Shown one piece after another: positions 1 through 64,000 of a stretch of 64,000 nucleotides of DNA. Below the pieces are notes generated by a model. That model saw nothing but the letters and a program-made list of their open reading frames with translations, was not told where the DNA came from and searched no databases. Position 1 is the first letter of the stretch. Each line of letters begins with the position of its first letter. This DNA is from Plumapathes pennacea (taxonomy: Eukaryota; Cnidaria; Anthozoa; Antipatharia; Myriopathidae), in the NCBI GenBank assembly GCA_964036295.1, contig OZ038467.1:1183501-1247500 (forward strand), given 5' to 3'. The position numbers and the translations under genes were made by a program.

Positions 1-2
1 TT

Positions 3-3000
3 CAAAAAGGTTTTGAAGGAATTTTGATCCAGAAAGCGTTGGCGGCAAAGAAACTTGAAGGAGAAGTTGTCACCTCAGAGGAGAAGGCTGTGAAATTGGC
101 AAGGGAGCTAGACAAGCTTCGAGAGGATCTTTCCATGGCACGTAAATCGAACAAGAGAGAACAAGAAAAACTAAAACATGTAGAAGGCGAGAGCAAAATT
201 GCCCAGAAGACAAACCAAGAACTAAAGCAAGAGCTTCAAGCCGCTAGAAATACTATCACAGAGCTACAAACAGAGAAAATGAACACAGCTGAACTTCTGA
301 ATAAAAAAGACAAGTACATAGACGTTGTAACTTCTGAAAAGATGCAAGCACTGGAAGAACTGAATAACGAAGTGACAAGTCTTGCTGTAGCAAAGGATGG
401 CCTGGAGAAAACATTAAAAGAAACCCAAGAGAGTGTGTGTGACTCTAAGCTCCAGCTAGAAAAGTCAAGAAAGCATACGGGAAGTCTTCAACAAGAGATA
501 GAGGGTATCAGTAAGCAGCTCAGGAAGAAGCAAAATGAGAACGAGGATTTAAAACTTTGTGTGAGTAAAATGGACAAAGAGAAAAGCAACATACACAAGG
601 TTTTGAAAGACTTGGAAAGTAAAAACTTGGAGCTGCAGAAACGTGTCAAAGAAACAGAAAGTGATAACTCTAAGTTGGCTGAAGAATATCGAGAACTTGC
701 TGCACAAAAAATGGAGCAAGAAACTTCTTTGAAGGAAATCAGCGAAGGGAAGAACAACTTAGAAAAGAAGCTGAAGGAACAGGCGGAGAGGAACAAATCT
801 ACTCTCAGCAAGTTTGAAGAGACTCGCAAAGCGTTGAGTAAGTTGCAAGAAGAAAGGAAAGACATGAAAGCTTGCGTGGCGAGCCTCGACAAGGACAAGA
901 GGACTTTGCAAAAGCAACTAAAAGATATAGAAGCCAAGCTTGAACAGGCCCGAGAAATAGCGAATGATAAACAAGCACGATTGAAAGACTTGGAGGATCT
1001 TTTGAAGAATGCTACCAAGGAAAAAGAAAGCTCCGTCAGCTCAAGTAATGAACGAGAAAAGGAAAACAGAAGATTAAACAGAAGAAAGCAAGAATTAGAC
1101 TCAAAAATAAAGGAAACGGATGCCAAGGTAAGAAAAATCACAGATGAAAAGAAGCGTTTGGAGAAAGAACTATCCTCCGAGAAGGGCATCTCGGAAGATT
1201 TACGTCGACGTGTTGACGAGGCGAACAAGGACAAAAACGAACTGGAAGAAATCTTGGAACAGCAGCGGAGCAATTACAAGAACTTGAAGGATGAACTGGA
1301 GAAAACTGCATTTCAGAAACAGGCCGCAGAAGAGAAGCTGACATCTGCACTTGCTGAACTCGAAAAAGCAGAAGATGAGTTGAGAGGGAAGACGAGTTAT
1401 TTAGAAGAGCGAGATGCGAAGCTTAAACAATCGGAAGATGAAATAAAGACATTGAGAAGGAAGTTGGATGAACACACGGCAGATGAGGTGAGTGCTGTAA
1501 AAAGAAAAAAACTAGAAGTCAATCAGCTCGAGAAGGAGCTTTCTAATATGGTTCAACAAAACGAGGCTCTTAGTGAACGATTGAACGAAGCAGACACGAA
1601 GATATCTGTACTGAAGAAGAAAGTACAACAGCAACACGACGAAAGAGACGAAAATAAAAGGTGCATCGAAAGAAGCCAGCTGGCAAGTAGTCGTCTCGAT
1701 GTTGCATTGGAGTCTGTCAAAGAAGAAGAAAGCCGTCTCAGAAAGCAACTGGAAGAATCCAAAGATAGAGAGCGGGTACTGAAGTCGAAGCTGCAGGAGA
1801 TGATAGGACAAGCGGAGCAAATATCTCCTCCTTCTACGTCCGCTGTGCAGCAAGAATGCGCTGTGGAGAGAGTCCTTGTCACGTGTGCTGATGTGCCGGA
1901 GCTGAGTCAAGTTTCAAACGAAAGCTCCACGTGCACCGAAGACAAAAATAATGATCCTAACTTCGAGAGCGCCAAGAAGGAAGTCGTTTTGCTGGAGTCA
2001 CAGGTGCGCAAGCTTAGAAGCGAGCTGCGCATGGCGAACGATCAGGTGTTTGATTTGCAGCAGGAGCTTTCGGATAGTAACCGAGCCTTGAGGCAGAAGG
2101 AGCGGCTGCATCAGCAGGAGAGAACGAGATTTCAGGAGGACATTGAGGAGATCGAGAGGGAATGTGATGAGATGCGCAAGAAGCTTTTGTGTATTGGTGA
2201 AGTGGAAGCAAGGAGATCCTCATTTTCTACAGTCATGGATCTGAAAGGTACTTTACGCAAAGCAGAATCGGACATGTGGGATGTCATATCAAAAACAGCG
2301 CGTTTACTCGAGCGAGCGAAAGATGAGATGAAGGAAGTGGCGGGAAAAGAGGAAGAGAAACCGGCCATTCCACGGATGAATGTTAAGAAAGAGGATTTAC
2401 GGAAGAAAGTTCATGATCTCGAGAAACAAAAGAATCAACTCGAGAAGAAGTTAAGACGTACCGAGGGGTTGAAAGAAATGTTGAAGCAGACCGTAGTCGA
2501 CACGCTTGCTGACGTCCACAAGTTTCTGCAGCTCGTTAGTCGTGGAAGCGAAAGTTCGGATATTAACGCAAACGATCCAACAACACTGAGAAAGAAACGA
2601 GATAAAGAAGATTCAGAAGCTCAGCGTGATCAGGAGGTGTGTAGTTTACAAGAAACGGAGAAATTGTGCGGCCAACTCGACGAACTCAGGAAAATAATCA
2701 AAGATACGGAACAAAGCATAGGGAAAAAGAAATCCACACTGGGTCATGTACAAGAGAAAGAAATACTAGAAACTGGCTCTGTCTTGCAAAACGATAAGCT
2801 TCAGCAAGACGGAATACAATCAAGAGATGAAGAGATGAAGCGTACAGTGCCGGAATGTACGCTTCACAATACACTAGAGGCCGTGAAAACGCTGCAAACA
2901 GAGAAAGAGGCATTGGAAGCGCAGTGCAGTGCACTACAAGGCAAAGTGAGGGAGGTGGCTGAGGGCAAGAATCAACTTCTTGAAGATGCGCTCAGTTTCA

Positions 3001-4289
3001 AAGTGAAATGTTTGAAGAAAAACCAGGAACTGACATCTCTGCTTGAGACGAAGGAACACGACGTACTTTCCTTGCAGACGAAAAACGAAGGCCTTAATTC
3101 TCACATACAGAAGATTGAAGGTGATTTGCTAAAGTCAGAGAATGAAGTAGAGAGCCTCCGTTTACAATCACATGCCGCTAAATCCGAAAAAGAACGTGTT
3201 GAACGTGTAAACGAAGAACAGCGGTTTGAATTACAAAACCTTCGCAGCCGCCATAATGAATTGAATGTGAAACTGGAACATTTGTTGTCCGAAGTATGCA
3301 AGTTGGAAGATCGGAACAAGGCTCTTCTCGAGGCAAAATCCAAAATCGCTCAAGAATACGGAGTGGAAAAAGCGGGGCTGTTACAAGAACGAGATGCGAT
3401 AGCGTCTAGGCTACGAGAAATGGAAGAAGAGAACAGACTTGAGTCTTCTCTGAAGGAAGTACGGGAAGACCATCTGAGAGAAAAAGAACAGAAACTGATT
3501 GAGGAAAGTGCAAGCGTTCAGAAAGAAAAACAAAACTTAGGAAATGTGAAAACCAAGATCCAACAAATGAGAGATGAGTACACGCGACTGGAAAGCGAAT
3601 ACAACGTCTTGCTGGAAAGCGTCAACGAAACAAAACGCGAGAACACTGCATTGAGGAAGGAAAACTCTCTCGTACGAAAAGCGTGCGACCAATTAAGGGT
3701 ACGGAAAAATGTTGCAGAGGAGAAAATATTGGAGGAAGTTGTTGAAGTTGATGTTGAAAGCGTTCCATCTCTTGAACATAAACCCGAAAGGGCAATCATC
3801 AAAGAGAATGTCATTCCTCTACACAGAGCCGCCGCTAAGAGAGATGACTTCCCCTTTAAAAGCGACTTTAGGGCCTTCAAAAGACACTCCATAGCACATT
3901 CAACAACAGACCACACAGATGGGCTCCTTATTCCGATCAGCCTCTCTGGACAAAAGAGGGACACCTTTCTAGATCGTCGAAGGGCCTGTAGTCTTCCCAC
4001 GCAACAAGAGCCGACGGCTGAACACGGAAGAGCGGGAACGAAGTCGGTTTCCCATGATGCACTGCTCAGTCCGCTGTCCAGTAGTGGGGGCTCGTCGAGT
4101 CGTAGCTCTGAAGCTGATTCGAGCGTGTGCTCTAGAAGACATTACTGCAGTCCAATTCTGTCAGTGGTGGACATGTGCCCACTCCACCACGGTTCTCCCT
4201 TGGAGCGAAAGCCAAGTCCATGTCCCGTATGTAGAAAGAAGGAACGAAAAAACTCGAAAGAGTTCGTAAGCTCTGAGAAGTATGTGTAG
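3..4289 (+). CDS. Long coiled-coil protein, 3' part (5' end outside window)
   Basis: Open frame from base 3 (no stop before the window edge) to a TAG ending at 4289, 1428 codons without an intron. The first in-frame candidate start near base 24 is TTG, so this is the continuation of a gene starting upstream. About the first 1260 residues are almost entirely Lys/Glu/Arg/Gln/Leu-rich with heptad-like spacing, typical of myosin-tail or golgin-like rods. A short Pro/Ser/Thr/Cys-rich break (nt 1819-1965) interrupts the rod. The last ~160 residues are not coiled: basic, then Ser-rich (SSSGGSSSRSSEADSS), ending with a Cys/His cluster (CPLHH then CPVC about 20 residues later) that could bind metal. 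No catalytic domain is visible and I do not recognise the family; a scaffold or cytoskeletal/Golgi tether is the generic inference. The single exon of more than 4.2 kb contrasts with the short exons of its neighbours. It converges on the SH3 gene. Confidence 0.85.
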   Translation, partial: QKGFEGILIQKALAAKKLEGEVVTSEEKAVKLARELDKLREDLSMARKSNKREQEKLKHVEGESKIAQKTNQELKQELQAARNTITELQTEKMNTAELLNKKDKYIDVVTSEKMQALEELNNEVTSLAVAKDGLEKTLKETQESVCDSKLQLEKSRKHTGSLQQEIEGISKQLRKKQNENEDLKLCVSKMDKEKSNIHKVLKDLESKNLELQKRVKETESDNSKLAEEYRELAAQKMEQETSLKEISEGKNNLEKKLKEQAERNKSTLSKFEETRKALSKLQEERKDMKACVASLDKDKRTLQKQLKDIEAKLEQAREIANDKQARLKDLEDLLKNATKEKESSVSSSNEREKENRRLNRRKQELDSKIKETDAKVRKITDEKKRLEKELSSEKGISEDLRRRVDEANKDKNELEEILEQQRSNYKNLKDELEKTAFQKQAAEEKLTSALAELEKAEDELRGKTSYLEERDAKLKQSEDEIKTLRRKLDEHTADEVSAVKRKKLEVNQLEKELSNMVQQNEALSERLNEADTKISVLKKKVQQQHDERDENKRCIERSQLASSRLDVALESVKEEESRLRKQLEESKDRERVLKSKLQEMIGQAEQISPPSTSAVQQECAVERVLVTCADVPELSQVSNESSTCTEDKNNDPNFESAKKEVVLLESQVRKLRSELRMANDQVFDLQQELSDSNRALRQKERLHQQERTRFQEDIEEIERECDEMRKKLLCIGEVEARRSSFSTVMDLKGTLRKAESDMWDVISKTARLLERAKDEMKEVAGKEEEKPAIPRMNVKKEDLRKKVHDLEKQKNQLEKKLRRTEGLKEMLKQTVVDTLADVHKFLQLVSRGSESSDINANDPTTLRKKRDKEDSEAQRDQEVCSLQETEKLCGQLDELRKIIKDTEQSIGKKKSTLGHVQEKEILETGSVLQNDKLQQDGIQSRDEEMKRTVPECTLHNTLEAVKTLQTEKEALEAQCSALQGKVREVAEGKNQLLEDALSFKVKCLKKNQELTSLLETKEHDVLSLQTKNEGLNSHIQKIEGDLLKSENEVESLRLQSHAAKSEKERVERVNEEQRFELQNLRSRHNELNVKLEHLLSEVCKLEDRNKALLEAKSKIAQEYGVEKAGLLQERDAIASRLREMEEENRLESSLKEVREDHLREKEQKLIEESASVQKEKQNLGNVKTKIQQMRDEYTRLESEYNVLLESVNETKRENTALRKENSLVRKACDQLRVRKNVAEEKILEEVVEVDVESVPSLEHKPERAIIKENVIPLHRAAAKRDDFPFKSDFRAFKRHSIAHSTTDHTDGLLIPISLSGQKRDTFLDRRRACSLPTQQEPTAEHGRAGTKSVSHDALLSPLSSSGGSSSRSSEADSSVCSRRHYCSPILSVVDMCPLHHGSPLERKPSPCPVCRKKERKNSKEFVSSEKYV

Positions 4290-5687
4290 GTCGCGTAACA
4301 AATTTAAGAATATTATGACAAGCTGAGAAGAGTTCTTGAAAATTTTAAATCGCTATTCAGAGAAGAGACACAAAAGCAACTCGAGAGATTGCACACAAGA
4401 CAAGGCAGAAGATTTCTCCAAACAGATTCAGCAATTCAGCCAATGAGATTTCACGATGCCATGTAAGGAGTTTGAGTCAATGCTACATATCTTGTGAGTA
4501 AATGGTCACATGACTAAAATAGGGATTAAGAATACTTGGTCAATTTTCAGTCTGTGAATACTGAGAAATATCAGTCCCATTTTAACTTTGAGCAAATACT
4601 TATTCAGTTACATTTCAAATGTCCGAATTTACTATAATAGAAATTATAATAGCAGAAATTCTTACTTGTATAAATGATAGAGTTATAGTACCAAGTAAGA
4701 AATGCACGGAGAGTGTGAATACTTCAATAGATTCAATTCCAATGTTGCTTTAAGTCATTATATGTACACAGCAGAGTTAAACTTGGCTTCACGAATAACC
4801 GACTGAATTTGAGTCTAATTAATTCGATTTTTCCGTCAGTGTCCATCCGCCTTATATGATAGTATTATGTCATTTTTTGCCTCGTGAGGTAACCATGAAG
4901 ACGCCAACGTAACGTGGTGGTTTTCTTTATCATAAATACAACTTCTGTAACATTATTACACTGTACAGGTGTCAGATATTGCTCTTGCTAAAAATAATAT
5001 ACAAGACAGTTCATCCCAAAGAGTAATTAAACATTTTAAAATTTAATATGGAGCGACGTCACAAGTTGAGACCCTTGCTATTTAGTGTTTAAATTGAAAG
5101 TACGATTCCAAAGGGAAATACGACAACAGTCTGCAAGGGACTTGACCAATGATTCCTAAAAATCCCATTTCGATGACATGTGTTTCTTCTGTGTTTGATG
5201 TAATTTAAATTGGCAAACTTATGAATGGTATTCAGTAATGAGATAATTCTGGGGATCAGTTTGTTTGCTCTTGCCTCCCTCCATGGCGTGAGCATATCTA
5301 ATAACCATATTTATTTATAAAATCGGCAGTGAAGACTGATATGCAAATTAGACTCGCTTTGCTGAAAATTCGGTGATTCTTTTGAAATTTGAAATCAGCA
5401 TTAGCCACTATCGCGGAAGTCTTAAAACTGTAAATAAATAAATCCGTGCCGGATGCATTAAATATGAAAGGCTTTTTCAACATCCTCTGTCTCCGATCAA
5501 CGTTTTAATTTGCTTTGCTTGCATAAAGTTGATTGACCGAGTTCATCTTGTCAAGACCATTAATTTTATGTTTTAGAGATATATATGTGTTGGTATATTG
5601 TGATTAAAAAATGGCGGAATTTGGTAGCCAGTCGTAAACCTCAAGGCTTGGCTGCATTTCAAAATGACGCATACGTTCTAAATCTGG
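4290..5687. other. Convergent intergenic region, probable 3' UTRs
   Basis: AT-rich sequence between two convergent stop codons, with no coding signal. Candidate poly(A) signals: ATTAAA-type near 5024 and AATAAA at 5433-5438 for the + gene, and TTTATT at 5310-5315 (AATAAA on the - strand) for the SH3 gene. None can be assigned firmly. Confidence 0.5.
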
Positions 5688-8516
5688 TCATATCTCTGTG
5701 ACTACAGGTTCCTTTATATACTCTTCTGGAATAAATCCAGACTTTTTCCTGGTGGGCGAGTATGCCCAGATCCAGTTCGGTACAATCTGATCCTTCAGAT
5801 TCGCGTACACATACTCGCCCGCTCGAACTTTCAAGTCATCCGAGGCTTTTCCCTCGTAATTACTCAAGGCGATAAGTCTGGTTCCGGAAAGTTTGTACTT
5901 CTTTTCGCTGGAGCCTGTGGACGTGACATCCGTGTTGGAGGACCTTTCGTGACGGAATTCGTGACCGTCTTCAGAACTTGAGCTTTCGCCTGTCACGTCA
6001 GAGAAATTCAGGTCCGGCGTGCTTTGTGGCGACACACTCGTGCGGGCCAACTTCTGCATTTTTTGCTTGCAAGCTGTGGTCGAAAAGATGATAAGGTTGA
6101 GAATTGGTCATGATAAAAGAAGGGGCTAGCCCGTGTGACATTTGCCCTTTATACACTCTTATTTGGGAGACTGAGGCAGATATTGAAGTCCAACATCATA
6201 TGAAAGAGGAATGAAAATTTGACTGTCATCAAAATTTTGATTGGGCCGAGGTATCAGATGCCAAGTTCTCCTTACGGTTGCAGTATATGCCGTTAGCGAA
6301 TGAAAGGTGAAAATATAAATTGATCATCCAGTCAGTTGTGATCACAGGAGAGTCAAAAACACCCCAACTAATCGAGCAGCTATCATGGTGTTAAAAGTGT
6401 GACAGTCAAAACATAAACCTGTGACTAAACCAAAAGCTGTCGGCTGTCTAGTCATCTTGTGAGCGGATTAAGTTGATAACCTGTAATAATATGCACAGGT
6501 ATTCACTCTTTCGTGGCACATGTTTGTTCGTTGACATGAAAAGGTTATCGCTTGGCGTGCTATTTGGCGAATTCTTTCCGGTTAAAAACACAGCAAGGGT
6601 GTTTGGGTTCTCTTACAGTTGTTTAGATGGCAGTTTCCGGGGTTTCACACGCAATTAAAAAATGCTTAAAACTAAAGGTTGTTATGCAGAATAATCATGC
6701 ATCTCTTAGTTTAGCCAGTTGATAACATAGGCAAGAAATATTTAGCTTGCTTGGTAGCTCCGATGTAAGCGGTCGGATCTGTATTTGTTTTGTGTACAAT
6801 AGTGATATAATAATCTTTGTGAGAACTAATTTTGGTCAGTCGGCGTAGCAATATAAAAACGTGGAATGCATTAATAACGTATAATTGATATGCACATGTT
6901 GAGCGGCTGGGAAAAGGTGTTGACCAAATGGCTGACGCAGCCCTGTCTGCAAAGTACAGCATATCCACGGACTTCATACATGATATATTTAGTGTTACAC
7001 GCAGTTTCGACTTTCCACTCGGCACAGCATTACCATTTTGATTTGGCGCACATTTCTTTGGCATAGTTTGCAAACTTGTGTAAATAATTCACAACTTGGT
7101 CTTACAAACTGTTGGGATTCATAAAAGTGTTCGAGTGCAGAATTATATGACGTTTTGCACGAATTAAAAAGTGTCCCAGAAAAAAAATGCCAAAATAGTC
7201 CTCGGTGAGGCAGTTAGTTTTTTAGATTAAAATGCAGTTCGGGACGTGGCCTAGCTGGTGGTAGTGATATGCTAATTGATTAGTCAGTTATCGAATTAAC
7301 AAATACAGGATATAGCCAGTGGAATGATAGGAGTCGGTAGTCCTTCGTTGATGAAAGATTTAATACGGCCCGCCCAAGTTCATAAAAACCACAGCTGAAG
7401 TTCATAAAAGGCTGCTGGTAAATATCCTTACAATGGCCACAGGCACAATTTTTAAATTGGGTCATTTGAGATATCAACTGCAAGAATTGGAACAGAATTC
7501 AAACCCTCACCTTCACAAGCATGAGAAGTCAAAAAAGCGCGTGGAACGAATCCTTCCTCGCCATCCTCCACAACAATCCACAGCCAGTCAGGATCTTGAT
7601 CATTCAACAGCATAACACACTCGCCTCGTATCACGCTCACGTCATTCTCCTGCTGTGCTTTATAATCATAGAGCACCGTCAAGTGAGGTCCATAGCTGCG
7701 CTTCGGAAAGTAAGTCATCGGAGCGGGTGTTTTGTTTCTCTCTCGAGTTCTACTAACCTTGTGATTTGGTCTATTTTTATTTTCGCCTCGTGGGACACCG
7801 TTTGGTGTGCGTGTAATACCATTTGGTGTTCTATTTCGACGCCGCAATTGGTCGTTTTCATCAAAGCTGTCATCATGACCTGATGTACTTGACTTCGAGT
7901 CTGTAGATACATATTTAGACGGGGAGCAAAACCAATACGGTATAAATCCCTCGTTTCCTGACGAGTTCACAACATAAGCCCAGTCGTCTTGTCGGTAAAG
8001 AAGTTTCACGTGTTGCCCTTTACGAACTGACAATTCGTCTTCACGGGCAGCCTCGTACGCTTGTGAAAGTCTTACACGAACATTCGCCGGCTTGGCTAAT
8101 GAAGCAACTCTAATCTTCCGTTCGACAGGAGATTCGTGTCGTACTCCTGACTCGTTGATTCTCACAGTCCGTTCGCCGCCGGATCTCTTATGACTTGCAC
8201 CAGAACCGCTCTTCAGCACAGATTTCGTTTCTGTGGTTGTTGTATCAAGTAGCGACTCAACAGACGGCCTGTACACGTCAGGAGGTAGTGGCTTCTTTCC
8301 GTGCAGGGCTACTCAGAAAACGTATTAGAACTCACATTAGAATGACTGACAAATTTAGCCCTTAAAATACGATCATTCGTCAATAAAAACTGGACAGAAA
8401 CATCACAAAAAGTATGACTAAAAGTAGCGAATAAGAAAGCAAATACCTCGGTCGTTTGAGGATGATAGCTTACCTCTTTTCTTTATGGCCAGTTGAGACG
8501 GGCACAGAAATGCCAT
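5688..8516 (-). CDS. Dlish: Triple-SH3 adaptor, Dlish-like
   Basis: Three exons on the - strand give about 408 residues: 8516-8474, 8308-7511 and 6073-5688. All junctions have GT-AG ends and matching phase 1 (donors GTAAGC and GTGAGG; acceptors after GTAG and CCACAG). The start is the ATG at 8516, giving MAFLCPSQLAIKKR. Three SH3 domains are readable: about residues 88-146 (ending EGFIPYWF), 218-275 (ALYDY-like LYDYKAQQENDV, DWLW, EGFVPRAF) and 343-403 (LSNYEGKASDDL, NWIW, SGFIPEEY), separated by Ser/Thr/Arg-rich linkers. The architecture of three SH3 domains after a short MAFLCP-type N-terminus with an early Cys matches Dlish, the Drosophila SH3 adaptor that binds Dachs and the palmitoyltransferase Approximated in Fat/Dachsous signalling. 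Orthology is inferred from architecture; another triple-SH3 adaptor is possible. Introns are 165 and 1437 bp. Confidence 0.72.
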
Positions 8517-10910
8517 AATCACTTCATCAGTCAGAGCGAGTAGAAATAAACGGAAATGGCCATGCCGCAAGTATTTTGTTTGCGTATTAACCGAGTTCGA
8601 CTCGGGATGGTCGGTAAATTTACATGTCCTTTGCGTCACACTGATTTTGTAGGCTGCTGGTGAATAAAACTGTTAGCACGTTGTCTCCGTATTTACTTTA
8701 CTTCCCAACGTGACAGGTCCAGCCAATGGCAGACAATTCTGATGTTATTAAATTGGCGGTATGGGTAACAACTGTTTAGAGAACGAACAAAGGAATATAA
8801 AAGATAATCAACAAAGTGCAGGGCAACTATTTGACAAGTGTTTGCAATTCGTGTGATTTCTGCAGAGCATCTCATAGCAGCAGACACTTGGAAGTCTGAA
8901 ATGCAAGATATGCTTGTCTGAACTCAATTACATGTTTTGATGTTTTCATGGAGGATGTTGTAGTACTATATAAGTCAAGCGTGTACCAACAGTATCAGTA
9001 TTTGAAGCACTACCATACCACAGCAAATGGAAACCACTACCCGGCCGGGCCACTACGAGAAAGCTATACAAAAGCTCTAGAACACCGACTGTGGCCGTGT
9101 ACTGGCATTATTGTTATAAACGTTGTTAGAACTATATACCGATTTTTTTCTTAGTCTTGATTTTTTTTGAACTGGAAGTTCGTGTCATGCGATTTTCACT
9201 GGTATTCATCAGCCACAAGAGCACTAGCCTTCTGTCTCTGTCGGGAGAGGGGAGGGAGGGGGGCACATAGAGACTCTGGATTTGGTAAAAGTTAAATCAG
9301 AGCGGAGGAGAGAGTGGGATAAAATGACCACGAAGCACTATGAACTATAGGGTCAGGATCAGATGGCGTCATGAATTAGTATAATTCTTTCACGGTAAAA
9401 TAATATATTGACTGATTTTTCCAGCCAAAGAGCCTCAGTATTTCTATGCGAATAAATGCCGGGAAGTAGTTTTGTTCTTTATATATTTTGCCGCCGTTAA
9501 TGCTCTGTTCAATTTTATACAAGTTGTGCATTCACTGAAAATACAAGTAACTTTATTTATACACACAGTCAGCATGTTTAGAAAGCTGGTTGTGGAACCG
9601 TTGGAACTGCCTTCCCAGGATGAAACGACCGCTGCTAACCGGGTCTGTAAAATGACAACATTTCCTCAAGGTGTCTGCACATGAGAACAAAATCCTGTGT
9701 ACGCATGTCAGTAACACAAGAATAAAAATGAGGAAGCTGGGTACAAGAGTGTCCATTTATTGAGTGCTACATGACGCCTTTCTCCAACATGTTTGGCGGC
9801 CATTTTGAATTACCGGTTTGTTTGAATTTTTCGTCTGTACGTCGCTAAAGTAAAGATGTGTCAACTAAAACTGCAGAGGACGTCCTCGAGAAGATACGGA
9901 GTAAACCTGGAGTTAAGCAAGACAGTTTGGCCGTTGAAGACTCACCGAGCGACTAAGATGTGGAAGACGAATAATCAGTTGCTTCAGGAAGGACAGGATG
10001 CTGACGGTAAGACGGGAAATTCTAAGAACTAAGATAAAATGAATCTCCATCAAATCTGCCATGACAAAGGAGGCAGCGATACTCCATTCGGTGCACATGC
10101 AGTTCTTGGTTTTATAGCCACTCGGCCACACTTCCCACACACAAGTATCAGCTCAGTTAAATGTTATGCCAACAGTAAGAGCGACGCTACATGCTACAAG
10201 CGGCATAACCAGTCTCGGCTGACAAACTGGGCAAATCAAGGTGACATATAATTATATTCAACTAGCCCGGAACAGCCCAGGAGATCCAGTTATAGGAATA
10301 AAATATCATACATATCCGACCAGGACGACAACTGAACAACGCAATTATTCTACGAGAAATTAGGTCATGTTTGCTCAGTTGCTCATCGTCATATGCGGAA
10401 CACAGCCTAGGCTAACCTCGTGGATGTAATCCAGTGTACACAGTTGGTGCAGCTGAATCTCTCCCAGCAATTTCTTAATTTTGAAATGCACCATATTCTA
10501 CAAGTTTGTAAAGCCTCTTTAAACAGGTCAGTTAGTCAAAGCTGCGACCTGACTATACTCGCTTAGTTGAGGAAGTATCGTGTAAGTTCAGGATATTATT
10601 TAATGCCATTTTTTGTTTCGTTGTTGTTTATCTGTTTTCCTCTTCGTCTGTCAATACATTTTCTCGTCAAAATTCCGCACGTGCTTTTTCAATTCAACTG
10701 TTCGTATTTAGGAATATATATTCGCAGGCATGCACCCGCGCCATACTCAGTGTTGAGATGCGTCCGTTAATTGCGAGGAATGTTCTTTGTGTACGCAGCT
10801 TCCTTCTTTGATTATTTCCTGACTCTTGTTTTCTCTCTTCCTCTGGTTGAGAAAGAGGTCCCTGAAAACCTGACGGCAGCGAACACACTCGAAACCCGCG
10901 CGTCCATAGC
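8517..10910. other. Intergenic region, no gene recognised
   Basis: About 2.4 kb between the start of the SH3 gene and the first OATP copy. It presumably includes the SH3 gene's 5' UTR and promoter, but no TATA box or UTR exon could be assigned. A G-rich purine run lies at about 9241-9266. Small open frames here lack splice or family support. Confidence 0.5.
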
Positions 10911-10917
10911 TATAAAA
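10911..10917 (+). promoter_or_regulatory. Candidate TATA box of OATP copy 1
   Basis: TATAAAA 68-74 bases before the ATG at 10985, placing a start site near 10940 and a short leader. It depends on the motif and spacing only. Confidence 0.4.
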
Positions 10918-10984
10918 CAACAGAGTCGCTTAGAGTGCGTACTAACTTCCTTAGTTCATCCGCAAGCATCATTAAAACAACAAC

Positions 10985-13900
10985 ATGCACCCAGAACGCA
11001 CAGAACTGATGGAGGAGGAGTCTTTTCAAGTCGAAGATGTCGCGAATCAAAACAATTTCTTGTTCGGCTGGTTCAGTTTCCGACCCAAATGGCTACAGTT
11101 CCTCAATACTCCAAGATGGTTTCTATTTTTCTTGTGTCAGTATTTCTTCACGCAGAGCATTATTATCAATGGCGTCTATCCTGGCTCCCTCAGCACAATC
11201 GAGCGGAGGTTCGGCTTCACAAGGTGCGTGAATAAAAGCTTAGTTGTCAGATGTCCATAGCAGCAAGCCTAAAATATTGAATTTAAGCCTACATGAAGTA
11301 CGTTTCTCAACCGAAGAATTCATGAACCACGGGTTAATAGAAGGTTCGAAAAGGCAACCTCCTCTCGCTTCGACAGCGATATTTTCCTCTGAAGATTGAC
11401 GTACTTGCTTGTATACGCAAGACTTCGATCGTACCTTTACCTTTTCTTTCAGTCTCCCATAGATATACCTCAGTGAAATTTGTATGGGAACTTTTGGCAA
11501 TTTGTAGCTTTCTAACTGCATTAAACTAACTCTAGCAATTTCTAACAACATCACGTTTCTTCTGCTGCAGTTCGATGACCGGTTGGTTAACTAGCAGTTT
11601 CGACATCTGTGCCTTAATCCTGACCCCGCTGGTCAGCTATACTGGAGGCTCACGCAAGAAGCCGGTCTTTTGTGGAGTCGGTCTTTTCACAATGGCTCTT
11701 GGCTTTTTCGTGTTCCTCCTTCCGCACGTGTTTAGTGAGAAATACCAAGCGGGACAAGTTTCAGCTGATGTCTCTGGTGTCGCTCTGTGTGCTGCAAATC
11801 AGACGAGTTCCAACACAAAGGTTTGTGACGAGAAATCCGTCACAGGAAACTTGTGGTACTACAGCCTCTTTATTCTTGGAATGGTTCTCGCTGGAGCGGG
11901 CGCCACGCCCATGTATGTTTTGGGTATCTCTTATATGGACGAAAATGTGGGGCGGAAGGTGGCACCGATGTACGTGGGTATTTTTGAGGCCAGCGGTATC
12001 TTAGGTAGGTATCTATATTCATGTATCTTGTTTGTTAGTTTGCTTTTTGTGTGAACTTTTCTTTTCACCAGAATAAAGACCAAAACGGCTGAAATAGACT
12101 CACTAATCAAATCTTCTGGTGCGACTCAGCTTATCAACGTTCGTAACCAGTGTAAGGATGAAACTCGTACATTATATACCCTTCATGTCGCAAATTCCGA
12201 TTCGGTGTTTGGGAATACAGCCCTTGGCTTACAGATTGCACGCGAGTAATGTTGTTTTCTCTTAGCTCACTGTTTGTCTCTCTTCAGGCGCTGTAGTTGG
12301 TTTTGTGTTCATTTTCCTGTTCTTATCGATCTTCGTCGACCTTGGTGTGCAGACGTCACTTACACAGCAAGACCAGCGCTGGGTGGGAGCCTGGTGGCTA
12401 GGGTTTGCCATATTTGGCGCACTGTGTGCATTCTGGAGTTTGTGGCTGCTGGGATTTCCCAAAGAGTTCCCTGGCACCAAAGAACGGCGGGAAAAAGAAC
12501 TGAAGGATATTACCAACAAGGTAGATTTATCTTGCTATTCGCACTTCTTCTTTTCTCCACACTTCACTCTATAAGACGAAAAAAAAGCTGACTTGACAAG
12601 TGCTGACCAATTTATTTGATTGTGGCTATCGCGACGTGCTTGAAGATGCAAGCAAACTTCAGTCTTGTTTCAGCTCCATTACAGTCTACGCCTTACGGCT
12701 TTGCAAGACCAAAATCAATCATAACTCTACTTTGTTTTGGACCTTTCTAAGGTACAGTATTTGACACGTCACAGTATTATCACGTGGTAAATAAAGTGTT
12801 GGCATTATTACAAACTACGCTCACTGATTATTTTTGAAAGACTGGGGTCTCTCATTTTTCTATTCCTAGTTATATATTCATGTTGTCTTTTCGCTGTTGC
12901 ATTCTTTCCCTAGGAGCTTCGCGAAGAAGAAGGCTTCTCCAAGCTGTCAGATATCCCAAAAGCCACCAGACTGGTATTTTCTCGGCTGCCATTTGTCGCA
13001 GTTTCTCTTGCAGCATGTATGGAAGAATTCCAGGTTTCTTCTGTAGTGGCGTTCATGCCTAAAATCCTTTAGTCCAAGTTCAGACTGTTGCCTGGTAACG
13101 CAGGAATACTGTTCGGCTGTCATACCCGCCGCCATGCTGGGAAATGTTCTAGGTGAGGATAAAGATCATTGAACCTGATACAGTACAACGTTGCCTATTC
13201 ATCAAAATTATTTGACTGAAATTACGTGCTCACTTCGCGCATCGTTTGAGAAAGGAGTCTGGCACCTCGAGGAAGTGAAATCTCGCTAAAAAAATTTGGC
13301 GTCGACTACAGACATTAACACCGAGACAGTAACAAGCCAAAAGGAAGTTAAAAAGGACACAAGTTCAACCCAAGAGAAATCTGAGGTATTTTAATCTCAG
13401 CAAGAACGCGTTTTTCTTTTCACCCGACGCGATACTATATTCTTCTGTATTTCATAATATTGATTGAACGTGAAACGATTTCGTCAAATTTATTTTTTGT
13501 TTCGGAACTAAAGATCAAAGAACGTCAACTCCACTAGACTTTAACTGCAAAAAAATCTTATTGACATCGATTTCTGGAGATTATTTATTCTTACTTCTCC
13601 TTTGATATTTTTCAGGAGCCTACATCAACAAAAGGTTAAACCTCGATATGCGAGGAGCGGCCAAAATGTGTTTCATCGTCGCCATCTTTGGATTTCTCAC
13701 CTCCTGTCTCCTCTACATCGACTGTGATCAGATCGAGATTGTCGGTGCAAATCAGCCGTACATCAACAGGTACTAACAGTGCACCTCTTGGGATCGTCAT
13801 ATTCTTTTTGACAAGCTTCATATAATCGGAGATAATTTTCCTGGCCAATCAACGCTAAAACAGAGTCGAGAAGTTAAGTGACAAGCGGCATAAGGTTTAG

Positions 13901-15148
13901 GGTGGGATTGCGAGAATAACGTATGCTTTTGTCGTTTAGTTCGTCACCAGACGGCTTGTCTTCGCCATGTAACAGTGTGTGTGACTGCTCTGGGGTGTCA
14001 TACAGCCCTGTGTGTGCTGAGGGATACACTTACTTCTCCCCGTGTCACGCCGGTTGCATCGCCGCAAATACAAGCCAGGTAAGGAGTGGAGTCTCGAGGG
14101 ATTAGCAAAAAGAAGAAAAAGAAAAAAAAGAAACAAACAAACAAACAAGCTCAGAAGTCGATACGATATAGTCGAGTTCAGCAGACAAGTTTTCAATTTC
14201 AGCTGACATTTGTTTTGCGTCCACTTGCTGACTGGCATAGTCACCAGCTTGCTGGACACAAAACTCCCGTCTACCTACAGTATTTCAAATTCAACTTGGT
14301 GAATTGATGACTGTTAGTCAGTCAGTCTTATCGCGTATATATTTTTCTCTAGTCCTACTCCAACTGCTCTTGTGTGGTCACCAAGAGTGAGGCCTGGGGC
14401 GAGACCAGTGCTGGTGCCTGTGGCGTGAGCTGTGGAGTGAAACTTATTTTGTTCATGGTAGTGCTGTTCCTGCTTTATTTTTTCGGCTTTCTTATCAGTA
14501 CACCTGCGATTGTCGTCACTCTCCGGTGAGAAATGCTGTCGTTTCTTGATCCACTTTTGTGGATGTAATTTTAGCATACTTAAGGCGAACGTGCATTTTT
14601 ATAACCTGTAGGAGCGTTCCTTTAGCTCAGCGGTCTTACGCTTTGGGAATTCAGATGAATTTGGTGCGTCTTCTGAGATCATTTCCTGCTCCTATTGTGA
14701 TGGGAAGTTTGATTGACAGGACGTGCATTTTATGGAACATCAGGTAGGTTCTCCCGGTCTCTTTGATATTTTATGTTTTGTGGGAATTTCCTCATAGTCA
14801 AATCAATAGTACGTTTAAAATTCATGATCAATTGTCTATATCGAGTTTGTATTTGCTTCATTGAATAGTTTCCTGAATTCTTTCGTTTGATTTCCTTTGT
14901 GTCTTTATCGCCCCTCAGTCTCCGACCTGTCGTTTCTGTTCTTGTCTTTCTTCTTTGTGATACTCTGTCTTTCCTTTCTTGTCAACAGTTGCGGTACAAA
15001 GAGCAATTGTTTGGAGTACAACACTACACAGCTGACTGTGGTTGTGATCTGCCTTTTTGTAGCCTGCAAGTTTATCACTATGGCCTTTTTATTCGCCACT
15101 TGGCTCCTGTGTCGTAAATTAGATGACCGACAAATCGAGTCAAAGTAA
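10985..15148 (+). pseudogene. SLCO4-like: OATP/SLCO transporter copy 1, disrupted in exon 4
   Basis: Nine exons match the other copies: 10985-11223, 11571-12004, 12288-12520, 12914-13152, 13616-13769, 13940-14078, 14353-14525, 14612-14743 and 14989-15148, all with GT-AG boundaries. It carries the OATP signature DQRWVGAWW (exon 3) and the Kazal-like Cys loop (exons 6-7). Exon 4 has two lesions: a TAG at 13070-13072 where the paralogs have CAA or CAG (Gln), and a 5-base deletion at about 13120/13121, leaving 239 bases against 244 in copies 2 and 3. Skipping exon 4 would also shift the frame. Exon 8 has lost conserved residues (LLRSFPAP where the others read LLGAIPGP or LLGSIPGP). The N-terminus is 17 residues longer than copy 2's. 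Splice sites and the remaining exons are intact, so inactivation looks recent, or a truncated product of exons 1-4 may be made. An assembly error is possible but two independent lesions make it unlikely. Confidence 0.85.
13070..13072 (+). other. In-frame stop in exon 4 of OATP copy 1
   Basis: CTT-TAG-TCC-AAG-TTC stands where intact paralogs read CTT-CAA/CAG-TCT/TTT-AAG-TTC; a single C-to-T transition from CAG explains it. The 5-base deletion lies 48 bases downstream. Confidence 0.9.
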
Positions 15149-16479
15149 CAAACCCCTATTTTACTCATCGGATACATTTGAGGAAATTTCAGGTTTTCTG
15201 ATGGATCTTTTCATAAAAAACACGGCGAGTACGAATTCTAGTAATTTAAATTGGTTTAGGGTAAATTGGGAGGGGAAGTCTGCCAAAATCCTGCACTTTT
15301 CGAGAAGCTACTTTGAATGTCTTTCTTATAGTATGACTGAAAATACAGTTTTACAAAGGAACAAATCAGCTTCATGTAACGAAATAGCGGTCATCAATGG
15401 TGTACAACATGGGGTTGCTTGTAAAAACATAGATCCACAAAGCAAACTAGAAGTCATTTGCACTAAGTGAAATGCAAACTAGCACACGAAACCGCAACGC
15501 TGACAAGCAAGTCACACACCAGCATTCATATGGCGATGTACGTGCGAACCCAAATTAAAACATTTCAACAACAACTTTACACCGAAAGAATCCAGAAGAA
15601 CTAGCCCAGTGATAAAGAACATGACACAGAGCGTTCAAGGTGCAGAGTTCGTCTACTTGAATTTGCTATTGACCATACTTCCTCAGAAAGCTGACTCGCT
15701 CTGATTTTACCTACGTTGTTGCTCCCTTGCGGTAGAGTTCAGTACCTTATTCAGTACAGGCTGTACAAGGGGGTGGGGGGTGGGGAGGGAGTGCAAATTC
15801 AATATTTAGTAGAAACTGTTGTTGTTGGCAGTTTAAACAGCTGAAATCCTGGTAAGGGACAGAATCACCTCATGGTTCCCTCTGGTATACATTTTCCGTT
15901 TTTAGACTGCTCAACAGGCTGCTAACTCACACTGGTACTCCACGGACGGGGGATTCTGCTCTGACTGTGAAAGAAGCAAGGTTGTCAAGCCTGAGGTTGT
16001 CAAGTCTGCATCAACTGAAACTGTGCACGAACATTGACGTATCAAATGTCCACTGTTCTGTGAACGGCAAGCGTGACACAGACTCCAAGGTCATGGCAAA
16101 CGTACAAGCATTCGTGAAGGACTTACAAAGTATACAATTTTCTCATTTGCTGAAGTTTGTCCGCCTATACCTGCTTCAGTCACTATAATTGGGTTGATTT
16201 CGCGGTGATATGTCGAAAGTTCACAACTTCGGAATTCCGAGGGCATGAAGCTGAAGTTGTTGTTATTTAAGTAAACTTACTCGGGTTGGGGGTGTGGCTA
16301 GCCGTACCATTTCGTTTCGTTCCACCCAGTAACATGTAGAACTATGACAAGCAATGAGAGTTACAGTTGGTGCTGAAGTCGATCTTTTTCTCGAATCATT
16401 TGTCTGGTTTTTATCTTTACTTTGACTTTGGTTTGATCCCTGGACAATACAAAAAAGGGTTAAGTTTCAGTCGGCTGAT
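15149..16479. other. Spacer between OATP copies 1 and 2
   Basis: Presumed 3' flank of copy 1 and 5' flank of copy 2. It contains a G-rich run at about 15771-15790 and the first member of a 236-bp direct repeat (15992-16227). No other coding signal is seen. Confidence 0.5.
15992..16227 (+). repeat. 236-bp direct repeat, upstream member
   Basis: Nearly identical (about 6 differences by eye) to 16973-17208. The two members bracket exon 1 of OATP copy 2. A more diverged relative lies in intron 1 of copy 3 (about 33197-33490), so the block originally belonged to intron 1 of the array genes. Confidence 0.85.
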
Positions 16480-16488
16480 TATAAATAG
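16480..16488 (+). promoter_or_regulatory. Candidate TATA box of OATP copy 2
   Basis: TATAAATAG 49-57 bases before the ATG at 16537. Position and motif suit a core promoter; no transcript evidence is available. Confidence 0.4.
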
Positions 16489-16536
16489 CAGGGTCATCAA
16501 TTCAAAACGCACAGGTATCAGGTACACACAGGCACG

Positions 16537-19500
16537 ATGGCGGAGGATCAAAACAATTATTTATTCGGTTGGTTTAGATTCCGTCCTAACTGGCTACAGT
16601 TCCTCAATACTCCGAGATGGTTTCTGTTTTTCTTGTGTCAGTATTTCTTCACGCAGAGTGTTGTTGTGAATGGCGTCTATCCTGGCTCCATCAGTACAAT
16701 CGAACGGAGGTTCGGCTACACAAGGTGCGTGAATTAATCAGTAAAGGTTGTTTGACATTCAATAGTTCACGAAAGTTGCGATGAAGCAGCAACAAATGCA
16801 CCTAGCCAGGCAAACAGTGATGACACAACTACCGATTTTGCCCAAACCTGATCCCAAATTCATGGAGTCTGAAGATTCAGTGTACTATTTTTAGTAGAAC
16901 TCCAATTATTTGAACTGTCTAGTTCACCTCCACTGATTCTACGTCGGCGTTCCAGTAGTTTTCGGTTATTTCTGAGGTTGTCAAGCCTGCATCAACTGAA
17001 ACTGTGCACGAACATTAACGTATCAAATGTCCACTGTTCTGTGAACGGCAAGCGTGACACAGACTCCAAAGTCATGGCAAACGTACAAGCATTCGTGAAG
17101 GACTTACAAAGTATACAATTTTCTCATTTGCTGAAGTTTGTCCGTCTATGCCTGCTTCAGTCACTATGATTGGGTTGATTTCGCGGTGATATGTCGAAAG
17201 TTCACAACATAAACGTGATCAACGATCGAATATGAGATCGTATCCGGCGCTATCATCGGGGGACAAAGAGAAGTCATGGAATAAGAATAACGGGAATTTT
17301 TGCAGCGGAATAATGGAATAATGGCCTTGGTTTTTCTGGAATAATGGAATAACGAGATTTTCAGAACTGGAATAATGGAAATTTTTGAGGTGGATTAACG
17401 GAATAACGAGATTTTCTGGACTGGAATAATGGAATAATGAAATAATGAACATTCCATTATTCCTCTTCATCCCCCGACTATCAACCCAAATTACCGCGTT
17501 ATCGTTCTAGAACACCCAAACAATTATCCCACAGTAAACCATCAGATCCGTGAGCACAAGCACCACGAGGAAAAAATCCTTTTCCTTGTGTTTGCCGCGT
17601 ATGGCTGATAATCGTACCTGGGAAATTACCCAAAAACGTCATTTATCAGTGAACACTGCTATTAGCTGGAGATCTTTAATTTAAGTGGGCACACCTAGAG
17701 CTAGGCTTTATTTGACAGTTCAGTACAGTCAAACCTCTATTAAGCGGTCATCCTTGGGACTGAGCCAACTGACCGCTTAAGAGAGATTTTCTAAAATTTA
17801 GCATGCAATACGTGAAAAATTGAACTAGAATGTTACCAGTGTTACCAACAACAGTAACGCACTCAATATAACGGACTCAAATGCTGTGGCGGTCGTAAGA
17901 GAAAAATCTGGTGACGTAGAAACACTGCAAACAATTTTTGACGTTCACCCGAATAACCTGACTGATAACTTCGAAGTTATTGGTCATGCTCCAAAACTAA
18001 TGGCTATATGGTTAGCAAGTTTTTAAAGAGGCCTACGAACTGCGGAAAAGTCATAATCAAGGGAGAACGAGTTAATAGAGGCGGTGGCTTTGGTCTCGAG
18101 GTTCCTGGCGAGTACATATTTGAAGGTGACAGTTTTCTTGTGGCTGGCTAGAACGGAAGCTGGTAAAAGAGGAATTTAGATCGGTCTGGTGGAAAACGCG
18201 GAGTACGGAGTGTTGCGTAATATATTGAAATTCGAAATAAATGTAAACACAAAGTTGCAACAAACACACTGTAATCTTATTTAAAATTCAGGAAATGCAC
18301 AAACATTGTTTTCTATCGTCTCCCACTCTTATATGCTCAAAGAGCCGCAGTAAAGCGTTAATTGAATGAAAGCTAGCCACAAATAACATTGGCATGTTTA
18401 ACATTGAATTAAAGTTTTCGAGAATAGAGTTCGAAAACGCTAGTCACATCGCACACAGACTATATATGACAGTCAAGTAATGACATTTCACACGTTAGAC
18501 GGCCTTTCATACCTTTGAACAGGAAGAAGCGCAGAAAAACCGCAAGCGACAACTCAGCAACACGATATTTACGAATACTTCAGTGGAGGCATGATTGTTA
18601 GAAACTCTAGAAGATGCCAATACGATTTTTCTTTGTCTTAATATTCTTACCGACCCATTGAAGTACCAAATTTAGTTATGACCTGAGGCTTGATTAAAAA
18701 GAACCCACTCATTCGGGCAGAGCCTCCCCATCCCGTACAACCCATCAAATACGAAGTGCCCCCCACCCCCCGAAGCTTACAAGCCTCTAAACAGACTTTA
18801 AGATATTACAGAACTGAATGTCTGGTTGGACGCGCATATAAATAGTGCACGTTGCATGTTCTCGAGTTGTCTCTTTCACTGCTGCATGCAGTCAGTCAGT
18901 ACTCACACTGGAATGGATTGCTCAATTATGGGCATTGAACCTACATCGTGTATTACAGATCAGCCTTAGGATTTGTTTTTAAGTCGAGACTAAAGCAAAC
19001 ACTGGCTGAAGGAACACGTCAGCTGCACTCGCTCACTACACTCACTCTCCTAAAATGTCCACTGCAAATGCCTGTCGAAGATCAGATTGAAGTGCTTCAA
19101 ATACTTCAAAAAATTCACCGAGAATGATTAGCCAGAGATGCACTAATTATTTCACGGAAAAAGTCGAACATATTAAGTGAGTAGGCATAAACGTGATAAA
19201 ACTATTGCATGAATACTTGTCAAAAAGGAGACAATAGGGCCGTTCATACGAGGGAAAATAAGCCGCGGCTTACATAAGACGTGCAGCCCATTCATACGAG
19301 TAGGGCTTTCACAAGACGCGAACTGCTCGTATAAATGATTTACGGTTTCACGACTGAGGTATAAGCCGCGGCTTAGATAAGAACAACTCAAAATCCCTAG
19401 GCCAGGATACTGCTGCGCCTTGTGTCAGCCGTGAACGTGTGCATTGCGTGCCATTTACAGTACGTGCAAGTCTTACGTGAGCCGCGGCGTATTTTCTCTC

Positions 19501-22500
19501 GTATAAAAGGCCCTAATATGTAGCGGGTCAGCAAAACACGACTATACGATTTCACATAAAGTCGACGGTCATAATTTAATTTAATAGCGAAGGTTTAAAC
19601 AGTGATCAAACCCCCATGAAACATTTTACGGTAACAGCACTGAATTGCTAAAGTGAATTGTCGATTTACTACCACCACTTGGGTTGTGGGACATCGAATT
19701 GGTCACGAAAACATCAAATATCTGTTAAAGGGCTTTCGTGTCCTGATATAATAAGCTCTTTTTAATGGGAAAGCAAGGATTTCGGTTTGCAAGTACGTAT
19801 TACTGTTAGCTAGTGTTGGCAAATTAGATGTTATGTTGACCGCGGTAAGTGGATTATTGTGTATAACTCCCTGAAATCTATCTGAAAGTCGTGCTGTAGC
19901 TTTTGATTTAACTCCACCCAGTCACTCTTATGGCTTGTAGTGGAAATATATACACCTGCTTTTACTGCAGTGGTACTGTTGAAACTTTCTGTATTAAGAA
20001 TTTCTTGAATTCCAGAAAATGTAATCTGATCCGTACCCTCGTCGGAGTTCTTGTCAGTGCTCATTATTCATCACAACATCGCCATTTTCTCCGAAAATGA
20101 CACTCTAAGTCACATAATGAAAAAGAATATAGCAAATCGAGTTTTAAATTGTCAAGCGTTTGATAATTTTCTCATCTGTGTACCTACTTAATGCCTCGTT
20201 TTAGCCGAAGCCATTTCCCGCATCCAGTACCGATTGTGTCAAACTACCCTCACTGTTTGTTTCTCAACGCGAGGTTTTTTGCGGGCCGCGGAAAACCTTT
20301 TGAGACAAGAAATTTAAATGCTTATTAGTTCAGTTGACGTTGGGTTTTTGCTCAAACGACAGGTACCAAATGTTCCTGGTGAAATTAAAATTGGCTAAAA
20401 TTTGACCTGCCGCTCGGAGGTTTTACCTTGGTCTTTTTGAAAAATCGAAACACTACCACAAGTTCAAGTTTCCATAGTTATTTTAGGTGCTTTAGAAAGA
20501 AGAAGAGGTACTTTGAATTACTGACGAGTTGCGATGGCCAGATTGTTTACCGTTTTATTACACGAGCTTGTTAAATATGCACAATTTTCGTGTCGGTTCG
20601 AGAGGTCGAGAGGGCATTTTAGACTATCCGCGATTTTGTCAAAACGAAAAGGCAGTTGAACTTTTGAATATTATTTTCGAAGACAGCTCACCAAAGAGGT
20701 TCTTTGGATAAAATAAAATGAATTTCGAAATTTTGCAGTTGGCGCCCGATTCTCGATATTTACAGAGAGCCGCTCATAAAACAATAACAAACTGATAATT
20801 CATTCAGTAATTGAGTGAACTCACTTAAATGTTGGGAAGCTTAAATGTCATTTTCCCAAGTAATGATTTCTAGTTGATTTAAATCGACATCAGTCTCTTA
20901 GCTTTGTTTTTATTTTAAATTTCACTATATTGCGCAATACTCAGCACTCCGCGTTTTCCACCAGACCCGAAAACGTGGAGTGCGGAGTATTGCGCAATAT
21001 AGTGAAATTTAAAATAAAAACAGAGCTAAAACAAACACACTCATTTAAAATTCATGAAATGCACAAAGATTGTATTCTCTCTTCTTCCACTCTTATGAAT
21101 ATAATGAAAGCTGGCCACAGATAATATAAAAGCAAGCATGCATGGAATTTATCACCTTTTCACACGCCGAAAACAGATAAGTGACCGAAAAATGCGATCG
21201 AGTGCAGTCTTTCGCCAGAGACATATCATACAGCATGGGCAAGCTGATTGGACTTTGATCGAACTCCGCTCACTCTTGTGGTCGCAACACCTTGTGCTCT
21301 TCCCCCACAAAAACCACCACAAAACGGCTGCGAGCAGACTAGCCGTCTAACGTGTGAAATGTCATTACTTGACTGTCATATATAGTCAGTGTGCGATGTG
21401 ACTAGCGTTTTCGAACTCTATTCTCGAACACTTTAATTTAATGTTAAACATGCCAATGTTATTTGTGGCTAGCTTTCATTCAATTAATGCTTTACTGCGG
21501 CTCTTTGAGCATATAAGAGTGGGAGACGATAGAAAACAATGTTTGTGCATTTCCTGAATTTTAAATGAGATTACAGTGTGTTTGTTGCAACTTTGTGTTT
21601 ACATTTATTTCGAATTTCAATAGATTACTCAACACTCCGCACTCCGCGTTTTCCACCAGACCATTTAGATCCGAGAAATATGACCTGCACTGCAGTGGAC
21701 CCACACAAGCCTGAACAATAATGACACTTTTATACTGACTACATGTTGTGTTTGATGAGGTGTTAAAATGTAAACTGGACATGCCTGGCTATCGTCATGT
21801 GATATCGCATTGTAATCTAACTGGGTGACATAAACTTAGCCAATTGGGGAATCTAAATGGTGACCGCGTCCGTTTAATAGAGATGACCGTTAAATAGAGG
21901 TCAAGTTTGTAGTAATTCAGTGAAGCAAATTCCGGGACTTTGATTAGTGACCGCTTAAGAGAGGTTTGACTGTAGTTGAGTGTTGGTTCGCCTTGGCATC
22001 AACTACAATCTGACCATTTCAGCTAGTCTCTAGCAGAACAAGAACACGTGGTAGCCACTGCTTTAAATATCGAATTCCAACCACCAGGAAGGACGTTTTT
22101 AAGTTTTCTTTTTTCCCAGAACCATAAAGGAATAGAACTCCCTTCCTGAACATATAGTAACCTCGAGTTCACTTGATATTTTTAAGGACAGTTTATCAAA
22201 TTATTTTTAATTTTTAAACACGTAGTATAGATTTTACACGTACATCAGTATTTTATTAAGTTTTATTATTAGATATACACACACAATTTATTCTTTCAGT
22301 AATAGCTTATAGTTGGTGCGATATCTTCGAATTTTACCCACTTAACAAATGTAGATGTAAATGTAGATGTAGACGTCTCTCACCAGTATTACCGCAGCCG
22401 GAATGGAGAACTTGGCATTTTACAATTTCTGATGAAATGTGATCAAACATTTAATTCTCACAACATCGTCCGTATCTTTTCATTTGACTAGTCGAGAGTA

Positions 22501-25500
22501 TCTAAGCAAGAGAAACTCTTCTCCTTTAGTTCGATGACCGGTTGGTTGACCAGCAGTTTCGACATCTGCGCTTTGATCCTGACCCCGCTGGTCAGCTATA
22601 CTGGAGGCTCACGCAAGAAGCCGGTCTTCTGTGGAGTCGGTCTTTTCACTATGGCTCTTGGCTTTTTCGTGTTCCTTCTTCCGCACGTGTTTAGTGGAAA
22701 ATACCAAGCGGGAAAAGTTTCAGCTAATGTTTCCGGTACCGCTCTGTGTGCTGCAAATCAGACGAGTTCCAGCACAAAGGTTTGCGATGAGGAATCCGTC
22801 ACAGGAAACTTGTTGTACTACAGCCTCTTCACCCTTGGAATGGTTCTTGCTGGAGCGGGGGCCACGCCCATGTATGCTTTGGGTGTTCCTTATATGGATG
22901 AAAATGTGAAGCGGAAGGTGGCGCCGATGTACGTGGGAATCTTTAGTGCCAGCGGTATCTTGGGTACGTACATACGCGTAATGCCGCGGCTCGCGTGACA
23001 GCCTGATTCCGGCATGCAGAAAGTATTTTAATTTATAACGTGAATAAAACACTCGAGCGTGACTCATTTGCAGTGAAATATCTGATAAACTTTGAAACAG
23101 TGAACAATGTGGAATTGGAAGCAGATTCCTCGAAGCGGCCGGTGCGTATTCAAGCTGATGAGGACTCAACAACACTGCGTGATAATAACTCATGTATAAT
23201 TGTTGTGGAAAAACAACTTTGAAACCCAATAGAGTTATCTTCACACGAATACCAAGAGGTCTGAAACTAACGTCCTGATTTTGAGTGTAGATTGGAACTG
23301 AGTTAAATTCCTGGTTTTGTGGAGAAAAGATGTCTCACTTTGCCTTTCTCTTCTTCCCTCTTTCTCGTTATTCTCATTATTAATGGACAGGTGCTGTAGT
23401 TGGTTTTGTGGTCATTTTCCTATCTCTTTCGATTTTTGTCGACATTGGTGTGGAAACGTCACTGACACAGCAAGACGAGCACTGGGTGGGAGCCTGGTGG
23501 CTAGGGTTTGCCATATTTGGCGCACTGTGTGCGTTCTGGAGTTTGTGGTTGCTGGGATTTCCCAAAGAGTTTCTTGGCACCAAAGAACGCCGGGAAATAG
23601 AAATGAAGGATATTATCAACAAGGTAGGTGTAGTTTACCCATTCACAGAACTTTTCAACATTTGAACAAAAATTAGGAATACGTCACTCAGACGTAAGGT
23701 CGGGCTTCCTTATAAGGAATGCTATCTTTAATTCATTTGTTCGGGAATTGAATAACAAGGCTTGTGTATAGATCAGTTCAAGTATTGATCATACGGGAAC
23801 TACGGCCTGGTTACAAATTCTCCCTCTCCCTTTCCCCGGCCGGGCAAGATAAAGCTCGCAATTCCACTCTTTCTCTCGACACTCTTTATTTCCTGTTTTT
23901 CTTGTTTTAACGTCTTTACAGATGCCTTGCAACTGTGGCGATACAGGTCTGACAGTCCCATTGCCCATTGCTTTAAATGGACTTTATACTATAACAAGAC
24001 TGGTATTGCCAGTGAGCTCATTGGGTGGGGTCGAGACCAGATGAAATTAAAATGGAAAGAAGTAGGGACAAGAGCGAAACTCGCAAAAGAGACTTTCAGT
24101 TTCTCACCAGAAACATATCACACAGTATAGAGAACTTTACTTTTGACACCTTACTCAAATGAAACCTATTACTATAAGTTGTCATTACAACACTCATACA
24201 CTTGCTTCTTAAAGGTTGAGTGACTCTGCATTTTGAGCTTAGGGGTGGAAAGGTTAGCCAGCGAGAAAAGAGTAATGCGTGACTTATCTTTCATGCACAG
24301 TCGATTTTGACAGTTTGACTTTGAACACTTTAATCAGAGGCCACGATAACCTAGCCTTCGCTTCAATACTTATGTTTTTTTTACTAAATGCTTTTCTTCT
24401 GTGAGGCTTTCGAATATTCGCGTTCTGTAACAAATACAAATTGAAAGCGAGGAATGTAACACTAGACTTGTTTATGTACAATATTATTGTTCACAGCGTG
24501 TTCAGTCATTTGTGACTAACAAACTCAATGTTCAAGACTATTTCGGTGTATTTTTCATTTCTAGTATACAATACCACTGCGAAACAAAGGCTACTTGATC
24601 GAATGGAAGAAATTTTTCAACATGCACTGTACGATAAGCCGAAGCATTTTGACAACTGTCACGCTCGTGCGGAGCATAACACATGTAATATATTCACAGA
24701 GACGCATTAGTCGAGTCTTAAGCCCTGAGAATGAATATTTTCGTCTCAAAAACGGATATACTTTCGGCGAAAAAACTTTACAAAACAGTTACAGTATGTA
24801 GGAGGCAACAGATGTCATTTACTGTGTAAAGCATAAATCATCATTGTTTACGGTTCGTCATGGCTTTGGTGTTCCGTTTTCAGCCTGATATCTTCCCAGA
24901 AGTATTTCGTGTCGCCACAGAAAGTTCGTCGAGACTAAATAATTAGCGGCGACAAAGTTATTTGCAACCCTGTAGCGGTAGCCAACATAATCGAATCAAT
25001 CAAACATTTTTTTGCGGTTATGACGGTGAACTTAAGAACGCAAGCCAAATCTTCTTTATCCGTGCATGTTCCACAAAGCCAAACGGTGTTGAGTTTGGAT
25101 GGGATACAGATAACTTTACACACAAGCATTAACGTACAATTCAATCGACTACCTCTCAAGTTGTTCGCGAAGTCACCTTACGTCATCACTTATCACGTGG
25201 CAATGTGAACCAATCACCGTGTGCTGATTCGTAACCCAGAAAAAAACTAATAACACGACGATAAAGACACGCTGTGCAATCCTAAGCTCGTCGGGGCTAC
25301 GCCCCAACGAGCAAATAGAGGAAATCAATCTGTAATATCTATCCATAATTATTTGACAGTAGCTTTTTCTCACTATATATTTTTTCAGGAGGTTCGCGAT
25401 GAAGAAGGCTATTCTAAGCTGTCAGATATCCTGAAAGCCACCAAACTGATATTTTCTCGGCTGCCATTCATCACTATTACTCTAGGAGGGTGTATTGATA

Positions 25501-28500
25501 ACTTCACTATCTCTTCTACGGTTGCCTTCATGCCTAAAATCCTTCAATCTAAGTTCAGATTGCTCCCTGGTAGCGCGGCATTATTGTACGGTTGTGTGGG
25601 CATCCCTGCTGCACTTCTGGGAAATCTTGTAGGTGAGCATAGAGAGAGAGGAGCCTAAAATCATTACTTCCACCAAAAACAAAGCAAGTCGACAAAAAAC
25701 AATGCAAGATTCAGCGCAATTCATACCTGGTTTCCCAAGTCCTTGGCGTTGTATATCAAATTGTTGCGATAGATTGAAGTTTACTTTCTTTTGTCGTCTT
25801 TCAGGAGCCTACGTCAACAAAAGGTTGAACCTCAGTATGCGAGGAGCGGCCAAAATGTGTTTCATTGTCGCCATCTTTGGATTTCTCACCTCCTGTCTCT
25901 TTTACATCGACTGTGATCAGGTTGAGATTGTCGGTGTAAACCAGCCGTACATCAACAGGTACTTACAGTGCACCTCTTGGATTTAAGGTTAGAGATAATT
26001 TTAGTGGCTGTTTATGATTGTTTGTAAAAGCGTGTTTACCTCAGTGTAGTTGCAGTTTAGGAGCTAAAGCAATACTATGATGTATTTTGCTGTCTTGATG
26101 GACATTCTTTAGAGAATTATTGCGCCTTGTGCTGTAGGAATGTGAAAATAACACAATTTTGTCGTTTAGTTCGTCACCAAACGGCTTGTCTTCGCCATGT
26201 AACAGTGTGTGTGACTGCTCTGGAGTGTCATACAGCCCTGTGTGTGCTGAGGGATACACTTACTTCTCCCCGTGTCACGCCGGTTGCACCGCCGCAAACA
26301 CAAGTCAGGTAAGGAGTGGAGCCTCGAGGGATTAACTTATGGATTATCTGAAGCTCTGTCAAATGGAATTAGAAGTCAAGAGAAGAGTTCTCAAACTGCG
26401 TTTGCACCCAATTTCCGTTCTCATTGCCTTCCCTTCTTTCTCTTTCCAGTCCTACTTCAACTGCTCTTGTGTGGTCACCAAGAGTGAGGCATGGGGCGAG
26501 GCCAATGCTGGTGCATGTGGTATGAAGTGTGGAGTGAAGCTTATTATGTTTATGGCGTTTTTGTTCCTGCTTGCGTTCTTCGGTTTCTTGAAAGCTACAC
26601 CTGCAATCGTTGTTACTCTCCGGTAAGAAATTTTGTAGACAGACAGACACTGTTAAAAAGCAAAACAGACAAACGGACAGACAATAGTAGGCAGACAGTG
26701 TAGCTTTAACAAAACGTGACAGATGCTGGGATTCAAGTTTGGTGTGGCAAGTGTCCGCAAGCACCATAAGAATTGTTGAATAAGCAATCTCTGGACTAGA
26801 GATTCCAAGAATGATCAACTTCAATTTTCTCTTTCAATTTCTCACCCGAAAAAATATTATACAGTAGAGGGAACTTGGCTTTTGATTTACTCAAATGAAC
26901 CTGATTAAACTATAAATTATAATTACAACACTCGTACATTTGCTTCAAAAGGATGAGAGAATCTACATTTTGAGTTTGGGAGTATGCGTGACATCTTATT
27001 TTCATGCATAATTGATTTTGACAGTTCTTCGAACATTTGTTTCTAATTACAGGCCACTATTAATCTAGCCTGCGCTTCATTACTTACCTGTTTTCGTCTT
27101 CTAAACTGCGTTTCTTCTACCAGGCTTTCTAAATTTCCAGTCGGCCTGTTTCATTTCAGAGCTATTATCACCGCGGTTTTGATGAATTCACGATTGTTTG
27201 ACGAGCGTATGTTAAAGCTGAAAAACCCAGCCGGGAGCGACTTCAACTTGTCGAAATGGTGTCGTTTGATTATGTTTGCATTCCTTCGCTTACTTTTAAC
27301 CAGCTGGACGAAGAAAAATGCGAAAGTGAATATAATGAACAATCAAAGCTGCGTGGCCGCTGTAAGGTCGCCCATATATGTTATACTGCCTGATAGGGAT
27401 TAATATTTTGCGCCAAAGTAAGAGAAATTTGTTTGCGCGAAATCTGAGCAATCTGGTACCCAGACCCTCCAATCACGAAACTCGAAGGCTGGGAGGACGT
27501 TTTAAGAATTGGACCGCTAGTTGAACCCGTCAAGGGTAATCTAGTTTTAAATAGATCTCTGTAGTGCAAAGACGACCGGGAAAAGTACCAACGGCCAGAA
27601 ATGGCGAGCTTTCTAGAACTATGAAGTTGCAGGGACCCAGTTGATTTGGCGTTGCCAGAGAGCTCGCGCCATGAGTTGCGTGGAGACCAGAATGTACTAA
27701 AATGGACAGAAGGGACAAGAGCGGAACTTTCAAGAGAGACTTTTGTTTCTCACCAGAAAAATATCACACAGTATAGAGAACTTGGCTTTTGACACCTTGC
27801 TCCAATGAAACCTGACTAAAGTAGAAATTATCATTACAACACTCATACACTTGCTTCTTGAAGGTTGAGCGTCTCTGCATTTTGAGCTTAGGAGCAAAAG
27901 CATCAGCCGGCAAGAAAAGCTAAGTAATGCGTGACATATCTTTTTATGCACAATCGATATTGGCCGCTTGACTTCGAACATTTATTTCTAATCAGAGGCC
28001 ACGATTAATCCAGCCTTCGCTTCAATACTTATCTATTCCTTTTATTAACTGAATGCGTTTCTTCTCTCAGGTTTTAGAGTATTCGTTCTCTGTAACAAAT
28101 GTAAAACTGAAAGCCCGCGGGACTGAAAGCGAGGAATGAATGAAACACGATACCTGTTTACAATATTTTGAGGTTTTGTTTCACAGCGTGTTCAGTCCAT
28201 TTGTGACTGCAAACTCAATGCTCAGGACTATTTCGGTGTATTGTTCATTTTCTAGTACACATTGACCATTGCGAAACAAAAGCTACATAATCGAATGGAA
28301 GAAACATTTCAGCAGGCAATGTATGATAAGCAGAAGCATTTTGCTGGGCAACAAATGTCATGTAACAATGTAAAGCATAAATCGCTATTGTTTTACGGCT
28401 AAAGCTCATCGTAGCTTTGGTTTCCGTTTTCGGCCTGTTATCTTCCCAGAAGTATTTCGTGTCGCCACAGAAAGTTTCGTCGGGACTAAATAATTAGCGG

Positions 28501-29978
28501 CGACAGAGTTATTTGCAATCGCGTAGCGGTATCCATCAAATATCGAATCCACGAAATTTCCGCGGTGAACTTAAGAACGCAAGCCAAAACCAGTTTATCC
28601 GTACATGTTCCACAGAACCAAACGGTGTTGAGTTTCGAGCATAGTCTCGCTGTGTCAACGTCGATATGCGTTACAGCTGTAGAAGCACCCTCGTTACAAA
28701 AGAGCGGCACAATAGCCATGCAGTTTCATTATCTTCGTTCGACCGAACATTCTCACTCAATTTCGGTATGCTTCGTCATCACAGTACAGTGAGTGCCCTA
28801 CCACTGTAGGAACACTTAGGCTCAATGGCCAAACGACAAGCTTCAAATGCTGACAACCATGATAAATAAATCAGAAGAAACTACCTTCGACAAGTTAACC
28901 CGTTCGTCACGCCCAAATTTGGAATGCCCAAATTTGGATAGAACACAAAAGAACACATCTTTATATGGATTTCCATTGTGGACGCCGAGTGAATGGGGGA
29001 CAACTCAATCCCATAAAGGTCGCCTCTCCACTTCGTGGAGTGGGCGACCTTAAAAACCGCAAGAGCGCAAGTGTATGTCACCATAAATCTCACGTTACAT
29101 ACTTTAAAACTCAGTCAAGAAAAGAAAGGCTTCCACGCCGCTTGCACGTGAACATTATCCAATCAAAATATAGTATTTTTGCTTACACGTCAATCAAACC
29201 TCAAAATCCTAGAGGGGTGACTTCTATTATCAATTGTCATGATACCTACGCTGTGGTTTTCGGGTGAAAATAATTATATGCTGGGACCTTAGGCCCGAGC
29301 ATAAAAATATGTTGTTCCACATTTGTTTGATTGACTTTCCGATTGGTCACGTGATACATGAAAAGGACGCGCATGTGCTATGCCTCTTACTCAGCGATGG
29401 TTTCTTTTTGACTTGTAGGAGCGTTCCTTTAGCTCAGCGGTCTTACGCTATGGGAATTCAGATGATTTTGGTGCGTCTTCTGGGAGCCATCCCTGGTCCT
29501 ATTGTCATGGGAAGTTTGATCGACAGAACTTGCATTTTGTGGAACAGCAGGTAAAGTATACTCTAGCTTTGCCGGACAGGATGGGATTTTTGCCCGTGGT
29601 CTTTCTTCATTTTGTTTTCTTGGTCCAATTGAAATCCATTTTTTTAGTTTGAATTGATGTGATTCTCTCAGTTCTTGCATAGTTCCCAGATTTTTTCGTT
29701 CTTTCTTATGTTATATTTCTTTGTCTCTAGTTGGCCTGCCTGTTTTTCTGTCTTTTATCTCTCTCAGTAGTTGTGAATGCTTTATTCTTTGTGATAATTT
29801 CTTGTTTGTCAACAGTTGCGGTACAAAGAGCAATTGCTTGGAGTACGACACTACACAGCTGACTGTGGTTGTGATCTGCGTTTACGCAACCTGCAAGTTT
29901 ATCAGCATGGTTTTCTTCTTTGTCACTTGGCTCCTGTGTCGCAAACAATCAGACGACAAACTGACTCAAACCAAATAA
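16537..29978 (+). CDS. SLCO4-like: OATP/SLCO organic anion transporter, copy 2
   Basis: Exons: 16537-16724, 22530-22963, 23391-23623, 25389-25632, 25805-25958, 26170-26308, 26450-26622, 29419-29550 and 29816-29978; 1860 coding bases, 619 residues, all GT-AG. A polytopic membrane protein with the usual OATP order: N-terminal GWFRFRP and WLQFLNTPRWFLFFLC at the first membrane segment; family signature at residues 236-244; Cys-rich Kazal-like loop over exons 6-7 (C-x3-C-x-C, then PVC, SPCHAGC and a CSCV block) between late membrane helices; final helix in exon 9 and a short Lys-rich tail. The sequence most resembles subfamily 4 (SLCO4A1 type). Family role: plasma-membrane uptake or exchange of amphipathic organic anions. 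Oddities: the signature Arg is His (DEHWVGAWW, codon CAC at 23480-23482); intron 1 is 5.8 kb with nested transposons, and introns 3 and 7 carry further insertions absent from copy 3. Confidence 0.87.
16973..17208 (+). repeat. 236-bp direct repeat, downstream member
   Basis: Second member of the pair with 15992-16227, located in intron 1 of copy 2. Recombination between the two members would delete exon 1 and its promoter. Confidence 0.85.
17256..17477. mobile_element. MITE with GGAATAATGG-type minisatellite interior
   Basis: About 222 bp with short inverted ends (TCGGGGGA...TCCCCCGA, partly matching for ~14 bp) flanked by the direct repeat CTATCA (17250-17255 and 17478-17483). The interior is an irregular tandem of GGAATAATGGAATAA-like words alternating with GAGATTTTC. 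The homologous intron of copy 3 lacks it. Superfamily unknown. Confidence 0.65.
19237..19513. mobile_element. MITE nested in the MULE-like element
   Basis: About 277 bp with inverted ends beginning GGGCC, then ATACGAG, GAAAATA and GCCGCGGCT, bordered by TA on both sides. CCGCGGCTTA recurs internally. The exact target duplication (TA or longer) is not certain. Confidence 0.6.
20900..21027. repeat. 58-bp-arm near-perfect palindrome
   Basis: Arms 20900-20957 and 20970-21027 differ at about three positions and are separated by 12 bases. Each arm contains ATTGCGCAAT and a CACTCCGCGTTTT-like block also found at the outer edge of the MULE-like repeats, so the palindrome looks like a collapsed pair of diverged element ends. 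Confidence 0.8.
24030..25315. repeat. Dispersed intronic repeat, member 1 (intron 3 of copy 2)
   Basis: Inserted relative to intron 3 of copy 3, whose flanks match on either side (about 23990 and 25316). Shares long stretches with 27680-28650 and, over its left part, with 26820-27130. Ends in a GC-rich hairpin (GCTCGTCGGGGC, TAC, GCCCCAACGAGC) at about 25287-25313. No coding capacity recognised; class unknown. Confidence 0.65.
26820..27130. repeat. Dispersed intronic repeat, member 2 (diverged)
   Basis: Diverged copy of the left part of the repeat at 24030-25315: the TTTCTCACC...GAAAA..ATCACACAGTA..GAGAAC order and the following ACAACACTC(A/G)TACA(C/T)TTGCTTC stretch are shared. Lies in intron 7 of OATP copy 2. 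Confidence 0.5.
27680..28650. repeat. Dispersed intronic repeat, member 3
   Basis: Same order of blocks as 24030-25100 (AGAGACTTT.., TTGACACCTTGCTC.., AATAATTAGCGGCGACA.., AACTTAAGAACGCAAGCC.., CAAACGGTGTTGAGTTT). Lies in the 2.8-kb intron 7 of copy 2; the matching intron of copy 3 is only 249 bp. Confidence 0.65.
29015..29052. repeat. Hairpin, GC-rich inverted repeat
   Basis: AAGGTCGCC (29016-29024) pairs with GGCGACCTT (29043-29051), and the inner CTCCACTTCGTGGAG is itself self-complementary. Probably belongs to the transposon-derived filling of intron 7. Confidence 0.6.
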
Positions 29979-30600
29979 TCCCACCTGTTTAACTCGGATC
30001 CCTTTTTCATGAGTAGCGAAGAAGAAGAATTCAGATTCTTCGAGACCCCTTCCCTTTACGCGTCATTCATGTTGCCTTCAGTTACTCAAACCCCTCGTTT
30101 AGATATTCATAGTAAGTCAGTATAGTGTGTCGGCCGTTTATAAACATAGAGAATGTAATGCCATCTTCGTTGTTTTATTTCAAGTTGTGGCCAGAAAAAC
30201 GTCTGAGCTGCGCGCTAAGCGCAGTCCTTTGTAAGGCCTGGCCGAACCGAGTTAACTACATAGCTCGGTCCATTTAACTCGGATCCCGTTTAATGAGTAG
30301 TGGAGAACAAGTCCAATTTTGTCAAGCCTTCAGTCCGAGTTGAGGGGGGGTCCCTTTTCAAGTCGCTGTAAGAACGGTTGGCTAAAGGAAAATGATGTCA
30401 GCATTTCATAGGGGTTCTAAAACTCGTCCCTCGACTGAGAACTTCTGCAAAAATTACGGTGTCGAGTTTACTTGACAGAGTCATCGTATAAGTAATATGT
30501 CGGCCGTTCATAAACATAGACAGCACCATGCAGTATGTATTCGTTGTTTTAGTAAGAGTGTGGCCAGAAAATGCTTGGACAACGTGTGTAGTGCGGTGCT
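29979..30600 (+). repeat. 3' flank of OATP copy 2, tandemly duplicated
   Basis: 29979-30235 (AACTCGGATCCC..., TGAGTAGCGAAG, GTGTCGGCCGTTTATAAAC, GTGGCCAGAAAA) recurs after copy 3 at 39140-39385 with near-identity, and again in degenerate form at about 30268-30575. It is presumably 3' UTR that travelled with the gene duplication. Confidence 0.65.
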
Positions 30601-31022
30601 AAGTGTGCTTTCATTTGTAAGCGTGCTCAACTTCTCATTTAGCTCTTTGTTATGTAGCCGCGGATTCAGTATATAAGTTATAAAGGTATATATGTGTTCC
30701 GACTGTTGACCACGTGTTGATCCAAAAACCCCTGATTTTACCTCATACGAAGGTAAAAATCAATCCGTCCACTTTTAAATTTCTTTAGTGGAAATGTTTC
30801 AAAACTAAGACCCCGTTGTGTGAAGAAAACATTGTCCTGGGGACCCAAGCCACCCCAGAAGTGTGGGGCGCCATGTGTAAAAATATTAGTTTTTTACACT
30901 TAAAAGAAGTATCTCCTCTTTTCTATTTTTCCGCGAGCCGACTTTTTTGACGACAGAATTAACGTAATAGAAGGTCGCACACGTGACATGCGGTGCGCAG
31001 ACAAAGTGCGGGAATTTGAATA

Positions 31023-31992
31023 GGTCGTGACTAAACTGGATACTCCAAAATCAGGTTTCCGAGTGAAGACTGGGACCAAAACAACGAGTTATCGGCGAAG
31101 TCGTCCGGAGCCGTTTACGAACATTGTGGACAAAAAAACGACCTCGGTTCGTCTGAAGCATCTAACACCGGAAGACAGTCAAATAAAATTCGGCACTGGA
31201 AAGGTTTTAGAAGGAAAAAATTAGCTCGGGGAGAAAATACTAAAGAAGAAAGGCTTGTTATGGCTGATCTGGCACAGATGAATATTGACACCGAAGATAA
31301 AAAAATCCCACCGCGTGAACTGTTCCGGAGAGCGATTGAAACGGCTTGTGTACGATCCTGTGTTTCTTGATCAGTCTTAACTCCAGAAGACGAACGCATT
31401 CACGATAAGACATGCTATGATAAGACATTTAAGCATTTAAGATTTAAGCATTCGAAGGTGCGAAATGTCAAAAATCACCACAGGGATGATAAGTAAATAG
31501 GAACAAAAATGAAGCCCATAGAAGCCAACAGTTATAGGCGGATCAGATTTCCAACGTATCTTAAATTTATCCGTATTTACTGCATTAGGATGCTTATATA
31601 GATAAGTTATTTTCATCCAAAACCACTGTGTTCTCGAGCAAATGGCCGGCTGACCCGAAATTTTACAAATAAACAGTAATATTGTCCTTTTCACGTTCAC
31701 GACTACAATGCTTCTTGTGTATATCTGTTGACTGGTTACAGTTTCGACCCATGTCTTGAGCCGCTTCAGGTTTATTTGGAGTTGACCTCCACGTCCGCGT
31801 AAAAGGAAAACAGGCGGCGCTACGCGGCCAGCCGAACGGACTTGCTAATGCACGCCAAGAACTTTCAAAACATCAACGTCACTGTCGTACTGTTTTCGGA
31901 ACACGGTCCGAGCTGACGAAAATTTAATTTTTGATTCGGTCCCAGTTTCCTCTCGGAAACCTGATTTTGGAGTATCCAGTTTAGTCACAACC
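31023..31992. mobile_element. 970-bp MULE-like MITE upstream of OATP copy 3
   Basis: Inverted ends of about 55 bp (GGTCGTGACTAAACTGGATA at left; complement of GGTTGTGACTAAACTGGATA at right, with only a few mismatches further in), flanked by a 10-bp duplication AATTTGAATA (31013-31022 and 31993-32002). Upstream of copy 4 the same flank (about 40055-40070) is uninterrupted, giving the empty site. A 9-10-bp duplication points to the Mutator superfamily. The interior has no recognisable transposase. Confidence 0.82.
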
Positions 31993-32018
31993 AATTTGAA
32001 TAGGCCTATCAGCAGCAG

Positions 32019-32054
32019 CCTTGTTCAAGCTTACTCTTGCATGACAACTCCTTG
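32019..32054 (+). promoter_or_regulatory. Conserved promoter-proximal block, copy 3
   Basis: 36 bases identical to 40070-40105 ahead of copy 4 (CCTTGTTCAAGC...GACAACTCCTTG), followed in both by a TTTATAAT motif close to the start codon. Likely core promoter or 5' UTR retained after duplication. Confidence 0.55.
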
Positions 32055-32076
32055 TTTATAATGATGTACAGCAATG

Positions 32077-35000
32077 ATGGCGGATCGAAGCAGTTTCTCG
32101 TTTGGCTGGTTTAGATTTCGACCCAAATGGCTACAGTTCCTCAATACTCCGAGATGGTTTCTGTTTTTCTTGTGTCAGTATTTCTTCACGCAGAGTGTTG
32201 TTATGAATGGCGTCTATCCTGGCTCCATCAGTACAATCGAACGAAGATTCGGCTACACAAGGTGCGTGAGTTAATCAGTAAAGGTTGTTTCAGACATTCA
32301 ATAGTTCATGAAAGTTCGAAGAAGCGGCAACAACTGCACATTGGGGGAAAACATTGAGAACATTGACGACGTGTGTTCAACCGACTTTGCCCCAACTCAT
32401 TCCAAATTCATGAAGCCTGAAGTTTCAGCCCACTTATGTTTAGTAGAACTCCAATTATTATTTGAAATGTCTAGTTCACCTCCGCTGATCCTACGTCGGT
32501 GTTCCAGGAGTTTTCGGTTGTTTCTGAAATTGTAAGGTCATGTTTAAAGCCTGCATCAACTCAAATTTATGGTTCACGGCCGAAGGCTGACACTTAAATA
32601 ATAAATTATGCGAAGTTAATTATGCATGACGTCATAGCGCGAGCATTTGGCCGGAAAGCGGTCGATATTTTCACGCTAAATAGCATCACGGAGGCAAATT
32701 AAAGCATCGTTTGGATTGATGATATGTAAAGTAAGTCTTGTTTGAAAGAAAGTTATTGTTTCTGTTTTCAGAATTTTGGTTTAAAAAGGTGCAAAATGAA
32801 GTGTCGTGTTGTTAAAAGGCAAAATTTTAGTGGCAAACTTTTGAATTTTGAAATTATGGAACGACAATTTCTTGACAAATGTATTCAGTTTGCTTCTGGT
32901 CGTGAAAGTAACACAGTGAATAGTTCCCTCAACCTTCCATTTCGATTTACGTTCAACTGGTTCGTGCGTTTCTTCGACGTGAATCCGAACCATGCAGCAT
33001 CGAAAGACGACAAGAAGAATCGAAACCACAACACCACACAAGATGTTGAAAAGTTTACTTTTTATATTTCGCGCGGAGCAATTTGTTGCCATAGTTATTA
33101 TGCTGGCAACCGCGGCCAAATCGCAGGCGCGAACTTTCATGACGTCATGTACAAATTCAAGACTGCATCCGATTTGCCCACAGGCCGTGAACCATAAAAT
33201 TGTGCACGAACAATGACTATGTATCACTAAATGTCAACTGTTTTGTAAACGGCAAGTTAGCGTGACACAGACGGCCAAGATCATGGTTGCCTGTTCCAGA
33301 CGAAACGGGTGCCAAAAGATGTTTCGCGCTCCACATTTTTGTAGCCGTTTCAGTATAGAGCCTGGAACAGCAGGCTAAGGTCAGGCTAAGGTCTTAACAA
33401 AGTATACAATGTGTGTTTGCTGAAGTGTGTCCACTTATACCTGCTTCCCTATGATAGGGTCAATTTCGCGGTGATGTCGGAAGTTCACCACATATAATAC
33501 AACGTGATTAACGAGATGATTTAGGATCGAAAGTGGGACCGCATCGGGTATACGACAAGTTCAAATCATCGCTTCCACCGTTCCAGAACACCCAAGCAAC
33601 ACGACGCAAGCACAATATCCTTATCCCACAATAAACCGTGAGCAAATTCCAAGCTCCTTGTGCTTGCGGTTTTGATAACCTAAGCTGGGAGATTACCTAA
33701 AAACGCCGTCATTTACCAGTTCAGGACTGAGTTGGAAGTGAACATTGCTATTAGATTGAGAGCTTTCATTTGAGTGGTCACACTTTTAGGTTGCATTTGA
33801 CAGTTCAGTTCGGTGTTGGTTTGCCTTGGAATCAACTGCGATCGGAACGTTTCATCACCTACAATCCCGGACAAAATGTGTTGACACATGCTCTAAATGG
33901 AGGGAGGGGAGAATGTGTGAACACTTTTGTCCGAGATTGTCCGAATACAAAATAGCAAGAAAGTAACTTCTGTCATAGCTAAGAGTCGTAAAAAGCCTTC
34001 TATTTTGTTAAATGCGAGGGTTGAATGCAATTCTGAAGGCTATTGGTTGTAGCGGTAGTCTATTTTGGGATGCCAGAGGCAGAAAATAAGATTCGTTTAT
34101 AGCGGGCCGGAGCCAGGTTCATTAACTTATATCGGATTTTGATACTCAGAAAGCGACGACTGCCAAAATTTCATGAAGATGGTTATGTGAGTACACATGT
34201 TTCAAATTAAGAAATAAGAGCACCTTTTGCGAAGTACAACATTAAACTGGTGCCGTTCCGTGCCCTGGAAAGCAACCTAATTGCATTTCAAGAACCGCGT
34301 TCTACACAGGAGCCTATACAAAAGGTTGACAATATCGACTCCGAAATCCCAGAAAGAGGACCATGACATATTGAAAATGGTCTTAAATGTATCGCAAATG
34401 GTTGTCTATGTTAAATTTTATGATCCGGAGAGGTTGAAAATATGACACGGTTTACAACGGTTTACACGGTTTACACTATGAACTAAAATAGAATCTGTCT
34501 AATCCTCTTTGTCTCTCTGGTGTAAACCGTTGGAAATCCTAAATAAGTGCAACATAAGCTATAGTTTTATATCGTATTCGGATTACTTATCACTCTTTAT
34601 GCCATTCCAAGTGGTTTTGTAACAATTTTCCAATTTTTAGTGAAATTTACCTGACGCGAGAGCGTGCGTTGTTCTGCCAATTAGAACTAATTAACGTAAT
34701 CATCTGATTCAATTGCGTTACATGTCATTTTATCAAGCTTTTGGAGTTGAGCGACACTTAAAAACTTTCACCGACGACAAAGCAGTTCTGTAGCTGACTT
34801 TTCCCTTCACTCAGTCGCTCTATTTGGGGCACGATTCGCACTTAGTAATGTATTGCTCGTTGTATGTGCGCTTATGATATATTATTTGTCTATTCGAGTG
34901 ACTTTCACTCGTGCTGATCTCGAACAGGTTGCATTACCCACTGTTGAATCACGCAATTCGATGTAAATACGGGACCCTTGTATAGGATCATAAAAAACAC

Positions 35001-38000
35001 ACAAACTCTTATGATCTAAAGCAATCTTCTCTTGAAACGTGATCTGACTCGACGCGCACTTATTCAATTACTGTAAGCGGATGCTTCATTCAACTGTCAG
35101 TTTCTAACTCCAGGTAATATAAGCTTACATTTCAGCCAAAATAAAGCACTCGGTGTTCCTCAAACTTCACTGCGTTTTCAAACTTTTCTGGAAAACCATT
35201 ACGTGTAGAATTAGAAAACCGCATTCAGACAATCCCGGACAAAATGTGTTGACACATGCTCTAAATGTCGTACTTTTGTCAAAACTACCATGCTGTGAGT
35301 CATCCAGTTCCAAAAGAAACTGCTTTAATCACCCCCCTCCCCGTATCAATGTTGTAGCTTGAATTTGGAAGAGTTCCGGTAAGACTTTGACGGAAAACCG
35401 TTGCTAAATAATTAATTGGGGAGAATGTGTCAACACTTTTGTCTTGGAGATTGTAGTCTCTCACCTGAGAATGGAAAACTTGAAATTTCGTATTTTCTGA
35501 CGGAAAATTGATCAAACGCTTAAGAATGATCAAAACATCATCCTATCTGTTCCTCAAACTTCACTGCGTTTTCAAACTTCTTCTGGTTGAGAGAATCTAA
35601 ACAAGAATCTAAACAAGAAAAACTTTGTTTTTCTCGTGCAGTTTGATGACCGGTTGGTTGACCAGCAGTTTCGAAATCTGCGGCTTGATCCTGATCCCGC
35701 TGGTCAGCTATACTGGAGGCTCACGCAAGAAGCCGGTCTTCTGTGGAGTCGGTCTTTTCACAATGGGTGTTGGATTTTTCGTGATGCTCCTTCCGCACGT
35801 GTTGAGTGATAAATACCAAGCAGGACAAGTTTCAGCTAATGTCTCTGGTGTCGCTCTGTGTGCCGCAAATCAGACGAGTTCCATCACAGAGGTTTGTGAT
35901 ATGAAATCCGTCACAGGAAACCTGTGGTACTACAGCCTCTTTGTTCTTGGAATGGTTCTTGCTGGAGCGGGGGACACGCCCATGTATGCTTTAGGCGTTC
36001 CTTATATGGACGAAAATGTAAAGCGGAAGGTGGCGCCGATGTACGTGGGAATCTTTGGTGCCAGCGGTATCTTGGGTACGTATTACTGTACATACGCGTA
36101 ATCAGCGGCTCACGTGACAGCCTGATTCCGGCATTTAGAAAGTATTTTAATTGATAATGTGAGTAAAATACTCAAGCGTGACTCACTTGCAGTGAAATAT
36201 CTGATAGACTTTGAAACAGTGATTGATGTGGAATTAGAAGCAGATTCCTCGAAGTTGCCGGTGCGGATTCAGACTGACGAGGACTCAACAACATTGCGTG
36301 ACAATAACTCATGCATGAATGTTGTGGAAAAACAGCTTTGAAACTCAAAATAGCCATCTTGACTCGAATACCAAGAGATATAAAACTTGCGTCCTGATCT
36401 TGAGTGTAGATCCTGGTTTTGTGGGGAAAAGATGTCTCACTGTGTCTTTCTCTTCGTCCCTCTTTCTCGTTATTCTCATTATTAATGGACAGGCGCTGTA
36501 GTTGGTTTTGTGGTCATTTTCCTATCTCTATCGATTTTCGTCGACATTGGTGTGGAAACGTCACTGACACAGCAAGACCAGCGCTGGGTGGGAGCCTGGT
36601 GGCTAGGGTTTGCCATATTTGGCGCACTGTGTGCGTTCTGGAGTTTGTGGCTGCTGGGATTTCCCAAAGAGTTCCCTGGCACCAAAGAACGCCGGGAAAT
36701 AGAAATGAAGGATATTATCAACAAGGTAGGTGTAGTTTACCCATTCGCAGAACTTTTCAACATTTGAACAAAAATTAGGAATACGTCACTCAGACGTAAG
36801 GTCGGGCTTCCTTATAAGGAATGCTATCTTTAATTCATTTGTTCGGAAATTGAATAACAGGGCTTGTGTATAGATCAGTTCAAGTGTTGGTTATATGGGA
36901 ACTACGGCCCGGCTACAAATTCCTCCCTCTCCTTCCCCTAAAAGCTTGCAATTCCACTCTTTCTCTCGACGCTCTTTATTTCCTGTTTTTCTTATTTTAA
37001 CAAGTCTTACAGATGCCGTGCAACTGTGGCGGCTATAGGTCTGACAATTTCATTGCCCATTGCTTTAAATGGACTGCCTACTTTTGATAGAGGAAACCAA
37101 TCTGTTTCTTGAATGAATAATTATTAGACAGTAGCTTTTTCGCACTATACATATGTTTTCTTTGTTTTTGTGTTTTTTTTTTTTTCTCCAGGAGGTTCGC
37201 GATGAAGAAGGCTATTCTAAGCTGTCAGATATCCTGAAAGCCACCAAACTGGTATTTTCTCGGCTGCCATTTGTCACTATTACTCTAGGAGGGTGTATGG
37301 ATCACTTTATTATCTCTTCTACGGTTGCCTTCATGCCTAAAATCCTTCAATCTAAGTTCAGATTGCTCCCTGGTAGCGCGGCAATATTATACGGTTGTGT
37401 GGGCATCCCTGCTGCACTTCTGGGAAATCTTCTAGGTGAGCATAGAGAGAGAGGAGCCTAAAATCATTACTTCCACCAAAACAATGCAAGATTCAGCGCA
37501 ATTCATACCTGGTTTCCCAAGTCCTTGGCGTTGTATATCAAATTGTTGCGATGGGTTGAAGTTTACTTTCTTTTGTCGTCTTTCAGGAGCCTACGTCAAT
37601 AAAAGGTTGAACCTCAGTATGCGAGGAGCGGCCAAAATGTGTTTCATTGTCGGCATCTTTGGATTTCTCACCTCCTGTCTTTTCTACGTCAACTGTGATC
37701 AGGTCGAGATTGTTGGTGTAAACCAGCCGTACATAAACAGGTATTGTGCTCCTCTCAGATCTGATAATCATTAGAAATAATTTGGGTGGCTGTTTATGAT
37801 TGTTTGTAAAAGTAATTGTGTTTGCCTCAGTGTAGTTGCAGTTTAGAAGCCAAAGCAATATTCTAAGATGTGCTTTGCTGTCTTGACATTTCTTTAGAGA
37901 ATTATTACGCCTTGTACTGTAGGATTGCGAGGATAACACACTTTTTTGTTTAGTTCGTCACCAAACGGCTTGTCTTCGCCGTGTAACAGTGTGTGTGACT

Positions 38001-39139
38001 GTTCTGGGGTGTCATACAGCCCTGTGTGTGCTGAGGGATACACTTACTTCTCCCCGTGTCACGCCGGTTGCACCGTCGCAAACACAAGTCGGGTAAGGAG
38101 TGGAGTCTCGAGGAATTAACTTAGAAACTATCTGAAGCGCTGTCAGATGGAAATTTATCTTATCGCGTTCGATCTTTCTCTTTCCAGTCCTACTCTAACT
38201 GCTCTTGTGTGGTCACCAAGAGTGAGGCATGGGGCGAGGCCAATGCTGGAGCATGTGGTGTGAAGTGTGGAGTGAAACTTATTATTTTTATGGTGTTGTT
38301 GCTCCTGCTTGGGTTCTTCATTTTCTTCAAAGCTACACCTGCAATCGTTGTTACTCTCCGGTAAGAAATTTTGTAGACAGACAGACACTGGCAAAGAACA
38401 AAACAGACAAACTGACAGACAATGTCAGGTAGACAGTGCAATTTTAGAAATTTAGAAATATGTCGTTTGCAAACGTTTTGGAGTATTGCATGTTTGGTTT
38501 ACATGTCACAGTTGTTTGAAGGACTTTCCGATTGGTCTCGTGATCATCATCAAAAGGACGCGCATGCGCTATGGCTCTTACTCAGCGATGGTTTCTTTTT
38601 GACTTGTAGGAGCGTTCCGTTGGCTCAGCGGTCTTACGCTGTGGGAATTCAGAAGATTTTTGCACTTATTCTGGGAGCCATCCCTGGTCCTATTGTCATG
38701 GGAAGTTTGATCGACAGGACTTGCATTTTGTGGAACAGCAGGTAAAGTACAATGTAGTTTCGCCGGACAAGATGGGATTTTGCTCGTGGTCTGTCTTCGT
38801 TTTGTTTCTTGGTTCAATTAAAATCCATTTTTGTTTAGTTTTAGTTCTCTGATTTTTTCGTTCTTTTCTTGTTATATTTCTTTGTCTCTAGTTGGCCTGC
38901 TTGTTTTTCTGTCTTTTATCTCTCTCAGTAGTTGTGATTGCTTTATTCTTTTTGATAATGTCTTGTTTGTCAACAGTTGCGGTACAAAGAGCAATTGTTT
39001 GGAGTACGACACTACACAGCTGACTGTGGTTGTGATCTGCGTTTACGCAACCTGCAAGTTTATCAGCATGATCTTCTTCTTCGTCACTTGGCTCCTGTGT
39101 CGCAAACAATCAGACGACAAACTGACTCAAACCAAATAA
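32077..39139 (+). CDS. SLCO4-like: OATP/SLCO organic anion transporter, copy 3
   Basis: Exons: 32077-32261, 35642-36075, 36493-36725, 37192-37435, 37587-37740, 37954-38092, 38188-38360, 38610-38741 and 38977-39139; about 618 residues. ATGs at 32074 and 32077 are both in frame; 32077 has the better context (A at -3, G at +4) and matches the MADRS/MAEQR starts of copies 5 and 4. The signature is intact (DQRWVGAWW), and the Kazal-like loop and final helix are present. Exon 6 ends in CGG rather than CAG before GTAAGG, giving Arg where the others have Gln. Exons 3-9 with their introns and 3' flank are nearly identical to copy 2, marking a recent duplication, whereas part of exon 2 matches copy 5 better. 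Intron 1 (3.4 kb) carries several MITEs. Confidence 0.87.
32570..33194. mobile_element. Inverted-repeat DNA element in intron 1 of copy 3
   Basis: About 625 bp whose ends TGGTTCACGGCC and GGCCGTGAACCA are inverted copies bordered by TA (TTTA at left, TAAA at right). The paralogous intron of copy 2 reads straight through (near 16990), supporting insertion. Both sub-terminal regions contain ATGACGTCAT. The 151-residue open frame inside (32742-33197) has no transposase features. Confidence 0.65.
33861..33940. mobile_element. Short MITE, ACAATCCCGG family
   Basis: 80 bp with imperfect inverted ends: ACAATCCCGGACAAAATGTG at left and the complement of ACAATCTCGGACAAAAGTGT at right. Same family as 35229-35454 and 46821-47058. 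Confidence 0.6.
35155..35586 (+). repeat. Direct repeat of about 33 bp bracketing a MITE
   Basis: GTTCCTCAAACTTCACTGCG followed by TTTTCAAACTT occurs at about 35155-35187 and again at about 35550-35581, just before exon 2 of copy 3. The 395-bp interval contains the MITE at 35229-35454. Confidence 0.55.
35229..35454. mobile_element. MITE, ACAATCCCGG family
   Basis: 226 bp; the left end is identical to that of 33861-33940 over its first ~30 bases, and the right end is its imperfect inverted copy (TGTGTCAACACTTTTGTC...GAGATTGT). Confidence 0.6.
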
Positions 39140-39566
39140 TCCCACCTGTTTAACTCGGATCCCTTTTTTATGAGTAGCGAAGAAGAATTCAGATTCTTCG
39201 AGACCCCTTCCCTTTACGCGTCATTCATGTTGCCTTTAGTTACTCAAACCCCTCGTTTAGATATTCATAGTAAGTCAGTATAGTGTGTCGGCCGTTTATA
39301 AACACAGAGAATGTAATGCCATCTTCGTTGTTTTGTTTCACTGCATGTGGTGCGCGCTAAGTGCAGTCCTTTGTAAAATCTGGCTTGTATGTCGCACAAT
39401 CGTCAAATCAAATTCGCATTTTCATGTAAATGTCGCTCCGATTTATGCAACGAATTTAATTCAGGTGAATTTAATATCATGTCTGAATCCTCCGATGTTC
39501 TCAATGCTGTTGGCTATAGTTATTCATGTAAGGCCGATTTACACGGTGCGATTTGGGCCTATATAG
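39140..39566. other. 3' flank of OATP copy 3
   Basis: 39140-39385 matches the 3' flank of copy 2 (29979-30235). The remainder up to the gene fragment holds nothing recognisable. Confidence 0.5.
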
Positions 39567-40003
39567 CTGCTCTTGTGTAGTCACCAAGTGAGGTATGGGG
39601 CGAGGCCAATGCTGGTGCATGTGGCGTGAAATGTGGAGTAAAAGTTTTTTTTTTTATAGTGTTGTTGTTCCTGCTTAGGTTCTTCAGTTTTTTTAATACT
39701 ACACCTGCAATCTTTGTTATACTCTCCGGTGAGAAATGTTGTAGACAGACAGACACCGGTAAAAAAAAAAACAGACGAACTGACAAACAAAATTAGGTAT
39801 AGACAGTGTAATTTTAAAAAGCTGTCGTTTGCAAACGTTTTTGGAGTGTTGTATGTTTAGTTTACGTGTCACAGTTGATGGACTTTTCGATTGGTCACGT
39901 GATACATCAAAAGGACGCGCATGCGCTATGGCTCTTACTCAGCAATGGTTTCTTTTTGACTTGTGGGAGCGTTCCGTTGGCTCAGCGGCCTTACGCTGTG
40001 GGA
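39567..40003 (+). pseudogene. OATP 3' fragment: exon 7 and truncated exon 8
   Basis: 39567-39728 is a decayed exon 7: its start is missing, two bases are lost after CACCAAG, a T-run has expanded, and TA is inserted near GTTATACTCTCC. 39729-39966 matches the 249-bp intron 7 of copy 3. 39967-40003 is the first ~37 bases of exon 8, preceded by TTGTGG instead of the TTGTAG acceptor. Homology then stops and promoter sequence of copy 4 begins. This is the remnant of a sixth copy, cut at both ends. Confidence 0.82.
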
Positions 40004-40069
40004 CTTAAACATTTAAAAACAAGTGACGTAATAGAAGGAGCGGATAAAGTGCGGGAATTTGAATAGGCT

Positions 40070-40105
40070 CCTTGTTCAAGCTTACTCTTGCATGACAACT
40101 CCTTG
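40070..40105 (+). promoter_or_regulatory. Conserved promoter-proximal block, copy 4
   Basis: Identical over 36 bases to 32019-32054 upstream of copy 3. TTTATAAT follows at about 40117, 20-30 bases before the start codon. Confidence 0.55.
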
Positions 40106-40144
40106 TAAACTCCAACTCCGTGTTTATAATTACGTGCAGCATTG

Positions 40145-43100
40145 ATGGCGGAACAAAGAAGTTTCTCGTTCGGCTGGTTCAGATTCCGACCCAAATGGCT
40201 GCAGTTCCTCAATACTCCGAGATGGTTTTTGTTTTTCTTGTGTCAGTATTTCTTCACGCAGAGTATTATTATGTATGGCGTCTATCCTGGCTCGATCAGT
40301 ACTATTGAACGGCGGTTTGGCTTCACAAGGTGCGTATTACAAATCAAAGTTGTTTGTCATGCAGCATTTCATGAAAGCTGCAGTAGATATTTAGGTGAAT
40401 TGTTTGCCACATCTGATCTGTGGACAATTTGACAGTGCGGATTTACTCAAATGATCAATATATATATTGCTACATCTTGACCTTCATGGTGACAATGTCG
40501 CCTGTTCAGCTCAAACAAAGGAACAACAAGCTTTGGCGGCGTCGATGCCTCAGGGTAAACATTGTTTAAACAAACAACAAATTCATTATTGAACCGTGGG
40601 AACATGCAATTGAAATGGGGGAAAAGATTCTCTCCGGGGAATGCTCGAATTATTGTACACACTCGGGTTTGATACAACCACGCAATTTACATTAATAATT
40701 AGAATGTCAGATTTGCGTTGCAGTATAATAACTCAGATCTCCCAAGAAATGGCTGTTCGTGTTTAAGTGAGAGGTTAGGTATAAGTCCTGGGCAACATTG
40801 CCAGGTATTTTGAAGGGGTTTACTGCAAGAATTGATCCTTTCACCCCCAACCTCAAAATGCAGATTCTCGGCTCGACCTCTTAAGGTGCCTCCGGAGTTT
40901 CATCGGGCGCACTCGTCCATGATAAACTCGTCGGAGCAAAATTAGTCTCAGCAAAATTGTCGGAGCAGAAGAGAAAGTCATGGCGAAATTTTGATGGTTT
41001 TATTACCTCCTCTCTTCTGCTCCGACGATTTTTCTGAAACTTGGTTAAGGTATGTATTAAGTCAATATAAGCTGGTTCCAGAAATTTAACGAAAATATAC
41101 CACCAAAATTTTTCACTGCGTGCGATTTTGTTCAAAAAGTGCTGCGCACTTAAGCTATATAATATTACTGAAAATATTTTTCCATAGGAATTTCATAAAA
41201 GCCAAAAAAGTTTTGATCCAAAGTTTGTCATGGACGATTGCGCCCGATGAAACTCCGGAGGCACCTAAAGAAAAATAAATGCACGAGTTATGTAACGAGA
41301 ATTCAACCAGCTCAGAGAGATCAACCAGCTTTTATCTAAGCAAGTTATACCAAGTTCTCCGCACTGTACGATATTATCTCTAGTTGGAAACTAATAATAA
41401 TAATAATAATAAAGACTTTATTTGAGTGTCAGAAAGTATATAGCTGAAGGGTAATCAACTAATTGGGGACACTGAAAGAGAAAGTTGAAGCTGATCACTT
41501 TTGGGAGTGAGTTAACAAATTATCTGCTTGCAGCTTGATGACCGGTTGGTTGACCAGCAGTTTCGACATCTGCGCCTTGATCCTAACTCCGCTGGTCAGC
41601 TATATTGGAGGCTCGCGCAAGAAGCCGGTCTTCTGTGGAATCGGTCTTTTCACTATGGCTCTGGGATTTTTCGTGTTCCTTCTTCCGCACTTGTTCAGTG
41701 AGAATTACCAAGCGGGACAAGTTTCAGCTACTGTCTCTGGTGTCGCTCTGTGTGCCGCAAATCAGACTAATTCCAGCACAGAGGTTTGCGATGAGGAATC
41801 CGTCACAGGAAATTTGTGGTACTACAGCCTCTTCATTCTTGGAATGGTTCTTGCTGGAGCGGGGGCCACGCCCATGTATGCTTTAGGCGTTCCTTATATG
41901 GACGAAAATGTGAAACCGAAGGTGCTGCCAATGTACGTTGGAGTTTTTGAGGCCAGCGGTATCTTGGGTGTGTATATTGTATCTTGGAATATTATACTTA
42001 TTACAACGATTAAGGAACCTTTTGTCTGTCAAATATCTGTAAACGCTTGGTGGCGTTAGAGTTTTGTTTCTGCGTTTGTTTTTCAGTGGTTGTACCTCTT
42101 ACAACATCCTGGGCCAGACATAAGCAAAGGCTTTATTGAAACCAGGCTGTCGTGATTCACCTCTTCCCATCCCTTGCCATTTCTTTGTCATTCCTTTCGT
42201 TTCCTTGTCATTCCAAGCTGAATTGAGATACGTGAAACTAATTACTATTATCCGCGAAGCCACTTTCACAATCGTATACAGTTGGAGGCTGGATGATTCT
42301 TGCGGGGCCACCTGGTGATCAAAATTAGCGGGCACAGTAAAGAACCTTTCCATTGGGCATATAAATGCAATTATACTGTTAGCTATTGCTCATGAGTGTG
42401 AAAGTTTAGAAAAAGTGTCCCGAGAGGGTAGATCTTAGACGTGAGAAATTGATGTCCTTTTCTTGGTGATCACTGATTTTTTTCCTTTTCTTTGACAGGT
42501 GCTGTAGTTGGTTTTGTGGCCATTTTCCTGTTTCTTTCAATTTTTGTCAATCTCCGTGCACACACGTCACTCACACCGGAAGACCAGCGCTGGGTGGGGG
42601 CCTGGTGGCTAGGATTTGCCATATTTGGAGCGCTGTGTGCGTTTTGGAGTTTGTGGCTCCTGGGTTTCCCCAAAGTGCTCCCTGTCACCAGAGGACGCCG
42701 GGAAATAGAAATGGCGGATAACAATATGAGAAATGTAGGCTCATATCACAAAATAACATCAGAACCAAATGTGCTTACAATACGATGTGATTTTGCAACG
42801 GATCTTTCTAGTGAAATCTAATTTTCACACATCCAGAATTGAGCAAAGACGTAAAAGTGAACTTGAACCAGTTCTAATTTCTTCACTCAAATATGTACTA
42901 AACGTACTTTAAACTCTACCTGTATTAAGCGAGCACTTTTCCACTACAGGTTTGACTGCATGTATTGTTCCTTTATTAAATACCCAACGTAAAGAAACGC
43001 CATTTAGTCACTCTCTTTTCTTTTTTCGCAGGAGATTCTCGAAGGATACTACAGACTTTCAGATATCCCAAAAGCCACCAAACTGGTATTTTCCCAGCTG

Positions 43101-46100
43101 TCGTTTGTCACTATTACTCTGGGAGCATGTATGGAATACTTGGTGGTTTCTTCTTCAGTTGCGTTCATGCCTAAAATCCTTCAGTTTAAGTTCAGAATGC
43201 TCCCTGGTAGCGCGGCAATATTGTACGGCTTTGTCACTATCCCTGCCGCTCTTCTAGGAGAAGTTATAGGTGAGAATAGGTGATAGAACTTACGACGCAA
43301 TTGAGATGAAAATGCGGCTTTAGCTAGTACCGCGTAGCTAGTCTCTTAATGCTCCGTACTGTCTGTTCATTAGGGTGATGGGATTTGTTGACATTTACTT
43401 TGTTTTGCTGTTTCTCAGGAGCCTACATCGACTCCTGCAGGCTTTTTATTAGTCAGACTTCTCTTTTTCGTTGTTTTTCAGGGGCCTACATTAACAAAAG
43501 GTTAAACCTCAGCATGCGAGGAGCGGCCAAATTGTGTTTCATCGTCGCCATCTGTTCAGTCTTGAGTTCTTGTCTTCTCTACATCAACTGTGATCAGGTC
43601 GAGATCGTCGGTGTCAACCAGCCGTACATCAACAGGTACCTGAGTTCTCCCACGATCTCTAGGATTGACTCTACCTGGGGCCGGTTTTTCACAGCACGAT
43701 TAGGCTAATCTTGGATTAGGTCTAAACTTTCTTGTCATTTATAAGCCTCCGCAAAATGTGAAGGTTTCGTCCTGCAACGACTTCCTTCATACGTCTAGAA
43801 CAAGCTTCTTAATCCATGTTCAAACGAAACCTTGCTGTTTATTGACAGAGAGGTCTAGAGAAAGAATTTCGTTAATCCTGCTTTCGAACATCCAGGCCCT
43901 GGGTTTGATAAGCGCTCTGTTTTGTTTATTCGGCCGTAATGCAGTTTTGATGGATTGCATTGCAAATGATACTTCTTTTAAAAGAACTTTCTTGAGCCTT
44001 CATGTTGATTATCGAAAATATCACTTTTTTTGTTGTTTAGTTCGTCACCAGATGGCTTGTCTTCGCCGTGTAACAGTGTGTGTGACTGCTCTGGGGTGTC
44101 ATACGGCCCTGTGTGTGCTGAGGGATACACTTACTTCTCCCCGTGTCACGCCGGTTGCACCTCCGCAAATACAAGCCAGGTAAGGAGTGCAGCCGCGTTG
44201 AAAAAAAAAGAGAAAAAAAGCAAATAAGCAAACAAACAAACAAACAAACAAGTAAAACCTCTCTGTAGCCCTATAGAAATGGATACGAGATAAATGAGGT
44301 CAAATTCCAGCTGTGGCATGATAACCAACTGCTATGAGCCACTTTCACAGTCATGCGCAGTTCGCGAAGCGCAGATTTTCTGTTGGGCCACCAGACGATA
44401 AAACGTGGCGAGCAGATTGTATAACTTATTCTATGGTTCTGCTGCAATTATATAGACACAAATCCAAGCTCAGCAGAGAGATTTACTTGACAGACACTCG
44501 TTTATGTGTTTTCTAGTGCGCATGATTGTGGAAGTGGCTTATTTGAATGTACTCATTGATATGTTTTATTAGGAGCCCAGACATTTACTTTTACTTTTGA
44601 GAATTTGCCTTTGGATGTGAAAGGAGTAAGTCGCACTAAACCTTGTAATTTCTTCGACACAAGATTCATATTTTAAGGAAATTGGGTTTTGTCAGAGAGG
44701 TTCGTGAGACTGTATTTAACATCTCTGGGCTAGTTCGGAAAAATACTCTCCATGCAAGCTCTCATCACGTTCGATCTTTCTCTCTTTAGTCCTACTCCAA
44801 CTGTTCTTGTGTGGTCACCAAGAGTGAGGCATGGGGCGAGACCATTGCTGGTGCCTGTGGCGTGAACTGTGGAGTGAAACATATTTTGTTTATGGTGGTG
44901 GTTTTCCTGGTTTCATTCTTTACCTTTTTCCACTATACATCTGGAGTCGTCGTAACTCTCCGGTAAGAAATGCTGTGCAGTCATATGTTCAAAAGCATTG
45001 TTTTTTTCAGGGATCTGTTCTTATATTTGACCTTGCGTGCTTCAGTCGGTCTCAGTCCTCCTCCCTACCCTGCCGTCTGATCGCTCCACCAATCATCATC
45101 AAATTAGCATACGGTACCTGCTGGTTTCCTTCTGACTTGCAGGAGCATTCCTCTGAGTCAGCGGTCTTACGCTGTCGGCCTTCAGCTTATTTTGGTGCGT
45201 CTTCTGGGAGCCATTCCTGGTCCTATTGTGATGGGAAGCTTGATTGACAGGACGTGTATCTTGTGGAACATCAGGTGGGTAGAATTAGTGTGTCGTTGGC
45301 GTGCTGACAGGGTCGGAATGCTGCCCTTATGATTTCACCTTGTGCCCATTTCGTGCTGTTCATGAGTTCCTCATTATTCACTCGTATTAATTTCAGTCTC
45401 GTATCCGTATGTCTGTTGCATTACCTCAGTTTCTGTTTTTGTCTTCTTTCAAAGTAAATTTTATTTACCCTATTTCTTACATTGTTCTATTTGTTACAAT
45501 TTTTGATTGTGATAGATCGGAACAGGAACTCCAGGAAACCCTAATGGGCTTAGCGAGGAGAGCCCCCGTTTACAGTTCTAATAATACAACAGTATGACTA
45601 TCGTAGTCATTAATTTAACATAAATGTAATATAACTATGACGCATCAAATATTTCTTCCCGCGCGTGATTGGTGGAATCGTGACACGTGACCGAATAACG
45701 TCCGCTCCTGAGCTGAGCGGACGCTATTAGCAAATAGCCGCCGCCTGGCGAACTATCGCTGTTTATTGATAATATCCAAACACAGTTTCATCTCTTTAAT
45801 CACAAAAAACATAACGAGATGACTACCGAGAAGACATCAATTCATTGGTCAAAAAAGCTGAAAACGCTTCACAGTCCCCGCGCCATTATTTGCGCTGCGA
45901 GAGGAAATATTTAAAGCATAATAAAGACAACAAACTAGTTTCCTTTTTATATATTCAAATTTGTTAATTAATAGATGTAAAATGTAAGTTTTTAAATTCA
46001 GTTAGGGTTAGGGTTGGGGTTATTTTCTGTCTTTCCTCGCTTTCTATCCCTCTGACTCACCCTTCTGTCGTTTTCTGTTCTTGTCTTTCTTCTTTGTGAT

Positions 46101-46317
46101 ACTCTGTCTTTCCTTTCTTGTCAACAGTTGCGGTACAAAGAGCAGTTGCTTGGAGTACAACACTACACAGCTGACTGTGGTTGTGATCTGCCTTTTTGTA
46201 GCTTGCAAGTTTATCACCATGGTCTTCTTCTTTGTTACTTGGCTTCTGTGTCACAAAGAGCCTGACTACAAACCCGCAACCGATTTAAACCAAACAACCC
46301 GACCTGTTTACCTCTGA
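40145..46317 (+). CDS. SLCO4-like: OATP/SLCO organic anion transporter, copy 4
   Basis: Exons: 40145-40329, 41534-41967, 42499-42734, 43032-43269, 43482-43635, 44041-44179, 44790-44962, 45143-45274 and 46128-46317; about 626 residues. The start is ATG at 40145 (MAEQRSFSFGW). The signature is DQRWVGAWW; the Kazal-like loop lies in exons 6-7. Exon 3 is one codon longer than in copies 2/3 and exon 4 two codons shorter (EILEGYYRLSD against EVRDEEGYSKLSD), both in the cytoplasmic loop at that junction, with phase kept. The C-terminal tail is the longest of the array (KEPDYKPATDLNQTTRPVYL). A duplicated exon-5 start with its own acceptor lies 64 bases before the true exon 5. Intron 8 contains an insertion ending in TTAGGG-like repeats. 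Confidence 0.86.
40885..41265. mobile_element. PIF/Harbinger-like MITE
   Basis: 381 bp with about 40-bp inverted ends (GGTGCCTCCGGAGTTTCATC... at left, its complement at right, one or two mismatches) and a TAA duplication on each side (40882-40884, 41266-41268). A 3-bp TAA/TWA target suggests PIF/Harbinger. Located in intron 1 of copy 4; no coding capacity. Confidence 0.72.
41391..41412 (+). repeat. (TAA)n microsatellite
   Basis: Run of about seven TAA units in intron 1 of copy 4, followed by AAGACTTTATTTGAGTGTC. Such a tail can mark the 3' end of a truncated retroelement, but no retroelement sequence was recognised beside it. Confidence 0.6.
43418..43440 (+). other. Duplicated exon-5 start with a decoy splice acceptor
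   Basis: TTTCTCAG followed by GAGCCTACATCGACTCCTGC copies the acceptor and first codons of exon 5, then diverges; the complete exon 5 starts at 43482 after TTTTTCAG. Using the first acceptor would read into a different frame context, so it is probably a partial duplication, or a cryptic or alternative site. Confidence 0.65.
46002..46021 (+). repeat. Short telomere-like tract
   Basis: TTAGGGTTAGGGTTGGGGTT, about three units of the metazoan telomere repeat with one variant, at the right edge of an insertion (about 45535-46030) in intron 8 of copy 4. It may be a repair scar or chance. Confidence 0.5.
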
Positions 46318-47694
46318 CACATTTTTACGTACAACGTTCGTGATGTATGACTATGATAACTTCCGCTCAGTATTATTTTCCACTCTGTCAAGACCCAAGA
46401 ACGCGTTATAAACGTAGACCAGGAAAACGAGGTAGTTTCCGCTGTAAATTCGAGTATTGCACGCAAAAGGTCTGTACCAGAAAAAGAAACACTATTTCTG
46501 TGACTTATTTCGATTTCTTAGTTTGACTCTGAAAGATCGTCATGTTTGAGTAACACCGAGAACAGTCAAGGAGATTTTGGTCGGCCATATCTCAAAACGT
46601 GCAATAATGCGTGCGTTATCATTGCAAACTAATAAAAGTTTGGTAGGAATATTCGTTCTTCTGTTTGTTGGAAAGTTTTATAAATTATCCTTCTGTATTA
46701 CCGTTAAAGATGCCTGGCATCAAGATCATCAAGGAAGTGGCGAAGAATCCTCAATTACAAACAAATTGTTTCGTTTTACTCGCGTTTACAGCGGAAATCC
46801 TCTTATTATAAGATTTAGCTACAATCCTATGATCAAAATTGTTGGGACACTAATACAAACTCCTCTAAGTTTGAGTTTTTCGTGCCACCCCCTCCACCAC
46901 TTCAATGTTGAATTGCGCATCTTCCAGCCCTGAACCGACATTGATCGTGGGGAGGGCAGGGCAGGTGCCTTTTTGGCTAACTGGGTCAGCCAAAGTGGCT
47001 GATATCAAAGACATAGCACTATTATCAGGGTGTCCCAAAGACTTTTGTCCAGGATTGTGGATTAAAACTGCAGACTTCAAATTACAGTTTGCAGTTTTGT
47101 GCCTTTAATTTTCAATATTTATTTTTTGTGCTGATTGAAGTCCAAAATATTATTGCATTGATAGCGAGTTCTCCTTTTGTTTGTTTGCCATATTAACTTT
47201 CAACTGACGCTGACAGGGATCGAAATGAAGGCATCTTTATTGGTGCGTTACAACGCAGAACACGATGCAGTTAACATGCAGCAGTTTCCCGATCGCTGAG
47301 AGCCGGATATAAAGTTAACATCGTGTAATACATGTAAGCTCATTTGGTCGCCTTCTCTTGTTTCAAGGTTTCTACATGTTCCTCTATAGGCTGAGATTGA
47401 AAGTAAAATGTGACTGTAACTTCAGGGCTACAGCAGTACGATCTGCTACGTTGAGCTAAGCGTTCTTGCTTTGCGAGTCAAGTCGTCCAGTTATTAGTTC
47501 CTTCTATAGCTTGCTGACCGTAGAAAATTTCTAAGTAAGGCAAGCTTATCACGCGACGATTCTAACAAAACGTGACGTGTGAAGTCACGGTAACAGAATG
47601 CGTCGAGATGTCATGCCATCTGACCTGCTGTGCGATTTCAGCTACGATCCAGTGTTACTTTGGTAAACACGCAAATCCTGTATGTACAGCAGTG
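46318..47694. other. Spacer between OATP copies 4 and 5
   Basis: 3' flank of copy 4 and 5' flank of copy 5. Contains one MITE (46821-47058); otherwise no gene signal. Confidence 0.5.
46821..47058. mobile_element. MITE, ACAATCC family
   Basis: About 238 bp; ends ACAATCCT...GTTGGGACAC and GTGTCCCAAAGACTTTTGTC...GGATTGT are imperfect inverted copies of about 30 bp, related to the elements at 33861 and 35229. Confidence 0.55.
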
Positions 47695-50600
47695 ATGGCG
47701 GATCGAAGCAGTTTTTCCTTCGGCTGGTTCAGATTCCGTCCTAACTGGCTACAGTTCCTCAATACTCCGAAATGGTTTCTGTTTTTCTTGTGTCAGTATT
47801 TCTTCACGGAAAGTGTTATTATATTTGGCGTCTACCCTGGATCCATCAGTACAATCGAACGGAGGTTCGGCTTCACAAGGTGCGTTAATACAAGTTGTTT
47901 GTCATTTATCATCATACCGCATCGTATTAGTTCACTCCGTATGAATGAGCAGTGAGCACCGGTGTTTAGTTCCGATGCGACGCAGACTATATGAATCTTG
48001 TAACCCTAGAACATGGCGACTACAATTCGTGCGTTGTCTGTGAAGGCAGCCTTGTCACGTCGCATTTCAGATTTTAAACAAAAAAAAAACATAAACTTCA
48101 TTGGACTGTCAAAATAGAAAAGGAACCGAGAATACAAGATAAAACAACAGGTCTGACCAATTCATTATTGAGCCATCGACTTTTATCCATGCTGATCACG
48201 ATCTTAAGCAATGGCTATTGGTTCATTTTAAGAAACCGAATGAAGAATTCCTTACTTTACAGCATGTCCATGGCGAAGAGTTTAGTTTGTCGGCGTGGCG
48301 TGTTGGCGACTGCAGTATAATTATTTATTTAGTGTTTCTCCGCCCTAGGGGGAAGTGTTGCTCACGCTATGGGTTCCTGACCCTATCAAACACAAACCCT
48401 TGGGGTCGAATTTACAATAACTTGCGTACGAATGGAAATGTTCGTAAGTATGACTTACGCCCTTCGTTCGAACGCAGATTTCGTGAATTTGGCCCCTGCT
48501 TTATTCCCTTTCCAAGACTAATCACTTCAACTTGTTACATGACTTATTGTTGTCTATTTTCAAGTGGATCAAAGAACGTACCTCATTACTTTGCTGCAGT
48601 GATAACAAAAGGCAGCACGGTCGCCGCCTCGCGAGAGTCTAGCACTAATGACAATTATTTAAGTGTGAGGACTGATCAAAAAAGTAGTTCTCACAACAAC
48701 AGCATTGATTCGTCTATTTTCTTCTAAAATGGTTGAGAGAATTTAAACAAGAGAAACTTTTTTTTCCCCTGTAGTTGGATGACCGGTTGGTTGACCAGCA
48801 GTTTCGACATCTGCGCCACGATCCTGACCCCGCTGGTCAGCTATGCTGGAGGCTCACGCAAGAAGCCGGTCTTCTGTGGAATCGCTTTCTTCATTATGGG
48901 ACTTGGATTTTTCGTGATGCTCCTTCCGCACGTGTTGAGTGATAAATACCAAGCGGGACAAGTTTCAGCTAATGTCTCTGGTCTCGCTCTGTGTGCCGCA
49001 AATCAGACGAGTTCCATCACAGATGTTTGTGATAAGGATTCCGTCACAGGAAATCTGTGGTACTACAGCCTTTTTATCCTTGGAATGGTTCTTGCTGGAG
49101 TGGGGACCACGCCCATGTATACTTTGGGCGTTCCCTATATAGATGAAAATGTGAAACCGAAAGCATTATCGATGTACGTGGGAATTGTAGAGGCCTGTGG
49201 TATTTTGGGTACGTATTAAGCATGGTTTTCACTAGCACATAAGCACAAAGCACAAGAGAACAACAGTGGCGACATAAGCATAAGCAACGAACGTGTCTGT
49301 CCCTTATGTTCTTGTTTATGTTCTTGTCTATGCGCTAAAAAAACAATTTTAGTGCGCATGCGTGTAGTCATAGCAGCGGTTATGGAAATATTACATGTTG
49401 TCTGTCAATCTCTGAGCATAGATAAAAACCCTGGTGCCAGAGCGGTTTTCAATTGGCAGGTGAAAGCGAGCGCGTTATGCTTGTCATCATTTAGCATTTT
49501 ACGTGAGTTTCTTCTCACTGTCTACTTATTATAATTATTTTTTTTAATGGTCAGGTGCCGTAGTTGGTTTTGTGGTCATTTTCCTATTCTTATCGATTTT
49601 CGTCGACCTTGGTGTGCAGACGTCACTTACACCGGACGACCAGCGCTGGGTAGGAGCCTGGTGGCTAGGGTTTGCCATATTTGGCGCAATGTGCGTATTC
49701 TGGAGTTTGTGGCTGCTCGGTTTTCCCAAACAGCTCCCTGGCACCAGAGAACGCCGGGAAGTAGAAATGACGGATAAGACCGATCACGACGTAGGTCACT
49801 CTCTTTCAACATATAGACAAACTGTAGACAAAATTTAGATAGTGTTATCTGGTTCCAGAGTCAAGAGAAAATTTGGACTAAGTCATTCATTTATTCTCTT
49901 CCTCTCTTTGCAGGAGGGAGTTTGCGAAAGTGATGGCTTCTCCAAGCTGTCAGACATCCCAAAAGCCACCAAGTTGGTATTTTCTCGGCTGCCATTTGTC
50001 ACTATTACTCTTGGAGGGTGTATGGAAAGCTTGGTGATTTCTTCTTCAGTTGCGTTCATGCCTAAAATCCTTCAGTTCAAGTTCAGAATGCTGCCTGGTA
50101 GCGCGGCAATATTGAACGGCTGCGTGAGCATCGCTGCCGCTCTTATGGGAAATCTTATCGGTGAGGATAAAAATGAACCTGAAAGCAAATGAACAATTAG
50201 TCCCACAAAGAAAATTCCATTCCAATCCTATTTGTTTTGCCTTTGACCTGCGTACCGTGTGATGGCGATTTGGCGGAGCTTTGCTGACTTTCAAATCAAT
50301 TTGAGTCGATCGTGAGTTATGTTTTGCCAATATAATGTAAGTCAATTTGGCTTGCTGAATTCTTTGGTGTGTTGTTGAAATGGATTGAAGTTTACACTCT
50401 TTTTCCGTTGTTTTGCAGGAGCCTACATTAACAAAAAGTTAAACCTCAGTATGCGAGGAGCGGCCAAAATGTGCTTCATCGTCTCCATCTTTGGATTTGT
50501 TACATCCTGTTTCCTCTACATCAACTGTGATCAGGTCGAGATTGTCGGTGTAAACCAGCCGTACATCAACAGGTACTTAAAGTGCACCTCTTGGATTTGA

Positions 50601-52031
50601 TAATCATTACAGATAATTTGGGTGGCTGTTTAAGATTGTTTGTAAAAGAAATTCGTGTTTGCCGTAGCTCAGTTGCAGTTTAGGACCTAAAGCAATACTA
50701 AGGTGTGTTTTGCAACAGGTACTTGTGCGTTTCGTCCAACGTTTCTGGATCCCGTTCTTCATAGAATGGAGAAAGAAACTGGCTTGGGATACCTCGAGTC
50801 CTTAGTTGTGGGATTGCGAGAATAACGCACTATTTTTGTTTAGTTCGTCACCAGACGGCTTGTCTTCGCCGTGTAACAGTGTGTGTGACTGCTCTGGAGT
50901 GTCATACAGCCCTGTGTGTGCGGAGGGATACACTTACTTCTCCCCGTGTCACGCCGGTTGCTCCTCCGCAAACGCAAGTCAGGTAAGGAGTGGAGCTTTG
51001 AAAGATTAACTTATAAACTATCTGAAGCGCTGTCAAATGAAAATGTTTCTCATCGTGTTTGATCTTTATCTCTCCAGTCCTACTCCAACTGCTCTTGTGT
51101 GGTCATTAAGAGTGAGGCATGGGGCGAGGCTACTTCTGCTGCATGTGGCGTGAACTGTGGAGTGAAACTTATCTTGTTTATGGTGGTGCTGTTTCTGGCT
51201 TCATTCTTTACTTTTCTTCACAATACCCCTGGAGTGATCGTCACTCTCCGGTAAGACACGTTGTACTCACATATAGAGAGATTGTGCGCAAACGGTCGCG
51301 TCAAATCCTCTTTTAACTTCGCGTGCTAACCTGACCCCGCATGAAAAAGTAATGACTCGTGTGTTTCTGTTCGTCTGCGAACTATTAATTTCAAGCAGGT
51401 GCGCGTTTTAGCATCCACCAATCAGGGGCGAGTACTCTCACGTGATAGGGTATTCCAAAATGTTTCTAGAGCCTCTCTGAAAATCACTTTTGTGAATGGG
51501 AGCTTCCTGTTAAAAACACGTTTAATATCCCTTTTTTCTGACAAATTTTTGTGACTTGCAGGAGTAACTCTCTACCTCAAAGGTCTTACGCTGTGGGAAT
51601 TCAGATGATTTTGATGCGTCTACTCGGATCCATTCCTGGTCCTGTTGTCATGGGAAGTTTGATTGACAGGACATGTATCTTATGGAACATCAGGTAAAGG
51701 GCGGCACAACTGATTACTGGCCTATTCTCCCCTTTTTTAGTCTCTTCTTGTTGTTTTCTTGTCAATGGAAATTGAATTTTATTTTCTGTCCTGAGTTTTC
51801 TCGCCGGCTTTCTCTGTTCTATTTCTTTTCCCCTTTCTAATTTCTTGATCATTTTCTAACGTGTTCTTGTCTTTCGTCAACAGTTGCGGTAAAAATAGCA
51901 ATTGTTTGGAGTACAACACTACACAGTTGACTTTGGTTATTACGTGCCTTTTTGCGTCCTGCAAAGCTGTCACCGTGGTCTTCTTCTGCGTCACTTGGCT
52001 CCTGTGTCGACAAAAAATTGATTCAAACTAA
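47695..52031 (+). CDS. SLCO4-like: OATP/SLCO organic anion transporter, copy 5
   Basis: Exons: 47695-47879, 48775-49208, 49555-49790, 49914-50160, 50419-50572, 50844-50982, 51078-51250, 51562-51693 and 51884-52031; about 615 residues, GT-AG throughout. The start is ATG at 47695 (MADRSSFSFGW). The signature DQRWVGAWW and Kazal-like loop (CNSVCDCSG, PVCAEGYTYFSPCHAGC) are intact. It is among the more diverged intact copies: ESVIIFGVYPG in exon 1, GVCESDGFSKLSD at the exon 3/4 loop, SNSLPQRSYAVG in exon 8 and a short tail (LLCRQKIDSN). It has compact introns with little transposon load. It is the last gene before the satellite block, about 420 bp from its first recognisable repeat. Confidence 0.87.
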
Positions 52032-52448
52032 CAAACTTCTGTTTTATTTTGCTTTCGCTTCCAAACTCACATCGATGTAAAATTACCGACGTCACTCCCG
52101 TTCGCACTCCTCCTTCAGCATCCGCTTCCCCGTTTCCACTACAACACAAACTCCCGCTCCCATTGCCCCATTCCAATTCCCTTTCCCACACCAACTAACA
52201 TCATGAACTAACATCCTTGTAAATATATCGCCCCCAATTCCGCTCCATATCCCACTCTCATCCCCGCAACTACATCCCTGTAAGTACTATGCTTACATTG
52301 ATGTGAGTGCGAAAGTGAGAGTGCTAGCGGAAGTGGGGGTGAGTTTACCGCTCTCACTCCAACCCCACTCCCAATCCTGTATACATGTAGATAGAGCACT
52401 TACAGGAAAACGAGTGCGGAGTGTGAGGATATGAGAGTGGGAATCCTT
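52032..52448. other. Low-complexity spacer between OATP copy 5 and the satellite
   Basis: Presumed 3' flank of copy 5 followed by C/T-rich words (CACTCCC, CCGCTCCC) and, further right, their G/A-rich complements (GTGAGAGTG, GAAGTGGGGGTG), so the region can partly fold back. No gene seen. Confidence 0.5.
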
Positions 52449-54915
52449 ATCTTGCTATATCTCGTCAACGGCTGAAGTAAAGTACGACAAATTTATTGAA
52501 CAAAGTCTCGTCATAGTTCCAGGTAAGTTTCCTGAATATTTCAAAACTTTTAAAACTTTGCTCAAAATCTGTTATTTTTGGCTAAAAGTACGGACTATAG
52601 CCTTAGTTACCATTATTTCAAAAATTGGCCATTTTTGACCTATTCTCAGAATCGCATGAAACTTTCAGAAAATGTTCCTAGGAGTATAACAAGTTTTGAC
52701 ATAACAAATGTGATATTTAACAAAGAAAGTCGCGAGTAATAAGAGTTGCAAATCAGCCCGAGAAACGTCACCCTTTTCAAACAAAAGAACATAATTATGC
52801 GTAATTTTATTTGCTATATCTCGTCAACGGCGGAAGATAAATAAGACAACAAATTTATTGCAAAAGGTCTCGTTATAGTCCCAGAAAGGTTTTCTCAAAG
52901 TTTCAAGAGTTTTGAAATTTTGCTCAAAATCGGCCATTTTTGACAAAAAAACATGCAGTATAGCCTTACTATTATTTCAAAAATTGGTCATTTTTGGCGT
53001 ATTCTCAGAATCACTCAAAATTTTCAGGAAATGTTCTTAGGAGCATAGAGAAAGTTTTGACCTAACAAGTATGATATTTCATAGAACGGTTCGCAAGTAA
53101 CAAGAGCTGCAAATCAACCCAAAAAACGTCACCCTTTTCAAACAAAAGAGCATAATTATGCGTAGTTTTCTTGTTATATCTCGTGTACGGGAGAAGAAAT
53201 ATAGGACAAATTTATTGCAAAAGGTCTCGTTATAATCCCAAGAAGGTTTCCTAAAAGTTTCAAAAGTTTTGAAATTTTCTTCAAAATCGGCTATTTGTGA
53301 CAAAAAACATCTCAGAATCGCACAAAAATTTCAGGAAATGTTCCTGGGACTATGCAGACGGTTTTTGCATAGTTTTTGTAAACTTTAAGCGCACGCGTCG
53401 TGAGAAATTAGAGCAAATCATCGACTAATTAAAACATCACACCTTTCAAAGTTTTAAGCGGTTTTGCTGTTATATCTCGCCAACGGATGAAGATAAATAA
53501 AGCAAATGTATTATAGAAAGTCTTCTTATAGTCCCAGGAAGGTTTCATAAAAGTTTCAAGGGTTTTCAATTTTTGGCCAAAATCGGCAAAAAACCCTGGG
53601 CTATAGCCTTAGTATTTTGTCAAAATCCGGTCATTTTTCGATCATCTCAGAATCGCATGAAACTTTCAGGAAATGTTCCTGGGTCTATGCCGACGGTTTT
53701 TGCATAGCTTTTGTAAACTTTAAGCCCTCGTGTCGTGAGAAATTAGAGCAAATCATCGACTAATTAAAACATCACACCTTTCAAAGTTTTAGGCGGTTTT
53801 TTCCGATATAACTCGCCAACGGATGAAGATAAATAAAGCAAATGTATTATAGAAAGTCTTCTTATAGTCCCAGGAAGGTTTCCTAAAAGTTTCAAGGGTT
53901 TTCAATTTTTGGCCAAAATCGGCAAAAAAACCCTGGGCTATAGCCTTAGTATTTTGTCAAAATCCGGTCATTTTTCGACCATCTCAGAATCGCATGAAAC
54001 TTTCAGGAAATGTTCCTGGGACTATGCCGACGGATTTTGCATAGTTCTTGTAAACTTTAAGCCCTCGCGTCCTGAGAAATTAGAGCAAATCATCGACTAA
54101 TTAAAACATCACACCTTTCAAAGTTTTAAGCGGTTTTGCTGTTATATCTCGCCAACGGATGAAGATAAATAAAGCAAATGTATTATAGAAAGTCTTTTTA
54201 TAGTCCCAAGAAGGTTTCCTAAAAGTTTCAAGGGTTTTCAATTTTTGGCCAAAATCGGCAAAAAACCCTGGGCTATAGCCTTAGTATTTTGTCAAAATCC
54301 GGTCATTTTTCGACCATCTCAGAATCGCATGAAACTTTCAGGAAATGTTCCTGGGACTATGCCGACGGATTTTGCATAGTTTTTGTAAACTTTAAGCGCA
54401 CGCGTCGTGAGAAATTAGAGCAAATCATCGACTAATTAAAACATCACACCTTTCAAAGTTTTAGGCGGTTTTCCCGATATAACTCGCCAAAGGATGAAGA
54501 TAAATAAAGCAAATGTATTATAGAAAGTCTTCTTATAGTCCCAGGAAGGTTTCCTAAAAGTTTCAAGGGTTTTCAATTTTTGGCCAAAATCGGCAAAAAA
54601 CCCTGGGCTATAGCCTTAGTATTTTGTCAAAATCCGGTCATTTTTCGACCATCTCAGAATCGCATGAAACTTTCAGGAAATGTTCCTGGGACTATGCCGA
54701 CGGATTTTGCATAGTTCTTGTAAACTTTAAGCCCTCGCGTCCTGAGAAATTAGAGCAAATCATCGACTAATTAAAACATCACACCTTTCAAAGTTTTAGG
54801 CGGTTTTTTCCGATATAACTCGCCAACGGATGAAGATAAATAAAGCAAATGTATTATAGAAAGTCTTCTTATAGTCCCAGGAAGGTTTCCTAAAAGTTTC
54901 AAGGGTTTTCAATTT

Positions 54916-56592
54916 TTGGCCAAAATCGGCAAAAAAACCCTGGGCTATAGCCTTAGTATTTTGTCGAAATCCGGTCATTTTTCGACCATCTCAGAATCGC
55001 ATGAAACTTTCAGGAAATGTTCCTGGGACTATACCGACGGATTTTGCATAGTTTTTGTAAACTTTAAACGCACGCGTCGTGAGAAATTAGAGCAAATCAT
55101 CGACTAATTAAAACATCACACCTTTCAAAGTTTTAGGCGGTTTTGCTGTTATATCTCGCCAACGGATGAAGATAAATAAAGCAAATGTATTATAGAAAGT
55201 CTTTTTATAGTCCCAAGAAGGTTTCCTAAAAGTTTCAAGGGTTTTCAATTTTTGGCCAAAATCGGCAAAAAACCCTGCGCTATAGCCTTAGTATTTTGTC
55301 AAAATCCGGTCATTTTTCGACCATCTCAGAATCGCATGAAACTTTCAGGAAATGTTCCTGGGACTATGCCGACGGATTTTGCATAGTTTTTGTAAACTTT
55401 AAGCGCACGCGTCGTGAGAAATTAGAGCAAATCATCGACTAGTTAAAACATCACACCTTTCAAAGTTTTAGGCGGTTTTCCCGATATAACTCGCCAAAGG
55501 ATGAAGATAAATAAAGCAAATGTATTATAGAAAGTCTTCTTATAGTCCCAGGAAGGTTTCCTAAAAGTATCAAGGGTTTTCAATTTTTGGCCAAAATCGG
55601 CAAAAAACCCTGGGCTATAGCCTTAGTATTTTGTCAAAATCCGGTCATTTTTCGACCATCTCAGAATCGCATGAAACTTTCAGGAAATGTTCCTGGGACT
55701 ATGCCGACGGATTTTGCATAGTTTTTGTAAACTTTAAGCGCACGCGTCGTGAGAAATTAGAGCAAATCATCGACTAATTAAAACATCACACCTTTCAAAG
55801 TTTTAGGCGGTTTTCCCGATATAACTCGCCAAAGGATGAAGATAAATAAAGCAAATGTATTATAGAAAGTCTTCTTATAGTCCCAGGAAGGTTTCCTAAA
55901 AGTATCAAGGGTTTTCAATTTTTGGCCAAAATCGGCAAAAAAACCCTGAGCTATAGCCTTAGTATTTTGTCAAAATCCGGACATTTTTCGATCATCTCAG
56001 AATCGCATGAAACTTTCAGGAAATGTTCCTGGGACTATGCCGACGGATTTTGCATAGTTTTTGTAAACTTTAAGCGCACGCGTCGTGAGAAATTAGAGCA
56101 AATCATCGACTAATTAAAACATCACACCTTTCAAAGTTTTAGGCGGTTTTGCTGTTATATCTCGCCAACGGATGAAGATAAATAAAGCAAATGTATTATA
56201 GAAAGTCTTCTTATAGTCCCAGGAAGGTTTCCTAAAAGTTTCAAGGATTTTCAATTTTTGGCCAAAATCGGCAAAAAACCCTGGGCTATAGCCTTAGTAT
56301 TTTGTCAAAATCCGGTCATTTTTCGATCATCTCAGAATCGCATGAAACTTTCAGGAAATGTTCCTGGGACTATGCCGACGGATTTTGCATAGTTTTTGTA
56401 AACTTTAAACGCACGCGTCGTGAGAAATTAGAGCAAATCATCGACTAATTAAAACAGCACACCTTTCAAAGTTTTAAGCGGTTTTGCTGTTATATCTCGC
56501 CAACGGATGAAGATAAATAAAGCAAATGTATTATAGAAAGTCTTCTTATAGTCCCAGGAAGGTTTCCTAAAAGTTTCAAGGGTTTTCAATTT
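54916..56592. repeat. Five-monomer higher-order repeat, first copy
   Basis: 1677 bp made of five distinguishable monomers (m1-m5). Markers: m1 has ACTATACCGACGG; m2 has GACTAGTTAAAAC and usually CCCTGCGCTATAG; m4 has CCCTGAGCTATAG; m5 has AAACAGCACACC. It is followed by four monomers (56593-57934) that do not follow this order. Confidence 0.8.
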
Positions 56593-57934
56593 TTGGCGAA
56601 AGTCGGCAAAAAAACCCTGGGCTATAGCCTTAGTATTTTGTCAAAATCCGGTCATTTTTCGACCATCTCAGAATCGCATGAAACTTTCAGGAAATGTTCC
56701 TGGGTCTATGCCGACGGTTTTTGCATAGCTTTTGTAAACTTTAAGCCCTCGTGTCGTGAGAAATTAGAGCAAATCATCGACTAATTAAAACATCACACCT
56801 TTCAAAGTTTTAAGCGGTTTTGCTGTTATATCTCGCCAACGGATGAAGATAAATAAAGCAAATGTATTATAGAAAGTCTTCTTATAGTCCCAGGAAGGTT
56901 TCCTAAAAGTTTCAAGGGTTTTCAATTTTTGGCCAAAATCGGCAAAAAACCCTGGGCTATAGCCTTAGTATTTTGTCAAAATCCGGTCATTTTTCGACCA
57001 TCTCAGAATCGCATGAAACTTTCAGGAAATGTTCCTGGGACTATGCCGACGGATTTTGCATAGTTTTTGCAAACTTTAAGCGCACGCGTCGTGAGAAATT
57101 AGAGCAAATCATCGACTAATTAAAACATCACACCTTTCAAAGTTTTAGGCGGTTTTCCCGATATAACTCGCCAACGGATGAAGATAAATAAAGCAAATGT
57201 ATTATAGAAAGTCTTCTTATAGTCCCAGGAAGGTTTCATAAAAGTTTCAAGGGTTTTCAATTTTTGGCCAAAATCGGCAAAAAACCCTGGGCTATAGCCT
57301 TAGTATTTTGTCAAAATCCGGTCATTTTTCGACCATCTCAGAATCGCATGAAACTTTCAGGAAATGTTCCTGGGACTATGCCGACGGATTTTGCATAGTT
57401 TTTGTAAACTTTAAGCGCACGCGTCGTGAGAAATTAGAGCAAATCATCGACTAATTAAAACATCACACCTTTCAAAGTTTTAGGCGGTTTTCCCGATATA
57501 ACTCGCCAACGGATGAAGATAAATAAAGCAAATGTATTATAGAAAGTCTTCTTATAGTCTCAGGAAGGTTTCCTAAAAGTTTCAAGGGTTTTCAATTTTT
57601 GGCCAAAATCGGCAAAAAACCCTGGGCTATAGCCTTAGTATTTTGTCAAAATCCGGTCATTTTTCGACCATCTCAGAATCGCATGAAACTTTCAGGAAAT
57701 GTTCCTGGGACTATGCCGACGGATTTTGCATAATTCTTGTAAACTTTAAGCCCTCGCGTCCTGAGAAATTAGAGCAAATCATCGACTAATTAAAACATCA
57801 CACCTTTCAAAGTTTTAGGCGGTTTTTTCCGATATAACTCGCCAACGGATGAAGATAAATAAAGCAAATGTATTATAGAAAGTCTTCTTATAGTCCCAGG
57901 AAGGTTTCCTAAAAGTTTCAAGGGTTTTCAATTT

Positions 57935-59612
57935 TTGGCCAAAATCGGCAAAAAAACCCTGGGCTATAGCCTTAGTATTTTGTCAAAATCCGGTCATTTT
58001 TCGACCATCTCAGAATCGCATGAAACTTTCAGGAAATGTTCCTGGGACTATACCGACGGATTTTGCATAGTTTTTGCAAACTTTAAACGCACGCGTCGTG
58101 AGAAATTAAAGCAAATCATCGACTAATTAAAACATCACACCTTTCAAAGTTTTAAGCGGTTTTGCTGTTATATCTCGCCAACGGATGAAGATAAATAAAG
58201 CAAATGTATTATAGAAAGTCTTTTTATAGTCCCAAGAAGGTTTCCTAAAAGTTTCAAGGGTTTTCAATTTTTGGCCAAAATCGGCAAAAAACCCTGGGCT
58301 ATAGCCTTAGTATTTTGTCAAAATCCGGTCATTTTTCGACCATCTCAGAATCGCATGAAACTTTCAGGAAATGTTCCTGGGACTATGCCGACGGATTTTG
58401 CATAGTTTTTGTAAACTTTAAGCGCACGCGTCGTGAGAAATTAGAGCAAATCATCGACTAGTTAAAACATCACACCTTTCAAAGTTTTAGGCGGTTTTCC
58501 CGATATAACTCGCCAAAGGATGAAGATAAATAAAGCAAATGTATTATAAAAAGTCTTCTTATAGTCCCAGGAAGGTTTCCTAAAAGTATCAAGGGTTTTC
58601 AATTTTTGGCCAAAATCGGCAAAAAACCCTGGGCTATAGCCTTAGTATTTTGTCAAAATCCGGTCATTTTTCGACCATCTCAGAATCGCATGAAACTTTC
58701 AGGAAATGTTCCTGGGACTATGCCGACGGATTTTGCATAGTTTTTGTAAACTTTAAGCGCACGCGTCGTGAGAAATTAGAGCAAATCATCGACTAATTAA
58801 AACATCACACCTTTCAAAGTTTTAGGCGGTTTTCCCGATATAACTCGCCAAAGGATGAAGATAAATAAAGCAAATGTATTATAGAAAGTCTTCTTATAGT
58901 CCCAGGAAGGTTTCCTAAAAGTTTCAAGGGTTTTCAATTTTTGGCCAAAATCGGCAAAAAAACCCTGAGCTATAGCCTTAGTATTTTGTCAAAATCCGGT
59001 CATTTTTCGACCATCTCAGAATCGCATGAAACTTACAGGAAATGTTCCTGGGACTATGCCGACGGATTTTGCATAGTTTTTGTAAACTTTAAGCGCACGC
59101 GTCGTGAGAAATTAGAGCAAATCATCGACTAATTAAAACATCACACCTTTCAAAGTTTTAGGCGGTTTTGCTGTTATATCTCGCCAACGGATGAAGATAA
59201 ATAAAGCAAATGTATTATAGAAAGTCTTCTTATAGTCCCAGGAAGGTTTCCTAAAAGTTTCAAGGATTTTCAATTTTTGGCCAAAATCGGCAAAAAAACC
59301 CTGGGCTATAGCCTTAGTATTTTGTCAAAATCCGGTCATTTTTCGATCATCTCAGAATCGCATGAAACTTTCAGGAAATGTTCCTGGGACTATGCCGACG
59401 GATTTTGCATAGTTTTTGTAAACTTTAAGCGCACGCGTCGTGAGAAATTAGAGCAAATCATCGACTAATTAAAACATCACACCTTTCAAAGTTTTGGGCG
59501 GTTTTCCCGATATAACTCGCCAACGGATGAAGATAAATAAAGCAAATGTATTATAGAAAGTCTTCTTATAGTCCCAGGAAGGTTTCATAAAAGTTTCAAG
59601 GGTTTTCAATTT
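57935..59612. repeat. Higher-order repeat, second copy (variant)
   Basis: Monomers m1-m4 in order, then an m5-like unit lacking the CAGCACACC marker, then one extra monomer (59613-59948) before the next unit. Confidence 0.7.
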
Positions 59613-59948
59613 TTGGCCAAAATCGGCAAAAAACCCTGGGCTATAGCCTTAGTATTTTGTCAAAATCCGGTCATTTTTCGACCATCTCAGAATCGCATGA
59701 AACTTTCAGGAAATGTTCCTGGGACTATGCCGACGGATTTTGCATAGTTTTTGTAAACTTTAAGCCCTCGCGTCGTGAGAAATTAGAGCAAATCATCGAC
59801 TAATTAAAACATCACACCTTTCAAAGTTTTAGGCGGTTTTTTCCGATATAACTCGCCAACGGATGAAGATAAATAAAGCAAATGTATTATAGAAAGTCTT
59901 CTTGTAGTCCCAGGAAGGTTTCCTAAAAGTTTCAAGGGTTTTCAATTT

Positions 59949-62900
59949 TTGGCCAAAATCGGCAAAAAAACCCTGGGCTATAGCCTTAGTATTTTGTCAA
60001 AATCCGGTCATTTTTCGACCATCTCAGAATCGCATGAAACTTTCAGGAAATGTTCCTGGGACTATACCGACGGATTTTGCATAGTTTTTGTAAACTTTAA
60101 ACGCACGCGTCGTGAGAAATTAGAGCAAATCATCGACTAATTAAAACATCACACCTTTCAAAGTTTTAGGCGGTTTTGCTGTTATATCTCGCCAACGGAT
60201 GAAGATAAATAAAGCAAATGTATTATAGAAAGTCTTTTTATAGTCCCAAGAAGGTTTCCTAAAAGTTTCAAGGGTTTTCAATTTTTGGCCAAAATCGGCA
60301 AAAAACCCTGCGCTATAGCCTTAGTATTTTGTCAAAATCCGGTCATTTTTCGACCATCTCAGAATCGCATGAAACTTTCAGGAAATGTTCCTGGGACTAT
60401 GCCGACGGATTTTGCATAGTTTTTGTAAACTTTAAGCGCACGCGTCGTGAGAAATTAGAGCAAATCATCGACTAGTTAAAACATCACACCTTTCAAAGTT
60501 TTAGGCGGTTTTCCCGATATAACTCGCCAAAGGATGAAGATAAATAAAGCAAATGTATTATAGAAAGTCTTCTTATAGTCCCAGGAAGGTTTCCTAAAAG
60601 TATCAAGGGTTTTCAATTTTTGGCCAAAATCGGCAAAAAACCCTGGCCTATAGCCTTAGTATTTTGTCAAAATCCGGTCATTTTTCGACCATCTCAGAAT
60701 CGCATGAAACTTTCAGGAAATGTTCCTGGGACTATGCCGACGGATTTTGCATAGTTTTTGTAAACTTTAAGCGCACGCGTCGTGAGAAATTAGAGCAAAT
60801 CATCGACTAATTAAAACATCACACCTTTCAAAGTTTTAGGCGGTTTTCCCGATATAACTCGCCAAAGGATGAAGATAAATAAAGCAAATGTATTATAGAA
60901 AGTCTTCTTATAGTCCCAGGAAGGTTTCCTAAAAGTTTCAAGGGTTTTCAATTTTTGGCCAAAATCGGCAAAAAAACCCTGAGCTATAGCCTTAGTATTT
61001 TGTCAAAATCCGGACATTTTTCGATCATCTCAGAATCGCATGAAACTTTCAGGAAATGTTCCTGGGACTATGCCGACGGATTTTGCATAGTTTTTGTAAA
61101 CTTTAAGCGCACGCGTCGTGAGAAATTAGAGCAAATCATCGACTAATTAAAACATCACACCTTTCAAAGTTTTAGGCGGTTTTGCTGTTATATCTCGCCA
61201 ACGGATGAAGATAAATAAAGCAAATGTATTATAGAAAGTCTTCTTATAGTCCCAGGAAGGTTTCCTAAAAGTTTCAAGGATTTTCAATTTTTGGCCAAAA
61301 TCGGCAAAAAACCCTGGGCTATAGCCTTAGTATTTTGTCAAAATCCGGTCATTTTTCGATCATCTCAGAATCGCATGAAACTTTCAGGAAATGTTCCTGG
61401 GACTATGCCGACGGATTTTGCATAGTTTTTGTAAACTTCAAACGCACGCGTCGTGAGAAATTAGAGCAAATCATCGACTAATTAAAACAGCACACCTTTC
61501 AAAGTTTTAAGCGGTTTTGCTGTTATATCTCGCCAACGGATGAAGATAAATAAAGCAAATGTATTATAGAAAGTCTTCTTATAGTCCCAGGAAGGTTTCC
61601 TAAAAGTTTCAAGGGTTTTCAATTTTTGGCCAAAATCGGCAAAAAAACCCTGGGCTATAGCCTTAGTATTTTGTCAAAATCCGGTCATTTTTCGACCATC
61701 TCAGAATCGCATGAAACTTTCAGGAAATGTTCCTGGGACTATACCGACGGATTTTGCATAGTTTTTGTAAACTTTAAACGCACGCGTCGTGAGAAATTAG
61801 AGCAAATCATCGACTAATTAAAACATCACACCTTTCAAAGTTTTAGGCGGTTTTGCTGTTATATCTCGCCAACGGATGAAGATAAATAAAGCAAATGTAT
61901 TATAGAAAGTCTTTTTATAGTCCCAAGAAGGTTTCCTAAAAGTTTCAAGGGTTTTCAATTTTTGGCCAAAATCGGCAAAAAACCCTGCGCTATAGCCTTA
62001 GTATTTTGTCAAAATCCGGTCATTTTTCGACCATCTCAGAATCGCATGAAACTTTCAGGAAATGTTCCTGGGACTATGCCGACGGATTTTGCATAGTTTT
62101 TGTAAACTTTAAGCGCACGCGTCGTGAGAAATTAGAGCAAATCATCGACTAGTTAAAACATCACACCTTTCAAAGTTTTAGGCGGTTTTCCCGATATAAC
62201 TCGCCAAAGGATGAAGATAAATAAAGCAAATGTATTATAGAAAGTCTTCTTATAGTCCCAGGAAGGTTTCCTAAAAGTATCAAGGGTTTTCAATTTTTGG
62301 CCAAAATCGGCAAAAAACCCTGGTTTATAGCCTTAGTATTTTGTCAAAATCCGGTCATTTTTCGACCATCTCAGAATCGCATGAAACTTTCAGGAAATGT
62401 TCCTGGGACTATGCCGACGGATTTTGCATAGTTTTTGTAAACTTTAAGCGCACGCGTCGTGAGAAATTAGAGCAAATCATCGACTAATTAAAACATCACA
62501 CCTTTCAAAGTTTTAGGCGGTTTTCCCGATATAACTCGCCAAAGGATGAAGATAAATAAAGCAAATGTATTATAGAAAGTCTTCTTATAGTCCCAGGAAG
62601 GTTTCCTAAAAGTTTCAAGGGTTTTCAATTTTTGGCCAAAATCGGCAAAAAAACCCTGAGCTATAGCCTTAGTATTTTGTCAAAATCCGGACATTTTTCG
62701 ATCATCTCAGAATCGCATGAAACTTTCAGGAAATGTTCCTGGGACTATGCCGACGGATTTTGCATAGTTTTTGTAAACTTTAAGCGCACGCGTCGTGAGA
62801 AATTAGAGCAAATCATCGACTAATTAAAACATCACACCTTTCAAAGTTTTAGGCGGTTTTGCTGTTATATCTCGCCAACGGATGAAGATAAATAAAGCAA

Positions 62901-64000
62901 ATGTATTATAGAAAGTCTTCTTATAGTCCCAGGAAGGTTTCCTAAAAGTTTCAAGGATTTTCAATTTTTGGCCAAAATCGGCAAAAAACCCTGGGCTATA
63001 GCCTTAGTATTTTGTCAAAATCCGGTCATTTTTCGATCATCTCAGAATCGCATGAAACTTTCAGGAAATGTTCCTGGGACTATGCCGACGGATTTTGCAT
63101 AGTTTTTGTAAACTTCAAACGCACGCGTCGTGAGAAATTAGAGCAAATCATCGACTAATTAAAACAGCACACCTTTCAAAGTTTTAAGCGGTTTTGCTGT
63201 TATATCTCGCCAACGGATGAAGATAAATAAAGCAAATGTATTATAGAAAGTCTTCTTATAGTCCCAGGAAGGTTTCCTAAAAGTTTCAAGGGTTTTCAAT
63301 TTTTGGCCAAAATCGGCAAAAAAACCCTGGGCTATAGCCTTAGTATTTTGTCAAAATCCGGTCATTTTTCGACCATCTCAGAATCGCATGAAACTTTCAG
63401 GAAATGTTCCTGGGACTATACCGACGGATTTTGCATAGTTTTTGTAAACTTTAAACGCACGCGTCGTGAGAAATTAGAGCAAATCATCGACTAATTAAAA
63501 CATCACACCTTTCAAAGTTTTAGGCGGTTTTGCTGTTATATCTCGCCAACGGATGAAGATAAATAAAGCAAATGTATTATAGAAAGTCTTTTTATAGTCC
63601 CAAGAAGGTTTCCTAAAAGTTTCAAGGGTTTTCAATTTTTGGCCAAAATCGGCAAAAAACCCTGCGCTATAGCCTTAGTATTTTGTCAAAATCCGGTCAT
63701 TTTTCGACCATCTCAGAATCGCATGAAACTTTCAGGAAATGTTCCTGGGACTATGCCGACGGATTTTGCATAGTTTTTGTAAACTTTAAGCGCACGCGTC
63801 GTGAGAAATTAGAGCAAATCATCGACTAGTTAAAACATCACACCTTTCAAAGTTTTAGGCGGTTTTCCCGATATAACTCGCCAAAGGATGAAGATAAATA
63901 AAGCAAATGTATTATAGAAAGTCTTCTTATAGTCCCAGGAAGGTTTCCTAAAAGTATCAAGGGTTTTCAATTTTTGGCCAAAATCGGCAAAAAACCCTGG
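59949..64000. repeat. Higher-order repeat, regular block
   Basis: Units start at 59949, 61626 and 63303, exactly 1677 bp apart, each with m1-m5 in the same order; the last is cut by the window edge. Units differ at only a few positions, for example CCCTGGCCTATAG against CCCTGGTTTATAG in m3. Confidence 0.88.

What the first reader, a model, noticed from the sequence alone, without database searches (positions are those of the whole stretch)
52449..64000. ~335-bp satellite with a 1677-bp five-monomer higher-order repeat next to genes
Diverged monomers at the gene-facing edge give way to near-identical higher-order units toward the right, the age gradient typical of centromeric or pericentromeric satellites described in mammals. 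It begins only ~420 bp after an intact transporter gene. Such organisation is little described in cnidarians and could mark a centromere, a heterochromatic knob or a subtelomere.
Basis: partly seen in the sequence, partly recalled or inferred. Interest (0 to 1): 0.72.

Follow-up and report, generated by a model that had tools for sequence, protein, structure and literature searches.

The report
Chromosome-end satellite relative, nested between genes
The repeated DNA at the right edge of the window is real: it is an inland colony, about 20,000 bases long, of a widespread satellite family with a sister version at many chromosome ends, and here a young form of the repeat lies inside an older, related array between ordinary genes.

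Summary
A core of ~52 monomers of 335 bp (97.1% alike) is flanked on BOTH sides by an older ~355-bp relative (~74% to the core). The 1677-bp unit is real (0 of 2000 reorderings) but clean for only four consecutive units (60020-66728) plus one more.

It is not a centromere or subtelomere here: it lies 1.24 Mb inside a 23.4-Mb contig, between OATP and GH65/RIMBP2 genes. The family is dispersed (~4.2 Mb, rough estimate). A sister subfamily (88% to this core) was found at 10 of 24 ends of the 12 large contigs, + at left ends and - at right ends.

The 'age gradient' is nesting: left and right old edges are each other's closest listed relatives, and joined they make one old monomer in register with ~14 bp missing. 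The monomer is an inverted dimer; its mirrored AGGAANNNTTCCT boxes lie in the best-conserved stretches, yet no compensatory changes maintain the dyad. Old copies were seen at 6 of 15 loci.

Precedent: Rsp-like satellite inside 1.688 arrays (Drosophila). New family, known kind of behaviour.

The parts
52447..53305 (+). Left remnant of the older ~355-bp array: partial L0 (52447-52637), L1 (52644-52998), truncated L2 (53003-53305)
   Evidence: TRF period 359; HMM tiling; L1 and L2 fall in the old clade of the monomer tree; L1 is 93.1% to the first old monomer right of the core, against 82% for the best other-locus match listed (40 of 1573 candidates scored)
53308..64000 (+). Young 335-bp core: 31 complete monomers and most of a 32nd lie in the window; it continues to window-equivalent 71122 in L009
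   Evidence: TRF; tiling; 52 monomers in all, mean pairwise identity 0.971; a core 26-mer occurs 51 times in the genome, all at C6:1236994-1254126
60020..64000 (+). Clean 1677-bp five-monomer higher-order repeat; units start at 60020, 61697, 63374 (and 65051 outside the window)
   Evidence: lag-5 identity 99.4-100% for the monomers starting in this stretch; type string ABCDE x4 over monomers 20-39
53333..53345 (+). First of 55 exact AGGAANNNTTCCT boxes in the window, all in the core: 32 at phase ~26-38 and 23 at the mirrored phase ~230-242
   Evidence: 55 matches against 0.11 expected in shuffles; phases 7-36 are the best-conserved 30 bp between old and young copies, 0 of 2000 permutations, and the mirror 221-250 is next (0.77-0.80)
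48737..52030 (+). OATP/SLCO transporter exons left of the array (neighbour; gene start not determined)
   Evidence: PF03137 E=1.1e-37 and 2.2e-12 on two exons; last exon and stop read by eye

Best explanation
This is an interstitial array of a dispersed satellite DNA family, a sister subfamily of which lies at many chromosome ends of this genome. At this spot a private array of an older ~355-bp relative already stood between genes. A young 335-bp copy or short array entered one old monomer in the same orientation, with about 14 bp of that monomer missing at the join, and was then amplified locally by unequal exchange to ~52 copies, leaving array-private variants and a patchy five-monomer higher-order repeat. 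Entry was most likely an ectopic recombination or end-joining event helped by sequence shared by old and young monomers; the donor may have been an extrachromosomal circle of repeats. Shown: extent, dispersal, privacy of this array, the chromosome-end subfamily, old/young/old nesting and the in-register empty site. Inferred: donor, circle, unequal exchange. No function for the host is needed or shown.
For: Midpoint-rooted tree of 236 monomers: an old clade of 17 and a young clade of 219; core monomers of most arrays form their own clade; left and right old edges of this locus group together (support 0.975), as do those of the C4:10.63-Mb array (0.984). Old edges: L1-R1 93.1%, L2-R2 88.4%, R0-R2 89.7%, consistent with an A-B-A-B order running across the core; best other-locus match listed 82%. 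L2+R0 joined aligns along one old monomer with 14 bp missing at the join, 18 bp shorter overall. At C4 both old/young junctions are in register, the right one with a short loss. No match to the family model in 74 kb of flanking sequence. This core is 94-96% to the cores of eleven other loci but 74% to its own edges. Chromosome-end subfamily: 28-mer 842 + / 1529 -, control 0; 29 of 29 hits of a rare variant at chromosome ends, + left and - right.
Against: Old-clade copies were seen at only 6 of 15 loci, so nesting is not the rule. Old copies of different loci are only 66-81% alike, about as far from each other as from the young core, and an old-type 22-mer was found only here and at C5, so the old clade is loose and rests on a midpoint-rooted tree (supports 0.838 and 0.966). 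The right junction here is not at a matching phase of the young monomer (core stops at phase ~152) and a 0.2-kb insert sits near it. No direct evidence of circles. Some edges elsewhere are inverted relative to their core (C1a, C1c, C6c, C2sub).
Confidence: 0.72

Rival explanations
1. One array ageing in place: the core is kept alike by unequal crossing-over and the edges are decayed copies of the same repeat (classical satellite model).
For: In-register junctions at C4; edges on both sides; old copies of different loci are loosely related, 66-81%; layered arrays of this look are known from human centromeres (passages of PMC12321929).
Against: Left and right edges here are 93% and 88-90% alike monomer by monomer yet ~74% to the core; independent decay of core copies would not give that. 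The core is 94-96% to the cores of eleven other loci. The old type also makes arrays elsewhere (324 matches from 40 scored of 1573 candidates).
Confidence: 0.14
2. Centromeric or pericentromeric satellite; in a bold form, the chromosome-end arrays are telocentric centromeres.
For: Higher-order repeat, inverted-dimer monomer with conserved boxes, and likeness of the end subfamily between chromosomes; dyads are predicted in a wide variety of centromeres (passages of PMC12321929).
Against: This array is ~20 kb among genes; C5 and C6 carry the subfamily at both ends; C9-C12 showed none at the two or three points probed per end; 4 CENP-B-box-like matches in the window against 8.2 expected, none in the array part.
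Confidence: 0.06
3. Tandem repeats carried inside a transposon (Helitron-like or terminal-inverted-repeat element) that moves the array.
For: Dispersal in both orientations; short arrays near genes; inverted copies at some edges; precedent in Crassostrea gigas Helitrons (passages of PMC10048060).
Against: Flanks of 10 loci compared all against all share only scattered repeats at unequal distances from the arrays; the 87-aa monomer frame tested has no Pfam match.
Confidence: 0.07

Closest known systems
Rsp-like satellite inserted within existing 1.688 arrays, Drosophila simulans and D. mauritiana X euchromatin (PMC7919458, passages read; the primary paper it cites, Sproul et al. 2020, is not held)
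   Same: A satellite recently expanded into euchromatin and landed inside existing arrays of another satellite
   Different: Here old and young are relatives (~74%), arrays lie on many chromosomes, and a sister subfamily sits at chromosome ends
Layered alpha-satellite higher-order arrays of human centromeres (PMC12321929, passages)
   Same: Young homogeneous higher-order core flanked by older divergent monomers
   Different: ~20 kb against 340 kb to 4.8 Mb; not one site per chromosome; the core is closer to cores at other loci than to its own edges
Subtelomeric satellites in general (search listings; passages of the review PMC9498494, added nothing specific)
   Same: Arrays at ends of several chromosomes, alike between chromosomes
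   Different: Only the sister subfamily (88% to the window core) is terminal; the window array is interstitial
Tribolium madens macro-dyad satellites (PMC13081366, abstract)
   Same: Inverted symmetry as a feature of satellite organisation
   Different: Here the main dyad is inside each 335-bp monomer (two ~167-bp arms), not across tens of kb

Membership tests
Euchromatic dispersed satellite DNA | Short tandem arrays at many loci, here near genes | tested here: met
   10 loci including this one, more listed; genes on both sides tested for this array only
Euchromatic dispersed satellite DNA | Array-private homogenisation | tested here: met
   tree (core monomers of most arrays, not of C2sub); private 26-mer, 51 of 51 at this locus
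Young satellite inserted in an existing satellite array (Rsp-like into 1.688 type) | Old array continues in register across the young core | tested here: met
   this locus and C4; old copies at 6 of 15 loci
Young satellite inserted in an existing satellite array (Rsp-like into 1.688 type) | Extrachromosomal circular intermediates | not testable with these tools
   needs reads or circle enrichment
Subtelomeric satellite | This array lies beside a telomere | tested here: not met
   C6:1235947 of 23374169
Subtelomeric satellite | Family members at ends of several chromosomes, alike between them | tested here: met
   10 of 24 ends; 95.8-98.8% to one consensus at the probes that hit; telomeric repeats read within ~10 kb of the satellite at 4 of the 10 (C3 left, C5 left, C5 right, C6 left)
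Centromeric higher-order satellite | Higher-order repeat of diverged monomers | tested here: met
Centromeric higher-order satellite | One dominant long array per chromosome | tested here: not met
   inland arrays of ~2-20 kb among those read whole, and both ends of C5 and C6 occupied; no genome-wide array map was possible
Centromeric higher-order satellite | CENP-B box (motif recalled) | tested here: not met
   none at <=1 mismatch in the array part of the window
Centromeric higher-order satellite | CENP-A enrichment | not testable with these tools
   no chromatin data
Transposon-borne tandem repeat (Helitron or TIR element) | Common element ends at fixed distance from arrays | tested here: not met
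   10 loci, flanks all against all
Structure-maintained dyad | Compensatory changes keep the inverted arms paired | tested here: not met
   over 18 consensuses compared with this core (3 of 22 dropped), 15 double changes were seen against ~17 expected, 6 of them still paired, where a third would pair by chance

The most novel reading that the evidence does not exclude
The satellite spreads by homing to its own older relatives: the mirrored, slow-evolving box (GAAACTTTCAGGAAATGTTCCTGG and its inverted partner) is a protein-binding or break-prone site kept across old and young types, chromosome ends are the reservoir where the family is homogenised and oriented, and inland old arrays are landing sites. 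Satellite turnover would then be a targeted, self-favouring process rather than chance, and could also serve pairing of chromosome ends.
Probability: 0.12. Interest if true: 0.72.

Novelty: new member of a known kind. Interest (0 to 1): 0.42.

Why it matters
It gives a readable example of how a satellite moves: the pre-insertion site can be seen directly, and one family links chromosome ends, inland arrays and an older layer in one genome. It also warns that 'diverged edge, uniform core, higher-order repeat' is not by itself a centromere signature. The conserved mirrored box is a concrete, testable candidate for what is bound, or for where old and young copies recombine.

Tried and rejected
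Centromere reading: rejected for this locus (size, gene neighbours, position, no CENP-B-box-like match in the window part). Transposon-carried array: flanks of 10 loci compared all against all showed no common ends. Selected cruciform or hairpin: no excess of compensatory change, so the dyad is read as a relic of an inverted duplication, though it is far above chance (score 74.5; 0 of 300 dinucleotide shuffles, max 48.5). Coding function of the 87-aa frame seen in some monomers: no Pfam match for the one tested. Naming the phylum by the GFP family: no match, and none in the tool's 14 controls either, so uninformative.
Full report
WHAT IS THERE. The window is G000:C6:1183501-1247500 of a 290-Mb assembly in 24 contigs. 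Tandem Repeats Finder finds 52447-53307 (period 359) and 53308-64000 (period 335, 31.9 copies, 96% matches). Sequence to the right shows the array going on to window-equivalent 72437: core monomers to 71122, split at about 70832-71045 by a ~0.2-kb insert with TTAA on both sides (read by eye), then three full and one partial copy of the old ~355-bp type at 71162-72437. The core has 52 full monomers with mean pairwise identity 0.971.

HIGHER-ORDER REPEAT. On 49 core monomers, lag-5 identity is 98.27% against 97.09% (sd 0.16) in reordered monomers, 0 of 2000 reaching it; lag 10 also 0 of 2000. Monomer types read ABCDE four times in a row over 60020-66728, and once at 54987-56663; the remainder is scrambled. 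Unit starts 60020, 61697, 63374 and 65051 are 1677 bp apart. Two of the four units and part of a third lie inside the window.

NEIGHBOURS. Left: exons with OATP Pfam hits, last stop near 52030. Right: GH65 hydrolase exons, the first one tested 2.6 kb beyond the array, then RIMBP2-like, fn3 and SH3 exons. The array sits among genes, 1.24 Mb from the start of a 23.4-Mb contig.

THE FAMILY GENOME-WIDE. A 401-bp query matched 132 places at nine other loci (9 of 1297 first-look candidates were scored, so a lower bound). The 20-mer GGAAATGTTCCTGGGACTAT has 4254 + 3658 hits at <=1 mismatch (controls 0 and 0) and 11520 + 10801 at <=3 (controls 3 and 5). The mirrored half of the monomer also counts at <=3 mismatches. 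In the loci I read there is one such hit per 190 bp of satellite, giving a rough 4.2 Mb, 1.5% of the genome. This core is 94-96% to the core consensuses of eleven other loci and 85-88% to the types at C1 start, C2 end, C1:7.9 Mb and part of C6:3.33 Mb; monomers within young arrays are 90-98% alike. A 26-mer of this core occurs 51 times in the genome, all here.

OLD AND YOUNG. A midpoint-rooted tree of 236 copies longer than ~240 bp splits into an old clade of 17 and a young clade of 219, one of the latter a long-branch outlier. The old clade holds the edge copies of this array (left and right together, 0.975), those of the C4:10.63-Mb array (left and right together, 0.984), and copies at C6:1.51 Mb (both sides), C5, C6:3.33 Mb and C2 end: 6 of 15 loci. 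The other nine showed none; short diverged edge pieces at C1:26.95 Mb and C3 (73-74% to the core) were too short for the tree and stay unplaced, and the diverged edges of C1:3.83 Mb fall in the young clade. Against a tight old family: old copies of different loci are only 66-81% alike, and an old-type 22-mer was found at <=3 mismatches only here (6) and at C5 (1). The old type also makes arrays elsewhere (324 matches from 40 scored of 1573 candidates).

THE EMPTY SITE. Left edge L1 is 93.1% to right edge R1; left L2 is 88.4% and the right fragment R0 89.7% to R2 (R0 is also 91.4% to L0). The best match of R1 at any other locus listed is 82%. Joined, L2 and R0 run along one old monomer in register, with 14 bp missing at the join and 18 bp less overall than R1. 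So the old array was continuous here and the young core lies inside one of its monomers. At C4 the old/young changes on both sides are in register, the left one within sequence shared by both types next to the box, the right one with a short loss. Here the right junction is not at a matching phase of the young monomer, so end-joining or later loss is likely on that side. No match to the family model was found in 74 kb of flanking sequence.

CHROMOSOME ENDS. A variant first read at C1:37001-41000 is 99% identical in consensus to the main type at the C2 right end and 88% to the window core; one C2 stretch also holds an inverted and an odd monomer. Its 28-mer has 842 + and 1529 - exact copies, control 0; the first 100 listed all lie in C1:8061-48914. 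Small probes (20 each; 9; read) found this subfamily at 95.8-98.8% at the left ends of C1, C3, C5, C6, all +, and the right ends of C2, C5, C6, C7, C8, all -. A rarer variant of the 28-mer gave 29 hits, all listed: 1 at C1 left, 1 at C5 left (both +) and 27 at C4:26.889-27.148 Mb of 27.196 Mb (all -). That makes 10 of 24 ends of the 12 large contigs, 10 of 10 with the same orientation to the end. Telomeric repeats were read close by at four: C3 left (repeats 1-481, satellite from 803), C5 left (repeats at 5 kb, satellite at 9 kb), C5 right (satellite 5 kb from the end, repeats in the last 1.5 kb) and C6 left (repeats at 2.5 kb, satellite at 8 kb). At C2 and C4 the satellite lies inward and probes nearer the end had none. 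The other 14 ends were probed at two or three points each (two of those points read N), so absence is not shown; five of them have telomeric repeats (C7, C8, C9 left; C3, C10 right). The 12 small contigs had none at the single point probed in each.

THE MONOMER. The 335-bp unit is 62.6% self-complementary, two ~167-bp arms; alignment score 74.5 against a maximum of 48.5 in 300 dinucleotide shuffles. Changes between arrays are not compensatory: 15 double changes against ~17 expected, 6 of 15 still paired, where about a third would be by chance (18 consensuses, 3 dropped). I read the dyad as the relic of an inverted duplication. Yet phases 7-36 are the best-conserved stretch between old and young types (0.87 against 0.59 overall, 0 of 2000 permutations) and the mirror 221-250 is next (0.77-0.80) (through a name mismatch 16 of 17 old copies were used and one was left among the young). 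The box AGGAANNNTTCCT occurs 55 times in the window, 0.11 expected. It could be a bound site or simply the tract through which old and young copies recombine; nothing here decides.

HOW IT WORKS, AND LIMITS. Best reading: a young subfamily entered an older array through ectopic recombination or end-joining, then grew by unequal exchange. Nesting and privacy are shown; donor, any circular intermediate and the exchange are inferred. The nearest precedent I saw in print is Rsp-like satellite inserted within existing 1.688 arrays in Drosophila (PMC7919458, passages). Human centromere layers (PMC12321929, passages), Tribolium dyads (PMC13081366, abstract) and dispersed satellites (PMC10048060, passages) give context.

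Noticed in passing
L009:6831-7046 (window-equivalent 70831-71046): A ~0.2-kb insert with near-perfect inverted ends (TGTTACAGTGGTCGATT...AATCGACCAGTGTAACA) and TTAA on both sides splits a satellite monomer; part of it matches C1:2.728 Mb at 82%. Looks like a small DNA transposon.
   Followed up: partly
L018:5654-7328 and 7665-10000 (C9:3.45 Mb): A different satellite, period ~650 bp, surrounds remnants of the 335-bp type; it also has a self-inverted segment (71% over 386 columns), so inverted architecture recurs in a satellite the family model does not match.
   Followed up: no
L113:1-802 (C3 left end) and L114 last 300 bases (C7 right end): C3 begins with CCCTAA repeats followed head-to-head by TTAGGG repeats, then a short sequence part of which also appears, inverted, at the C7 right end (by eye).
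   Followed up: no
G000:C2:37908048-37908095: A short TTAGGG tract 33 kb inside the C2 right end, with satellite inward of it and none at the two points probed outward: possible misjoin or healed end.
   Followed up: no
window 44828-52030: Probably two OATP-type genes in tandem: similar last exons within 46012-46317 and at ~51880-52030 (by eye).
   Followed up: no
window 3-4289: A 1428-residue open frame that looks like coiled coil, running off the window start, coincides with the strong purine skew of the first 4 kb.
   Followed up: no
L016/L017 (C1:3.830-3.839 Mb): Array edges are inverted relative to the core, and two of the inversion points lie near phase ~296-300, a dyad centre of the monomer, as if flips happen there.
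   Followed up: no
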